Assembly: GCA_025358075.1 (NCBI GenBank)
Contig: JANYKU010000035.1
Span: 1 to 42,534, forward strand
Reading direction: 5' to 3'
DNA length: 42,534 bases
Origin: Ilumatobacteraceae bacterium
GTDB lineage: Bacteria; Actinomycetota; Acidimicrobiia; Acidimicrobiales; Ilumatobacteraceae
Below the pieces are notes generated by a model, which did not search any database, was not told where the DNA came from, and saw nothing but the letters and a program-made list of their open reading frames with translations. Position 1 is the stretch's first letter. The number at the start of each line of letters is the position of its first letter. Both the position numbers and the translations under genes were made by a program. This document shows positions 1 through 42,534 of the stretch, piece by piece.

Positions 1-628
1 CGGTCTGGTAGGGGTTGTCTCCGTCTTGAACGTGGACCCCGATCTGTTGGAGGGCCTCGCGGGCTTTCGCCACGGTGATGTCGCTTGCGCTGTTGGCGAT
101 CGCGTATTCGAGTGCGGGTCGGGCCTCGTCGTTCCGGCCAAGGTGCATCAGAGCAATGCCGCGGTACATCTGATTGCCGGCGTGTCGACCGATGCCGACG
201 TCGACCGATGTCTGCTGATAGGCCAGGCACAGCGCCTCGACTGTTGTCCAGTCGCTCCGCCCGAAGGCGTCGATGGTGCTGTGCTCGTAGTGGTCACAGG
301 CTTCGGCGGTTTGCGGCACCTCCGACGGGTCGACCGCCTGATCCGGCATGGCGGCCCGCAAGGCGATCTCGAGGTCATGCGTGCCCGGTTCTTTCGAACC
401 TTCAACGAAGCTGAGCGCACCGTCGATGTCACCGATGGTCTGTAGGTAGAGCGCCAACCGGTAGCCGGCGAGGCTGCTTTCGGGACCAGTGGTGCCGTTG
501 TAGACCGACCGGTAGAGCACGTGCGCTTCTTCAGTGCGGCTGTCGTTCCAGAGACGATCGGCCTCGTGCATGTACTCGGTGATCTGTTCGGGGGTCTGCG
601 GGATCGCTGTCGGGTCGTCGATGGCCAT
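1..628 (-). CDS. TPR-like repeat protein, C-terminus off the window
   Basis: An open frame runs from an ATG at 628 to the window edge with no stop (209 codons seen). The protein is soluble with no signal peptide or membrane segment. It is rich in helix-turn-helix pairs spaced like tetratricopeptide repeats, for example around residues 20-60 (ADRLWNDSRTEEAHVLYRSV), 60-85 and 150-190 (MYRGIALMHLGRNDEARPAL). The last of these fits the TPR pattern of small and large hydrophobic positions. TPR proteins act as protein-protein scaffolds, so no specific function can be assigned. It is divergent from dnaE2, with 96 bp between the two starts. The call as a real gene rests on the uninterrupted frame and GC-rich third positions. 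Confidence 0.7.
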   Translation of the reverse strand, partial: MAIDDPTAIPQTPEQITEYMHEADRLWNDSRTEEAHVLYRSVYNGTTGPESSLAGYRLALYLQTIGDIDGALSFVEGSKEPGTHDLEIALRAAMPDQAVDPSEVPQTAEACDHYEHSTIDAFGRSDWTTVEALCLAYQQTSVDVGIGRHAGNQMYRGIALMHLGRNDEARPALEYAIANSASDITVAKAREALQQIGVHVQDGDNPYQT

Positions 629-692
629 CTCGGCAGTATTCACGTACAGCACGACGTGTCAACCCCCCAGACTTGATTGAGGGTTTGAAGAG

Positions 693-706
693 CGAACAGG
701 TGTTCG
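693..706. promoter_or_regulatory. LexA SOS box upstream of dnaE2
   Basis: CGAACAGGTGTTCG is a perfect palindrome with arms CGAAC and GTTCG and a 4-nt centre. It matches the actinobacterial/Gram-positive LexA operator CGAAC-N4-GTTCG. It ends 18 nt before the ATG of dnaE2 and would overlap its promoter (a TAGCCT box follows at 708-713). The divergent TPR gene starts at 628, so the box could influence both. Confidence 0.85.
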
Positions 707-724
707 ATAGCCTGGTTGGCTCCT

Positions 725-3700
725 ATGGGGTTCAACAACCCGAACATGCCGTGGTGGGAGCTGGAAGCAACGCTCTCCGACCGGCCGAGCTCCGCTCACC
801 CGACCTCCGACGGGTGGAGTAGTCGCGGCCGCGATGGTCGCGCCCCGGGTTCGCCGGCATGGAACGCAGGTGGTGACGGTCCGGCGTGGAGCCGCAAACG
901 CCAGCCGTACCAGGCACCGGATCCCGACGCCACCCAGCCGCTGCACCGCCCCGATTCGCCGGCAGTTCCCTACGCCGAGTTGCACTGCCACACCAACTTC
1001 TCGTTCCTCGATGGTGCTTCGCACCCTGAGCAGCTCGCCGAAGAAGCTGCCCGACTCGGTCTCGAGGCGCTGGCGATCACCGATCACGATGGTCTCTACG
1101 GTGTCGTTCGTTTTGCCGAGGCGGCGAGGGCCGTCGGCTTGCCAACGGTGTTCGGCGCCGAGATCACTGTCGGCAACGGAGACGGGCCGGCCACAACTCG
1201 CAAGGTGCTCAGCGAAGACCAGACGCAGCAGCAGATCGCCACCGGGCTCGTCCCCGATCATCACGCGCCCGATCCGCACGGCAACCACTTGCTCGTGATC
1301 GCCGATGGGCCGACCGGCTACGCCAGGCTGTCTCGCGCCCTGAGCCTCGGACATCTGGCAGGCGAGAAGAGCGCACCGCAGTTCACCATGCTCGACATCG
1401 CCGATGCGATGGCCGGCCACGGCTGGGTGCTCACCGGCTGCCGCAAGGGGGCAGTGCCGGCGGCACTCGTCGATCACGGGCCTGCGGCTGCTGCAAAGCA
1501 GCTCCGCCAGTTGATCGAGCTGTTCGGCCGCGATCGGGTGGTCGTCGAACTTTGGGATCATGGTGATCCGCTCGACTCGGCGCGCAACGATGCCTTGGCC
1601 GAGCTGGCCGCCCGCCACGACCTCACCTGTGTTGCCACCAACAACGTGCACTACGCCACGCCATCGCAGCGCAAGCTGGCCACGGCAATCGCCGCGGTGC
1701 GCGCCCGGCGCAGTCTCGACGAGCTCGATCCGTGGCTGCCCGCTTCGACCGGTGCCCATCTCCGTAGCGGGGGCGAGCAGGCTCGCCGGTTCCTGCGCTA
1801 CCCGGGCGTCGTCGAAGCAGCCGCCGAGATCGGCCGGGCGGCGGCATTCGACCTGGCGTTGGTGGCGCCGAACCTGCCGCCGTTCCCCTGTCCGTGCCCT
1901 CAGGGCTCTCATGGCACTCCGCTCAGCGAGATGGAGTACCTGCGTCATCTCGTCGAAGAGGGAGGCCGTCGCCGGTATGGCGAGCGTCCCGGCGCGCACG
2001 AAGACCTGTTGCTGCGCGCCAGGGCGTGGAGCACCATCGACCACGAGCTCGACGTCATCGAACACCTCGGGTTCGCCGGCTACTTCCTCGTCGTGTGGGA
2101 TCTCGTCGAGTTCTGCAATCGTGCCGACATCTTCTGCCAAGGCCGCGGCAGCGCAGCGAACAGTGCGGCGTGCTTCGCGCTGGGCATCACCAAGGCCGAC
2201 GCCGTGTCGTTGGGACTGCTCTTCGAGCGGTTCTTGTCGCCCGAACGTGATGGTCCCCCCGACATCGACATCGACATCGAGAGCGACCGCAGAGAAGAGG
2301 TCATCCAGTACGTGTACCAGCGCTACGGCCGCCATCACACGGCCCAGGTTGCCAACGTCATCACCTATCGGGCTCGGTCAGCGGTACGCGACATGGCCAA
2401 GGCGCTCGGCTACGCGCCCGGCCAACAAGATGCGTGGAGCAAGCAGATCGACGCCTGGGGCAATGTGTCGACCACCGCCCATCAACCCGATCACGGCATC
2501 CCCTCGGCCGTGCTGGAGTTGGCCGAAGAGATCGAGGATGCGCCGCGTCACCTCGGCATCCACTCCGGTGGCATGGTCATCTGCGACCGTCCGGTGATCG
2601 AGGTCTGTCCGGTCGAATGGGGGCGCATGGACAAACGCAGCGTGCTGCAGTGGGACAAGGACGACTGCGCGGCGGCCGGATTGGTGAAGTTCGACCTGCT
2701 CGGCCTGGGCATGCTCAGCGCGCTGCACTATGCCGTCGATCTCATCCGCGAGCACCGTGGCTACGACGTCGATCTGGCCACCATTCCGCAGGAGGACGAT
2801 GTCTACGCGATGCTGTGCCGTGCCGACACCGTTGGCGTGTTCCAGATCGAATCTCGGGCCCAGATGGCCACGTTGCCGCGGCTCAAGCCGCGCCGCTTCT
2901 ACGATTTGGTGGTCGAGGTCGCGCTCATCCGCCCCGGCCCGATTCAGGGTGGGTCGGTGCATCCCTACATCCGCAGGCGCAACGGCCAGGAGCCCATCAC
3001 GTACCTGCACCCGCTGTTGGAGAACTCACTCGGCAAGACGCTCGGTGTACCGCTGTTTCAAGAGCAGTTGATGCAGATGGCCATCGACGTCGCCGGGTTC
3101 AGCCCCAGCGAGGCCGACCAGTTGCGCCAGGCGATGGGCTCGAAGCGCAGCAGGGCACGCATGGAGAAGTTGAAGGCTCGGCTCTACGAAGGCATGGCCG
3201 AGCGCGGCATCACCGGGGATGTCGCCGACGAGATCTTCATCAAGATGGCTGCGTTCGCCAACTACGGCTTTCCCGAATCGCACAGTGTCAGCTTCTCGTA
3301 CCTCGTCTACTCCTCGGCGTGGATCAAGTTTCACGAGCCCGCCGCGTTCTGTGCGGCGTTGCTCAATGCCCAGCCGATGGGGTTCTGGAGCCCGCATTCG
3401 CTGGCCCAAGATGCGCGGCGGCATGGTGTCGTCGTGCGGTCGCCCGACCTCAACGCATCACGCGCGGCTGCGACGTTGGAGCCATGCCCCGAGTCGGTCG
3501 GTGATGTTGCGGTGCGGCTGGGCATCGGCTCCGTGCGCGGCATCGGCAGCGAGCTCGCCGGTGAGATCGAAACCGGCAGGCCCTACGACTCGTTGGAGCA
3601 TCTGGTACGAGTCGCGCCCTCGTTGCAGTTGCAACAACTCGAGGCCATGGCAACTGCAGGGATGTTCGAAGAGTGCTTCGGGCTGGAACGTCGTGAGGCG

Positions 3701-4201
3701 TTGTGGTCGGTCGGCGCTGCGGTGCAATCACGGTCGGATCGCTTGCAGGGCATCATCACCGGCGAGCGATCGCCACGCCTGCCCGGTATGGATTCGATGG
3801 AGACCGCCGTCGCCGACCTGTGGGCCACCGGCGTGGCGCCCAACGGCCATCCCACCCAGTTCCTCCGCGATCAGTTGCGTCGGCAGGGCGTCGTCACGGC
3901 CATCGGTTTGTGGGAGTGCAAGCCGAAGAGCAAGGTACTGGTGGCCGGGCTCGTCACCCATCGCCAGCGGCCGATGACGGCGCAAGGGGTCACGTTCATG
4001 AACCTCGAAGACGAGACCGGGTTGATCAACATCGTCGTGTCGAAGGGATGTTGGGCCCGCTACCGGGCGATCGCCCGCGGCGCGCCCGCACTGCTGATCC
4101 GTGGCCGTCTCGAACGTAGCGAGGGTGTGATCAACATCGTCGCCGACGAGCTGACGCTGCTGTCGATCGCGGCATCGACGGCCAGCCGCGACTTCCGCTG
4201 A
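725..4201 (+). CDS. dnaE2: Error-prone DNA polymerase III alpha subunit DnaE2 (ImuC)
   Basis: C-family DNA polymerase used for damage-induced, mutagenic translesion synthesis. It is 1158 aa from the ATG at 725 (an in-frame TTG lies 9 nt upstream). The N-terminus FNNPNMPWWELE is typical of actinobacterial DnaE2. A PHP domain starts near residue 85 (ELHCHTNFSFLDGAS, then AITDHDG). The polymerase active-site aspartates are in PDIDIDIE near residues 511-518. Helix-hairpin-helix and an OB fold follow near residues 1055-1140 (VLVAGLVTHRQRP, FMNLEDETGLINIVV). The LexA box just upstream supports SOS induction. In many actinobacteria dnaE2 sits with imuA' and imuB. Neither is next to it here; the upstream neighbour is a TPR-like gene, so its ImuB partner must be encoded elsewhere. 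Confidence 0.95.
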   Translation: MGFNNPNMPWWELEATLSDRPSSAHPTSDGWSSRGRDGRAPGSPAWNAGGDGPAWSRKRQPYQAPDPDATQPLHRPDSPAVPYAELHCHTNFSFLDGASHPEQLAEEAARLGLEALAITDHDGLYGVVRFAEAARAVGLPTVFGAEITVGNGDGPATTRKVLSEDQTQQQIATGLVPDHHAPDPHGNHLLVIADGPTGYARLSRALSLGHLAGEKSAPQFTMLDIADAMAGHGWVLTGCRKGAVPAALVDHGPAAAAKQLRQLIELFGRDRVVVELWDHGDPLDSARNDALAELAARHDLTCVATNNVHYATPSQRKLATAIAAVRARRSLDELDPWLPASTGAHLRSGGEQARRFLRYPGVVEAAAEIGRAAAFDLALVAPNLPPFPCPCPQGSHGTPLSEMEYLRHLVEEGGRRRYGERPGAHEDLLLRARAWSTIDHELDVIEHLGFAGYFLVVWDLVEFCNRADIFCQGRGSAANSAACFALGITKADAVSLGLLFERFLSPERDGPPDIDIDIESDRREEVIQYVYQRYGRHHTAQVANVITYRARSAVRDMAKALGYAPGQQDAWSKQIDAWGNVSTTAHQPDHGIPSAVLELAEEIEDAPRHLGIHSGGMVICDRPVIEVCPVEWGRMDKRSVLQWDKDDCAAAGLVKFDLLGLGMLSALHYAVDLIREHRGYDVDLATIPQEDDVYAMLCRADTVGVFQIESRAQMATLPRLKPRRFYDLVVEVALIRPGPIQGGSVHPYIRRRNGQEPITYLHPLLENSLGKTLGVPLFQEQLMQMAIDVAGFSPSEADQLRQAMGSKRSRARMEKLKARLYEGMAERGITGDVADEIFIKMAAFANYGFPESHSVSFSYLVYSSAWIKFHEPAAFCAALLNAQPMGFWSPHSLAQDARRHGVVVRSPDLNASRAAATLEPCPESVGDVAVRLGIGSVRGIGSELAGEIETGRPYDSLEHLVRVAPSLQLQQLEAMATAGMFEECFGLERREALWSVGAAVQSRSDRLQGIITGERSPRLPGMDSMETAVADLWATGVAPNGHPTQFLRDQLRRQGVVTAIGLWECKPKSKVLVAGLVTHRQRPMTAQGVTFMNLEDETGLINIVVSKGCWARYRAIARGAPALLIRGRLERSEGVINIVADELTLLSIAASTASRDFR

Positions 4202-4247
4202 TCCGAGAACGCGCTCGTCTACAGTCGAGCCGAGGAGGCCCCGATCC

Positions 4248-4682
4248 ATGCAGTACGCATTGCAGAACGCCGCGCCGCAACCGACGCTGCAGCACAACGT
4301 GACCGACCTCGAGGGTCAACCATTGCGGATCATCGTGTTCAGCGGTGTGGTCACCGTTGCCCCGGCTCAGCAACGCGGCATCGTCGTGCGCACCACGCCC
4401 GAGCAGCCCGGCGCGCCGATCGGGTTCTATGTGCCAGAGGCCTTTGCCGTGCCGCTCGAGGCAACCACCGCGGTGGCCGAGGCCACGCCGACGCAGGTCG
4501 TCGTCGATGGTCGCACCCAGATGGCTACTGCCTATGGGGTCAGCGACGTAGCGGTCCGTCTGGTGGAAGCCGAGCAAACCCCTGGCAAGGGATGGCCGTA
4601 CCTCAGCTTCACCTGCCACTCGCAGGATCTGGCATTGGGGGTGCACTACCGCGTCACCATCCAGCATCCGGTGCCGGCCTAG
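4248..4682 (+). CDS. Hypothetical protein, 144 aa
   Basis: I do not recognise this protein. The start is fixed by a GAGGAGG ribosome-binding site at 4232-4238, and a TACAGT -10-like box lies near 4220. The sequence is Val/Thr/Pro-rich and looks all-beta, with no signal peptide, membrane segment or conserved catalytic motif. Two Cys/His-containing patches occur near the end (FTCHSQDL, VHYRVTIQHP). It follows dnaE2 by 46 bp on the same strand. Its TAG stop shares a CTAG with the stop of the carbamate-kinase remnant on the other strand. Confidence 0.65.
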   Translation: MQYALQNAAPQPTLQHNVTDLEGQPLRIIVFSGVVTVAPAQQRGIVVRTTPEQPGAPIGFYVPEAFAVPLEATTAVAEATPTQVVVDGRTQMATAYGVSDVAVRLVEAEQTPGKGWPYLSFTCHSQDLALGVHYRVTIQHPVPA

Positions 4683-4744
4683 CCGGGGCGCTCGCCGCGG
4701 CGCAGCAGCGCGTTGCCACCAAGGGCCACCACAATCGTGTCCAT
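4679..4744 (-). pseudogene. arcC: Carbamate kinase 5' remnant (21 codons)
   Basis: Read on the minus strand from the ATG at 4744, the frame gives MDTIVVALGGNALLRRGERPG and then TAG. This is the canonical N-terminus of carbamate kinase (E. coli enzymes begin with VVALGGNALLQRGE), including the phosphate-binding GGNA motif. Carbamate kinases are about 310 aa, so nearly all of the gene is gone. Beyond the stop the minus strand shows no further kinase similarity, only the antisense of the 4248-4682 gene. It lies 67 bp from, and divergent to, the GTPase gene at 4812. The residue match is too specific to be chance, but the fragment is very short. Confidence 0.6.
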
Positions 4745-4811
4745 TGGCCCTACTCTGCCGCATCGGCCCGGGCGCATACTCGCTGTCGCAGACACCCACG
4801 AGGAGGTAGTC

Positions 4812-6206
4812 ATGCGACGAGTACTGATCGCCGGTGCTGGTGGCCGCGATTTCCATACCTTCAACGTCGTGTTCCGTCACGATCCGAACACCGTGGTGGT
4901 CGCCTTCACTGCCGCACAGATCCCAAACATCGACAACCGGATCTATCCGCCGGAGCTTGCTGGGGCGAACTACCCCGATGGGATCCCGATCCGCCCGGAA
5001 GCCGAGCTCGATGCGATCGTTCGGGAACGTGCGGTCGATGAGGTCGTGTTCGCCTACTCCGACGTCGCCTACGCCGATGTGATGCATCTCGCATCGCGGG
5101 CGATGGCCGCAGGCGCCGACTTCCGCCTTGTCGGACCGCGTGCTTCGAGCTTGCGTTCGCGTCGACCGATCGTTGCCGTGTGTGCGACGCGCACCGGGTG
5201 TGGGAAGAGCCAGACCAGCCGGGTCATCGCCAGGCTGCTGCTCGACTCGGGCTTGCGCACCGCGCTCGTACGCCATCCGATGCCGTATGGCGCGCTCAAC
5301 GAGATGCGCGTGCAGCGCTTCGGCACGCTCGCCGACATCGACGCCGCGGATCCCACGGTGGAAGAACGTGAAGAGTACGAAGAGCCCGTGCGGCAAGGGA
5401 TGGTGATGTATGCCGGCGTCGACTACGCCGACATCCTCGCTGCCGCGGAGGAGGAGGCCGACGTCATCGTGTGGGACGGCGGGAACAACGACCTGCCGTT
5501 CTACGTGCCGGATCTGATGATCGTGGTCGCCGATGCGCTGCGACCATGCCACGAGCTGGCCTACTACCCAGGTGAGGTCAACGTACGGCTCGCCGATGTC
5601 GTCGTCGTCAACAAGGTCGACTCGGCCGAGCTGGCCGATGTGCACCGCGAACTGGACGTGATCCACGCTCTCAACCCGACGGCCACGGTGATCTGTGCCA
5701 CGTCGCCGGCTGTGCTGGCCGACGGGCCCGAGATCAATGGAAAGCGTGTGTTGGTGATCGATGACGGACCGACGCTGACCCATGGTGGCATGCCGTTCGG
5801 CGCGGGCACCGTTGCGACCACCGCGGCAGGCGGCGAGCTCGTCGACCCGCGTCCCTACGCCGTCGGCTCGCTCGCCGAGGTGTACAAGAAGTATCCGCAT
5901 CTCGGTCGGGTGCTGCCGGCGATGGGCTACGGAGACGAACAACTAGCCGATCTGGTTGCCACGATCGCGGCGACACCTTGCGACGTCGTGGTGACCGGGA
6001 CCCCGATCGACCTGGCGGCGACGGTGCGCGCCCGGCTGGGCGATCAGGCGATCGGTCACCCGGTTCGTCACGTTCGCTACGAGCTCGGCGAAACTGCCCA
6101 GGCTTCGCTCGCCGAGGTACTTCGACCGTTCATCGAACGATGGCGGATCAGTCGTGCAGGGCCTGAGCCGCCAGGCTCGACGAAAGGAACGGCTCCGAAC
6201 GGCTGA
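4812..6206 (+). CDS. Cyclic 2,3-diphosphoglycerate synthetase-like GTPase
   Basis: A 464-aa cytosolic P-loop protein. The start ATG at 4812 follows an AGGAGG at 4801-4806. The N-terminal part (MRRVLIAGAGGRDFHTFN) resembles a nucleotide-sugar/Rossmann-like segment. The P-loop ATRTGCGKSQTS is near residues 124-136, followed by VIVWDGGNND (Walker B-like) and VVVVNKVDSAE, a GTPase NKxD-type base-recognition motif. This order is that of proteins named cyclic 2,3-diphosphoglycerate synthetase (cpgS), which in methanogens makes a phosphorylated solute. The role of bacterial homologues is unclear. A carbamate-kinase remnant is divergent from it. The 3' end overlaps the convergent PEP-mutase-like gene by 59 bp. 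The family call is firm, the substrate is not. Confidence 0.75.
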   Translation: MRRVLIAGAGGRDFHTFNVVFRHDPNTVVVAFTAAQIPNIDNRIYPPELAGANYPDGIPIRPEAELDAIVRERAVDEVVFAYSDVAYADVMHLASRAMAAGADFRLVGPRASSLRSRRPIVAVCATRTGCGKSQTSRVIARLLLDSGLRTALVRHPMPYGALNEMRVQRFGTLADIDAADPTVEEREEYEEPVRQGMVMYAGVDYADILAAAEEEADVIVWDGGNNDLPFYVPDLMIVVADALRPCHELAYYPGEVNVRLADVVVVNKVDSAELADVHRELDVIHALNPTATVICATSPAVLADGPEINGKRVLVIDDGPTLTHGGMPFGAGTVATTAAGGELVDPRPYAVGSLAEVYKKYPHLGRVLPAMGYGDEQLADLVATIAATPCDVVVTGTPIDLAATVRARLGDQAIGHPVRHVRYELGETAQASLAEVLRPFIERWRISRAGPEPPGSTKGTAPNG

Positions 6207-6942
6207 TCAACCCGGTGTCGCGCAGCTTCTCGGCAGCGGCGACCATCGCACCGTGGGCGATTCGCGACAAGAGGCTGCCGGTGGAGATGCGACGCACCCC
6301 GGCGCCGGCCAACTCGTCGACACCAGGCCCACCGGGCAGGATCAACACGTTGACAGGAACTCCGACGGCACTGACGACCTTGGCGATCTGTTCCAAATCG
6401 ATGAGCCCCGGCGCATACACGACTTCCGCCCCCGCAGCGGTATAGGCCTGCAACCGCGAGATGGTGTCGTCGAGGTCGTTGACGCCGTGCAGGTGGTTTT
6501 CGCAGCGGGCGGTCAGCACCAGCCCACTGCGAGCAGCGCCGGCGGCGGCTGCGCCGACTCGCTCGACGGCGAGTGCGAGCGGGTCGATCGCGTTGGTGAC
6601 GGGGTTCCAGTCCTCGATCGAACAACCCGCTGCTCCGGCGTCGGCCAACAACTCGACCGTGTCGGTCACGCCGGCCAGGTCGTCGGCGAAGCAGCGCTCG
6701 GAGTCGACGTTCAACGGCAGGTTCGTGGCTGCAGCCAACGGACCGATGTGCGCCAACAACTCGTCGCGAGTGACCATCATGTCGAGGCGACCCAAGGTGG
6801 CCGCGAAGCCGGCACTGGTCGAAGCCAGGGCTGCAAATCCGAGCGAAGCGAGAAGCCGGGCGGAACCGAGGTCGTAGGGGTTGGGCATCACGAAGATGCC
6901 GTCGGCATGCAAGGTGCGGAATCGGTCGGTGGCGGTTGTCAT
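6148..6942 (-). CDS. Isocitrate lyase/PEP mutase family protein
   Basis: A 264-aa TIM-barrel enzyme of the PEP mutase/isocitrate lyase superfamily, which makes or breaks C-C or C-P bonds next to a carboxylate using Mg2+. Visible features are the N-terminal FVMPNPYDLGSARLLASLGF, the NVDSERCFADD region, SIEDWNP (metal/substrate-binding ED pair) and the LTARCENHLHG strand. The oxaloacetate hydrolase/PEP mutase KKCGH-type loop is not present; the loop here has SERC. It belongs to the widespread subgroup often called carboxyvinyl-carboxyphosphonate phosphorylmutase-like, of unknown substrate. The ATG at 6942 was chosen because the family starts with about ten residues before FRTLHADG. A PfkB kinase is 43 bp upstream on the same strand. 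Confidence 0.85.
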   Translation of the reverse strand: MTTATDRFRTLHADGIFVMPNPYDLGSARLLASLGFAALASTSAGFAATLGRLDMMVTRDELLAHIGPLAAATNLPLNVDSERCFADDLAGVTDTVELLADAGAAGCSIEDWNPVTNAIDPLALAVERVGAAAAGAARSGLVLTARCENHLHGVNDLDDTISRLQAYTAAGAEVVYAPGLIDLEQIAKVVSAVGVPVNVLILPGGPGVDELAGAGVRRISTGSLLSRIAHGAMVAAAEKLRDTGLISRSEPFLSSSLAAQALHD

Positions 6943-6985
6943 GCCCACACATTGCCAGCCTTGATCGCCGCGACACCGGCTGAAT

Positions 6986-7921
6986 TCAGAGCAGGATCGC
7001 CCGAAGGCGAGCATCGGGCTTGGGGCGCGCGCCCAGTTGCTCGATGACCCACGCAGAGATCTTGGTGGCGAAGCGGGCGGCGTCGAGCGCCGTCGCGCCG
7101 CTGAGGTAGCGAGCCAGGAAGGCGCCGGCAAACGAGTCGCCTGCGCCGGTCGCATCGACGAGGTTGTTGGTCGCCGGCGGCACGGCGGTGGCGACGCCGT
7201 TCTCGTACACCAGGGCGCCGTCGGCATCGAGCTTGAGCATGATCAGCGCCCGCGGATACAGCTTGGCGAGCGCGGCGGCGATGGCTTCCGGCTCGTCGAG
7301 ACCGGTGAGCACTTCTCCCTCTTGATAGTTCGGAAGGAAGACGTCGATGCCGAGATCTTGCGTGCACGCCAGGAACTGGCTGACGCCCATCTCTTCGATC
7401 ATCTGGAACGAGGCCGGGTCGAACGACAACGTCGCGCCGCTTTCGCGTGCCAGTTGTGCGGCGGCACGCGCAGCGGCCCGCGGCGGGTCGACGAAGAACG
7501 ACCACGCCGTCATGTGAAGGTGCTTCGCCGCTCGCACCGTCTCTTTGGGCAGTTCCGATGGCAGCAGGTAGAAGTCCGCGCCTCGACCCGAGACCATCGA
7601 GCGCTCGCCGGATTCGTCGACGAATACGGCGACGCACCCGGTGAGGTGTTCGTCGGTTTCCACGAGGTGGCTGGTGACCTGCTCGTTGGCAAGGTCTTCC
7701 TGAGCGAGTTGACCGAACCGGTCGCGGCCGATCTTGCCGATGAACTCGGTCGGCAACCCGCACCGACTGCCCCATACGGCGACGTTGGCTGCACTCCCAC
7801 CGGGGGTCAGCATGACTTCGCCGAACGTGTCGCCGCCGCGCAGCAACTCGCTGTTCGTGCGGATGAGAACGTCCCAGGCGAAGTCGCCGATGACGCACAG
7901 TGGGGCAGTCACGCCGGGCAC
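6986..7921 (-). CDS. PfkB-family carbohydrate or nucleoside kinase
   Basis: A 311-aa ribokinase-fold kinase that phosphorylates a sugar or nucleoside with ATP. PfkB signature 1 is seen as GGSAANVAVWGSRCG (residues about 40-55). Signature 2 is DATGAGDSFAGAFLARYL near the C-terminus, and its GAGD aspartate is the catalytic base. The start is a GTG at 7921, with an AGGGCGG just upstream. A second GTG lies three codons in. It is transcribed toward the PEP-mutase-like gene and may form a two-gene unit with it. The ASCH gene lies 12 bp upstream on the same strand, so all may be one operon from 9318 down. Substrate is not predictable from sequence alone. Confidence 0.9.
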   Translation of the reverse strand: MPGVTAPLCVIGDFAWDVLIRTNSELLRGGDTFGEVMLTPGGSAANVAVWGSRCGLPTEFIGKIGRDRFGQLAQEDLANEQVTSHLVETDEHLTGCVAVFVDESGERSMVSGRGADFYLLPSELPKETVRAAKHLHMTAWSFFVDPPRAAARAAAQLARESGATLSFDPASFQMIEEMGVSQFLACTQDLGIDVFLPNYQEGEVLTGLDEPEAIAAALAKLYPRALIMLKLDADGALVYENGVATAVPPATNNLVDATGAGDSFAGAFLARYLSGATALDAARFATKISAWVIEQLGARPKPDARLRAILL

Positions 7922-7933
7922 CGTAGCCGCCCT

Positions 7934-8491
7934 TCAGCCGAGCGCGCGAAGCACTGCCTCGCCACGCGGAGAAAGCCGGTAGCCGACGTCGAGGCTCTCG
8001 GTGAGACCGAGCTCTTTCAACTTGCGCACGTTGAGCTTGAAGCTCGGGCGATCTTGCCCGGCGTGGCGCGCCAAGGTGGTCGAGACGATGCCGGGGTAGC
8101 GGTCGATCAGCTGCAGTGTGGAGCGGGTCCACGGACCATTGCGGTCGAGACGGTTGAGCCGAGCGGTCACCTCGGCGAGGTCGGTCGGCGTGGAGTCTTC
8201 TCGGCGGGCGATGCGATCGTCGGCGCCGAGATGCACGAACTCGACTCGCCACACGACCTCGGCGTCGCCGAGCCGTGCCAACAGTGATTCGATGTTCGCT
8301 GTGCCGGTGCGCCGCGCATCGTCAGACGTGATGTCGGCGGCGCTGACCTGGCGCACGTCGGTGGCCTCGATCAGCATCCCGGCGATGCGGTAGCGGCCGC
8401 CGACCTTCGCCTGGGCACGCTTCCAGGCCCGGAAGGTGACCGTGATCGAACCATCGGCGATGCCCGCCCAGGCGTCGGCGCTGAACAGCAT
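7934..8491 (-). CDS. ASCH/PUA-like domain protein with winged-helix C-terminus
   Basis: 185 aa. The N-terminal half (MLFSADAWAGIADGSITVTFRAWKRAQAKVGG) matches the ASCH/PUA-like RNA-binding fold: a short helix, then a strand TVTFRxWKRxQxKVGGRYR. The C-terminal half (about residues 100-185) reads like a winged helix, with STLQLIDRYPGIVSTTLARHAG and RKLKELGLTESLDVGYRLSPRGEAVLRAL. This suggests a nucleic-acid-binding protein, but no target is known. Its ATG overlaps the stop of the upstream Nudix gene (TGATG), so the two are translationally coupled. Confidence 0.75.
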   Translation of the reverse strand: MLFSADAWAGIADGSITVTFRAWKRAQAKVGGRYRIAGMLIEATDVRQVSAADITSDDARRTGTANIESLLARLGDAEVVWRVEFVHLGADDRIARREDSTPTDLAEVTARLNRLDRNGPWTRSTLQLIDRYPGIVSTTLARHAGQDRPSFKLNVRKLKELGLTESLDVGYRLSPRGEAVLRALG

Positions 8492-8979
8492 CAGCTGACG
8501 TCGATCGGATCGGCCGGCGGTCCATCGCGCAGCAGCATCTCGAGCAAGGCGTGCAGTCGCTTCGGCACGAAGTAGCACTCGCTGGCGGCGATCCCGTCGA
8601 TCGTCCACCAGCGCAGTTCGTGGACGAACTCGGCGTTCATCTGCTCCCACGACAGTCGTGGCTGTGCATCGAATGACGCGCACTCGACCAGATGGATGCG
8701 TTCGCGCTGACCGTCGAACTCGCCGTTGAGGAACGGCACGATGTGCAGCCGATGCCAGATCTGCGGCCCGATCGTCGCATCGACCAGCCCGACCTCTTCT
8801 TCCAGCTCGCGGCGCAGCGCTTCGAGATGGTCCTCGCCGGGCTCGAGCCCACCACCGGGGAGCGCCCAGCGAGTCGCCGACGGGAACTCGAAGCGCACGA
8901 GCAACACCCGTCGGTCGTCGGCGAGGAGCAGCGCGCGCACTGCCTCGCGGATTCGCAGGCCGGCGGCATGGTCAGTCAT
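8491..8979 (-). CDS. Nudix hydrolase
   Basis: A 162-aa Nudix hydrolase that cleaves nucleoside diphosphates linked to another moiety with Mg2+. The Nudix box is complete: GGLEPGEDHLEALRRELEEEVGL (G-x5-E-x7-RE-U-x-EE-x-G-U), near residues 42-64. The metal-binding glutamates in REL-EEE are present. The C-terminal extension has YFVPKRLHALLEML. The length is normal for an ADP-ribose pyrophosphatase/MutT-like member. Substrate is unknown. It is coupled by a TGATG overlap to the ASCH gene downstream, so the two may act on the same nucleotide or RNA process. Confidence 0.9.
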   Translation of the reverse strand: MTDHAAGLRIREAVRALLLADDRRVLLVRFEFPSATRWALPGGGLEPGEDHLEALRRELEEEVGLVDATIGPQIWHRLHIVPFLNGEFDGQRERIHLVECASFDAQPRLSWEQMNAEFVHELRWWTIDGIAASECYFVPKRLHALLEMLLRDGPPADPIDVS

Positions 8980-9021
8980 GGACTCGTCGATGGGATTCGT
9001 TGATGGGATCAGTCGAACAGA

Positions 9022-9318
9022 TCAGTCGCTCGGCGAATCGCCGAGGCCATCGTTGAACATCTTGTACATCTCGTACACGCTCTTGCACGCCTCGCACAGC
9101 GGCAGCTGCTTCGGGTCACGCGACGGAACCCATACATGACCGCACAAGGCCTCGAGGGCAGTGCCGTAGATGCGAGCCTCGAGAACCTTCGCCGCGGCGC
9201 TCTCGCCGGGCTCGGTCTTGACGATGTGGGCCGCTAGTGGCTCACCGGTCTCGAGGTCGTAATCGAGGTCGGTGATCGTCTTGGTGATGGTTCCGCGTCG
9301 GGGCTGCAGCTCGCTCAC
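9022..9318 (-). CDS. DUF3039 family protein
   Basis: A 98-aa protein from a GTG at 9318. The second half has CGHVWVPSRDPKQLPLCEACKSVYE, a C-x15-C-x2-C arrangement that could bind zinc. This is the hallmark of DUF3039, a small family nearly confined to actinobacteria, where it is broadly conserved and of unknown function. It lies 42 bp upstream of the Nudix gene on the same strand. Nothing unusual in composition. Confidence 0.85.
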   Translation of the reverse strand: MSELQPRRGTITKTITDLDYDLETGEPLAAHIVKTEPGESAAAKVLEARIYGTALEALCGHVWVPSRDPKQLPLCEACKSVYEMYKMFNDGLGDSPSD

Positions 9319-9366
9319 GGGTGCAAGTCAACCATCCGACGCAAGCGATTCACCAGCGCTGCCCCA

Positions 9367-9999
9367 TCAGCGCAGCGTGGCCAGTTCGGCCTCGATGTTG
9401 GCCCGCGCCCGATGCTCCACCTCGGCGCGCATGTAGTCGGTGGCAAAGATCTGTGGTCGATCGAGAAACCCCTGCAGCACGCGACCCCGTCCCGTGCGCC
9501 AGCGATCGTCGTCGACGAAGTAGTACTCGGCCCTCACCCCGTTGACATAGGCCTGATAGCTGTGCGGCTCCGCCCCGAGAATGGCCAGATCGGCGTCGAG
9601 AAGGAATTGTGTGTCTGCAATGACTGAACCCGCCGTTGGGCTGTGGCCGGCCGTGGCAACGATCAATGCCTTGACCAATGCGCATCGTTCGACCGACCAG
9701 CCCAGCTCGACGAGATCGCCTGCGGCGAGTGCCGCGCTGCGCAACTCGTTGTCGTCGGACCGCGGGTCATAGATCGCGTCGTGGTACAGCGCCGCAGCGA
9801 CGAGCTCGGCGGAGGGCTGACATGCCGACATCGCGGCCACGTCATGCACGTTGCGGACCACCATCATGATGTGCGTCGCGGTGTGGTAGTACCGATGTGG
9901 CTCGGAGTACCTGATCATCAAGGCGTCGACGTAGCGGTCGTGGTCATGCCCGACCGCATGTCTCCATGCCCTCCGGATCTCGATCTCCGGTTGTGTCAT
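9367..9999 (-). CDS. HD-domain metal-dependent hydrolase-like protein
   Basis: A 210-aa helical protein with HD-superfamily metal motifs. YSEPHRYYHTATHI (residues about 31-44) gives the first His, ALYHDAIYDPRSDDNE gives the HD doublet near residue 73, and LLDADLAILG near residue 132 gives the late Asp. This pattern is that of the predicted HD phosphohydrolases sometimes misnamed NMDA-receptor-like proteins. It is probably a nucleotidase or phosphohydrolase. The ATG at 9999 is 7 nt from a TAACCT -10 box, so a leaderless message is likely. It is divergent from the DUF4031 gene, with only 20 bp between the starts. Confidence 0.8.
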   Translation of the reverse strand: MTQPEIEIRRAWRHAVGHDHDRYVDALMIRYSEPHRYYHTATHIMMVVRNVHDVAAMSACQPSAELVAAALYHDAIYDPRSDDNELRSAALAAGDLVELGWSVERCALVKALIVATAGHSPTAGSVIADTQFLLDADLAILGAEPHSYQAYVNGVRAEYYFVDDDRWRTGRGRVLQGFLDRPQIFATDYMRAEVEHRARANIEAELATLR

Positions 10000-10006
10000 C
10001 GAGATC

Positions 10007-10012
10007 AGGTTA
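10007..10012 (-). promoter_or_regulatory. -10 box TAACCT, leaderless start of HD gene
   Basis: On the minus strand TAACCT (TAnnnT class) ends 7 nt before the ATG at 9999, which places the transcription start at or next to the start codon. Confidence 0.5.
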
Positions 10013-10019
10013 CGGCACA

Positions 10020-10307
10020 GTGGCGAGCGTGGCGGTGCTGATCGACGAGCCGATCTGGTGGTTCAAGGGCCGTCGTTGGTCACATCTGGTCAGCGATGCG
10101 AGCTATGACGAGCTCCACGAGTTCGCCGAGCGAGCAGGGATCCCGCGCCGCGGGTTTCACGGCGACCACTACGACATCCCGGAGGAACATTTTGCCGAAC
10201 TGGTGAGCGCCGGGGCCGCCGTGACGCCGAGCCGCGACTTGTTGCGCAGGATGCGCGCCGGGGGCCTGCGGTTGAGCCCTGCGGAACGGCGGGCCCGGCG
10301 CGAGTGA
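10020..10307 (+). CDS. DUF4031 family protein
   Basis: A 95-aa protein with AVLIDEPIWWFKGRRWSHLVSD, then ELHEFAERAGIPRRGFHGDHYDIPE and a basic C-terminus (RLSPAERRARRE). This is the DUF4031 pattern, small actinobacterial proteins with a W-x2-HLVSD motif and a conserved GD-x-YD. Function is unknown. The start is a GTG at 10020, or a GTG at 10029 that puts the first strand nearer the usual position. It ends 1 bp before the stop of the convergent RadC-like gene. Confidence 0.8.
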   Translation: MASVAVLIDEPIWWFKGRRWSHLVSDASYDELHEFAERAGIPRRGFHGDHYDIPEEHFAELVSAGAAVTPSRDLLRRMRAGGLRLSPAERRARRE

Positions 10308-10308
10308 G

Positions 10309-10737
10309 TCACCATCGATCGGGCTCGCCGAGCAGCGCGCGGGGGCAGTCGACGCCGGCCGGACCGACGATGAACCACTCGACGAGCTCGATGCCCTGCG
10401 ATTCGGTGACGGCGTCGATCAGCTGCCACCGGTCGAGGTCACCCGGAAGCTGGCCGCCGTTCGGTCGAACGGTGGCCAGCACGACACCGCAGAGCGACGG
10501 CGAGCGGCTGGCCGCCAGGGCCATGCACTCGGCCACCGCCACGATCGAGTCGGGTTCGGTCGTGCCGCTGATGACAGTGATGGTGTTGCTGCAGTTGCAG
10601 TCGTCGAGGAAGAAGGCGATCGTCTCGGCTTCGAGCGGATGGCGAATCGCCATCGAGACGACTCGCAGTGCCTCGAGCGAGGTGCGGATCGGCTCGCCGG
10701 CGATCGGCAGGGGCGGGCGGGTAGGAGAACGCGGCAT
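10309..10737 (-). CDS. RadC/JAB-like protein lacking the metal-binding histidines
   Basis: 142 aa from the ATG at 10737, which has a GGAGG ribosome-binding site 6 nt upstream (10744-10748). The layout follows RadC/MPN(JAB) domains: ETIAFFLDDCN strand, SGTTEPDSIVAVAECMALAA helix, VVLATVRPNGGQLPGDLDRW and EWFIVGPAG. The canonical RadC metal site A-H-N-H-P-S-G-x3-P-S-D-x-D is replaced by A-T-V-R-P-N-G-x3-P-G-D-x-D. The Pro, Gly and Asp positions are kept, and both histidines are lost. This suggests a catalytically dead JAB fold. The fold assignment is my inference from motif order. Confidence 0.55.
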   Translation of the reverse strand: MPRSPTRPPLPIAGEPIRTSLEALRVVSMAIRHPLEAETIAFFLDDCNCSNTITVISGTTEPDSIVAVAECMALAASRSPSLCGVVLATVRPNGGQLPGDLDRWQLIDAVTESQGIELVEWFIVGPAGVDCPRALLGEPDRW

Positions 10738-10824
10738 CTGGTGCCTCCGATGACGTGACAGTGTTCTGTCGCTGGTGCTCGGGGGAAGCCGCAGGGTCAT
10801 GGTACGACAGGGGTGTCATACGGA

Positions 10825-10830
10825 TAGGGT
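10825..10830 (+). promoter_or_regulatory. -10 box TAGGGT of the ArsC-like selenoprotein gene
   Basis: TAGGGT ends 6 nt before the ATG at 10837, the spacing of a leaderless actinobacterial transcript. A CGACA near 10805 is a weak -35 candidate. The same TAGGGT-N6-start layout is seen for the IclR gene at 35499. Confidence 0.5.
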
Positions 10831-10836
10831 TGCCCG

Positions 10837-11193
10837 ATGGCCGACGTCACGATCTACCACAACGTCTACTGAAACTCCTCGCTCAATGCCGTGAGCATTG
10901 CTGAGGGACTGGGCGTCGATTTCGACACCGTGCTGTACATCAAGACTCCGCCCGACGAAGCCACCTTGCGAGCCATCATCGCCAAGCTCGAGGATCCGGT
11001 CACCGACCTCGTTCGCCGCGACAGCTTGTGGAAGAAGCTCGGCCTCACCGAAGCAGATGTGGTCACCGAAGACCAGGTCGTCGCCGTGCTGCTCAAGCAC
11101 AAGCAACTCCTGCAGCGACCGTTGGTCGTCACCAAGAAGCGGGCGATCATCGGCCGACCGAAGGATCGCGTGCGCCAACTCCTCCAGCGCTAG
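10837..11193 (+). CDS. ArsC-like (arsenate reductase family) selenoprotein, UGA = Sec12
   Basis: A 118-aa thioredoxin-fold protein of the ArsC/Spx family if the in-frame TGA at 10870-10872 is read as selenocysteine. The start MADVTIYHNVY lies in frame before the TGA, and the rest follows without a break. Using plasmid R773 ArsC numbering, His8, Sec12 (Cys12 in ArsC), Arg60 (LVRRD), Arg94 (LLQRPLVVT) and Arg107 (IIGRP) all fall at the same residue numbers. YIKTPPDEATL also matches ArsC. The UGA thus replaces the catalytic cysteine that attacks arsenate. A hairpin meeting bacterial SECIS rules follows at once. A shorter product from a GTG at 10891 would lack the active site. The stop shares CTAG with the convergent GlsB gene. 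No sel genes are in the window. Confidence 0.8.
10876..10907 (+). promoter_or_regulatory. Bacterial SECIS element after UGA 10870-10872
   Basis: The hairpin has lower stem TCCTC (10876-10880) with GAGGG (10903-10907), internal loop GCT/CT, upper stem CAATGC (10884-10889) with GCATTG (10895-10900), and apical loop CGTGA (10890-10894). The apical loop begins 17 nt after the UGA, and a G, followed by U, is the second loop base. Known bSECIS rules ask for 16-37 nt from UGA to loop, a loop of 3-14 nt and a G among the first two loop bases. All are met. Confidence 0.75.
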
Positions 11194-11465
11194 CGGCGCC
11201 GTCGACCGAGGCGACGACCGCGGCTGCTGATGGCCTGCAACACCAGCAACAACAGGATCGCCCCCAGCGCGGCAACGAGCGTCGAGCGCAGACTGAAGGT
11301 CTTGATGCCCTCGTGGCCGCTGGCGTGCATCAGCCATCCGCCGATCAACGCCCCGAGCACGCCGACGGCGATGGTGTAGAGGCAGCCACTGCGGTCGTCG
11401 CGGACGATCCAGCGGGCCAGCAGACCGGCGATCAGTCCGACGAGGATCCAGGCCACGATGTTCAT
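11190..11465 (-). CDS. GlsB/YeaQ/YmgE family membrane protein
   Basis: A 91-aa integral membrane protein of the transglycosylase-associated (GlsB/YeaQ/YmgE) family. Three hydrophobic segments are visible: NIVAWILVGLIAGLLARWIV, LYTIAVGVLGALIGGWLM with the family's GxxGA-IGGWL pattern, and LVAALGAILLLLVLQAI. A basic tail follows. Family members are small stress-associated membrane proteins of unknown mechanism. A TAGAGT -10 box lies 9 nt before the ATG. The stop shares a CTAG with the stop of the selenoprotein gene. Confidence 0.88.
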   Translation of the reverse strand: MNIVAWILVGLIAGLLARWIVRDDRSGCLYTIAVGVLGALIGGWLMHASGHEGIKTFSLRSTLVAALGAILLLLVLQAISSRGRRLGRRRR

Positions 11466-11503
11466 GCGCGACCCACTCTACGACGCGAGTTCTGCTTCGA
11501 CGA

Positions 11504-12235
11504 TCACGACTGCTGCAGCACGATGATGAACTCGAGGTCGCCGTGATCCTTCGTGGAGATGGTCGCGAACGATGGGTTCGGGATCCCGTAGTCGGCGAAC
11601 AAGATCGGGATCGTGCCGAGGACTCCGATCTTGCCGTTCTTCCTCATCGCCACAAGATCGAAGGTGACCGGCTTGGTCGTTCCATGCAGGGTGAGATCGC
11701 CCGTCGCCGCGACCTGCGCGGTCTTGCCGTCTGCAGGCACCGACGCGAATTCGATCGGCGTAGTGATGTTGAACGTTGCAGTCGGGAACTTGGCGACCTC
11801 CATGACGCGACCGCGGAACTGCTCGTCGCGCCGCGACTCGTCGCTAATGAAGGACGTCGTGTCGACAGTGAACCCGGCTGCCCTGACCTGCTTGCCCTCG
11901 ATCGTGACGTTGCCGGTGATCTTGTTGGTCCCGCCGACGGCGGTGCTGGCGAAACCGTTGATGCTCTCGTCGACCCGGTAGCGGATCAGTGATGTCGAGA
12001 CGGCCCGCCACACGCCGGTGAGGTCGTTGGCGGCGCGGGGCGGCGTGTTCGCGGCGGTTGTGCTCGGACCGGAATCGGTTGGCGGTACCGGTTTGTCGAG
12101 CGCGTTGGCGAGGTCGGTTGTCGAACTCGTGGCCGGCGCCTTGTTGATGACCTTGGCGTAGAACCACGAGCCGCCAACGACGAGAGCGATGACGACCACC
12201 AGGGCTCCGACGATTTTCTTCCAGTGGCGCTTCAT
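11504..12235 (-). CDS. Membrane-anchored YceI family protein
   Basis: 243 aa. Residues 5-27 (KKIVGALVVVIALVVGGSWFYA) form one N-terminal membrane anchor. A Ser/Thr/Pro-rich linker runs to about residue 75. The YceI lipocalin-like barrel then begins (GVWRAVSTSLIRYRVDESING) and continues through FRGRVMEVAKFPTATFNITTP and TGDLTLHGTTKPVTFDLVA, which is the family signature. YceI proteins bind long isoprenoid or fatty-acid-like ligands, and the barrel would lie outside the membrane. It is divergent from pepA, with 97 bp between. The ligand is unknown. Confidence 0.88.
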   Translation of the reverse strand: MKRHWKKIVGALVVVIALVVGGSWFYAKVINKAPATSSTTDLANALDKPVPPTDSGPSTTAANTPPRAANDLTGVWRAVSTSLIRYRVDESINGFASTAVGGTNKITGNVTIEGKQVRAAGFTVDTTSFISDESRRDEQFRGRVMEVAKFPTATFNITTPIEFASVPADGKTAQVAATGDLTLHGTTKPVTFDLVAMRKNGKIGVLGTIPILFADYGIPNPSFATISTKDHGDLEFIIVLQQS

Positions 12236-12332
12236 GAAAGTCCTATGCAGCGAGGGGCGACGTGGTCTCGAAGATCATGACACCACCGACGAGTTCGTGG
12301 CAGTCACCAGGGTTTACGCCAGACTGTCGAGC

Positions 12333-13775
12333 ATGACCGTCAACGTCCACCTCGCCCGAGCCGCGCCGCGCACCGCAGAGACGATCGGCGTGCCGGTCGC
12401 CGCCAGCGGAGCGGTACCCCGGAGTTTGGGTCTCAGTCGGGCTGCGCTCGCCGCCCACGGCTTCGAGGGCAAGCCGGGGCAAACGCTGCTGCTGCCATCC
12501 GCCACCGGCCCGTCGCACATCGCCGTGGGGATCGGAGACGACAGGCCAACGGCGGCAATCCTGCGCAACGCGGCCGGGGCAATGGTGCGTGCCGCTGGCA
12601 AGCGCACGTCGATCGCCACGTCACTTGCCGATCTCGAAGGCATCGATGCGGCGACCGCCGCTCAGGCCGTGGTGGAGGGGGCGCTGCTCGCCGCCTACCG
12701 CTATCACGGTCTCAAGAGCGAGCCGGCTTCCGAAGGCCTGCAGGAGTTGACGCTCGTGGTCGGCGATCGGCGTTCGTCAGGCGCCAAGCTCGGCGCCGAT
12801 CGCGGCTCGGTGACCGCGGCCGCGGCACGACTGGCAAGGGACCTGGCCAACACCCCGCCGGCGCACCTCACGGCACGAATGATCGCCGACAAGGCGGTCG
12901 AGGTCGCCGCAGCCAGTGGCCTCGGTGTCGAAGTGTTCAACAAGGACCAGCTCGCCGCGATGGGTTGCGGGGGCATGATCGGCGTCAACAAGGGCAGCAC
13001 CGAGCCGCCTCGCATGGTCCGCCTCACGTACACCCCGCGCAACCCGCGTGGCCATTTGGTGTTGGTCGGCAAGGGGGTCATGTACGACTCGGGTGGCATC
13101 AGTCTGAAGCCCAGCGACGGCATGCACGCGATGATGAAGATGGACATGAGCGGCGCCGCGGCCGTGCTTGCGGCGATGAGCAGTCTCAAAGCGCTGAGGT
13201 GCAAGTCACAGGTGACGGGCTACCTGATGTGCACCGACAACATGCCGTCGGGCAGCGCACTCAAACTCGGTGACGTCTTGAAGTTTCGCAATGGCAAGAC
13301 CGCCGAGATCCACAACACCGACGCCGAGGGCCGCTTGGTGCTGGCCGACGGATTGTCGCTCGGTGTCGAGGCCAAGCCCGATGCCATCGTCGACATTGCC
13401 ACATTGACTGGGTCCTGCATCGCCGCGCTCGGCCTGAAGATGGCAGGGGTCTTCGGCAACGATCAGCCGTTCATCGAGCGGGTCAAGCATGCGGCTGTCG
13501 ACGCCGACGAGGCGATCTGGCAGCTGCCGCTCGAGCGCAACTACCGCAAGCTGCTCGATAGCAACGTGGCCGACATGAAGAACGTCGGCGGTCCCTACGG
13601 CGGCGCGATCCTGGCTGCGTTGTTCCTCAGCGAGTTCGTCGGCGATACGCCCTGGGCGCACCTCGACATCGCCGGCCCGATGAACTCCGAATCCGACGAC
13701 GGCTGGTTGTCGCGTGGCGCCTCCGGTTTCGGCACGCGCTTGTTGATCCAACTGGCGCTCGACTTCGCCGCCTGA
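12333..13775 (+). CDS. pepA: Leucyl aminopeptidase (M17 family)
   Basis: A 480-aa cytosolic cytosol-aminopeptidase that removes N-terminal residues from peptides using two metal ions. The catalytic C-terminal domain has VGKGVMYDSGGISLKPSDGMHAMMKMDMSGAA (metal-binding Lys, Asp, Asp) near residues 246-276 and the signature NTDAEGRL with its Asp and Glu ligands near residues 329-336. The ATG at 12333 gives a normal-length N-terminal domain. An in-frame start 144 nt upstream would add residues unlike the family. Downstream, 12 bp away, lies the sugar isomerase on the same strand. Confidence 0.93.
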   Translation: MTVNVHLARAAPRTAETIGVPVAASGAVPRSLGLSRAALAAHGFEGKPGQTLLLPSATGPSHIAVGIGDDRPTAAILRNAAGAMVRAAGKRTSIATSLADLEGIDAATAAQAVVEGALLAAYRYHGLKSEPASEGLQELTLVVGDRRSSGAKLGADRGSVTAAAARLARDLANTPPAHLTARMIADKAVEVAAASGLGVEVFNKDQLAAMGCGGMIGVNKGSTEPPRMVRLTYTPRNPRGHLVLVGKGVMYDSGGISLKPSDGMHAMMKMDMSGAAAVLAAMSSLKALRCKSQVTGYLMCTDNMPSGSALKLGDVLKFRNGKTAEIHNTDAEGRLVLADGLSLGVEAKPDAIVDIATLTGSCIAALGLKMAGVFGNDQPFIERVKHAAVDADEAIWQLPLERNYRKLLDSNVADMKNVGGPYGGAILAALFLSEFVGDTPWAHLDIAGPMNSESDDGWLSRGASGFGTRLLIQLALDFAA

Positions 13776-13787
13776 TCGGGAGACCGC

Positions 13788-14663
13788 ATGCGCCTTTCTT
13801 GTGGCAATGGTGCGTTCCCGTTGCTGTCGGTCGAGCAGTCGATCCGGCTCACTGGGCTGCTGGAGTTCGATGGCTTCGATCTGGTCGTGATGGGCAACAG
13901 CGCGCACATCAGGCCGGAGGACATCGCTCACGATCTCAGCGGTTGGGCAGCCGGCATCAAGTGTCTGGTCGACGCTGAGGGCCTCGAGATGGCCGACGTC
14001 TTCTGTGTGCCGTGGACCGACTTCACGACGATGGCCCCCAACAATCCCGACGAATCCGAACGTGCTCGCGGCCGCCAGCTCTTCCGGCAGATGCTCGACC
14101 TCGCCTCGGCGCTCGGCGCGCCAGGGATCACGATGCTCCCCGGCATCGACTGGTCGCACGAGAGCCACGACGAGTCACTGGTCAGGGCGGCCGATGAGCT
14201 GCAGGTGCGAGCAAATGAAGCCGCCGATCGCGGCCTCGGCTTCTCCATCGAACCTCACCTCGGTTCGGTTTGCCACGACCCCGCCGACGTGCTGCGCCTG
14301 TGCGAGCTCGCACCGGCGCTCAGATTGACGCTCGATTACACCCACTTCGTCTCGCAGGGCGTCGCTGAGGTCGACATCGAACCCCTCGCCCCCTTCGCCC
14401 GATACGTGCAGACACGTGGTGTCGCCATCGACCGATTGCAGGCGCCGCTGAAGGACACGTCCCTCGACTTCGAGCGAATGGTCGACGTCTTGGCCGCTGC
14501 CGGTTACGACGGGTTCATCAACGTCGAATACGTATGGGTCGACTGGAAGCGGCTGAACGAGGTCGACGTGCTGTCGGAGACGATCATGCTCCGCGATCGC
14601 CTCAACGCGAAGTTCCGCGGCGAGGCGTGGAGCTACCCCGGCCCGACCGGCATCACCGAGTGA
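13788..14663 (+). CDS. Sugar phosphate isomerase/epimerase-like TIM barrel protein
   Basis: A 291-aa xylose-isomerase-like TIM-barrel protein (AP endonuclease 2 superfamily). Metal-site strands are visible: GFSIEPHLGSVCHDP (Glu), LRLTLDYTHFVSQG (Asp/His) and YDGFINVEYVW (Glu). LLEFDGFDLVVMG and LDLASALGAPGITMLPG are typical early barrel strands. Such enzymes isomerise or epimerise sugars or hydroxyacids. The substrate is not predictable. It follows pepA closely and is followed by a repeated GC-rich hairpin in the convergent gap. Confidence 0.8.
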   Translation: MRLSCGNGAFPLLSVEQSIRLTGLLEFDGFDLVVMGNSAHIRPEDIAHDLSGWAAGIKCLVDAEGLEMADVFCVPWTDFTTMAPNNPDESERARGRQLFRQMLDLASALGAPGITMLPGIDWSHESHDESLVRAADELQVRANEAADRGLGFSIEPHLGSVCHDPADVLRLCELAPALRLTLDYTHFVSQGVAEVDIEPLAPFARYVQTRGVAIDRLQAPLKDTSLDFERMVDVLAAAGYDGFINVEYVWVDWKRLNEVDVLSETIMLRDRLNAKFRGEAWSYPGPTGITE

Positions 14664-14668
14664 GCCGA

Positions 14669-14725
14669 GACGTAGGTAGCAATTGTCCCCGCCTGAGGGG
14701 GCGGGACATCCGGTGCCTGCGTGGC
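14669..14725. repeat. Intergenic GC-rich palindromic repeat, copy 1
   Basis: The unit GACGTAGGTA...CCCCGCCTGAGGGGGCGGG...CCTGCGTG also occurs at 38592-38650. A 22-nt core (14684-14705) is identical in both. CCCGCC/GGCGGG folds to a hairpin with loop TGAGGG. It lies between two convergent stops, so it could act as a two-way terminator, though no T-tract follows. Nothing else is in the gap. Confidence 0.75.
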
Positions 14726-14738
14726 CGCGTGCCGAGCT

Positions 14739-15158
14739 TCAGTCGCGGTATGGGGCCCGGCCGGCGTCGATCGTGATCTTGCGTCGGGCGAACTTCCAGC
14801 GACCGTCCTCGCGCCGCAGGGTGTCCTCGTAGTGTCCGACGAGGCGCAGCTCCGGCAGCTCCCCCTCGACCGCCTGCACGTACGAGAACCGCGACATGGA
14901 GGTTGCGTCGTCGCCGTCGACCTCGATCAGCGGGTTGGCGTAGATGTGGAACCCGGCGTTGATCGGGCCGAGCACGTTGCCCAACATGGCGCGGATGTTC
15001 TCCGAGCCCGTTGCCGAGCCCAGCGGTGCGTCGAGCACGCCGTCGTGGGTGAACAGCGAGACGTACCCCTCGAAGTTCTTGCTGTCGAGGAAGAGCCCGT
15101 AACGAACGAGGAGATTGCGGATCTCCTCCGCCGAGTGCAGGTCGTCAGTGGTGTTCAT
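14739..15158 (-). CDS. SnoaL-like/NTF2-fold protein
   Basis: A 139-aa protein of the SnoaL/scytalone-dehydratase (NTF2-like) superfamily. The helix IRNLLVRYGLFLDSKNFEGYVSLFTHDGVLD, then YANPLIEVDGDDATSMSRFSYVQAV and YEDTLRREDGRWKFARRKI, give the usual cone-shaped alpha+beta barrel. Many members are isomerases, dehydratases or aromatic dioxygenase beta-like subunits. The role here is unknown. Its ATG lies inside the 3' end of the molybdenum hydroxylase gene (14-bp overlap), so it is co-translated with it. Confidence 0.82.
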   Translation of the reverse strand: MNTTDDLHSAEEIRNLLVRYGLFLDSKNFEGYVSLFTHDGVLDAPLGSATGSENIRAMLGNVLGPINAGFHIYANPLIEVDGDDATSMSRFSYVQAVEGELPELRLVGHYEDTLRREDGRWKFARRKITIDAGRAPYRD

Positions 15159-17451
15159 CGGTGTCCCCCTTGGTGTTACTTGTGGTACTTGCGTTCGCGG
15201 CTTGCAACGCCCGCCACACGCGGTGCGGTGTGAACGGGAGATCGAGGTGCTCGACCCCGAACTCGGCGAGCGCGTCGAGCACTGCGCTCTGCAACGCCGG
15301 GGTGGCCACGACAGTGCCTGACTCACCAACCCCCTTCACGCCAAGCGGGTTGTTCGGTGACGGAGTTTGCATCTCGTGGGTCTCGAAACTGGGTAGCTCG
15401 GCCGCCGACACCAGCGCGTAGTCGGCGAGGTTGGCGGTGCGTGGCACCCCGTCGTGGTCGTACACCATCTCTTCGTAGATGGCCGCGGCAACCGCCATCC
15501 CAAGGCCCCCGTGCACCTGGCCCTCGGCCAGTTGCGGTTGCAGCAACGTGCCGGCGTCGTCGACAGCGACCAGCGAGCGCACGCGCACTCCGCCGGTCTC
15601 GGTGTCGAGCTCGATGGTGGCCACACACGCTCCGAAGGCGTACGTGCCGGCGCCGCCCTCTGGTTTGAACTGATGGTCAGCCGACAACGGACCGAGGTCG
15701 ATCCAGCCGACGTCGCGCGCCGGCGTGCCGGCCACGTGGAAGCGGCCTGTTGTCTGCTCGAACACGACGTCGGCAGCAGCGGCTTCCAAGACCTCGGCTG
15801 CCGCGTGGCGGGCCAACTCGATCACGTCGCGTGCCGCGCCAAAGGCGGCCGAGCCGCCGAGTTGCGCCGAACGCGACCCAATGGTGCCGCCGCCGAACGG
15901 GGACAGATCGGTGTCGCTGTGGAGCACGCGCACGTTCTCGGGGGCCATGCCGATCTCGTTGCCGACGATCGCTGCGAACGTGGTCTCGTGGGCCTGTCCG
16001 TGAGGAGAGGTACCGACCACCACCGTGACGGACCCGTCCGTCTCGACGCTGACCGAGGCGCGCTCACCCTCACCACCACCGGTGATCTCCACCGTGCAAC
16101 TCACGCCGATCCCGATGCGAACGGCGCGGCCCTTACGGCGTCGCTCGGCCTGCTCGGCCCGCAACGCTTCATAGTCCGCGGCCTCTATGCAACGATCGAG
16201 CGCCTCGGCGTAGCGGCCGCTGTCGTACGTCGAGCCGACCGCGGTCTTGTATGGAAAGGCGTCGGGCGGAACGAGATTTCGTCGACGGACCTCCACCGGG
16301 TCGAGACCGATGATGGCGGCGTAACGATCCATAGCTCGTTCGATGTCGCCGGATGCCTCGGGTCGGCCGGCGCCGCGCAACGCCATCGTGGACGACGTGT
16401 TGGTGACCACCGAGCGACCGCTGACCCTGGCCATCGGGATGTCGTAGACACCGGTGCCCGAGTTGCGCAGGTTGGTGGTGATGAACGTACCCATGGCCGG
16501 GTAGGCGCCACTGTCCTGAACCGCCGACACCTCGTAGGCCAGAACCTTGCCGTCGCGGCTGCCACCGATCCGCACCCGGTGGGTCGATGCCCGACCGTGA
16601 CCCATCCCCAGCATCGACTCCGATCGCGTCTCCACCCAACGCACCGGCCGGCCAAGCCGACGCGCTGCCCAGACGATGACGACGTCCTCCGGCTGGCAGC
16701 CGTACCCGCCCTTCGAGCCGAAGCCGCCGCCGACGTCGGGCGTGATGACCCGCACCGTGCCGGGGTCCAAGCCGAGGGCGCATTCGATGACGTACTTCGC
16801 GCCGGCTGGGCGCTGCGAGCAGGCCCAGACCGTGCATCCGCCGGCTGCGCCCCACACGGCGGCGCCGGCGCGAGGCTCCATCGCACCGGCGTGCAGCCTC
16901 GGATGACGCATCGTGAACTCATCGACCACGTCGCAGGCGGCGAAAGGATCCTCGTCGAACGGCGGCATCGACCATTCGAACGACACGTTCGTGCCGGCCG
17001 CCTCGTGGAGCAAGACGTCGCCGCGGATGGCGTCGTCGAGGTCGATCACCGGCGACAGCGGGTCGGTGACGACGATCACCGCCTCGGCCGCATCGACGGC
17101 CTCGGCCCTCGATTCGGCCAGCACGATGGCGACCGGCTCACCGACGAACCGCACCACGCCCTGCGCCATCATCGGGCGCACCATCGCCTTGTTCGCCATC
17201 GGCAGCCGCGGTGGCAACACCCACACGTCGGTGAGGTCGTCACCCGTCAACACGGCGACCACGCCGAACATCGTCGTGGCATCGGCTGTGTCGATCGAGA
17301 CGAGTCGCCCGTGCGGCTCGATCGAGCGCACGAACACTGCATGGAGGGCGCCGTCGAGCTCGGGTAGACGCAGGCCGTCGATGAAGGTGCCGCGCCCCGT
17401 GATGAGGGGACCGTCCTCGCGCCGATCCGTGCGGGGCAGGTGGGTGCTCAT
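15145..17451 (-). CDS. Xanthine dehydrogenase/CO dehydrogenase-type molybdenum hydroxylase large subunit
   Basis: A 768-aa molybdopterin-binding large subunit of the xanthine oxidase superfamily, which hydroxylates a C-H or oxidises an aldehyde with water-derived oxygen. Seen: GRGTFIDGLRLPELDGALHAVFVRS at the N-terminus, GGGFGSKGGYGCQPEDVV, the ALRGAGRPEASGDIERAMD loop (form-II CoxL-like, not the AYxCSFR of true CO dehydrogenase), GTSPHGQAHETTFA and the catalytic-Glu motif GVKGVGESGTVVATPAL near the C-terminus. Such enzymes need an FeS small subunit and usually a FAD medium subunit, and neither gene is nearby. The operon order is MetE-like, this gene, SnoaL. Substrate is unknown. Confidence 0.9.
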   Translation of the reverse strand: MSTHLPRTDRREDGPLITGRGTFIDGLRLPELDGALHAVFVRSIEPHGRLVSIDTADATTMFGVVAVLTGDDLTDVWVLPPRLPMANKAMVRPMMAQGVVRFVGEPVAIVLAESRAEAVDAAEAVIVVTDPLSPVIDLDDAIRGDVLLHEAAGTNVSFEWSMPPFDEDPFAACDVVDEFTMRHPRLHAGAMEPRAGAAVWGAAGGCTVWACSQRPAGAKYVIECALGLDPGTVRVITPDVGGGFGSKGGYGCQPEDVVIVWAARRLGRPVRWVETRSESMLGMGHGRASTHRVRIGGSRDGKVLAYEVSAVQDSGAYPAMGTFITTNLRNSGTGVYDIPMARVSGRSVVTNTSSTMALRGAGRPEASGDIERAMDRYAAIIGLDPVEVRRRNLVPPDAFPYKTAVGSTYDSGRYAEALDRCIEAADYEALRAEQAERRRKGRAVRIGIGVSCTVEITGGGEGERASVSVETDGSVTVVVGTSPHGQAHETTFAAIVGNEIGMAPENVRVLHSDTDLSPFGGGTIGSRSAQLGGSAAFGAARDVIELARHAAAEVLEAAAADVVFEQTTGRFHVAGTPARDVGWIDLGPLSADHQFKPEGGAGTYAFGACVATIELDTETGGVRVRSLVAVDDAGTLLQPQLAEGQVHGGLGMAVAAAIYEEMVYDHDGVPRTANLADYALVSAAELPSFETHEMQTPSPNNPLGVKGVGESGTVVATPALQSAVLDALAEFGVEHLDLPFTPHRVWRALQAANASTTSNTKGDTDEHH

Positions 17452-17462
17452 GTTCGGACCTG

Positions 17463-18616
17463 TCAGTTCCAGAGTCTGGCGGAGGCGATGCGAGCTCTTT
17501 CGGCGAGGGCTCTGAACTTGGGCCACACGACGGTCGGGTGCACCTCGGGGGCATACGTCGCCCGCGACGAGAAACCACAGTCGGTGCCGGCGATCACGTT
17601 CTCGCGCCCGACGATGCCGGCGTAGTTGCAGATGTACTCGGCGATCAGTTCGGGGTGCTCGACGTAGTTGTTGGCATGGCCGAGAAGCCCAGGGATGAGG
17701 ATCTTGCCCTCCGGCACCCCGACCTCGGCGACCTGGCGCCACTCGTGCATGTGCCGGGGGTTCATCACCTCGAAGGAGTAGGCGCCGGCGTTGATCTTGA
17801 AGGCGAACTGCAGCGCATCCTTCAAGGGGATGTCGGTGAGGCGGGGTCCATGGTTCAACCCGTAGTACGTGTGGTGTCGGATCTTGTCCTCAGGGATGCC
17901 GCGCAGCGCGTGGTTGAGGATCTCCACGTGAAGCGCAGCCGCTTTCTGGCGCGTCTCGATCGGGTCGGTGGGATCGGTGAGGCAGAGATCAGCCACGGGT
18001 CGTCGATCTGGAGGATGAAGCCGGCCTCGACGATGCCAAGGTATTCCTCGCGCATCGCTTCAGCCACAGCCGCGACGTAGTCCTCGCGGTTCGGGTAGTA
18101 CCGATTGGCCCCGAAGCCCGACGGGCCGTTCGACGGCATGAAGATCTCCGTGACCTCGAGGCCTTCGACCGCCGCGTTGAGGTTGTCGATGTCGATCTTC
18201 AGCAGTTCTTGGCCGATGTACGAGATCGGGCCGGTGGCCACGATCGTCTTCCGCTTGGCGACGGTGGAGGAGTACTTCTTCATGTAGTCCGCGTAGTACT
18301 CCGGGAACATGTCGATCTCGGCCTTCCAGCTCGGCGGCTGGCTCTTCGGCTCGGCGTCGGTCTCGAAGCCCGCGAGGCGGTCTTTGACGTAGTCGACGAA
18401 CATGACCTTGCTCATCTCGCCGTCGGCGACGATGTCGATCCCGCACTCGACCTGCTGGCGCACCCGGTCGGCCACGGCGGCCTTCACCTCGCCGGCGTAC
18501 GCCACCTTGTCGTACGGCCGATCGTTCTCCTTCTCCTTCATGATGTCGAGCAGCGAGACCGGCCGGGCCAGGCTCCCCACGTGCGTCGTCAAGATTCGTT
18601 CGCTGCTTCGCTTCAT
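17463..18616 (-). pseudogene. MetE-C-like methyltransferase (cobalamin-independent methionine synthase II family), frameshifted
   Basis: Two frames together make one family-length protein of about 385 aa. The first part, from the ATG at 18616, has ILTTHVGSLARP, GIDIVADGEMSK and GFILQIDDPWL. The second has LHVEILNHALRGIPEDKIRHH, GLNHGPRLTDIPLKDAL and NVIAGTDCGFSS (Cys zinc ligand). The reading frame shifts at about 17991-17996 (TGGCTGATCTC). One missing G, or loss of one GGCT of a tandem pair, would explain it. It could be a sequencing error, a recent mutation or a recoded site; no strong slippery heptamer is visible. These COG0620 proteins transfer methyl groups to thiols. It heads an operon with the molybdenum hydroxylase, starting 11 bp before that gene. 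Confidence 0.8.
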
Positions 18617-18645
18617 CGCCACGGAACCTAACTGCACACCGTTCC

Positions 18646-19251
18646 TCAGGCAGCGTCGGGGGAGAAGCCGCGGCTGATGGCCAACGTGGTTGCCTCGATC
18701 GCTGCGGCCGGCAGCACCCCGAGGGCGAGCAGTTGGCGCTCGACCGCGTCGGGATCGTCACCCGTCTCGACCATTGCTTCGGCCAGCACGCGAGCGCGCT
18801 CGAGATCGGCGAGCGAGATCCGCGTTGTCGAGAGGTTCCATTGCTGGTGGGCCTGGCGCAGATGCGGAGGCATCCGCATCAAGTGGCGCGTCGCCACCGG
18901 AGGAACCCGGCGGCGAACGGCGAGACCGCCATCGGTGGGCTGCGACACGCCGAAGAGCACGCATCGGTTGAGCGAGCGCATGAACGAGTTCGCCGTGCCC
19001 GCGGTGTAGGAGAGGCCGAGCGCGCTGGCCGTCTCGCCGAGGTCGAGCTCGTACCCGAGTGGGTAACGATCGAAGCCGAGCACGAGACGCCGCAGGATCC
19101 ACGTCGCCGTCGGCCCGAGGACGTTGAGCCAGAACAGTTCGACGTATTGGGAGCGGACGTCGTAGCCGACCGAGTCGACCACCGGGTCGTGCCAGGGCAC
19201 GACCATCAGGGATGGTTCGGTCACCGAGATGTCGAGCTGAGCGATAGCCAT
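18646..19251 (-). CDS. Hypothetical protein, possible winged-helix regulator
   Basis: A 201-aa protein I cannot name. The start is clear: AAGGAGG at 19256-19262 precedes the ATG at 19251. The centre (LDLGETASALGLSYTAGTANSFMRSLNRCVLFG) could be a helix-turn-helix followed by a beta-wing (GLAVRRRVPPVATRHLMRMP). The C-terminal third is helical. The opening has an N-terminal acidic, beta-like segment. It lies 29 bp upstream of the MetE-like gene on the same strand and may regulate or belong to that operon. It is divergent from the sirtuin gene. Confidence 0.6.
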   Translation of the reverse strand: MAIAQLDISVTEPSLMVVPWHDPVVDSVGYDVRSQYVELFWLNVLGPTATWILRRLVLGFDRYPLGYELDLGETASALGLSYTAGTANSFMRSLNRCVLFGVSQPTDGGLAVRRRVPPVATRHLMRMPPHLRQAHQQWNLSTTRISLADLERARVLAEAMVETGDDPDAVERQLLALGVLPAAAIEATTLAISRGFSPDAA

Positions 19252-19351
19252 CGGGCCTCCTTCGCGGTTGAGTGGAGCGATACGGGGGCGTCACCCAACG
19301 ATGCACACCGAGACTGCGTCGACGGCACTCGTGCGCCAAGATGCTGTCGTG

Positions 19352-20152
19352 ATGTCCGATGAGCTGTTGCGCGCCAAGCAGTGGATCGACTCGGCCGACA
19401 TGGTCACCGTCTTCACCGGTGCAGGCATCTCCACGGATTCGGGGATCCCCGACTTTCGCGGCCCGAACGGGATGTGGACGAAGAACCCGGCAGCGGAGAA
19501 GGCATCGACCTTGCAGCACTACCTCGCCGACCCCGACGTTCGCCGGGCGGCCTGGCAGAACCGACTGCATTCACCGGCGTGGAGCGCCCTGCCGAACCGC
19601 GGACATCTGGCGATCTACGAGCTCGAACGCCAAGGCCGGCTGCGGGCCGTGGTCACGCAGAACATCGATGAGCTACATCAGCAAGCCGGCCATCAACCCG
19701 GCAACGTCATCGAAGTGCACGGCACCATGCGCTGGAGCCGCTGCTGGACGTGTGACGACCGCCGGCCGATGCAGGAGATCCTCGAGCGGGTGCGCGCCGG
19801 CGAGCCCGACCCGCATTGCCTGGCCTGCGCCGAGCGAGGTGACGTCGGTGTCATCAAGAGCGACACCGTCTCGTTCGGCCAGGCTCTTGTTCCTGAAGTG
19901 ATCGACGCGGCGATGCGTGCCGCCGAGGAGTGCGATGTGCTGTTGGCCGCGGGATCATCGCTGTCGGTGTTTCCTGCGGCAAACGTCGTGCCCCGAGCGA
20001 AGGCCAGCGGTGCCCGGATCATCATCGTCAACGGCGAGCCGACCAGCATGGACCGCTACGCCGACGCCTTGTTGATCGGCTCGCTCGGCGAATTGCTGCC
20101 GGCCCTAATCGAGCGGAAGAGCCCAGTAGCCAAATCCCGACCATATTGGTAG
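19352..20152 (+). CDS. Sir2 family NAD-dependent protein deacylase
   Basis: A 266-aa sirtuin that removes acyl groups from lysines using NAD+. GAGISTDSGIPDFRGPNG (NAD-binding) is near residues 22-40, TQNIDELHQQAG near 102-113 and the catalytic His is in EVHGTMRWS near residue 121. The zinc cysteines CWTC (about 131-134) and CLAC (about 155-158) are present, as are GSSLSVFPAAN and the terminal IVNGEPT strand. The ATG at 19352 is preceded by a GTG. Longer in-frame starts exist up to 19268 but add residues that the family lacks. Next downstream is the rhodanese-E1 gene, 11 bp away. Confidence 0.93.
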   Translation: MSDELLRAKQWIDSADMVTVFTGAGISTDSGIPDFRGPNGMWTKNPAAEKASTLQHYLADPDVRRAAWQNRLHSPAWSALPNRGHLAIYELERQGRLRAVVTQNIDELHQQAGHQPGNVIEVHGTMRWSRCWTCDDRRPMQEILERVRAGEPDPHCLACAERGDVGVIKSDTVSFGQALVPEVIDAAMRAAEECDVLLAAGSSLSVFPAANVVPRAKASGARIIIVNGEPTSMDRYADALLIGSLGELLPALIERKSPVAKSRPYW

Positions 20153-20155
20153 GCT
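20150..20155 (+). promoter_or_regulatory. -10-like box TAGGCT before the rhodanese-E1 gene
   Basis: TAGGCT begins with the TAG stop of the sirtuin gene and ends 8 nt before the ATG at 20164, a spacing that allows a leaderless internal transcript. Confidence 0.35.
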
Positions 20156-20163
20156 TTCCACCT

Positions 20164-21327
20164 ATGGCTACCTTCCGAGATCTGCTCAGCGCAGCAAAAG
20201 CGGAGATCACCGAGATCGATACCGCCACCGCAGCCGACAAGATCGCCTCCGGCGTGATCGCCCTCGATGTCCGCGAGCCCGACGAGTACGACCAGGGTGC
20301 GATTCCCAACGCGATCCACATTCCGCGGGGTCACCTCGAGTCGCAGGTCGAGGCCAGGCTGCTCGACAAGAACGCCGAGGTGGTCATCTACTGCGCCGGC
20401 GGAGTGCGAAGTGCATTCGCCGCCAAGACGTTGCAAGAGCTCGGCTACACCGATGTGTCGTCGATGGCCGGTGGCTTCGGCAGGTGGAAGGACGAAGGGC
20501 GGCCGTGGAAGACGCCGATCGTGCTCACCGCTGATCAGCGCAACCGCTACCAACGCCATCTGCTGCTCCCCGAGGTCGGCGTGGCCGGCCAGGCCAAGCT
20601 GCTCGCCAGCAAGGTGTTGATGCTCGGCGCCGGCGGTCTCGGCTCACCCGCTGCGCTCTACCTCGCCGCTGCCGGGGTCGGCACGATCGGCATCGTCGAC
20701 ATGGACGAGGTCGATGCCAGCAACTTGCAGCGCCAGATCTTGCACAACCTCGACCGAGTCGGCGATCGCAAGGTCGACTCGGCCAAGAAGACGCTTACCT
20801 TGCTGAACCCCGATGTAGACGTCGTCACCTACGACACCCGCCTCGACGCCAGCAACATCATGGACATCATCGCCGGGTATGACGTGATCGTCGATGGTGC
20901 CGACAACTTCCCGAGCCGCTACCTGCTCAACGACGCCAGTGTGAAGCTCGGCATCCCGGTCGTGCACGGGTCGATCTTCCGGTTCGAGGGCATGGTCAGC
21001 GTGTTCCATCCGCTGCAGGGCCCGACGTATCGCGACATGGTGCCCGAGCCGCCGCCCGCCGAGCTGGCACCGAGTTGCGCCGAGGCCGGCGTGCTCGGCG
21101 TGCTGCCGGGCATCATCGGTTCGATCCAGGCGCTGGAGACGATCAAGTTGCTGCTCGGTCTCGGCGAGCCGTTGATCGGTCGCATCCTGTCGGTCGACAC
21201 CACCGACATGAGCTTCCGCACGTTCAACCTTCGCAAGGATCCTGCCAACCAGGTGACCTACGAGAACCGCGATCGCATCATCATTAGCGACCTCGAAGGC
21301 CTTTGCGCTCCAGGGTTGCACGACTGA
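20164..21327 (+). CDS. Rhodanese-ThiF/MoeB fusion (MoeZ-like adenylyltransferase/sulfurtransferase)
   Basis: A 387-aa two-domain protein that adenylates the C-terminus of a ThiS/MoaD/CysO-like carrier and delivers sulfur for thiamine, molybdopterin or cysteine synthesis. An N-terminal rhodanese covers about residues 1-115, with active-site Cys77 in YCAGGVRS. The E1-like domain starts near 125 (RYQRHLLLPEVGVAGQAKL), with GAGGLGSPAALYLAAAGVG (nucleotide loop), DNFPSRYLLND and Cys305 in PSCAEAGVLGV. The domain order is reversed compared with mycobacterial MoeZ, where the rhodanese is C-terminal. The zinc CxxC pairs of E. coli MoeB are absent, as in actinobacterial MoeZ. Confidence 0.9.
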   Translation: MATFRDLLSAAKAEITEIDTATAADKIASGVIALDVREPDEYDQGAIPNAIHIPRGHLESQVEARLLDKNAEVVIYCAGGVRSAFAAKTLQELGYTDVSSMAGGFGRWKDEGRPWKTPIVLTADQRNRYQRHLLLPEVGVAGQAKLLASKVLMLGAGGLGSPAALYLAAAGVGTIGIVDMDEVDASNLQRQILHNLDRVGDRKVDSAKKTLTLLNPDVDVVTYDTRLDASNIMDIIAGYDVIVDGADNFPSRYLLNDASVKLGIPVVHGSIFRFEGMVSVFHPLQGPTYRDMVPEPPPAELAPSCAEAGVLGVLPGIIGSIQALETIKLLLGLGEPLIGRILSVDTTDMSFRTFNLRKDPANQVTYENRDRIIISDLEGLCAPGLHD

Positions 21328-21332
21328 CGCAC

Positions 21333-21338
21333 TAATAT
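21333..21338 (+). promoter_or_regulatory. -10 box TAATAT, near-leaderless start
   Basis: TAATAT ends 8 nt before the GTG at 21347, just after the stop of the rhodanese-E1 gene. It is a strong -10 match in a GC-rich context. Confidence 0.55.
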
Positions 21339-21346
21339 CTCGACTC

Positions 21347-22375
21347 GTGCTGGTAGCGACGGGGCAGCGGAAGACGACGAGAAGGCTGTGGGTCCACGGG
21401 CCGACGGCAGACATTGTCCTTGGGTGGTGTTGGCTGCCGATCGCAGTGCTCGTGCATTCCGTCGAAGCCAACCTCACGGCCGTTCAGTCGATCATGGGTG
21501 TGATCTTCCTGATCTCGTTTGCCCACCAACCGTTGACCCTCGGCCTCGTCTACGGCGACCCGGCGCAGCGAAGCGCCCATCCCCGCCTCTACCGATGGGC
21601 CCCGTGGATTGCCTTCGCCCTGATCGTCATCGGGCTCAACGTCAGCCTCACCACCATCGCCTTGATGGCGGGGCTGTGGAACGCCGAGCACACGCTGATG
21701 CAGCGTTACGGCGTGATGCGCATCTACGGTCGCAAGGCCGGCGACGATCACGGCCGGATCGAGAAACCGATGCTGATCGCCTGGCTGATCGCCGGCATCG
21801 CCTACCTCGGCGGGTACGTCAACCTGCAGCGCATGGTGCACAAGTTGGGCTTCGGTGGCACCAACGCACGCAGCGTCGGACTGCTCGCCGGCCTCACCTC
21901 GCTGAGTCGGGTCCTGTTCTGGATCGCCGCACTTGTGGGCCTCGTGTTCGTGGCCCGTTGGTGGAAGGCCGAACGCCGTCTCGGGTTGGCGGCCAGCCGT
22001 CCGAAGCACTGGTATGCGCTCGGCACGGCGGGGTTGGTCATCGCTGTCATGGTCGATCCGATCGCTGGTATCGCCGGGTACGTGGCGGCTCATGCGATCG
22101 AATACTTCGCCGTCGTGCACAGCTCTCTGCGCAAGCGCAGCGACGCCGCACCGGTCGCGACTGTGACGCGAACTCCCGCACGCAGGCTTGCCGTGTACGC
22201 CGCGTACTTCGCGGCCATCGGCGCGCTCGTCTACTTCAGCCGGTCACGTTTCGACGGTCGGGTGTACGCGTTTGCAGTCTTGTTCTTCGGCGCGCTGCAC
22301 ATCCTGTACGACGGGTTCGTGTGGAAGCTGCGCCGTCCGGCCGTGGCCGCGTCGTTGGGCATCACGTCGAGCTAG
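21347..22375 (+). CDS. Polytopic membrane protein of unknown function
   Basis: A 342-aa integral membrane protein from a GTG at 21347. About eight hydrophobic segments are visible, among them DIVLGWCWLPIAVLVH, IMGVIFLISFAHQPLTLGLVYG, WIAFALIVIGLNVSLTTIALM, LFWIAALVGLVFVARWW, GTAGLVIAVMVDPIAGIAGYVAAHAIEYF and AFAVLFFGALHILYDGFVW. Several His/Glu residues sit inside or at the edges of the segments (SFAHQP, WNAEHTLMQRYG, AHAIEYFAVVHSS, ALHILYDG). This resembles di-metal membrane oxidoreductases, but I do not recognise the family. It overlaps the convergent TetR gene by 14 bp. Confidence 0.75.
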   Translation: MLVATGQRKTTRRLWVHGPTADIVLGWCWLPIAVLVHSVEANLTAVQSIMGVIFLISFAHQPLTLGLVYGDPAQRSAHPRLYRWAPWIAFALIVIGLNVSLTTIALMAGLWNAEHTLMQRYGVMRIYGRKAGDDHGRIEKPMLIAWLIAGIAYLGGYVNLQRMVHKLGFGGTNARSVGLLAGLTSLSRVLFWIAALVGLVFVARWWKAERRLGLAASRPKHWYALGTAGLVIAVMVDPIAGIAGYVAAHAIEYFAVVHSSLRKRSDAAPVATVTRTPARRLAVYAAYFAAIGALVYFSRSRFDGRVYAFAVLFFGALHILYDGFVWKLRRPAVAASLGITSS

Positions 22376-22988
22376 CGCGCAACAACCCTCCGAGGAAGAG
22401 GTCGGCCAACGCATCGCCGACCCGAACCGGGCTCTGCGGTCGTTTGCCGGAAAACCATCGGGTCGTGCTGAGCACGGCGTCGAACATCGCTGCCACGACG
22501 AGACGGGCGTCGACGCCCTCGCGGAACTCGCCGTCGGCGATTCCGCGCTCGATCACCGACGCCCACAACTTGGCGGCTTCGACCAGCAGGTCGGTGACCG
22601 GCTGCAGCGTCGGCATTTCCGAAAACGACTGGGCGTCGTTGCGGAACATCCGCGTCTCACTCGGTGTCTGGGCGGCCTCGGCAACGGCCACCTTGATCAG
22701 GGCGCGAAGTGTTTCCGCCGCTGCGCTGCTGCCATCGGCCAGCTCTCGATAGTGGCCGACCTGGCGTTGCATGACCGGTAGCAACAGCTCGGCAACCATC
22801 TGCTCCTTCGACTCGAAGTGGTGATAGAGGCTGCCTGAAAGAATGCCGGCTGCTGACCCGATGTCGCGCACGGTGGTGCTGGCTACGCCCCGTTCGGCGA
22901 ACTGTTGGGCTGCGATCGAGAGGATCTCGTCGCGACGGGATCGGGCCACGTCATTCGATTCCGGAGACGCGACGGAAGTCGTCGACAT
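22362..22988 (-). CDS. TetR family regulator, KstR2-like
   Basis: A 208-aa one-component repressor. The N-terminal helix-turn-helix is ILSIAAQQFAERGVASTTVRDIGSAAGILSGSLYHHFESKEQMVAELL, which is very close to mycobacterial KstR2 (AGILSGSLYHHFASKEEMVDELL). The C-terminal domain probably binds a CoA-thioester or aromatic ligand. The 5' end overlaps the HpaB-like gene by 38 bp, so it is co-transcribed with it. A shorter start (GTG at 22949, giving VARSRRDEIL) is equally possible. The palindrome at 24424-24449 upstream of the two-gene unit is the likely autoregulatory operator and matches the KstR2 consensus at all but one base. Confidence 0.88.
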   Translation of the reverse strand: MSTTSVASPESNDVARSRRDEILSIAAQQFAERGVASTTVRDIGSAAGILSGSLYHHFESKEQMVAELLLPVMQRQVGHYRELADGSSAAAETLRALIKVAVAEAAQTPSETRMFRNDAQSFSEMPTLQPVTDLLVEAAKLWASVIERGIADGEFREGVDARLVVAAMFDAVLSTTRWFSGKRPQSPVRVGDALADLFLGGLLRASST

Positions 22989-24399
22989 CGGTCCACTGCC
23001 GCCCGAGCTGGGCCATCAGATGGTTGCCGGCCAGGTTGCGCGGCTGACTGGCGAGATAGAAGCGTTCGTACAGCTCGCTACGTGAGCCCAGCGCCGACCC
23101 GGCGAAGTCCCACGCCATGCGGAAGATCCTGGCGCGCTCTTCGGCTGTGATGTCGTTGGCCCCGGGCAGGTAGCGGCGAAGCAGCGGACCGAGCTCGGGG
23201 TTGTCGAACGCCGCCTCGTTGGGGGTGCACAACAGGTTGTGGCTGCCCAGCGTCTTGAAGATGTCGTTGACCCTCGTCATCCACGACGGCATCAGGGCAC
23301 GAAGCGCGGTGAACGGCTCGGTGGCACAGAACCAGCCGCCGTAGCGGTACTGATGGGCGCCGGCTTCAGCGGCGCTGATTGCGGCGCGTGTCATGTCGGC
23401 GTAGGTCACCAGCTCGCCCAGCAGCTGGGTGGCTTCGGATCTGGCACCCATGTTCTGCACCTCGACCATCTTGCACGCCAGGTCATAGGCGAACTCGAGC
23501 TTGACCGCGGCGCGGATGCCTGTCTGCTGGATGATGTTGGCAGCCCAGCCGTGCTTCATCACGTTGCCGTACACATCGAGGTCGCCGGCGATGAACACCC
23601 GCTCCCATGGCACCTCGATCTCGTCGAAGATCAAGAAGGCATCCTGCTCATCGAATCGCGACGAGAACGGATGATCGGCTCGGCTGCCCTCGACGGTGTA
23701 GTGGTCGCGGCACACCGTGTGCAGCCCTTTGGCACCGACCGGCACGGAGAAGCACAGTGCGTACGCCGGGTCGGCTTCCTTGGGCAACGGGTGCGCCGGG
23801 TACACGAAGTTCTCGTCGGCGAATGGCCCGAGGGTGCCGAGGATCTTCGAACCACTGACGACGATGCCATCGGCCGTTCGCCTGACGATGCGCGGCGCCA
23901 AGTCGGCGTTGATCCCCTCGACATCGCCGACCGCCTTGTCGATCACCGGGTTGATGATCGTGTGGGTCAGCGACAGGTCCTTGAGTGCAACCTCACGTTG
24001 GAACGCGGCGAGGGCCTCACCCGCGCGGGTGTCGCCGTTCTTCTCGAACACGCTGCGTTGAGCGACAAACCCGGCGAGGGTGACGTTGACGTAGTCGGGG
24101 GTTCGGCCGAGCATGCCGATCGAATACCGGGCCAGCCGGTCGAGGGCCCGATGCCGGCGCTGCAGGTCGTCGTCGCAGAGCGGGATGACGTGGCTGGCGT
24201 TGATGAGCTCGCCGGACTCGGCGTCTTCGACGAGGCAGTCGTCGGCATGCTCGTGCTGGTAATCAAAATAGTCGGCCATGCCGCGCAACGAGCCGGCAAA
24301 GCGGGGCTCGTTGACCACGTCGACGCGCCGGCCATCGAGCCAGACCGTGCGGTCGTCCTTCAGTCCAGTGATGTACTCGTCGCCGGTGCGTGCTCCCAT
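22951..24399 (-). CDS. HpaB-type FAD-dependent monooxygenase (4-hydroxyphenylacetate 3-hydroxylase family)
   Basis: A 482-aa oxygenase component of a two-component flavin monooxygenase that ortho-hydroxylates phenolic substrates with FADH2 supplied by a separate reductase. Family features: RTGDEYITGLKDDRTVWLDGRRV at the N-terminus, the YVNVTLAGF segment, LSLTHTIINPVIDKA, IVVSGSKILGTLGPFADE, CRDHYTVEG and EVPWERVFIAGD. No HpaC-type reductase is in the window. Some family members act on CoA esters (4-hydroxybutyryl-CoA dehydratase), but its conserved FeS cysteines are not seen here. The ATG at 24399 lies 6 nt after a TACGGT -10 box. Confidence 0.85.
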   Translation of the reverse strand: MGARTGDEYITGLKDDRTVWLDGRRVDVVNEPRFAGSLRGMADYFDYQHEHADDCLVEDAESGELINASHVIPLCDDDLQRRHRALDRLARYSIGMLGRTPDYVNVTLAGFVAQRSVFEKNGDTRAGEALAAFQREVALKDLSLTHTIINPVIDKAVGDVEGINADLAPRIVRRTADGIVVSGSKILGTLGPFADENFVYPAHPLPKEADPAYALCFSVPVGAKGLHTVCRDHYTVEGSRADHPFSSRFDEQDAFLIFDEIEVPWERVFIAGDLDVYGNVMKHGWAANIIQQTGIRAAVKLEFAYDLACKMVEVQNMGARSEATQLLGELVTYADMTRAAISAAEAGAHQYRYGGWFCATEPFTALRALMPSWMTRVNDIFKTLGSHNLLCTPNEAAFDNPELGPLLRRYLPGANDITAEERARIFRMAWDFAGSALGSRSELYERFYLASQPRNLAGNHLMAQLGRQWTDVDDFRRVSGIE

Positions 24400-24405
24400 C
24401 GGAGC

Positions 24406-24411
24406 ACCGTA
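24406..24411 (-). promoter_or_regulatory. -10 box TACGGT of the HpaB-tetR unit
   Basis: On the minus strand TACGGT ends 6 nt before the ATG at 24399, indicating a leaderless message. The expected -35 position (24429-24434) falls within the palindrome at 24424-24449. Confidence 0.5.
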
Positions 24412-24423
24412 CTCCGATCACAT

Positions 24424-24449
24424 AAACCAAGCAAGTGCTTTGTTGGTTT
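24424..24449. promoter_or_regulatory. Palindromic TetR operator (KstR2-like box)
   Basis: Outer arms AAACCAA (24424-24430) and TTGGTTT (24443-24449) enclose the inner palindrome AAGCA-AG-TGCTT (24429-24440). AGCAAGTGCTTTGT fits the KstR2 consensus AnCAAGnnCTTGnT with one mismatch. It sits over the -35 region of the HpaB-tetR promoter and touches the stop codon of the class II aldolase gene, so it is well placed for repression. Confidence 0.65.
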
Positions 24450-25264
24450 CAGTCGAACAGATCTGGGTCCGTCCGGCAGATCTCCTGCCACAACGGCTGG
24501 AAGCTGAACCACCCGGCCAGCGGGAAACCGGTCTGTTCGAGCGTGTACTGAGCCATGCTGTGCTCGATGTGCTTCGGTGTCCCGGCGGCCATGGCCAGCA
24601 GTTGGGCGTGGCACGAACGGTCCATCGACAGGAACCAGAAGCACGCCTCGTCGACGGTCTCGCCCACCGTGAACAGACCGTGGTTCTGATGGATCGCTGC
24701 CTTGCCGGTGGGGAAGTGTGCGGCCAGTTCCTTGCCGGCGTCGATGTCGAACACCACAGCACCGCCCTGCACGGTGATCACCCGATGGTCGCCGTAGAAC
24801 GCGCACGAGTCCTGGGTGATCGGGTCGAGTGGGATTCCGAGCGACGCGAAGGCCTTGCCGTGAACACTGTGGCTGTGCGCCGCGGAGATGACGTCGGGTC
24901 GGGCCTGGTGGATCGCTGAGTGGATCACGAAAGCGGCACGATTGACCGGCCGAGTGCCGTAGACGACCTCTCCGGAATGGTTGACCAGCAGCAGATCGCT
25001 GACTCGCACGTGGCGGAAGCTCATTCCGAATGGGTTCACCCAGAAGTGGTCGGGGAACTCGGGGTCGCGCACAGTGATGTGTCCGGCGACCCCTTCGCCG
25101 AAGCCGACCCGTCCGAAGATGCGCAGCGCACCCGCCAGCTTCTGTTTGCGGTGCAGGCGCTCGTCTTCGACACTGGCGAACACTGGCGGTCCGTCGAGGC
25201 CAACTTGCTTGGGCGTCAACTCGACGCCGTCGATCATCCGCACGCCGGATTCAGTGATGCTCAT
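24449..25264 (-). CDS. Class II aldolase/adducin family protein
   Basis: A 271-aa zinc-dependent aldolase/adducin-fold protein. The fold is seen in KQKLAGALRIFGRVGFGEGVAGHITVRDPE, ISAAHSHSVHGKAFASLG (His-x-His metal ligands) and TGKAAIHQNHGLFTVGETVDEACF (third His, NHG-x7-G). Family members cleave sugar phosphates, or act as decarboxylases or dehydratases in aromatic and nucleoside catabolism. The substrate here is unknown. The ATG at 25264 follows a TATCGT -10 box by 6 nt; an ATG two codons upstream is the alternative. It is divergent from ridA, with 43 bp between the starts. Confidence 0.87.
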   Translation of the reverse strand: MSITESGVRMIDGVELTPKQVGLDGPPVFASVEDERLHRKQKLAGALRIFGRVGFGEGVAGHITVRDPEFPDHFWVNPFGMSFRHVRVSDLLLVNHSGEVVYGTRPVNRAAFVIHSAIHQARPDVISAAHSHSVHGKAFASLGIPLDPITQDSCAFYGDHRVITVQGGAVVFDIDAGKELAAHFPTGKAAIHQNHGLFTVGETVDEACFWFLSMDRSCHAQLLAMAAGTPKHIEHSMAQYTLEQTGFPLAGWFSFQPLWQEICRTDPDLFD

Positions 25265-25270
25265 GTCCAT

Positions 25271-25276
25271 ACGATA
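25271..25276 (-). promoter_or_regulatory. -10 box TATCGT of the class II aldolase gene
   Basis: On the minus strand TATCGT ends 6 nt before the ATG at 25264. It supports that start over the ATG at 25270, which would abut the box. Confidence 0.45.
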
Positions 25277-25295
25277 GGGCCGTGGCCCAGTCACA

Positions 25296-25301
25296 TAGAG
25301 T
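25296..25301 (+). promoter_or_regulatory. -10 box TAGAGT of the RidA-family gene
   Basis: TAGAGT ends 6 nt before the GTG at 25308. Together with the minus-strand TATCGT it gives two back-to-back promoters within 43 bp. Confidence 0.5.
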
Positions 25302-25307
25302 CGGACC

Positions 25308-25697
25308 GTGAACCGCGAGATCCAGCCGTCGTCGATCGCGCCGCCGGCGGCCAACTATGCCCATGCCGTGCTCAGCGAGAACCCCGGCAACATCCTCCAC
25401 GTCAGTGGCCAGGTCGCGGCACGTCCCGACGGATCGAGCCCCGACGATGTCGAGGACCAAGCCGTGGTGATCTGGTCGAACATCGGCGCAATACTCGCTG
25501 CGGCCGACATGCAGATCAGCGACATCGTCAGCATCACCACCTACGTCGTGGTCGATTTCATGGCCTGCCTCCCGGAAGTGATGGCAGCCCGTGATCACGC
25601 CATGAACGGCCATCGGGCCGCCAGCACGCTGGTCACCGTGCCCGCCCTGGCCCGTGCGGCATGGAAGATGGAGGTTGCCGTCGTCGCCGCTCGTTAG
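25308..25697 (+). CDS. RidA/YjgF family protein
   Basis: A 129-aa Rid-family protein. RidA proper hydrolyses reactive enamines and imines, and other subgroups serve in pathway-specific deamination. The sequence has YAHAVLSENPGNILHVSGQVAARPDG at the N-terminus and RAASTLVTVPALARAAWKMEVAVVAA at the C-terminus. Arg103 corresponds to the carboxylate-binding Arg105 of RidA, so imine deaminase activity is possible. The start is the GTG at 25308. The methylmalonyl-CoA mutase-like gene begins 37 bp downstream. Confidence 0.88.
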   Translation: MNREIQPSSIAPPAANYAHAVLSENPGNILHVSGQVAARPDGSSPDDVEDQAVVIWSNIGAILAAADMQISDIVSITTYVVVDFMACLPEVMAARDHAMNGHRAASTLVTVPALARAAWKMEVAVVAAR

Positions 25698-25720
25698 TGC
25701 GCGGCCGGCGGATGCGGTCC

Positions 25721-25726
25721 TACGCT
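25721..25726 (+). promoter_or_regulatory. -10 box TACGCT of the mutase gene
   Basis: TACGCT ends 8 nt before the ATG at 25735, in the short gap after the RidA-family gene. Confidence 0.4.
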
Positions 25727-25734
25727 GACGGGTG

Positions 25735-27315
25735 ATGAGTGATGAACGGCGTACCGACTCGGGCATCGAGATCAAGGCGCTCTATCAGCCGGCTGACCTT
25801 GCCGGTTGGGATCCGGCAGTGCGACTCGGCGAGCCCGGCCGGCCGCCGTACACGCGAGGCATCTACCCGTCGATGTACCGCGGCAAGTTGTGGACGATGC
25901 GTCAGTACGCCGGCTTCGGAACGGCGCGGTCGACCAACGACCGATTCAAGTTCCTTCTCAATGCCGGTCAGACCGGCCTGTCCTGTGCGTTCGATCTGCC
26001 GACGCAGATGGGATACGACAGCGACCACCCGCGTGCCGAGGGTGAGGTGGGAAGGGTCGGTGTGGCCATCGACTCGATCGCCGACATGCGCATGTTGCTC
26101 GACGGCATTCCGCTCGACACCGCATCGATGAGCATGACGATCAACTCCACGGCGGCCATCCTGCTGCTGCTCTACGAGTTGGTCGCCGAAGAGAAGGGTG
26201 TCGCTGCGAGCGAGATCAGCGGCACGATCCAGAACGACATCTTGAAGGAGTACATCGCCCGCGGCACGTACGTGTACCCCCCGCGGCCGAGCATGCGGAT
26301 CATCACCGACAGCTTCCAGTACTGCGCGGCGAACGTGCCGAAGTGGAACACGATCTCGATCTCCGGGTACCACATCCGCGAGGCAGGCAGTACCGCCGTG
26401 CAGGAGATCGCCTTCACCATCGCCAATGGCATTGCGTATGTCGAAGCCGCACTCGCGGCAGGCATGGACATCGACGCCTTCGCACCACGTCTCAGTTTCT
26501 TTTGGAATGCCCACAACAACTTCTTCGAAGAGATCGCCAAGTTCCGCGCCGCGCGGCGCATCTGGTACCGGTTGATGCACGAGCGCTTCGGCGCCAAGAA
26601 GGAGTCGAGCAAGCTGCTCCGATTCCACGCCCAGACCGGCGGCTCGACCCTCACCGCGCAGCAACCGGAGAACAACGTCGTGCGCGTTGCCGTCCAGTCG
26701 ATGGCGGCCGTGATGGGTGGCACGCAAAGCCTGCACACCAACGGTTTCGACGAAGCGTTGAGCCTGCCGTCGCAACAGGCCGCCCAGGTCGCCCTGCGCA
26801 CCCAGCAGATCATCGGGTACGAGACCGGCATCACCGACACCCCCGATCCTCTGGCGGGTTCCTACTTCGTCGAGTCACTCACCGACGAGGTCGAGCGCTT
26901 GGCTTGGCAGTACATCGAGCGCATCGACGAGATGGGCGGTGCGGTCGCTGGCATCGAGGCCGGCTTCCAGCAAGGTGAGATCGAGCAGGCGGCATACGAG
27001 TACGCCAAGTCGATCGACGACGACGAACGCGTCATCGTGGGTCTCAACAAGTTCGCCGTACCTGCCGTTGGCGATCCCGACATCTTCCCCGTCGACCCGG
27101 AACTGGAGCGTGGCCAGAAGGCAACGCTCACCGAGTTCAAGGCGGCACGTGACATGGCGTTGGTCGAGGCTCGCCTTGCCGACGTCACCGCGGCGGCGCG
27201 GGGAACCCAGAACCTGCTCGGCCCGATGAAGGAAGCGCTCCGCGCCAACGCGACGCTCGGCGAGGTCAGCGATGCCTTGCGGGCAGTGTTCGGCGTGTAC
27301 CGCGCCGGATCGTGA
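25735..27315 (+). CDS. Methylmalonyl-CoA mutase-type large subunit without B12 domain
   Basis: A 526-aa acyl-CoA mutase substrate-binding subunit. The TIM-barrel features are complete: [70 protein letters not shown] and [21 protein letters not shown]. The C-terminal cobalamin domain (DxHxxG) is missing, so a separate small subunit is needed. None is in the window. Specificity positions read as methylmalonyl-CoA type: Tyr58 equals P. shermanii Tyr89, Arg176 equals Arg207 and His213 equals His244. In 2-hydroxyisobutyryl-CoA mutase the first two are Ile and Gln. The AOX-like gene follows 18 bp downstream. Confidence 0.9.
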
Positions 27316-27333
27316 GCGGCTGCGGGCGTGCCG

Positions 27334-28044
27334 ATGGCTGACGAGGGTCCGATCGCCCGAGCAATCTCCGGTCGGCCGCCGTTCGGGCCGATCGAACGGC
27401 TGGAGCACGCACGGCTTCGCGAGGAGCAGCAAGCCACGTTGCGTTCGCCGCGGCGCAAGGCATCGATCAGCGCGCGACTGCTGTTCCTCGTGATGGACCG
27501 GGTGTACGGCGAAGCCCGCACCCTCGAGAAGTTCCGTGTGCTCGAGCTCGTGGCTCGTGTTCCTTATCAGGCGTGGGAGAACGTCGCCTATGTCGCCGTC
27601 ACCCACACGGCGAGCCAACCGGGCTTCGCCCGTCGAGTCTTCGATCGAGTTCGGATCAGCCGATGGGAACAAGACAACGAGCAGTGGCACCTGTTGATGC
27701 TCGAAGAACTGGTGGCCGCTGATGCGGCGGGTTCGTGGTTGCGGAATCGGGTTGTGCCGCAAGTGCTGGCGTTCGGCTACTACCAGTTGTCGTGGCTGAC
27801 CTTTGCGATCAAACCGGCCTGGTCGTATCGCCTCAACGCCGACTTCGAGGACCATGCCGAGCACGAGTACGCCTTGTTTGTCCAGGAGCATCCGGAGTGG
27901 GAGACGACCACGTTCAACAGCCGGTTCACCGAGGACTTCGGCCACTACGACTCGCTGGCCGACCTCTTCCGCCAGATCGGGTACGACGAGCGGTTGCACA
28001 AGCTGCAGAGCGAGGCAGCGATGGCTGCGCCAAGGTTCACGTGA
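27334..28044 (+). CDS. Alternative-oxidase-like di-iron membrane protein
   Basis: A 236-aa protein with the four-helix di-iron pattern of alternative oxidase (AOX), which reduces O2 with quinol. LEKFRVLELVARVPYQAWENV, then DNEQWHLLMLEELVA (ExxH), NADFEDHAEHEYALFV (second Glu) and IGYDERLHKLQSEA (ExxH) appear in the right order, with a hydrophobic, monotopic segment between them (VLAFGYYQLSWLTFAIKP). The classical NERMHL and LEEEA motifs are changed to NEQWHL and FEDHAE. Whether it oxidises quinol or another substrate is open. The ATG at 27334 was preferred to a GTG two codons earlier. It follows the mutase gene by 18 bp. Confidence 0.75.
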   Translation: MADEGPIARAISGRPPFGPIERLEHARLREEQQATLRSPRRKASISARLLFLVMDRVYGEARTLEKFRVLELVARVPYQAWENVAYVAVTHTASQPGFARRVFDRVRISRWEQDNEQWHLLMLEELVAADAAGSWLRNRVVPQVLAFGYYQLSWLTFAIKPAWSYRLNADFEDHAEHEYALFVQEHPEWETTTFNSRFTEDFGHYDSLADLFRQIGYDERLHKLQSEAAMAAPRFT

Positions 28045-28106
28045 CGTCTTGGCTGACCCAGCATGCAAGAAAGTACCGCTGCTGGCGATCGAGCAGTGGC
28101 ACGACC

Positions 28107-28598
28107 GTGACTGACACACCGGCGCCCACCGCCCTGACCACGTTGGACTACCTCCTCGACGAGATCCGTGCGACGTCCAGCCTCCTGCGCGTCGCCGATC
28201 TGGCACGGTCTGGTCGGCGACCGTGGTGGCGCAACCTGTTCTTCGGAGTGGTGCGCACACCGACCGAGGTGTCGGCCGACCTGGGTGTGCAATACCTCGG
28301 CGAGAACATCGATCGGGCGCGGGATCATTGGCGGGAGGCGATGTCGCTGGGCGCTGAGCTCCACCGGATGTTTCCGACGAACGAGGTGGTGGTGCGCCTC
28401 GGCGAAGACCTGGACCGCGTCGGGTTCCGTGAGGTGATCCCACTGCTTCAGCACGACGCGATCCCGCATCGTGTGGCAGAGGCCGCGGTTCATCTTGCAG
28501 ATGTGCTCGACAAGATCCGCGAATGCGATCGACTCGTCGCGGACACGCGTAAGCAGCTGATGCTTCAGCGGGCGCGCGACGTCGGCCCGAACACCTAG
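28107..28598 (+). CDS. Hypothetical helical protein, 163 aa
   Basis: I do not recognise this protein. It is mainly helical, with [26 protein letters not shown], a basic-aromatic stretch [11 protein letters not shown], and long amphipathic helices to the end. No signal peptide or metal motif is seen. The start is a GTG at 28107, 62 bp after the AOX-like gene on the same strand. The TAG stop shares CTAG with the convergent dmpG-like stop. Frame and codon use look genuine, but expression is uncertain. Confidence 0.55.
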
Positions 28599-29620
28599 AT
28601 GTTGGCTGCGGCGAGCTCGGCCGCGATGAAGATGATCTGGTCTTCCTGACCACCGACCAGCTTCTGCTCGCCACACTTCATCAGCACGTCGGCGCCGCTG
28701 ACGCCGTACTGCTCGGCGGCGCGGAAGGCGTGCTTCAAGAAGCTCGAGTACACGCCGGCATAGCCCATCACGAGAGCCAGGCGATCGATGATGCATTCGC
28801 TGTCCATCACCGGGCGAACGACGTCTTCGGCGACATCCATCAGTGCAAGCACGTCGATGCCGGTCTTGATGCCCAACCGGTCGGCGACGGCGGCGAACAC
28901 CTCATTTCTCGTATTCCCAGCACCGGCCCCGAACCCGCGGACCGAACCGTCGATCTGCACCGCGCCTGCACGTACCGCGATCACCGAGTTGGCCACGGCG
29001 ATGCCGAGGTTGTCGTGCCCGTGGAAGCCGACCTGGGCGTCGCCGTCGAGCTCGGCGACGACCGCCTCGACACGATGTTGCACGTCTTCGAGGATCATCG
29101 CCCCGGCGGAATCGACCACGTACACACACTGGCAGCCCGCATCGGCCATGATCCGCGCCTGCTCGGCGATCAGCTCCGGCGGCTGGCCGTGCGCCATCAT
29201 CAAGAACCCGACGGTCTCCAACCCCAGTTCCCGCGCCAGGCCGAAGTGCTGGATCGAAACGTCGGCCTCGGTGCAATGCGTAGCGACGCGAACGATCGAC
29301 AGGCCGATGTCGCGGATGAAGCGGATGTCGTCCATCGTGCCGATGCCGGGAACCATCAACGCGGCGATCTTGGCCTGCTTGGCCGTCTCGACGGCTGCCT
29401 TCATCAGCAGCCGTTCGTCGGTGAGTGAGAACCCGTAGTTGAACGACGAGCCACCGAGGCCGTCGCCGTGGGTGACCTCGATCACCGGCATGCCCGCCGC
29501 ATCGAGCGCGGCAACGACATCGCGCACTTGCTGCTCGGTGAACTGGTGGCTCTTGGCATGCGAGCCGTCACGCAGGCAGGTGTCGGTCATCCGCACATCG
29601 AGGTTTGGTGAATACGGCAT
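28595..29620 (-). CDS. dmpG: 4-hydroxy-2-oxovalerate aldolase
   Basis: A 341-aa DmpG/BphI/HsaF-type Mn-dependent aldolase. It cleaves 4-hydroxy-2-oxovalerate to pyruvate and acetaldehyde, the last C-C cleavage of the catechol meta pathway. [18 protein letters not shown] carries the catalytic Arg and metal Asp. [44 protein letters not shown] (two His metal ligands) and [18 protein letters not shown] are diagnostic. The ATG at 29620 overlaps the TGA of the dehydrogenase gene (TGATG). The two proteins form a channelling complex in known systems, which fits the coupling. Confidence 0.95.
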
Positions 29621-30510
29621 CACGTTGCTCCGTTCATGTGCTTGGCGATTCGATTGCCGGTGGCCGCAGCCGCCGCCGTCATGATGTCGAGGTTGCCGGC
29701 GTACGGCGGGAAGTAGTCGCCTGCGCCTTCCACCTCGACCTGCACGGCCAGCCGTGGCCGGCCGTCGCGTGATTCACCGAACTGCGGCGGTGACTTCAGC
29801 CGGTACCCGGGAACGTATTGAGCGACGGTGGCCACGGCATCTTCGACGGCCTTCGTGATCAGCTTCTCGTCGGCGTCGCGTGGTAGTTGGCAGAAGATCG
29901 TGTCGCGCATGATCAGCGGCGGGTCGGCCGGGTTGAGCACGATGATCGCCTTGCCGTGGCCGGCACGACCGACTTCGGCGATGGCCCGCGATGTGGTGCG
30001 GGTGAACTCGTCGATGTTCGCCCGCGTGCCGGGCCCGGCCGAGACCGAGGCGACGGTGGCCACGATCTCTGCATACTCGACCTCGGTGACCGCAGCGACG
30101 GCGTGAACGATGGGGATGGTGGCTTGCCCGGCGCAGGTGACCATGTTGACGTTCACGGCGTCGAGGTGCTCGTCGATGTTGGCACTCGGCACGACGAACG
30201 GGCCGACCGCGGCCGGCGTGAGGTCGATGGCTCGAATCCCCAGTTCCGCGTATCTCGGTGCGTTGGCGACGTGCACGTAGGCACTGGTCGCTTCGAACAC
30301 GAAGTCGGGAAGCTCCTTCTGCGAGAGCAGCCAATCGACTCCTTCGGCTGACGCCTCGAGGCCCGCCTGGCGGGCCCGCTCCAATCCGTCGCTGCGCGGG
30401 TCGACGCCGATCATGTAGCGCGGCTCGATCACATCGGAACGCATCAACTTGTACATCAGGTCGGTACCGATGTTTCCGGAACCGACGATCGCAGCGGTCA
30501 GCTTGGCCAT
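29620..30510 (-). CDS. dmpF: Acetaldehyde dehydrogenase (acylating)
   Basis: A 296-aa DmpF/BphJ/HsaG-type enzyme that oxidises the aldolase-released acetaldehyde to acetyl-CoA with NAD+ and CoA. The Rossmann start is [21 protein letters not shown]. The catalytic Cys is in [16 protein letters not shown] near residue 127. [20 protein letters not shown] and [18 protein letters not shown] are family signatures, and the C-terminus [16 protein letters not shown] contacts the aldolase. It is upstream of and coupled to dmpG. The palindrome at 30553-30573 lies 43 bp before its start. Confidence 0.95.
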
Positions 30511-30552
30511 GGCCCGTACTCTGCCCCATCGGGGAGGGTCGAGGAAGACCTC

Positions 30553-30573
30553 GCGTTCCTATGTGCGGAACGC
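30553..30573. promoter_or_regulatory. Operator-like palindrome, site A (dmpF-dmpG)
   Basis: GCGTTCC (30553-30559), spacer TATGTGC, GGAACGC (30567-30573). It is a perfect inverted repeat and shares the GTTCC-N7-GGAAC form with sites at 34424, 36288 and 39289. It lies upstream of dmpF. Confidence 0.65.
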
Positions 30574-30592
30574 CAACGCGGGGGATGACGGT

Positions 30593-31516
30593 TCAGTCGA
30601 AGCCGGCGCACAGCTCGGCGACGACCTCGGCAGCGGTCATCACCCTGTCGACCGCGCCGACGGACACACCCGCGTAGAGCGCCATCGCGCTGATGTCGCC
30701 GGTGGTGTCGCGGTTGGGGGAGCTGGCGCCGAACCGCAGCATCGGCATCGGCTTCCCGCCGCGTGGGACGGTCTCGCCGACGACGTCGCTCGGTGCCGCG
30801 CCGGCCGCGTCGATGGCCGACCGCAGCACGCGGTGTGGCGCGTTGGGCCAGCCGATCCCGAAGGCCTCGGTCAGCACCGAATCATCCGAGCTTGCGCCGA
30901 CCAACGCATCGATGTACGCGGGGTGGGCGTACGACTCGCGAGTGGCGACGAACCGTGTGCCGACCCGCACTGCGTCGGCACCAAGTCGCAGCGCGGCACG
31001 AACTGCTGCGGCCGTTCCGATGCCACCGGCGGCGACCACCGGCACGTCGACGGCCGATCGAACTGCGGGGAGCAACTCGGCCAATGGGACGTGGCCGCGT
31101 ACGTGACCGCCGGCCTCCATCCCCTGGGCGATCACGTAGCGACAGCCGGCGTCGACAGCCGCCTTGGCTTCATCGACAGAGCCCACCTGCCAACCACAGA
31201 TCACGTTGGCCGGGACACGTGCGGGGTCAGGCCACTCGTAGAAGAACTCGACGATCGGCAAGCGCGATGCCACCAGCTCGACGACATCGGGTTGCACGAG
31301 GTGGGCGATACACGTGCAACCAACCGGATCAGTCGTGAGCGCGGCCACCTCGTCGAGGTACCGCTCGATGACCGCCAGGTGTTGCCGACCCACACCGATC
31401 ATCCCGAGCCCGCCGGCGTTGGAGACGGCTGCAGCGAGCGTTGCGGTGGCCGTGCCGCTCATCCCGGCCTGCTGCAACGGCCACCTGCTCCCGACGAGAT
31501 CCGTGAACCGGTTCAT
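30593..31516 (-). CDS. Nitronate monooxygenase family FMN protein
   Basis: A 307-aa TIM-barrel flavoprotein of the nitronate monooxygenase/2-nitropropane dioxygenase family, which also includes enoyl reductases. GSRWPLQQAGMSGTATATLAAAVSNAGGLGMIG is the N-terminal signature. CRYVIAQGMEAGGHVRGH carries the conserved substrate-side His, and VVAAGGIGTAAAVRAALRLGADAVRVGTRF is the FMN phosphate-binding region. The ATG at 31516 has an AGGA 7 nt upstream. It lies 82 bp before dmpF on the same strand. Whether it shares a transcript with dmpF is uncertain because site A lies between them. Confidence 0.88.
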   Translation of the reverse strand: MNRFTDLVGSRWPLQQAGMSGTATATLAAAVSNAGGLGMIGVGRQHLAVIERYLDEVAALTTDPVGCTCIAHLVQPDVVELVASRLPIVEFFYEWPDPARVPANVICGWQVGSVDEAKAAVDAGCRYVIAQGMEAGGHVRGHVPLAELLPAVRSAVDVPVVAAGGIGTAAAVRAALRLGADAVRVGTRFVATRESYAHPAYIDALVGASSDDSVLTEAFGIGWPNAPHRVLRSAIDAAGAAPSDVVGETVPRGGKPMPMLRFGASSPNRDTTGDISAMALYAGVSVGAVDRVMTAAEVVAELCAGFD

Positions 31517-31578
31517 GTCCAATTCCTAGGTGATCAGCCCGTCGAGCGCAAGCGGTCAGCGCCCTCGCTGGGCGTCAT

Positions 31579-31584
31579 TACACT
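31579..31584 (+). promoter_or_regulatory. -10 box TACACT, leaderless start of small membrane protein
   Basis: TACACT ends 7 nt before the ATG at 31592. Confidence 0.5.
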
Positions 31585-31591
31585 TCTGGAG

Positions 31592-31831
31592 ATGGCCGCT
31601 CACAAGGATCACAACACCGATGATGGCTGGCAGCCGGCGACGAGTCGCCCGGGGGAGTTGTACACCCCGGAAGGACAGATCCGTTCGACGCGAAACTTCG
31701 TCGAGGGTTTGACGAGCAAGGATCCGCGTCGCAAGGCGTATCGCCGGCCCATGCAGCGTGCCGCCCTCCTCGTGATCGCCTTCGCCGTCGTGTTCGTTGC
31801 GGTCGTGATCTTTTTGCAAGCCGTGTTCTGA
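31592..31831 (+). CDS. Small tail-anchored membrane protein, 79 aa
   Basis: A 79-aa protein with a polar N-terminal two-thirds (HKDHNTDDGWQPATSRPGE, then a basic stretch KDPRRKAYRRPMQR) and one C-terminal membrane helix (AALLVIAFAVVFVAVVIFLQAVF). The basic stretch before the helix predicts an inside N-terminus. I do not recognise the family. The ATG is preceded by a good -10 box. The VOC gene begins 14 bp downstream and may be on the same message. Confidence 0.7.
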   Translation: MAAHKDHNTDDGWQPATSRPGELYTPEGQIRSTRNFVEGLTSKDPRRKAYRRPMQRAALLVIAFAVVFVAVVIFLQAVF

Positions 31832-31845
31832 TCGAGGATCTACCC

Positions 31846-32283
31846 ATGACGACTGGCCGACCTGGCTTTGATCAGTTCAACCTCGTCGTCGCTGACATGG
31901 CTGCAACCGTCGGCTTCTACCGGCTCCTCGGCCTCGAGATCCCCGACAGCCTGCCAGAGTGGCAGGATCACCATCGATCTGCGAGCCTCGGCGATGGCGT
32001 CGATCTCGACTTCGACAGTGTCGAGTTTGCACGCCACTGGAACTGCGGATGGCCGGGAGGTGCCGGCGGCCGGACCGGAGTCTTGGGCTTTCGGCTTGCC
32101 TCGCGTGACGAGGTCGATGCGACCTACGTGCGCATGACCTCAGCTGGCTACATCGGGCAGCAGCCGCCGTACGACGCGTTCTGGGGTGCCCGATATGCGA
32201 TCATCGAAGATCCTGATGGCAACGCGGTCGGCCTCATGAGCCCCGCCGATCCAGCCCGTCGGCGACCGCCAGAACTTCCGTGA
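31846..32283 (+). CDS. VOC (glyoxalase/bleomycin resistance) family protein
   Basis: A 145-aa single VOC domain pair. The first beta-alpha-beta unit is GFDQFNLVVADMAATVGFYRLLGLEIP. The second ends ARYAIIEDPDGNAVGLMSP, the usual metal-Glu region, but with Gly/Leu where many members have EL or LW. Such proteins bind a metal and act as lyases, isomerases or dioxygenases, or in resistance. Function here is unknown. It is the second gene in a small plus-strand unit with the membrane peptide. Confidence 0.85.
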   Translation: MTTGRPGFDQFNLVVADMAATVGFYRLLGLEIPDSLPEWQDHHRSASLGDGVDLDFDSVEFARHWNCGWPGGAGGRTGVLGFRLASRDEVDATYVRMTSAGYIGQQPPYDAFWGARYAIIEDPDGNAVGLMSPADPARRRPPELP

Positions 32284-32298
32284 AACGAGCTCTGGCCG

Positions 32299-32766
32299 AT
32301 GACGACCAACGCCTTGCACCACTTCAGCGAAGACCCGTCGATCGTCCGGTTCGTTCCGCATGTGCCGCGCACCAACCCCGAGCATCGACGCGCGGTGTGG
32401 GCCATCGACGCCGAGCACGCGCCTCTGTACTGGTTCCCGCGCGACTGTCCGCGCGTGACCATCTGGCCGCTGCGAGCCGGCGACGTCGGCTCGTTCCAGA
32501 CGCGGCTGGCGACGACAGCGTCGCGAGTGCACGCCATCGAATCGGGCTGGCTTCAGCGCATGCGCAGCACTCCGATCTATCGCTACGACTTCGAGCCCGA
32601 CGGCTTCTACCCGTGGGAAGAGGCCAACGGTCAGTGGATCGCCGAAAGCGAAGTCGTGCCGGTGGTGGTCACGCCCATGGGTGATCTTCTTGAGGCCCAC
32701 GTGCACGCTGCGATCGAGTTGCGCATCGTGCGCATGCTCAACGCCCAACCGCGCGACGAGACCTAG
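32299..32766 (+). CDS. Hypothetical protein, DUF6886-like
   Basis: A 155-aa soluble protein with LHHFSEDPSIVRFVPHVPRTNPEHRRAVWAIDAEHAPLYWFPRDCPRVTIWP, followed by a beta-rich C-terminus (PIYRYDFEPDGFYPWEEANGQWIAESEV). The HFSEDPxIxxFxPR and LYxFPRDCPR pattern recalls the DUF6886 family of small bacterial proteins of unknown function; this name is from memory. It lies 15 bp after the VOC gene. Its TAG shares CTAG with the convergent dmpH stop. Confidence 0.65.
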   Translation: MTTNALHHFSEDPSIVRFVPHVPRTNPEHRRAVWAIDAEHAPLYWFPRDCPRVTIWPLRAGDVGSFQTRLATTASRVHAIESGWLQRMRSTPIYRYDFEPDGFYPWEEANGQWIAESEVVPVVVTPMGDLLEAHVHAAIELRIVRMLNAQPRDET

Positions 32767-33548
32767 GCGAAACGCACGCCGACCGTTCCGAGGTTTTGCA
32801 CGCGGGCAGTCACGTGATCGCCTGCGTGCACGGCCACCGCCTCGGTGACACCACCGGTCATCACCAGGCTCCCGGCCGGCAAGGCCTGCCCGGCGCCAGC
32901 CAACCACTTCACCAGCGCGACGACCGATGCTGCCGGGTGACCCATCACCGCGGCGCCCGCGGCGGTGCCGACCAATTCACCGTTGCGTTCCATCACCACA
33001 CCGAGCAAGCGGAGATCGAGACCAGCGGGCCGACGCGGCGAACCGCCGACCACGTAGCGAGCGGCCGAGGTGTTGTCGGCGATCACGCTCTGCACATCGA
33101 ACTTGAAATCCTTGAACCGTGAATCGATCACCTCGATGGCGGGTAGCACGAACTCCGTCGCGGCCAGCACCTCGTCGATCGACACGTCGCCCGACAGTTC
33201 CCGAGACGTGACGAATGCAATCTCGGCCTCGACCTTCGGATGGATCAGCTGTGTCATATCGACGACGTCGCCGTCGGGCACGCACGTGTCTCCCATCAAC
33301 ACGCCGAACACCGGCGTGTCGAGCCCCATCTGCACCATCTTGGCCTTCGACGTCAGGCCACCCTTGTAGCCAGTGAGCCGCCGCCCATCGGCCTGCCACT
33401 TCCGGCACAGCTCAGCCTGCACGGCGTACCCGTCGGCGACGTCCATGTCGGGATGGGCGTCGGTGAGCTTGACGATCTCCGCAGCGTTGTGTTGGGCGTC
33501 GTCGATGATGCCGGCCAGATCGGCGATGACTGATGCGGAAAGTGCCAC
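32763..33548 (-). CDS. dmpH: 2-oxo-3-hexenedioate decarboxylase (4-oxalocrotonate decarboxylase)
   Basis: A 261-aa FAH-superfamily enzyme that decarboxylates 4-oxalocrotonate to 2-hydroxypenta-2,4-dienoate in the meta pathway. It follows DmpH closely: GYKGGLTSKAKMVQMGLDTPVFGVLM, LIHPKVEAEIAFV (metal Glu residues), VIDSRFKDFKFDVQSVIADNTSAARYVVGG, GAAVMGHPAASVVALVKWLA and MTGGVTEAVAVHAGD. Its presence means the pathway uses the oxalocrotonate (dehydrogenase) branch. It is 25 bp downstream of dmpE in the same unit, as in known clusters where the two proteins form a complex. Confidence 0.92.
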   Translation of the reverse strand: MALSASVIADLAGIIDDAQHNAAEIVKLTDAHPDMDVADGYAVQAELCRKWQADGRRLTGYKGGLTSKAKMVQMGLDTPVFGVLMGDTCVPDGDVVDMTQLIHPKVEAEIAFVTSRELSGDVSIDEVLAATEFVLPAIEVIDSRFKDFKFDVQSVIADNTSAARYVVGGSPRRPAGLDLRLLGVVMERNGELVGTAAGAAVMGHPAASVVALVKWLAGAGQALPAGSLVMTGGVTEAVAVHAGDHVTARVQNLGTVGVRFA

Positions 33549-33573
33549 GACAATGCTCCCTACTCGAACTTGC

Positions 33574-34380
33574 TCACACGAACGTCACGGTGCAGCTGCC
33601 CAACCCGCCGAACTCAACCGTGATGGTCTGCGGTTCCTTGACCCAGGCCATCACGGTCAACGAGCCGCTGAGGATCACCTCGCCGGCGCGGCACGGCGTG
33701 CCCATCTCGGCGAGCATGTTGGCCAGCCATACGACGGAGTTGACTGGCGAGCCCTTGACTGCGGCGCCCGCACCGGTGGCGAACAACTCGCCGACGGTGT
33801 CGCCGGGCTTGCGCACATCGATCGTCATACCGACCAGCGCCAGGTCGAGCTCCAGCGGATCCTTCGGTTCGGTGCCCACCACGAACACGCCACACGACGC
33901 GTTGTCGGCCACGGTGTCGAAGACCTTGATGTCCCAGTTGTCGATGCGTGAGTCGACGATCTCGAAGCAGGGCACGACATAGTCGGTGGCCCGTAGGACA
34001 TCGATGGCGGTGATCCCCGGCCCGGCGAGGTCGGCTTTCAACACGAAGGCCACCTCTCCTTCGGCGCGCGGCTGGATCAGCGAACTGAGCTCGATCGTGT
34101 CGCCGTCGAGGTACTGCATCCCCGACAGCAGCTGGCCGAAGTCGGGCTCGTACAGCCCGAGCAAGTTCTGCACGGCAACACTGGTCGCGCCGACCTTCTT
34201 GCCGACGATCGTCTCGCCGGCGTCGAGTCGCCGTTGCACCATTCGCGACTGGATCCGGTAGGCGTCTTCGAGCTGCAAGCCCGGCACTCGATCGCGCAGG
34301 TTCGGCACGGTTCGCCGATCGACCAGCGCCGCGTACAGCTCGTCGCCGTATCGATTGGTGTCGCTCAGGTCCAGGCTCAT
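33574..34380 (-). CDS. dmpE: 2-hydroxypenta-2,4-dienoate hydratase (2-keto-4-pentenoate hydratase)
   Basis: A 268-aa FAH-superfamily hydratase that adds water to 2-hydroxypenta-2,4-dienoate to give 4-hydroxy-2-oxovalerate. It follows DmpE/HsaE closely: GDELYAALVDRRTV, IVGKKVGATSVAVQNLLGLYEPDFGQL, LIQPRAEGEVAFVLKADLAGPGIT, FEIVDSRIDNWDIKVFDTVADNASCGVFVVG, AAVKGSPVNSVVWLANML and GEVILSGSLTVMAWV. It is first in the dmpE-dmpH unit. Operator-like site B lies 43 bp upstream, between this gene and the divergent ferredoxin gene. Confidence 0.93.
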   Translation of the reverse strand: MSLDLSDTNRYGDELYAALVDRRTVPNLRDRVPGLQLEDAYRIQSRMVQRRLDAGETIVGKKVGATSVAVQNLLGLYEPDFGQLLSGMQYLDGDTIELSSLIQPRAEGEVAFVLKADLAGPGITAIDVLRATDYVVPCFEIVDSRIDNWDIKVFDTVADNASCGVFVVGTEPKDPLELDLALVGMTIDVRKPGDTVGELFATGAGAAVKGSPVNSVVWLANMLAEMGTPCRAGEVILSGSLTVMAWVKEPQTITVEFGGLGSCTVTFV

Positions 34381-34423
34381 GGTCGTGCATCTTCACCCAC
34401 TCCCGGCTTCTGTGCCAAGCCGT

Positions 34424-34442
34424 CGTTCCGGCGAGCGGGACA
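34424..34442. promoter_or_regulatory. Operator-like palindrome, site B (dmpE/ferredoxin divergent gap)
   Basis: CGTTCC, spacer GGCGAGC, GGGACA. The core GTTCC-N7-GGGAC has one mismatch to the perfect GGAAC of sites A and D. It lies between the divergent starts of dmpE (34380) and the first ferredoxin (34485). Confidence 0.5.
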
Positions 34443-34472
34443 CATCGATCAACTGGATCGCACGGTGATGCC

Positions 34473-34478
34473 TACCCT
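34473..34478 (+). promoter_or_regulatory. -10 box TACCCT of the first ferredoxin gene
   Basis: TACCCT ends 6 nt before the GTG at 34485, which decides that start over the GTG at 34479 that touches the box. Confidence 0.5.
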
Positions 34479-34484
34479 GTGCGA

Positions 34485-34742
34485 GTGAGCAAGGCCTTCG
34501 AACGAGAGGTGACCTTCGAGATCGACGGCCGCACGTTTTCGTTCGCCACGTGGTCTGATGTGTCGGCGTTGTTCGCCATACGGCTTCTCGCCAAGTACGA
34601 CCGGCCACGCCGGGGCTGCGAGTCAGGGCTTTGCGGCACGTGCGAGTCGCTGGTCGATGGCGCCCCGACGCGGTTGTGCCAGGTGGCGTCGACGTCGCTC
34701 GACGGGGTCTCGATCGTCAGCGGTTCGCGGCCGGGTCGCTGA
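34485..34742 (+). CDS. [2Fe-2S] ferredoxin (first paralogue)
   Basis: An 85-aa small ferredoxin. The cluster ligands are RRGCESGLCGTCESLVDGAPTRLC (C-x4-C-x2-C-x11-C), the spacing seen in succinate-dehydrogenase-like and plant-type ferredoxins. It is a clear paralogue of the protein at 38261 (RRGCQEGICGKCESKVNGRETRLC). It could feed electrons to a di-iron oxidase in this cluster, or reactivate the iron of the catechol dioxygenase as XylT does. It is divergent from dmpE. Its 3' end overlaps the convergent IclR gene by 26 bp. Confidence 0.85.
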   Translation: MSKAFEREVTFEIDGRTFSFATWSDVSALFAIRLLAKYDRPRRGCESGLCGTCESLVDGAPTRLCQVASTSLDGVSIVSGSRPGR

Positions 34743-35499
34743 CGAGCGCTTTGGAGATCGCCGCCGCAGTCCGCACCACCATGCGCACCAACTGGTCGTG
34801 TCGATCAGCAGACATTCGGATCAGCGGGCCGGCAACCGACACGGCCGCCACGCACGTTCCGAGTTGATCGAAGATCGGCGCGGCGATCGACACGACGCCG
34901 GGGGCGGACTCGTCGGTGCTGATCGCGTAGCCGGCCTTGCGGACTTCGGCCAACACCTGGTTCAACCTCGTGCGCGTCGTGATCGTGCGCGGCCCCAGGC
35001 GGGGCAGCCCGGCGGCAACCGCGTCGTCGACGGCGGCTTGCGTTCCGTAGGCCAGCAGTACCTTGCCGGACGACGTGGCGTGTGCGGACCGTCGTCTGCC
35101 CACCTTGGTGAAGAGGCCCATCATCTGCGGGCTCTCCAGCCGGTCGAGGTACACGACATCGGCACCCGACAGCACCGCCAGGTGGGCTGCTTCGCTGCTG
35201 TCGTTGTGCAACCGCTCCAGGGGAACGTGTCCGACCTGGCGCAGCACGCGCGTGCTGACGACCTCTTGGCCGATCTCGTACAGCTTCAGGCTGAGCCGGT
35301 AGCGATCATCCGGAGTGCGTTCGACGAAGCCCTCGTCGACCAGGATGCTCAGCAACCGGTGGACCGTGCTCTTCGGTAGATGCACCCGCCTGCCCAGCTC
35401 GGAAACGCCGAGGACGGGGTCGGAGAACGTGAACGCCGTGAGCACGGCAAGCGCTCGCGCTACCGCGGACTCCGGTGACTCTCGTCCTTTGGCGGCCAC
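34717..35499 (-). CDS. IclR family transcriptional regulator
   Basis: A 260-aa regulator. The N-terminal winged helix is AVARALAVLTAFTFSDPVLGVSELGRRVHLPKSTVHRLLSILVDEGFVERTPDDRYRLSLKLYEIG. The GAF-like ligand domain has VVYLDRLESPQMMGLFTKVGRRRSAHATSSGKVLLAYG and YAISTDESAPGVVSIAAPIFD, typical of IclR proteins that sense aromatic acids. It is the only regulator inside the meta-cleavage region, so it is the natural candidate to bind the four GTTCC-N7-GGAAC sites. The GTG at 35499 lies 6 nt after a TAGGGT -10 box, so it is probably leaderless. Whether it activates or represses is unknown. Confidence 0.92.
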   Translation of the reverse strand: MAAKGRESPESAVARALAVLTAFTFSDPVLGVSELGRRVHLPKSTVHRLLSILVDEGFVERTPDDRYRLSLKLYEIGQEVVSTRVLRQVGHVPLERLHNDSSEAAHLAVLSGADVVYLDRLESPQMMGLFTKVGRRRSAHATSSGKVLLAYGTQAAVDDAVAAGLPRLGPRTITTRTRLNQVLAEVRKAGYAISTDESAPGVVSIAAPIFDQLGTCVAAVSVAGPLIRMSADRHDQLVRMVVRTAAAISKALVSDPAANR

Positions 35500-35505
35500 C
35501 GCGAC

Positions 35506-35511
35506 ACCCTA
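35506..35511 (-). promoter_or_regulatory. -10 box TAGGGT of the IclR gene
   Basis: On the minus strand TAGGGT ends 6 nt before the GTG at 35499. Confidence 0.5.
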
Positions 35512-35540
35512 GATGCCTCGACAAGCTCGAGCGCGGGGAG

Positions 35541-36245
35541 CTACCAGGCGCACTCGGCCATGCTGTCCCAACAACGGCGGGTCAGCTCGGCGCCCGTGAA
35601 GTACGCGGCGCGTGCCGAACGACGCTTGGCGTCGGTGTCGAGGTGCTGCTCGGCAAACTCGCCGACGTGTCCGCCGTGATCCTCATCGACCGTGATGTGG
35701 ATGGTGTGGAAGGCATAGTCGTCGGGTTGCAGGATGTCGGCGTAGTGAGCCTTGAACCCGGCGACGGCCTTGATGTACGCCGGCGGGATCTGGTTCTCGA
35801 TGGCGAGGACCCCGCCGAACATCACCTCGTGCCACGGTTCCTGAAGTGCCAGGCGGTAGAGGAAGCTGCTGCACGCCATGGCGTCGACGTTCGGTGTGGC
35901 GTCGGTGATGACTTCGTCGGGTGCACCGAGCGCACGGGTGAACTCGAACAGCCAGTGCAAGTGACCGAACCCCGACTTCGAAGTCGTACCGAGCACTTCC
36001 TCGGCGATGTTGTCGATGATCCCATCGGTCATCTCGTAGGGAACGCGCACGACCCACGCCGACAAGACCCGCCGGGTGTGGTAGGTGACGCCGTGATAGT
36101 GCTGGCGAGCCCAGGCGACGAGGTCTTCCTTGGTCGCCTCACCCTGCTCGGTTCGCTTCACCCAGTCGGCCTGGTCGAGCGTGCGACCCGAGGCCTGCAG
36201 CTCCTCACGCATCTCGTCAACGAATGCCTCACCATCGAATGTCAT
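35541..36245 (-). CDS. Haem-oxygenase-like di-iron oxidase (HDO) family protein, paralogue 1
   Basis: A 234-aa helical protein of the iron-containing redox enzyme (TENA/PqqC-like, HDO) superfamily. It aligns without gaps over its whole length to the protein at 39374, roughly 70 % identical by eye. The C-terminal helix has HITVDEDHGGH, with His183, Asp187 and His190 (H-x3-D-x2-H as in CADD). Glu82/Glu83 with HGHLH-type histidines (FGHLHWLF) and Glu150 (AIENQIPPAYI) complete a plausible di-iron site. HDO enzymes activate O2 for hydroxylation, N-oxygenation or C-C cleavage. The ATG at 36245 matches the paralogue start. Site C lies between it and the divergent catechol dioxygenase. Confidence 0.8.
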   Translation of the reverse strand: MTFDGEAFVDEMREELQASGRTLDQADWVKRTEQGEATKEDLVAWARQHYHGVTYHTRRVLSAWVVRVPYEMTDGIIDNIAEEVLGTTSKSGFGHLHWLFEFTRALGAPDEVITDATPNVDAMACSSFLYRLALQEPWHEVMFGGVLAIENQIPPAYIKAVAGFKAHYADILQPDDYAFHTIHITVDEDHGGHVGEFAEQHLDTDAKRRSARAAYFTGAELTRRCWDSMAECAW

Positions 36246-36287
36246 GCGCACACGCTCTCACGCCGGACCCGCCTCGTGGAACAGTGT

Positions 36288-36306
36288 CGTTCCATCTATC
36301 AGAACG
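36288..36306. promoter_or_regulatory. Operator-like palindrome, site C (HDO1/catechol dioxygenase divergent gap)
   Basis: CGTTCC, spacer ATCTATC, AGAACG; one mismatch in the GTTCC-N7-GGAAC core. An overlapping palindrome TGGAAC-N6-GTTCCA spans 36277-36294. Both lie between the divergent starts at 36245 and 36349. Confidence 0.55.
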
Positions 36307-36348
36307 GTGTCCTTTCGGTGCCGCCGTGCTCACAACCAAGATGAGCCC

Positions 36349-37257
36349 ATGGCCATCTTTCGTCTCGGACACGTCGAAGTCCGCACTCCTGATCTAGAGC
36401 TTTGTGCCGCCTACTACACCGAAGTCCTGGGGTTGCGTGAGGTTGCTCGCGACGAGAACCACGTCTACCTCAAGGGTTGGGACGAGCAGGACCATCACTC
36501 GCTGATGCTCACTGGCGCCAACCGCTATGGGCTCGAGCACGTCGCCTTCAAGACCGAGTCGATCAACGATCTCGAGGACTACGAGACGACCCTCGAGCGG
36601 TACGGCTGCACGGTCGAGCGAATCGCCGCGGGCACCGAGCTCGGCCAGGGCGATGCGATTCGCTTCGACTCACCCACCGGCCACACGATGGAGATCTACG
36701 CGCAGATGGAGAAGGTCGGCAACGGGTTGCCGCTGTTCAACCCACCGCCGATGCCGATGGATCTCGTCGGCATCGCTCCGCCTCGCCTCGACCACTGCCT
36801 GCTCACCACCGAGAACGTCCCCGACGCTGCCCGGTTCATGAGCGAAGTGCTCGGCTTCCGCCTCACCGAGCAGCTCGTCACCAACGAGGGTTACCAACTG
36901 ATCGTCTTCTTCGAGCGGTCACGTCAGCCGCACGACATCGCCTTCACCCGCGGAGCCAATGGTGGGCTGCACCACTTCGCCTACTGGCTCGACAGCTGGT
37001 CCGAGGTCGGGCGGGCAGCCGACATCTTGCGGATGAACGGCATCGACATCGATGTCGGCCCCACGCGTCACGGGATCACTCGCGGTCACACGATCTACTT
37101 CTTCGATCCGGTCGGCAATCGCAACGAGGTGTTCACCGGTGGGTACAAGACCGACACCGATTGGGAGACCATCACGTGGACGGAGGATCAGCTCGGTAAG
37201 GCCCTGTTCTACTACGAGAACCGAGTGATCGACTCGTTCGTCTCCATCTACACATGA
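36349..37257 (+). CDS. dmpB: Catechol 2,3-dioxygenase (XylE/DmpB type)
   Basis: A 302-aa two-domain VOC extradiol dioxygenase that cleaves catechol to 2-hydroxymuconic semialdehyde with Fe(II) and O2. The iron ligands are His149 (RLDHCLLT), His209 (GLHHFAYW) and Glu260 (GNRNEVFTGGY), matching XylE His153, His214 and Glu265. DIDVGPTRHGITRGHTIYFFDP and ITWTEDQLGKALFYYENR are near-identical to the XylE/DmpB C-terminus. This specifies catechol rather than biphenyl- or steroid-type substrates. The start ATG at 36349 gives MAIFRLGHVEVRTPDL, aligned with the family. Its TGA overlaps the next ATG (ATGA). Confidence 0.95.
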   Translation: MAIFRLGHVEVRTPDLELCAAYYTEVLGLREVARDENHVYLKGWDEQDHHSLMLTGANRYGLEHVAFKTESINDLEDYETTLERYGCTVERIAAGTELGQGDAIRFDSPTGHTMEIYAQMEKVGNGLPLFNPPPMPMDLVGIAPPRLDHCLLTTENVPDAARFMSEVLGFRLTEQLVTNEGYQLIVFFERSRQPHDIAFTRGANGGLHHFAYWLDSWSEVGRAADILRMNGIDIDVGPTRHGITRGHTIYFFDPVGNRNEVFTGGYKTDTDWETITWTEDQLGKALFYYENRVIDSFVSIYT

Positions 37258-38264
37258 GCATCACACGCGACGACGCGCCGCTGTACCTCGCCAAGTACGA
37301 GCGGCGAAAGGCAGAACCTGTTGGTCCACTGGCTCTCGAGGGGCACAGTGAGGAACCGTCGTTCGTCTTGCGGGCGCGTGAGCGCTCCGTGCTGCGGGCA
37401 CTGGAAGAGCTCGACCGCATCGATTCACCGCCGGGTCGCACCGAGGAGTTCGCCCGCGAGACGGTGTCGCCGCGCGAGCAGTTCCCCGGTGAGTTCCGCA
37501 AGCGGATCACCACCTCGATCGACGTCCGCCTGATCCGCCACGGCCAGACACAGGGCTACATCACCGATGGGGCGCTCACTCCGCTCGGCCATTGGCAAGC
37601 GCACCGCAAGGGCCAGGACTTGGCCAAAGGCCTCAAAGAGGGGATGACCGTCAAGTTTCCGCATGCACCGACCGCACGTGCGACCGAGACAGCCACCGGC
37701 GTGCGCAGCGGAGTGCTGCAGGCATTGAGCCGTTACGGCATCGTCGACGTCAACGTCGAAGAGCCGTATCCGGTCGAGGCGTTCAAGAACTTCCAGGTCT
37801 GGGCCGGCGGCCGCGAGGTCGACGTGACTGCCGCCTTCCAGGAGTTCGCCCAGATCCACGAGGGCTACCAGCGATTCGGTGTCGGCGATCGCCCGGGTTG
37901 GATCACCGAGATGAACCGGTTCTACCGCGTGCTGCAGGCCGGCGGTGACCCGATCACGGTGTGGCTCACCCAACCGCTGTTCTACTTCGAGCCGCCGATG
38001 ATCGTCGTGCGCCGTCACTGGCAAGGCATCACCGACGCAGTCAAAGACAGCGCGCCCGGCACGGCGATCTACATGTGCGGCCACTCCGGGCCGATCCGCG
38101 CGGTTGCTGCTTCTGCTGTTGGCCATGATCCCGGCGAGCCGAACAACACCGAAGATGTGCGCATCAAGGTCTACGACGATCACGAACACGCGGTGCTGAC
38201 CTACCGAGGGCGCGGTCTGGAACTGGAAATCCCGACGCTCGCCACGCCGACCTGGTACGCATGA
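37254..38264 (+). CDS. Histidine phosphatase superfamily protein
   Basis: A 336-aa phosphoglycerate-mutase-like phosphatase. The phosphohistidine motif is VRLIRHGQTQGY near residues 90-101. HAPTARATETATGV carries the second conserved Arg, and YMCGHSGPIRAVAAS near residue 276 gives the second catalytic His. An N-terminal extension of about 85 residues and a central insert rich in aromatics (YFEPPMIVVRRHW) are unusual for house-cleaning phosphatases. It is ATGA-coupled on both sides, to catechol dioxygenase and to the second ferredoxin. That argues that it works in the same pathway, most simply by removing phosphate from an aryl-phosphate to release catechol, as CreD does in cresol catabolism. 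The substrate is inference. Confidence 0.85.
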   Translation: MSITRDDAPLYLAKYERRKAEPVGPLALEGHSEEPSFVLRARERSVLRALEELDRIDSPPGRTEEFARETVSPREQFPGEFRKRITTSIDVRLIRHGQTQGYITDGALTPLGHWQAHRKGQDLAKGLKEGMTVKFPHAPTARATETATGVRSGVLQALSRYGIVDVNVEEPYPVEAFKNFQVWAGGREVDVTAAFQEFAQIHEGYQRFGVGDRPGWITEMNRFYRVLQAGGDPITVWLTQPLFYFEPPMIVVRRHWQGITDAVKDSAPGTAIYMCGHSGPIRAVAASAVGHDPGEPNNTEDVRIKVYDDHEHAVLTYRGRGLELEIPTLATPTWYA

Positions 38265-38575
38265 CCATCGACACGTCCACCTCGGTTCCCGATGGCGGCG
38301 GCTTTCCCGGATTCGGTGAGCCTCCCGTGGTCACGGTGCTGACGGTCGACGACGTCGAGTACTCGATCTTCGCCGATCCGACGATGGCGGCACTCAAAGC
38401 CATCCGCGAGATCGCCGAACACGTGCGGCCGCGTCGTGGCTGCCAAGAAGGCATCTGCGGCAAGTGTGAATCGAAGGTCAACGGCCGAGAGACCCGGTTG
38501 TGCATCACGCCGATCGGCACGCTGAACGGTGCCGTCGTGGTGACGCCGGCACCGCGCAAGAGCATCTGGGGCTGA
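38261..38575 (+). CDS. [2Fe-2S] ferredoxin (second paralogue)
   Basis: A 104-aa ferredoxin with cluster ligands CQEGICGKCESKVNG and RLC (C-x4-C-x2-C-x11-C). It has a longer N-terminus than the 34485 paralogue (TIDTSTSVPDGGGFPGFGEPP) and ends PRKSIWG. The ATG overlaps the phosphatase TGA (ATGA), making it the third gene of a coupled dioxygenase-phosphatase-ferredoxin unit. Likely partners are the di-iron oxidase at 39374 or the dioxygenase itself (XylT-like reactivation). The repeat copy 2 follows its stop. Confidence 0.87.
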   Translation: MTIDTSTSVPDGGGFPGFGEPPVVTVLTVDDVEYSIFADPTMAALKAIREIAEHVRPRRGCQEGICGKCESKVNGRETRLCITPIGTLNGAVVVTPAPRKSIWG

Positions 38576-38591
38576 TCTCCGGGCGGGTGCC

Positions 38592-38650
38592 GACGTAGGT
38601 ATCGAATGTCCCCGCCTGAGGGGGCGGGCATATTTGCGGCCTGCGTGTGG
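38592..38650. repeat. Intergenic GC-rich palindromic repeat, copy 2
   Basis: Second copy of the unit at 14669-14725, with the same 22-nt core (38607-38628) and the same flanks GACGTAGGTA and CCTGCGTG. It again lies in a convergent gap, between the ferredoxin stop (38575) and the nitroreductase stop (38685). Confidence 0.75.
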
Positions 38651-38684
38651 CTCGTCGCGGGTGGGATCACCAGACCCGACGAGC

Positions 38685-39245
38685 TCAGTCGGCAGCGATC
38701 ACGTGCACGTGGGGAGCGGGCCGCCGCGGCGGTTCGATGCTCGACGTGGCCCAGCCGAGGTAGATCAGGCCGGTGATGTGCGTGCCTGGTTCGAACCCAC
38801 AGATGTCGGCGACGGTGTCGTTCGCCCCTTTCGGGCACGAGCTCCAATAGCTGGCCAGGCCGTGCGCCGTCGCAGCGAGCAACATGATCTCGATCCCCGC
38901 GGCCACGGAGTCGCGGTTCTCGCCGCTGCGTTGCGGTGAGTCGCCCGCGGCGGATCCGACCACAACGATGGCCGGTGTGCGCAGGTACTTGGTGCGGGTC
39001 TTGTCGACCTTCTCCGGCGGATCGCCGTTGGCCTGCATCGCCTCGGCCACCGCATTGCCGAGGCGGGCACGGGCCGGGCCCTCGGCAACCGCGAATCGCC
39101 ACGGCCAGGTGCGCTTGTGGTTCGGCGCCCACTGGGCCAAGTCGCACAAATCACGAATCAGGTCGATCGGTACGGGGCGTTCTTTGTCGACCAGCATGCT
39201 GGTGCGGCGGCGACGAATCAGATCAGCGAGGTCGGTCGATTGCAC
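38685..39245 (-). CDS. Nitroreductase family FMN oxidoreductase
   Basis: A 186-aa nitroreductase-fold protein that reduces nitro groups, quinones or flavins with NAD(P)H. LIRRRRTSMLVDKERPVPIDLIRDLCDLAQWAPNHKRTWPWRFAV is the N-terminal FMN-binding signature (RRRxS and APxHxxTxPWRF). SVAAGIEIMLLAATAHGLASYWSSCP is the dimer helix, and GTHITGLIYLGWA the end. The start is a GTG at 39245. It is divergent from the di-iron oxidase gene at 39374, with site D between them. It could be a reductase for the ferredoxin/oxidase system, but this is speculation. Confidence 0.88.
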   Translation of the reverse strand: MQSTDLADLIRRRRTSMLVDKERPVPIDLIRDLCDLAQWAPNHKRTWPWRFAVAEGPARARLGNAVAEAMQANGDPPEKVDKTRTKYLRTPAIVVVGSAAGDSPQRSGENRDSVAAGIEIMLLAATAHGLASYWSSCPKGANDTVADICGFEPGTHITGLIYLGWATSSIEPPRRPAPHVHVIAAD

Positions 39246-39288
39246 GGCTTCATCATCGCAGCAGAGTGGCGTGACGCGGTGGTCCGGT

Positions 39289-39307
39289 CGTTCCGATATC
39301 CGGAACG
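39289..39307. promoter_or_regulatory. Operator-like palindrome, site D (nitroreductase/HDO2 divergent gap)
   Basis: CGTTCCGATATCCGGAACG, a perfect inverted repeat CGTTCC-N7-GGAACG. It lies between the nitroreductase start (39245) and the di-iron oxidase start (39374). Confidence 0.65.
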
Positions 39308-39373
39308 CCGACCTTGAGGACCGGCGGTGCGAGTGCGACAGTCGGCGTGTACCGAAACACGAGGGGGTTCGTC

Positions 39374-40078
39374 ATGGCGTTCGATGGTGAAGCATTCGTA
39401 GAGGAGATACGCGCGGAACTGGTCGCCTCGGGCCGCACCCTCGACAAGGCCCGCTGGGTCGAGCGCGTTGTGCAGGGCGAAGCGACGAAGGAAGAGCTCG
39501 TTGGCTGGGCTCGCCAGCACTATCACGGCGTCACGTATCACACGCGTCGGTTCCTCTCGATCTGGTTGGGGCGCATCCCCTACGAGATGACCGAGAGCGT
39601 GATCGAGAACATCGGCGAAGAGGTGCTCGGCATCCAGTCGAAGTCGGGCCACGGTCACCTGCACTGGTTGTTCCAGTTCACTCGCGCCCTTGGCGCACCC
39701 GACGAGGTGATCACGACCGCAACACCCAACGTCGAGGCAGTCCTCAGCGAGAGCTTCCTCTACAACCTCGCCCACCAGCGGCCGTGGTACGAGTTCCAGT
39801 TCGGCGCCAGCCTCGGCATCGAGAACCAGATCCCTCCCGCGTACATTCGTGCGGTGGAGGGCTTCAAGCACCACTACGGCGACTTGCTCGAGCCCGACGA
39901 CTACGCCTTCCACACGATCCACATCATGGTCGACGAAGACCACGGCGGCCACGTCGGCGAGTTCGCCGAACGGTACCTCGACACCGAAGAGAAGCGCCGC
40001 TCGGCGCGGGCCGCATACTTCGCCGGGGCCGAGGCCACTCGCCGTTGCTGGGATGCCTACGAAGGGGTGTCGTGGTAG
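39374..40078 (+). CDS. Haem-oxygenase-like di-iron oxidase (HDO) family protein, paralogue 2
   Basis: A 234-aa HDO-superfamily protein, gap-free paralogue of the 35541-36245 product. WARQHYHGVTYHTRRFLSIWLGRIPYE, ENIGEEVLGIQSKSGHGHLHWLFQF and HTIHIMVDEDHGGHVGEFAERYLD are the conserved blocks. His183, Asp187 and His190 form H-x3-D-x2-H. It heads a unit with the two PEP-synthase-like genes: its TAG overlaps the GTG of the next gene (TAGTG). That linkage suggests that the oxidase acts on the phosphorylated product of those enzymes. No HDO enzyme known to me hydroxylates aryl phosphates, so this is a hypothesis. Confidence 0.82.
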   Translation: MAFDGEAFVEEIRAELVASGRTLDKARWVERVVQGEATKEELVGWARQHYHGVTYHTRRFLSIWLGRIPYEMTESVIENIGEEVLGIQSKSGHGHLHWLFQFTRALGAPDEVITTATPNVEAVLSESFLYNLAHQRPWYEFQFGASLGIENQIPPAYIRAVEGFKHHYGDLLEPDDYAFHTIHIMVDEDHGGHVGEFAERYLDTEEKRRSARAAYFAGAEATRRCWDAYEGVSW

Positions 40079-41145
40079 TGGCGGATCACGCCATCTTCTT
40101 CAGCGACTTCCAGGAATCAGACCGGCCCGTCATCGGCGGCAAGTGCGCCAGCCTCGGCGCAATGACACTGGCGGGGTTACCGGTTCCGCCAGGTTTCGCC
40201 GTCACGACGCATGCCTTTGCCGATTCGATGAGCAGAGATCACGTCGGGCCGGTGCTGCACAAGCTCCTCGACGATCTCGACGTCAGCGATTTGCACGCGC
40301 TCAGCGAAGCGGCGGCGCACTGCCGCCAGATGGTCCTCGATGCCGGGCCGTCGGCTGAAGCGGAGGCCACGGTTCGCGCTGGGTATCGCCAGCTGTGCGA
40401 GCACACCGGTGTCGACAACGTCGCGGTGGCGGTGCGGTCCAGCGCCACGGCGGAAGACATGCCCGATGCCTCGTTCGCCGGCCAGCAAGACACCTACCTG
40501 TGGATTCGTGGCGCGGACCGCGTGGTCAACCACGTGGTCCGCTGCTGGGCCAGTCTCTACACCGATCGGGCCGTCGCCTATCGCCACGAGAACGGGTATC
40601 CACATGCCGACGTGGCGATGAGCGTCGCCGTCCAGCAGATGGTTCTGCCGAAAGCGGCAGGGGTGGCCTTCACCTTGAATCCCACCAACGGAGACCGCTC
40701 GACGATCGTGATCGACTCGGCGTTCGGGCTCGGCGAATCGGTGGTCTCGGGCATCGTCACGCCCGACAACTACATGATCGACAAGGTCGTCTTCGAGATC
40801 ACCAAGCGCACGGTGTCTACGAAGGAGCTGGAGTGCTGCATCGAGGATGACGAGATGGTGCAACGGCCGCTCGATGCCGAGCGCAGCACGTCACCGAGTC
40901 TGACCGACGGCGAGATCAAAGAGATCGCCAAGCTTGCTCGTCGAGCCGAGAAGCACTTCGGACGTCCGCAGGATGTCGAGTGGGCGGTCACCGTCGACGA
41001 CGACGGAGGGCACACGGTGCATCTGCTGCAGAGCCGTGCCGAGACGGTGTGGAGCAACAAGCCCCGCCAGGTCAGTCACGGGTTGCACACGGGTGTCGAG
41101 GGAGTCGTCGACAACCTGCTGCGGCCCGTACAAGTCAAACACTGA
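40078..41145 (+). CDS. PEP synthase N-terminal-like protein (phenylphosphate synthase subunit PpsB/CreH-like)
   Basis: A 355-aa ATP-grasp protein equal to the N-terminal half of PEP synthase. FFSDFQESDRPVIGGKCASLGAMTLAGLPVPPGFAVTTHAF is the opening block. AVAVRSSATAEDMPDASFAGQQDTYLWI, GVAFTLNPTNGDRSTIVIDSAFGLGESVVSGIVTPDNY and DVEWAVTVDDDGGHTVHLLQSRAETVW follow. The phosphohistidine domain is absent, as in the stand-alone 40-kDa subunit of Thauera phenylphosphate synthase and in CreH of Corynebacterium p-cresol catabolism. With its partner it would transfer a phosphoryl group from ATP to a phenol. The GTG at 40078 overlaps the HDO2 stop; a GTG two codons upstream is possible. Confidence 0.85.
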   Translation: MADHAIFFSDFQESDRPVIGGKCASLGAMTLAGLPVPPGFAVTTHAFADSMSRDHVGPVLHKLLDDLDVSDLHALSEAAAHCRQMVLDAGPSAEAEATVRAGYRQLCEHTGVDNVAVAVRSSATAEDMPDASFAGQQDTYLWIRGADRVVNHVVRCWASLYTDRAVAYRHENGYPHADVAMSVAVQQMVLPKAAGVAFTLNPTNGDRSTIVIDSAFGLGESVVSGIVTPDNYMIDKVVFEITKRTVSTKELECCIEDDEMVQRPLDAERSTSPSLTDGEIKEIAKLARRAEKHFGRPQDVEWAVTVDDDGGHTVHLLQSRAETVWSNKPRQVSHGLHTGVEGVVDNLLRPVQVKH

Positions 41146-41173
41146 GCGACACAACAACCACTGGGGGAACCTC

Positions 41174-42445
41174 ATGAGCAAGGACCGTTTCGACAGCCCG
41201 TTTTCCATCACCACGCCGCCTGGCGCCGAGGGCTGGGAAGACCTCTACCCGTACCATCTGCTGTTCAGCGAAGCGCGCAAGGACTACGACGAGTCGATGT
41301 TCTGGTTCCGCGACGCGATCCACCTGCCGACGGTCATGCCGCCGTTCGACATGAGCCTGGTCGAGTACGCCTTCGCCTCGCTCGGTTCGTACAACAGCCG
41401 CCACTACATCGTCCCGCCGGCGATGGGCATTGACATTCGCATCGTCAACGGATGGTTCTACCTGGCGCCGGTCGGCGTGGCGAACCCTGCCGACATCCCC
41501 GGTCGCGTCGAGCACTTCATGCAACGCGCCGGGCACTACTACGCCAACTGGGACTCCATCGAGGCGGAGTGGATCGTCAAGGCCAAGGAAGTGATTGCCA
41601 AGCTCGAGGCGCTGAGCTATGAACCGCTGCCCGACATGGTGCCGCTGGAAGTCGTCACCGGGCATGCCGGCCGCAGCAACGTGTACGACTTGCAACACGG
41701 CTATCACGAGCTGGTCGACCTCTCCCTCGAGCTGTGGCAGCTCCACTTCGAGATGCTCAACCTCGGTTACGCCGCGTACCTCGACTACTTCGGGTTCTGC
41801 AAGCAGGTCTTCCCCAGCATCCCAGATCTGTCCATCGCCAAGATGGTCGCCGGCATCGAGGTCGATCTGTTCCGCCCCGACGAGGAGTTGCGTCGCCTCG
41901 CCCGCCTCGCCGTCGAGCGCGGCGTCGCCGACATCCTGTGCGAGGGCACCGTCGACCAAGCGCTGGCCGCTGTTCGTGCTGCAGACGGCGGCGAAGCCTG
42001 GTTGGCCGAGTACGAGAAGGCGAAATATCCGTGGTTCAACTACTCCAACGGAACCGGCTTCTACCACACCGATGCGGTGTGGGCCGAGCGACTCGACATC
42101 CCGTTCTCGTTCATGCGCGGGTACATCCGCAAGCTGCAAGCGGGTGAGGAGATCGACACGCCGCAAGAGGCCGTGATCGCCGAGCGCGATCGCGTCGCGT
42201 CGGAATACATCGACCTCCTCGACGGCGACGACAAGGCCAACTTCGAAGCCAAGCTCGGCCTCAGTCGCACGGTGTTCCACTACGTCGAGAACCACAACTT
42301 CTACGTCGAGCACTGGGGCATCAGCGTGATGTGGCGCAAGATGCGCGAGCTGTCGAACGTGTTCGTCAAGGAAGGGTTCTGGCACGACGTCGACGACATC
42401 TTCATGCTCAAGCGCGACGAGATCCCCACCGCCATCAGCGACATG
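41174..42445 (+). CDS. PEP-utilising enzyme (phenylphosphate synthase subunit PpsA/CreI-like), truncated by a sequence junction
   Basis: About 424 residues are seen from the ATG at 41174 (GGGGGAAC upstream). MSKDRFDSPFSITTPPGAEGWEDLYPYHLLFSEARKDYDE, then long helical blocks (LFMLNLGYAAYLDYF-like region, FHYVENHNFYVEHWG) and WHDVDDIFMLKRDEIPTAISDM agree with the large subunit of phenylphosphate synthase. The C-terminal phosphohistidine domain would follow but is missing, because after about 42445 the sequence turns into a polyketide ketoreductase in another frame. Subunit identity rests on length, order and the adjacent ATP-grasp gene. The His domain cannot be checked. Confidence 0.75.
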
Positions 42446-42450
42446 ACGTT

Positions 42451-42534
42451 CGCCTGGTCGTGCTGTTCTCGAGCATCTCGGGCACGTTCGGTAACCGCGG
42501 CCAGGTCGACTACGCGGCCGCGAGCGACGCGCTC
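42451..42534 (+). other. Polyketide/fatty-acid synthase ketoreductase fragment fused at window end
   Basis: In the frame starting at 42451 the last 84 bases read RLVVLFSSISGTFGNRGQVD then YAAASDAL, open to the edge. This is the conserved KR-domain core of type I polyketide or PUFA synthases (FSS-x-SG-x-FGN-x-GQ-x-DYAAA-x-DAL, catalytic Ser and Tyr). It is +2 relative to the preceding gene and unrelated to it. The switch occurs between about 42443 and 42452. Either a natural fusion or, more likely at a sequence end, an assembly chimera. Confidence 0.7.

Follow-up and report, generated by a model that had tools for sequence, protein, structure and literature searches.

The Cre pathway of Corynebacterium glutamicum combines the kinase CreHI, the P450 system CreJEF and CreD. 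In the part of PMC9549646 concerned with CreJ, the P450 of this phosphate-primed route, the reaction is an aliphatic oxidation of alkylphenols. In the Hpe pathway of Rhodococcus rhodochrous GD02 a two-component dikinase likewise provides phosphate priming, and the phosphate is later removed by a phosphatase, as set out in parts of PMC9618137 and PMC12167813. The middle step there is catalysed by a biotin carboxylase rather than an oxygenase, and the phosphatase is NagD-like. The anaerobic phenol pathway of Thauera and Azoarcus (PpsAB plus phenylphosphate carboxylase; genomic example L023) proceeds by carboxylation without O2, with the carboxylase genes following the kinase. The Dmp/Xyl meta-cleavage pathway includes a multicomponent phenol hydroxylase. 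Heme-oxygenase-like di-iron oxidases (HDOs) are a superfamily (CADD/NePabS, UndA, SznF, BesC) whose reactions, in parts of a review, comprise C-C cleavage, desaturation, N-oxygenation and rearrangements; sections 4, 5 and 11 of that review contain neither ring hydroxylation nor O-demethylation (PMC13108848).

We analysed a 42,534-nucleotide stretch of DNA from an Ilumatobacteraceae bacterium (GCA_025358075.1, contig JANYKU010000035.1, positions 1-42,534, forward strand), hereafter the window. The initial annotation had listed HDOs, PpsB/PpsA-like subunits, a phosphatase, ferredoxins and DmpB/E/F/G/H, and had proposed that phenol is converted to catechol by way of phosphate esters. Profile matches and, for the PpsA-like subunit, homology to an intact relative place this whole inventory in the window (Table 1).

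Gene content of the cluster and its counterpart in a second genome

The catechol 2,3-dioxygenase (C23O) lies above the NCBIfam equivalog cut-off for this function (TIGR03211), matches PDB entries 5znh (1e-79) and 1mpy (2e-76), and shares with DmpE, F, G and H the gene set of the Dmp/Xyl pathway. Nearly the same set, rearranged, is found in another genome, a MAG (locus L020, 19.3 kb). Within ~13 kb it has IclR, nitroreductase, histidine phosphatase (HP), C23O, one ferredoxin, one HDO, PpsB, a full-length PpsA, DmpE/F/G/H and an aldehyde dehydrogenase. The co-occurrence of HDO, PpsAB-like kinase, HP and DmpB that had been suggested as a search in other genomes is thus found there, and because a second genome carries nearly the same genes their grouping is not due to chance. 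DmpG and DmpF are 77% and 69% identical to their L020 counterparts. A dehydrogenase gene in L020 (3045-4193) encodes a protein with best matches to D-2-hydroxyacid dehydrogenases (6e-38), followed by formate dehydrogenases (1e-17).

The two HDOs of the window are 74% identical to each other, and HDO2 is 84% identical to the HDO of L020. A heme-oxygenase fold is suggested by profile matches to PF14518 and PDB 9pj4. In HDO2 three histidines and three carboxylates (E83, H95, E150, H183, D187 and H190) are predicted metal ligands, aligned with the CADD ligands E81, H88, E142, H174, D178 and H181; all six are kept in 20/20 aligned HDOs. An AlphaFold2 model from three sequences reached a pLDDT of 37.5 and was set aside. 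Among the residues peculiar to the cluster HDOs, 11 are basic and 16 acidic; this lack of a basic surplus counts against the pathway proposed below. The family match and the three-His/three-carboxylate ligand set are common to the superfamily, whereas the aromatic catabolic context and the tight linkage to an aryl kinase set the cluster HDOs apart. The HDO2 gene overlaps the start of PpsB by one base, and in L020 the HDO gene also lies directly ahead of PpsB.

The PpsA-like gene begins 28 bases downstream of the separate ATP-grasp subunit gene. PpsB is 60% identical to its L020 counterpart, and the PpsA product aligns over 429 aa with the intact L020 protein (602 aa) at 72% identity. No Pfam match was obtained for the partial window gene. 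In its relative, Pfam detects a domain at residues 525-596; the window copy, cut short by the contig end at 42534, has neither this stretch nor its catalytic domain, and the missing portion was not found at the expected identity on other contigs of the same genome. PpsA homology stops at about 42446. The remaining ~90 bases code, in a different frame, for part of a KR domain, so a chimeric contig end is probable. The intact L020 PpsA passes the cut-off of NCBIfam subfamily PRK08296 (844 vs 650) and is 55% identical to a Rhodococcus cre-type kinase and 52% to Azoarcus PpsA. Its motif TDSGGMMSH, ending in His560, fits the phosphohistidine motif T/SXXGGXXXH and preceding Ser given for phenolic kinases in part of PMC12167813; the window gene ends before this position.

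Table 1. Features of the window (. = no strand assigned)
Feature	Position	Strand	Evidence
HpaB-family flavin monooxygenase	22951-24399	-	HpaB_N 2e-75; PDB 2yyg 1e-70
DmpG-type 4-hydroxy-2-oxovalerate aldolase	28595..29623	-	TIGR03217 500.9 bits vs cut-off 286
DmpF-type acetaldehyde dehydrogenase (acylating)	29620..30510	-	TIGR03215 429.8 vs cut-off 282.25
Putative operator GTTCCTATGTGCGGAAC, before dmpFG	30555..30571	.	10/10 palindrome positions
DmpH-type 2-oxo-3-hexenedioate decarboxylase	32763..33548	-	TIGR03218 360.5 vs cut-off 350.55
DmpE-type 2-oxopent-4-enoate hydratase	33574..34380	-	TIGR03220 363.9, best family, below cut-off 408.8
Putative operator GTTCCGGCGAGCGGGAC, between dmpE and fd1	34424..34440	.	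9/10 positions
2Fe-2S ferredoxin 1 (fd1)	34479..34742	+	Fer2_3 1e-4, below Pfam gathering score (22.7 vs 27)
IclR-family regulator (PcaR/PcaU-like)	34717..35499	-	IclR_C 2e-41; TIGR02431 155 bits, below cut-off
HDO1, heme-oxygenase-like di-iron oxidase	35541..36245	-	Haem_oxygenas_2 7e-19; six ligands conserved
Putative operator GTTCCATCTATCAGAAC, HDO1/C23O divergent promoter	36289..36305	.	9/10 positions
Catechol 2,3-dioxygenase (C23O, DmpB/XylE type)	36349..37257	+	TIGR03211 392.6 vs 320.2 bits
Histidine phosphatase (HP, branch 1)	37254..38264	+	PF00300 (His_Phos_1) 2e-8
2Fe-2S ferredoxin 2 (fd2)	38261..38575	+	Fer2_3 1e-10; 68% identity to L020
Nitroreductase-family flavoprotein	38685..39245	-	PF00881 5e-19
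Putative operator GTTCCGATATCCGGAAC, before HDO2-PpsB-PpsA	39290..39306	.	10/10 positions
HDO2, heme-oxygenase-like di-iron oxidase	39374..40078	+	Haem_oxygenas_2 6e-18; predicted ligands kept
PpsB/CreI/HpeI-like ATP-grasp subunit of aryl dikinase	40078..41145	+	PPDK_N 1e-104
PpsA/CreH/HpeH-like substrate-binding/swivel subunit, cut by contig end	41174..~42445	+	72% identity to L020
Polyketide KR-domain fragment in a different frame (contig end probably chimeric)	42446..42534	+	PF08659 5e-7

The HP gene overlaps C23O by 4 bases and is itself overlapped by fd2, again by 4 bases. HP is 52% identical to its L020 homologue, and its presumed catalytic residues, the RHG motif and a second His, lie in LIRHGQT (kept in L020) and CGHSGP (CTHSGP in L020, with the His kept). 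The Cys motif of ferredoxin 1 aligns with those of ferredoxin 2 and the L020 ferredoxin. The nitroreductase-family flavoprotein, which has a neighbour of 51% identity in L020, is a possible electron-transfer partner. A GTTC-N9-GAAC palindrome occurs at four cluster promoters. It was spotted by eye, so shuffles of the sequence are not an independent test of it.

HDO, Rieske and P450 enzymes in the oxygenase slot

For comparison, 20 kinase regions were taken from other genomes of the phylum. Eight of them (L065-L070, L072 and L073) contain IclR, two C23O genes, HP, PpsB and PpsA, and the gene immediately downstream of PpsA encodes a Rieske oxygenase. All eight share IclR, C23O, HP (39-44% identity), PpsB and PpsA (56-67%) with the window. 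DmpE and DmpF lie beside the cluster in 6/8, the other two contigs ending in the IclR gene. The palindrome precedes C23O in 3/8, and the remaining five reach only 8/10 positions. Where these loci have the Rieske oxygenase and a second C23O gene, the window has an HDO, a ferredoxin and the nitroreductase; the Rieske loci gave no nitroreductase match, and none of the 20 regions an HDO match (both at E <= 1e-3). A small Cys-rich protein, found in six of the eight, is another difference. Conversely, no matching Rieske oxygenase occurs in the window or L020; the genome of the window has only 26-35% matches over part of the protein, and genome G298 has none. No earlier description of the Rieske-type clusters was found.

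A third enzyme occupies this slot in two Rhodococcus plasmid clusters of the cre type (L021, L022), on which our comparison with the Cre pathway rests. They resemble the window in having a same-family aryl dikinase, an oxygenase gene directly ahead of the two kinase genes and, by annotation, a 2Fe-2S protein, an IclR regulator and a presumed phosphatase. They differ in that the oxygenase is a P450, which in Cre acts on the alkyl group, and the presumed phosphatase is of the HD-domain type; no ring-cleavage dioxygenase is annotated in these stretches, for which the plasmid gene tables are incomplete, in contrast to the meta cleavage encoded here. A Pfam scan detected no P450 among the cluster genes of the window, where the HDO stands in its place. 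In a kinase tree the HDO, eight Rieske and two P450 rows form one group (12 rows, support 99/99) with carboxylase-type kinases outside it, and a weak branch joins the HDO and Rieske rows without the P450 rows (82/72). Judging from these gene orders, the HDO occupies the slot of a Rieske oxygenase, or elsewhere a P450, in otherwise equivalent clusters.

Only two genomes, that of the window and that of L020, are known to carry an HDO-type cluster. One such cluster came out of a pattern scan across 84,980 species, a method that depends on short exact peptide matches, and no further close HDO turned up in overlapping samples of 298, 396, 51 and 395 genomes.

Proposed pathway and competing readings

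What the DNA itself shows is the gene content, the ligand residues, the recurrence of the set in a second genome, the HDO/Rieske alternation and the shared palindromes. Independent loci support the view that the genes for the kinase, the HDO, the ferredoxin, the phosphatase and meta cleavage make up one conserved and apparently co-regulated module. It is probable, in our view, that this is a single regulon converting a simple phenol to catechol via a temporary phosphate, with the HDO oxidising the aryl phosphate before meta cleavage. We infer its reactions, their order and the substrate as follows. The two-part dikinase PpsAB would move the beta-phosphate of ATP onto the phenol ring hydroxyl. 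The HDO, reduced by 2Fe-2S ferredoxins that may themselves be reduced by the nitroreductase-like flavoprotein, would oxidise the ortho position of the aryl phosphate with O2, either demethylating 2-methoxyphenyl (guaiacyl) phosphate or hydroxylating phenyl phosphate. Either reaction would give catechol monophosphate, from which HP would release catechol for conversion by C23O and DmpE/F/G/H to pyruvate and acetyl-CoA. There is an appreciable risk that the proposed mechanism is wrong.

The substrate divides the two main readings. Phenol itself, as proposed in the initial annotation, would be hydroxylated as phenyl phosphate in the ortho position and then dephosphorylated. PpsAB acts on phenol, as does HpeHI according to part of PMC12167813, and the downstream genes are the classical phenol meta-cleavage set. 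The genome also lacks a detectable multicomponent or FAD phenol hydroxylase. Against this, the ring of a phosphate ester is less reactive than that of a free phenol, the kinase groups with P450-type clusters apart from the Azoarcus phenylphosphate-carboxylase kinase, and the review sections cited above name no ring hydroxylation by an HDO. We regard this specific proposal as doubtful. The initial interpretation is partly supported: the conserved module and the HDO in the Rieske/P450 slot stand, but phenol as substrate and ring hydroxylation by the HDO are tentative. In a serious if tentative alternative, guaiacol or another 2-alkoxyphenol is phosphorylated and the HDO or Rieske enzyme abstracts an O-methyl hydrogen to yield catechol monophosphate and formaldehyde. 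Phosphorylation would make the neutral phenol a vanillate-like anion, and it would deactivate the ring but spare the methyl group. Of the Rieske enzymes in this slot, the two proteins scanned both exceed the cut-off of LigXa_C; for VanA_C the L072 protein lies above the cut-off and the L065 protein below it. Both families are named after O-demethylases. The Rieske enzyme exceeds no NCBIfam family cut-off, however, and Rieske enzymes of the LigXa_C type may hydroxylate rings as well. The annotated neighbours, which cover part of the flanks, include no gene for a formaldehyde or formate dehydrogenase, and this counts against O-demethylation; the L020 dehydrogenase is nearer to D-2-hydroxyacid than to formate dehydrogenases. 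Because the Rieske partner resembles O-demethylases, the HDO reactions in the review sections do not include ring hydroxylation and CreJ oxidises an aliphatic position, we judge that phenol is a possible substrate and guaiacol O-demethylation at least as likely. Other phenols are very unlikely substrates.

Different readings would take the HDOs or the phosphate enzymes out of the route. It is improbable that the HDOs merely sit in the cluster, with a post-ring-cleavage or stress role, while an unlinked oxygenase makes catechol: HDO1 and HDO2 do lie on opposite strands, the family is functionally diverse, and the genome has 8 P450 matches elsewhere and an HpaB-like gene in the window, but the one-base overlap with the kinase gene, the HDO directly before PpsB in L020, the HDO/Rieske alternation and the palindrome common to four promoters speak for a shared role. 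That HpaB-family flavin monooxygenase, overlooked in the initial annotation, could be the phenol hydroxylase, making the phosphate enzymes incidental. The protein is clearly HpaB-like (Table 1), but it falls short of the two HpaB equivalog cut-offs (298.5 vs 480.2; 202.3 vs 885.2) and has no match within L020 at E <= 1e-5. Its gene sits ~12 kb away from C23O, flanked by genes for a TetR regulator and a class II aldolase, and has no GTTC-N9-GAAC site nearby. We judge this explanation decidedly improbable. As for the claimed lack of a multicomponent phenol hydroxylase, none was found in this genome (PF02332, 0/1; 92.7% complete, controls of the profile search silent, one weak match of 29.7 bits in G298), nor was an FAD phenol hydroxylase (PF07976, 0/1; one positive control, C. 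glutamicum). At 92.7% completeness such absence is not proof, and the HpaB-like gene, together with the P450 genes elsewhere in the genome, weakens the idea that catechol has no other source. Finally, the nearest solved structures to the HDOs are the 4-aminobenzoate synthases 9pj4 and 8va9 and CADD (1rcw), as expected of self-sacrificing p-aminobenzoate synthases of folate synthesis. This candidate was rejected and is exceedingly unlikely: Trp28 and Ala160 stand at the positions of Tyr27 and Lys152, the sacrificial residues of CADD in part of PMC11965152, so that the cluster HDOs lack the sacrificial Tyr/Lys, and HDO2 scores 49 against a TIGR04305 cut-off of 200.

Returning to the phosphate-primed route, a text search of open-licence papers found no description of such a pathway, in keeping with the earlier suggestion that it is undescribed. 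With moderate confidence we propose that these clusters represent undescribed O2-dependent catechol pathways in which a phenol is phosphorylated, oxidised by an interchangeable Rieske or HDO oxygenase, dephosphorylated by a histidine phosphatase and channelled into meta cleavage. If true, the enzyme described here would be, as far as the open-licence papers searched show, the first HDO with a role in aromatic catabolism and also the first with an aryl phosphate as its substrate.

Gene content and contig end of the cluster

The initial annotation had described a set of phenol-degradation genes at the right end of the window, comprising two HDOs (heme-oxygenase-like di-iron oxidases, HDO1 and HDO2), PpsB/PpsA-like aryl dikinase subunits, a histidine phosphatase (HP), ferredoxins, a catechol 2,3-dioxygenase (C23O) and Dmp genes. 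All are present, with DmpE and PpsA qualified as follows: C23O, DmpF, DmpG and DmpH passed their NCBIfam cut-offs, whereas DmpE fell under that of its best family (363.9 vs 408.8), and the PpsA gene is incomplete because it runs into the contig end. The window is an entire contig (42,534 bases), and the left part of the gene set reads dmpG, dmpF, an NMO-like gene, dmpH and dmpE (all minus strand, with two more small plus-strand ORFs separating the NMO-like gene from dmpH), ferredoxin 1, and an IclR regulator and HDO1 (both minus strand). The right part continues with C23O, HP and ferredoxin 2 (plus strand, overlapping by 4 bases), a nitroreductase-family gene (minus strand), and HDO2, PpsB and PpsA (plus strand, with a one-base overlap between HDO2 and PpsB).

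Likeness of PpsA to its relative in L020, a second locus with nearly the same gene set, ends near base 42445, and over the final 31 codons a different reading frame matches a polyketide KR domain; for these two reasons the window's last ~90 bases are probably a chimeric join. The missing part of PpsA was not found at the expected identity in the window's own genome (4.44 Mb, 193 contigs, 92.7% complete), nor was a second copy of the contig-end DNA; four other PpsA matches there (27–46% identical) are apparently paralogs. That the whole cluster is an assembly artefact was rejected, since L020 has these genes in a different order; the chimeric look is limited to the contig's last bases.

Coordinates of features in the window and in related loci
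Locus	Position	Feature
Window	849	GTTC-N9-GAAC, inside an ORF outside the cluster
Window	2230	GTTC-N9-GAAC, inside an ORF outside the cluster
Window	22951-24399	HpaB-like flavin monooxygenase gene
Window	27328-28044	protein with weak alternative-oxidase (AOX, di-iron) match, 1.5e-7
Window	27381	GTTC-N9-GAAC, inside an ORF outside the cluster
Window	30555	GTTC-N9-GAAC, cluster promoter
Window	34424	near-match to GTTCC-N7-GGAAC, dmpE/ferredoxin 1 promoter
Window	36289	GTTC-N9-GAAC, cluster promoter
Window	39290	GTTC-N9-GAAC, cluster promoter
Window	42446-42534	KR-domain match (PF08659, 5e-7)
L026 (Natribaculum luteum plasmid)	7030-15706	aryl dikinase subunits, Rieske dioxygenase subunits, metallophosphoesterase, HAD phosphatase
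L027 (L020 genome)	1201-2990	two tandem, apparently R2-like di-iron proteins, one matched by phenol hydroxylase model
L065	4503-5189	conserved ~230-aa protein

A second HDO-type cluster and the oxygenases beside related kinases

Close relatives of HDO2 were sought in 84,980 species via short exact peptide patterns, and one locus was found: L020 of genome G298, whose contig there carries the label 'Actinomyces sp. isolate J010'. Recurrence of the gene combination in other genomes had been suggested as a check, and here HDO, PpsAB, HP and C23O stand together again. Identities to the window are 46% for IclR, 51% for the nitroreductase, 52% for HP, 77% for C23O, 60% for PpsB, 73% for PpsA (over the part present in both), and 46%, 69%, 77% and 46% for DmpE, DmpF, DmpG and DmpH, respectively. 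The single ferredoxin is 68% identical to ferredoxin 2, and the single HDO is 84% identical to HDO2 and 74% to HDO1. L020 further carries an aldehyde dehydrogenase, and its gene order is unlike that of the window. A formate dehydrogenase adjoining this cluster was considered and rejected, the candidate being nearer to D-2-hydroxyacid dehydrogenases. The L020 PpsA is intact at 602 aa and includes a PEP-utilisers mobile domain. Its residues 552–560, TDSGGMMSH, fit the motif T/SXXGGXXXH, in which Met and Ser precede the His by two positions and one, respectively, as excerpts of PMC12167813 give for phenolic kinases.

HDO-type clusters are rare, being found in two genomes. Within the family of G298 this HDO occurs in G298 only (1 of 51 genomes), and no further close HDO was detected in the overlapping order (298 genomes), phylum (396) and class (395) samples of the window's genome. 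Searches of phages with HDO2 and of plasmids with HP returned nothing; HDO2 matched five plasmid records, every one below 28%.

A PpsA-type profile search over the 396 genomes of the phylum gave matches at E ≤ 1e-60 in 25, including the window's own, and 20 kinase regions were taken from 19 of the other 24 and their neighbours classed by tblastn. Eight regions (L065–L070, L072, L073) carry IclR, a ~230-aa protein, two C23O, HP (39–44%), PpsB and PpsA (56–67%), and each of them has a Rieske oxygenase immediately 3' of PpsA. The Rieske gene is full-length or almost so in six; in L070 and L073, whose contigs also stop inside the IclR gene, it runs off the contig. DmpE and DmpF adjoin the cluster in six (L065–L069, L072) and DmpG in five. 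The Rieske gene is followed by a small Cys-rich protein in six of the eight, and no ferredoxin or nitroreductase match was found in any of them. As far as searched, these Rieske-type clusters appear to be undescribed. Their ~230-aa protein, placed before C23O and divergent from it, is conserved in all eight, and its L065 copy has no Pfam match.

No HDO was found in the 20 kinase regions (E ≤ 1e-3), and this Rieske gene has no match in the window or L020: HDO and Rieske oxygenase alternate in one cluster type. Loss of a Rieske ortholog with the contig end was rejected, as neither the window's genome nor G298 has one and PpsA in L020 is followed by DmpE. The former genome holds seven Rieske matches (26–35%, over part of the protein) and G298 none at all; of the two comparison genomes with a match, G354 reaches 65% and G339 supplied the query.

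Among the remaining regions, L071 has a Rieske gene adjoining a kinase in an off-centre stretch that leaves the C23O/HP side outside view, five are Hpe-type with biotin carboxylase (L076, L077, L078, L080, L081), in two (L074, L075) a molybdenum hydroxylase neighbours one PpsB and a pair of PpsA genes, a further kinase-linked arrangement, and four were put in no type (L079, L082, L083 with a PpcB-like fragment, L084). On plasmids, the PpsA search gave 10 records at at least 80% coverage, and in the six neighbourhoods read the kinase adjoins a P450 (two Rhodococcus clusters), phenylphosphate carboxylase (Azoarcus KH32C), biotin carboxylase genes (a Rhizobium), Rieske dioxygenase subunits (a haloarchaeon) or no obvious oxygenase (Thermomicrobium). 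The Natribaculum luteum cluster L026 is possibly another phosphate-primed aerobic route.

In a maximum likelihood tree of the kinases (31 rows), both HDO rows are sisters (100/100) and join the eight Rieske and two P450 rows in one group of 12 (99/99), whereas the Azoarcus and Hpe kinases branch apart. An HDO-plus-Rieske group excluding P450 is weak (82/72), and two rows, that of L071 and that of the second L068 kinase, are placed elsewhere.

A recurrent palindrome and the HDO metal site

The window contains six copies of the palindrome GTTC-N9-GAAC vs 0.66 expected, a count reached in none of 100 shuffles. The dmpE/ferredoxin 1 promoter matches 9 of 10 positions of the longer pattern GTTCC-N7-GGAAC, as did 2 of 500 simple shuffles. 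L020 has two palindrome sites, before C23O and between the ferredoxin and HDO (two were reached in 4 of 200 shuffles); on the longer pattern they fit at 8 of 10 positions, which 13 and 42 of 500 shuffles matched. Because the pattern was first noticed in the window and L020, the Rieske loci are its sole independent check: the palindrome stands in the promoter before C23O in three of eight (L066, L070, L072), and the remaining five fit at 8 of 10, a level matched by 25–57 of 500 shuffles. We regard the palindrome as a putative operator that the local IclR regulator probably recognises.

When aligned to CADD (1rcw), HDO residues E83, H95, E150, H183, D187 and H190 fall on E81, H88, E142, H174, D178 and H181, which we take to be the CADD metal ligands. 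All six positions are identical in the 20 aligned HDOs (three cluster HDOs, 16 of the order sample and one of the class sample). Excerpts of PMC13108848 describe the HDO ligand set as 3H/3C and count about a dozen functionally validated HDOs. At the positions of the sacrificial CADD residues Tyr27 and Lys152 (named in excerpts of PMC11965152), the cluster HDOs have Trp28 and Ala160, and a function as pABA synthase was rejected because of these replacements. Phosphate-binding basic residues special to the cluster HDOs gave no signal, since acidic gains (16) outnumber basic gains (11). An AlphaFold2 HDO model built from three sequences had a pLDDT of 37.5. No kinase, HP or C23O match was found beside the distant HDOs of the window's own order (16 loci, 24–30% identity; 1.5-kb flanks, E ≤ 1e-5) or beside the distant class HDOs L093 and L094 (~10 kb each side, E ≤ 1e-4). 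A P450-like match lies within 1.5 kb of the distant order HDO in 10 of the 16 loci L003–L018 (E ≤ 1e-5).

Proposed route, substrate and significance

In the route we propose, the kinase would add phosphate to a phenol, an HDO with ferredoxin would oxidise the aryl phosphate, HP would take the phosphate off and C23O would open the catechol; the enzymes probably act in this order. Family knowledge suggests the kinase and HP steps, and the alternation of HDO with Rieske oxygenase in the same cluster type points to the HDO step. Two phosphatases may be involved, because the HAD hydrolase of L020 has homologs in L065, L066, L068 and L071 (36–47% identity).

There are two candidate substrates. Guaiacol, subject to O-demethylation, is a tentative one: the Rieske enzyme in the HDO-equivalent slot exceeds the LigXa_C cut-off in both proteins scanned, its VanA_C match is above cut-off in L072 and below it in L065, CreJ performs aliphatic oxidation of alkylphenols (excerpts of PMC9549646), and the HDO reactions reviewed in the corresponding parts of PMC13108848 are C-C cleavage, desaturation, N-oxygenation and rearrangement. 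However, no formaldehyde gene occurs among the annotated neighbours, which cover part of the flanks. Phenol itself, undergoing ring hydroxylation, is a similarly tentative, slightly less likely candidate: the kinase family includes PpsAB, and HpeHI accepts phenol according to excerpts of PMC12167813. Alternatively, catechol could come from another enzyme. The initial annotation had seen no multicomponent phenol hydroxylase, and indeed PF02332 was not found in the window's genome, but the HpaB-like gene in the window had been overlooked. We regard this gene as a minor rival, because it scores under both HpaB equivalog cut-offs, has a TetR gene on one side and a class II aldolase gene on the other, and has neither a palindrome nearby nor a match in L020. 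In G298, PF02332 gave one weak match (29.7 bits, above cut-off) in one of the tandem proteins on L027, a pair that we read as R2-like di-iron proteins and not as phenol hydroxylase. P450 matches number eight in the window's genome and 11 in G298.

Returning to the kinase–HDO–HP–C23O route, what appears to be new in it is the HDO (and Rieske) partner together with the histidine phosphatase; its kinase module and meta pathway are already known. Among the matches listed for open-licence PMC literature (titles and abstract starts), no paper was found that reports an aerobic route to catechol through aryl phosphates or an HDO in aromatic catabolism. The route is directly testable, because in L020 the enzyme set sits within one 13-kb stretch. 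Cresol oxidation and the Hpe pathway use a phosphate handle, as does anaerobic phenol carboxylation. If the proposal is true, this handle would prove to be a general strategy, modular and with oxygenases that can be exchanged, HDOs would gain a role in aromatic catabolism and, should guaiacol be the substrate, the cluster would represent a new lignin O-demethylation route.
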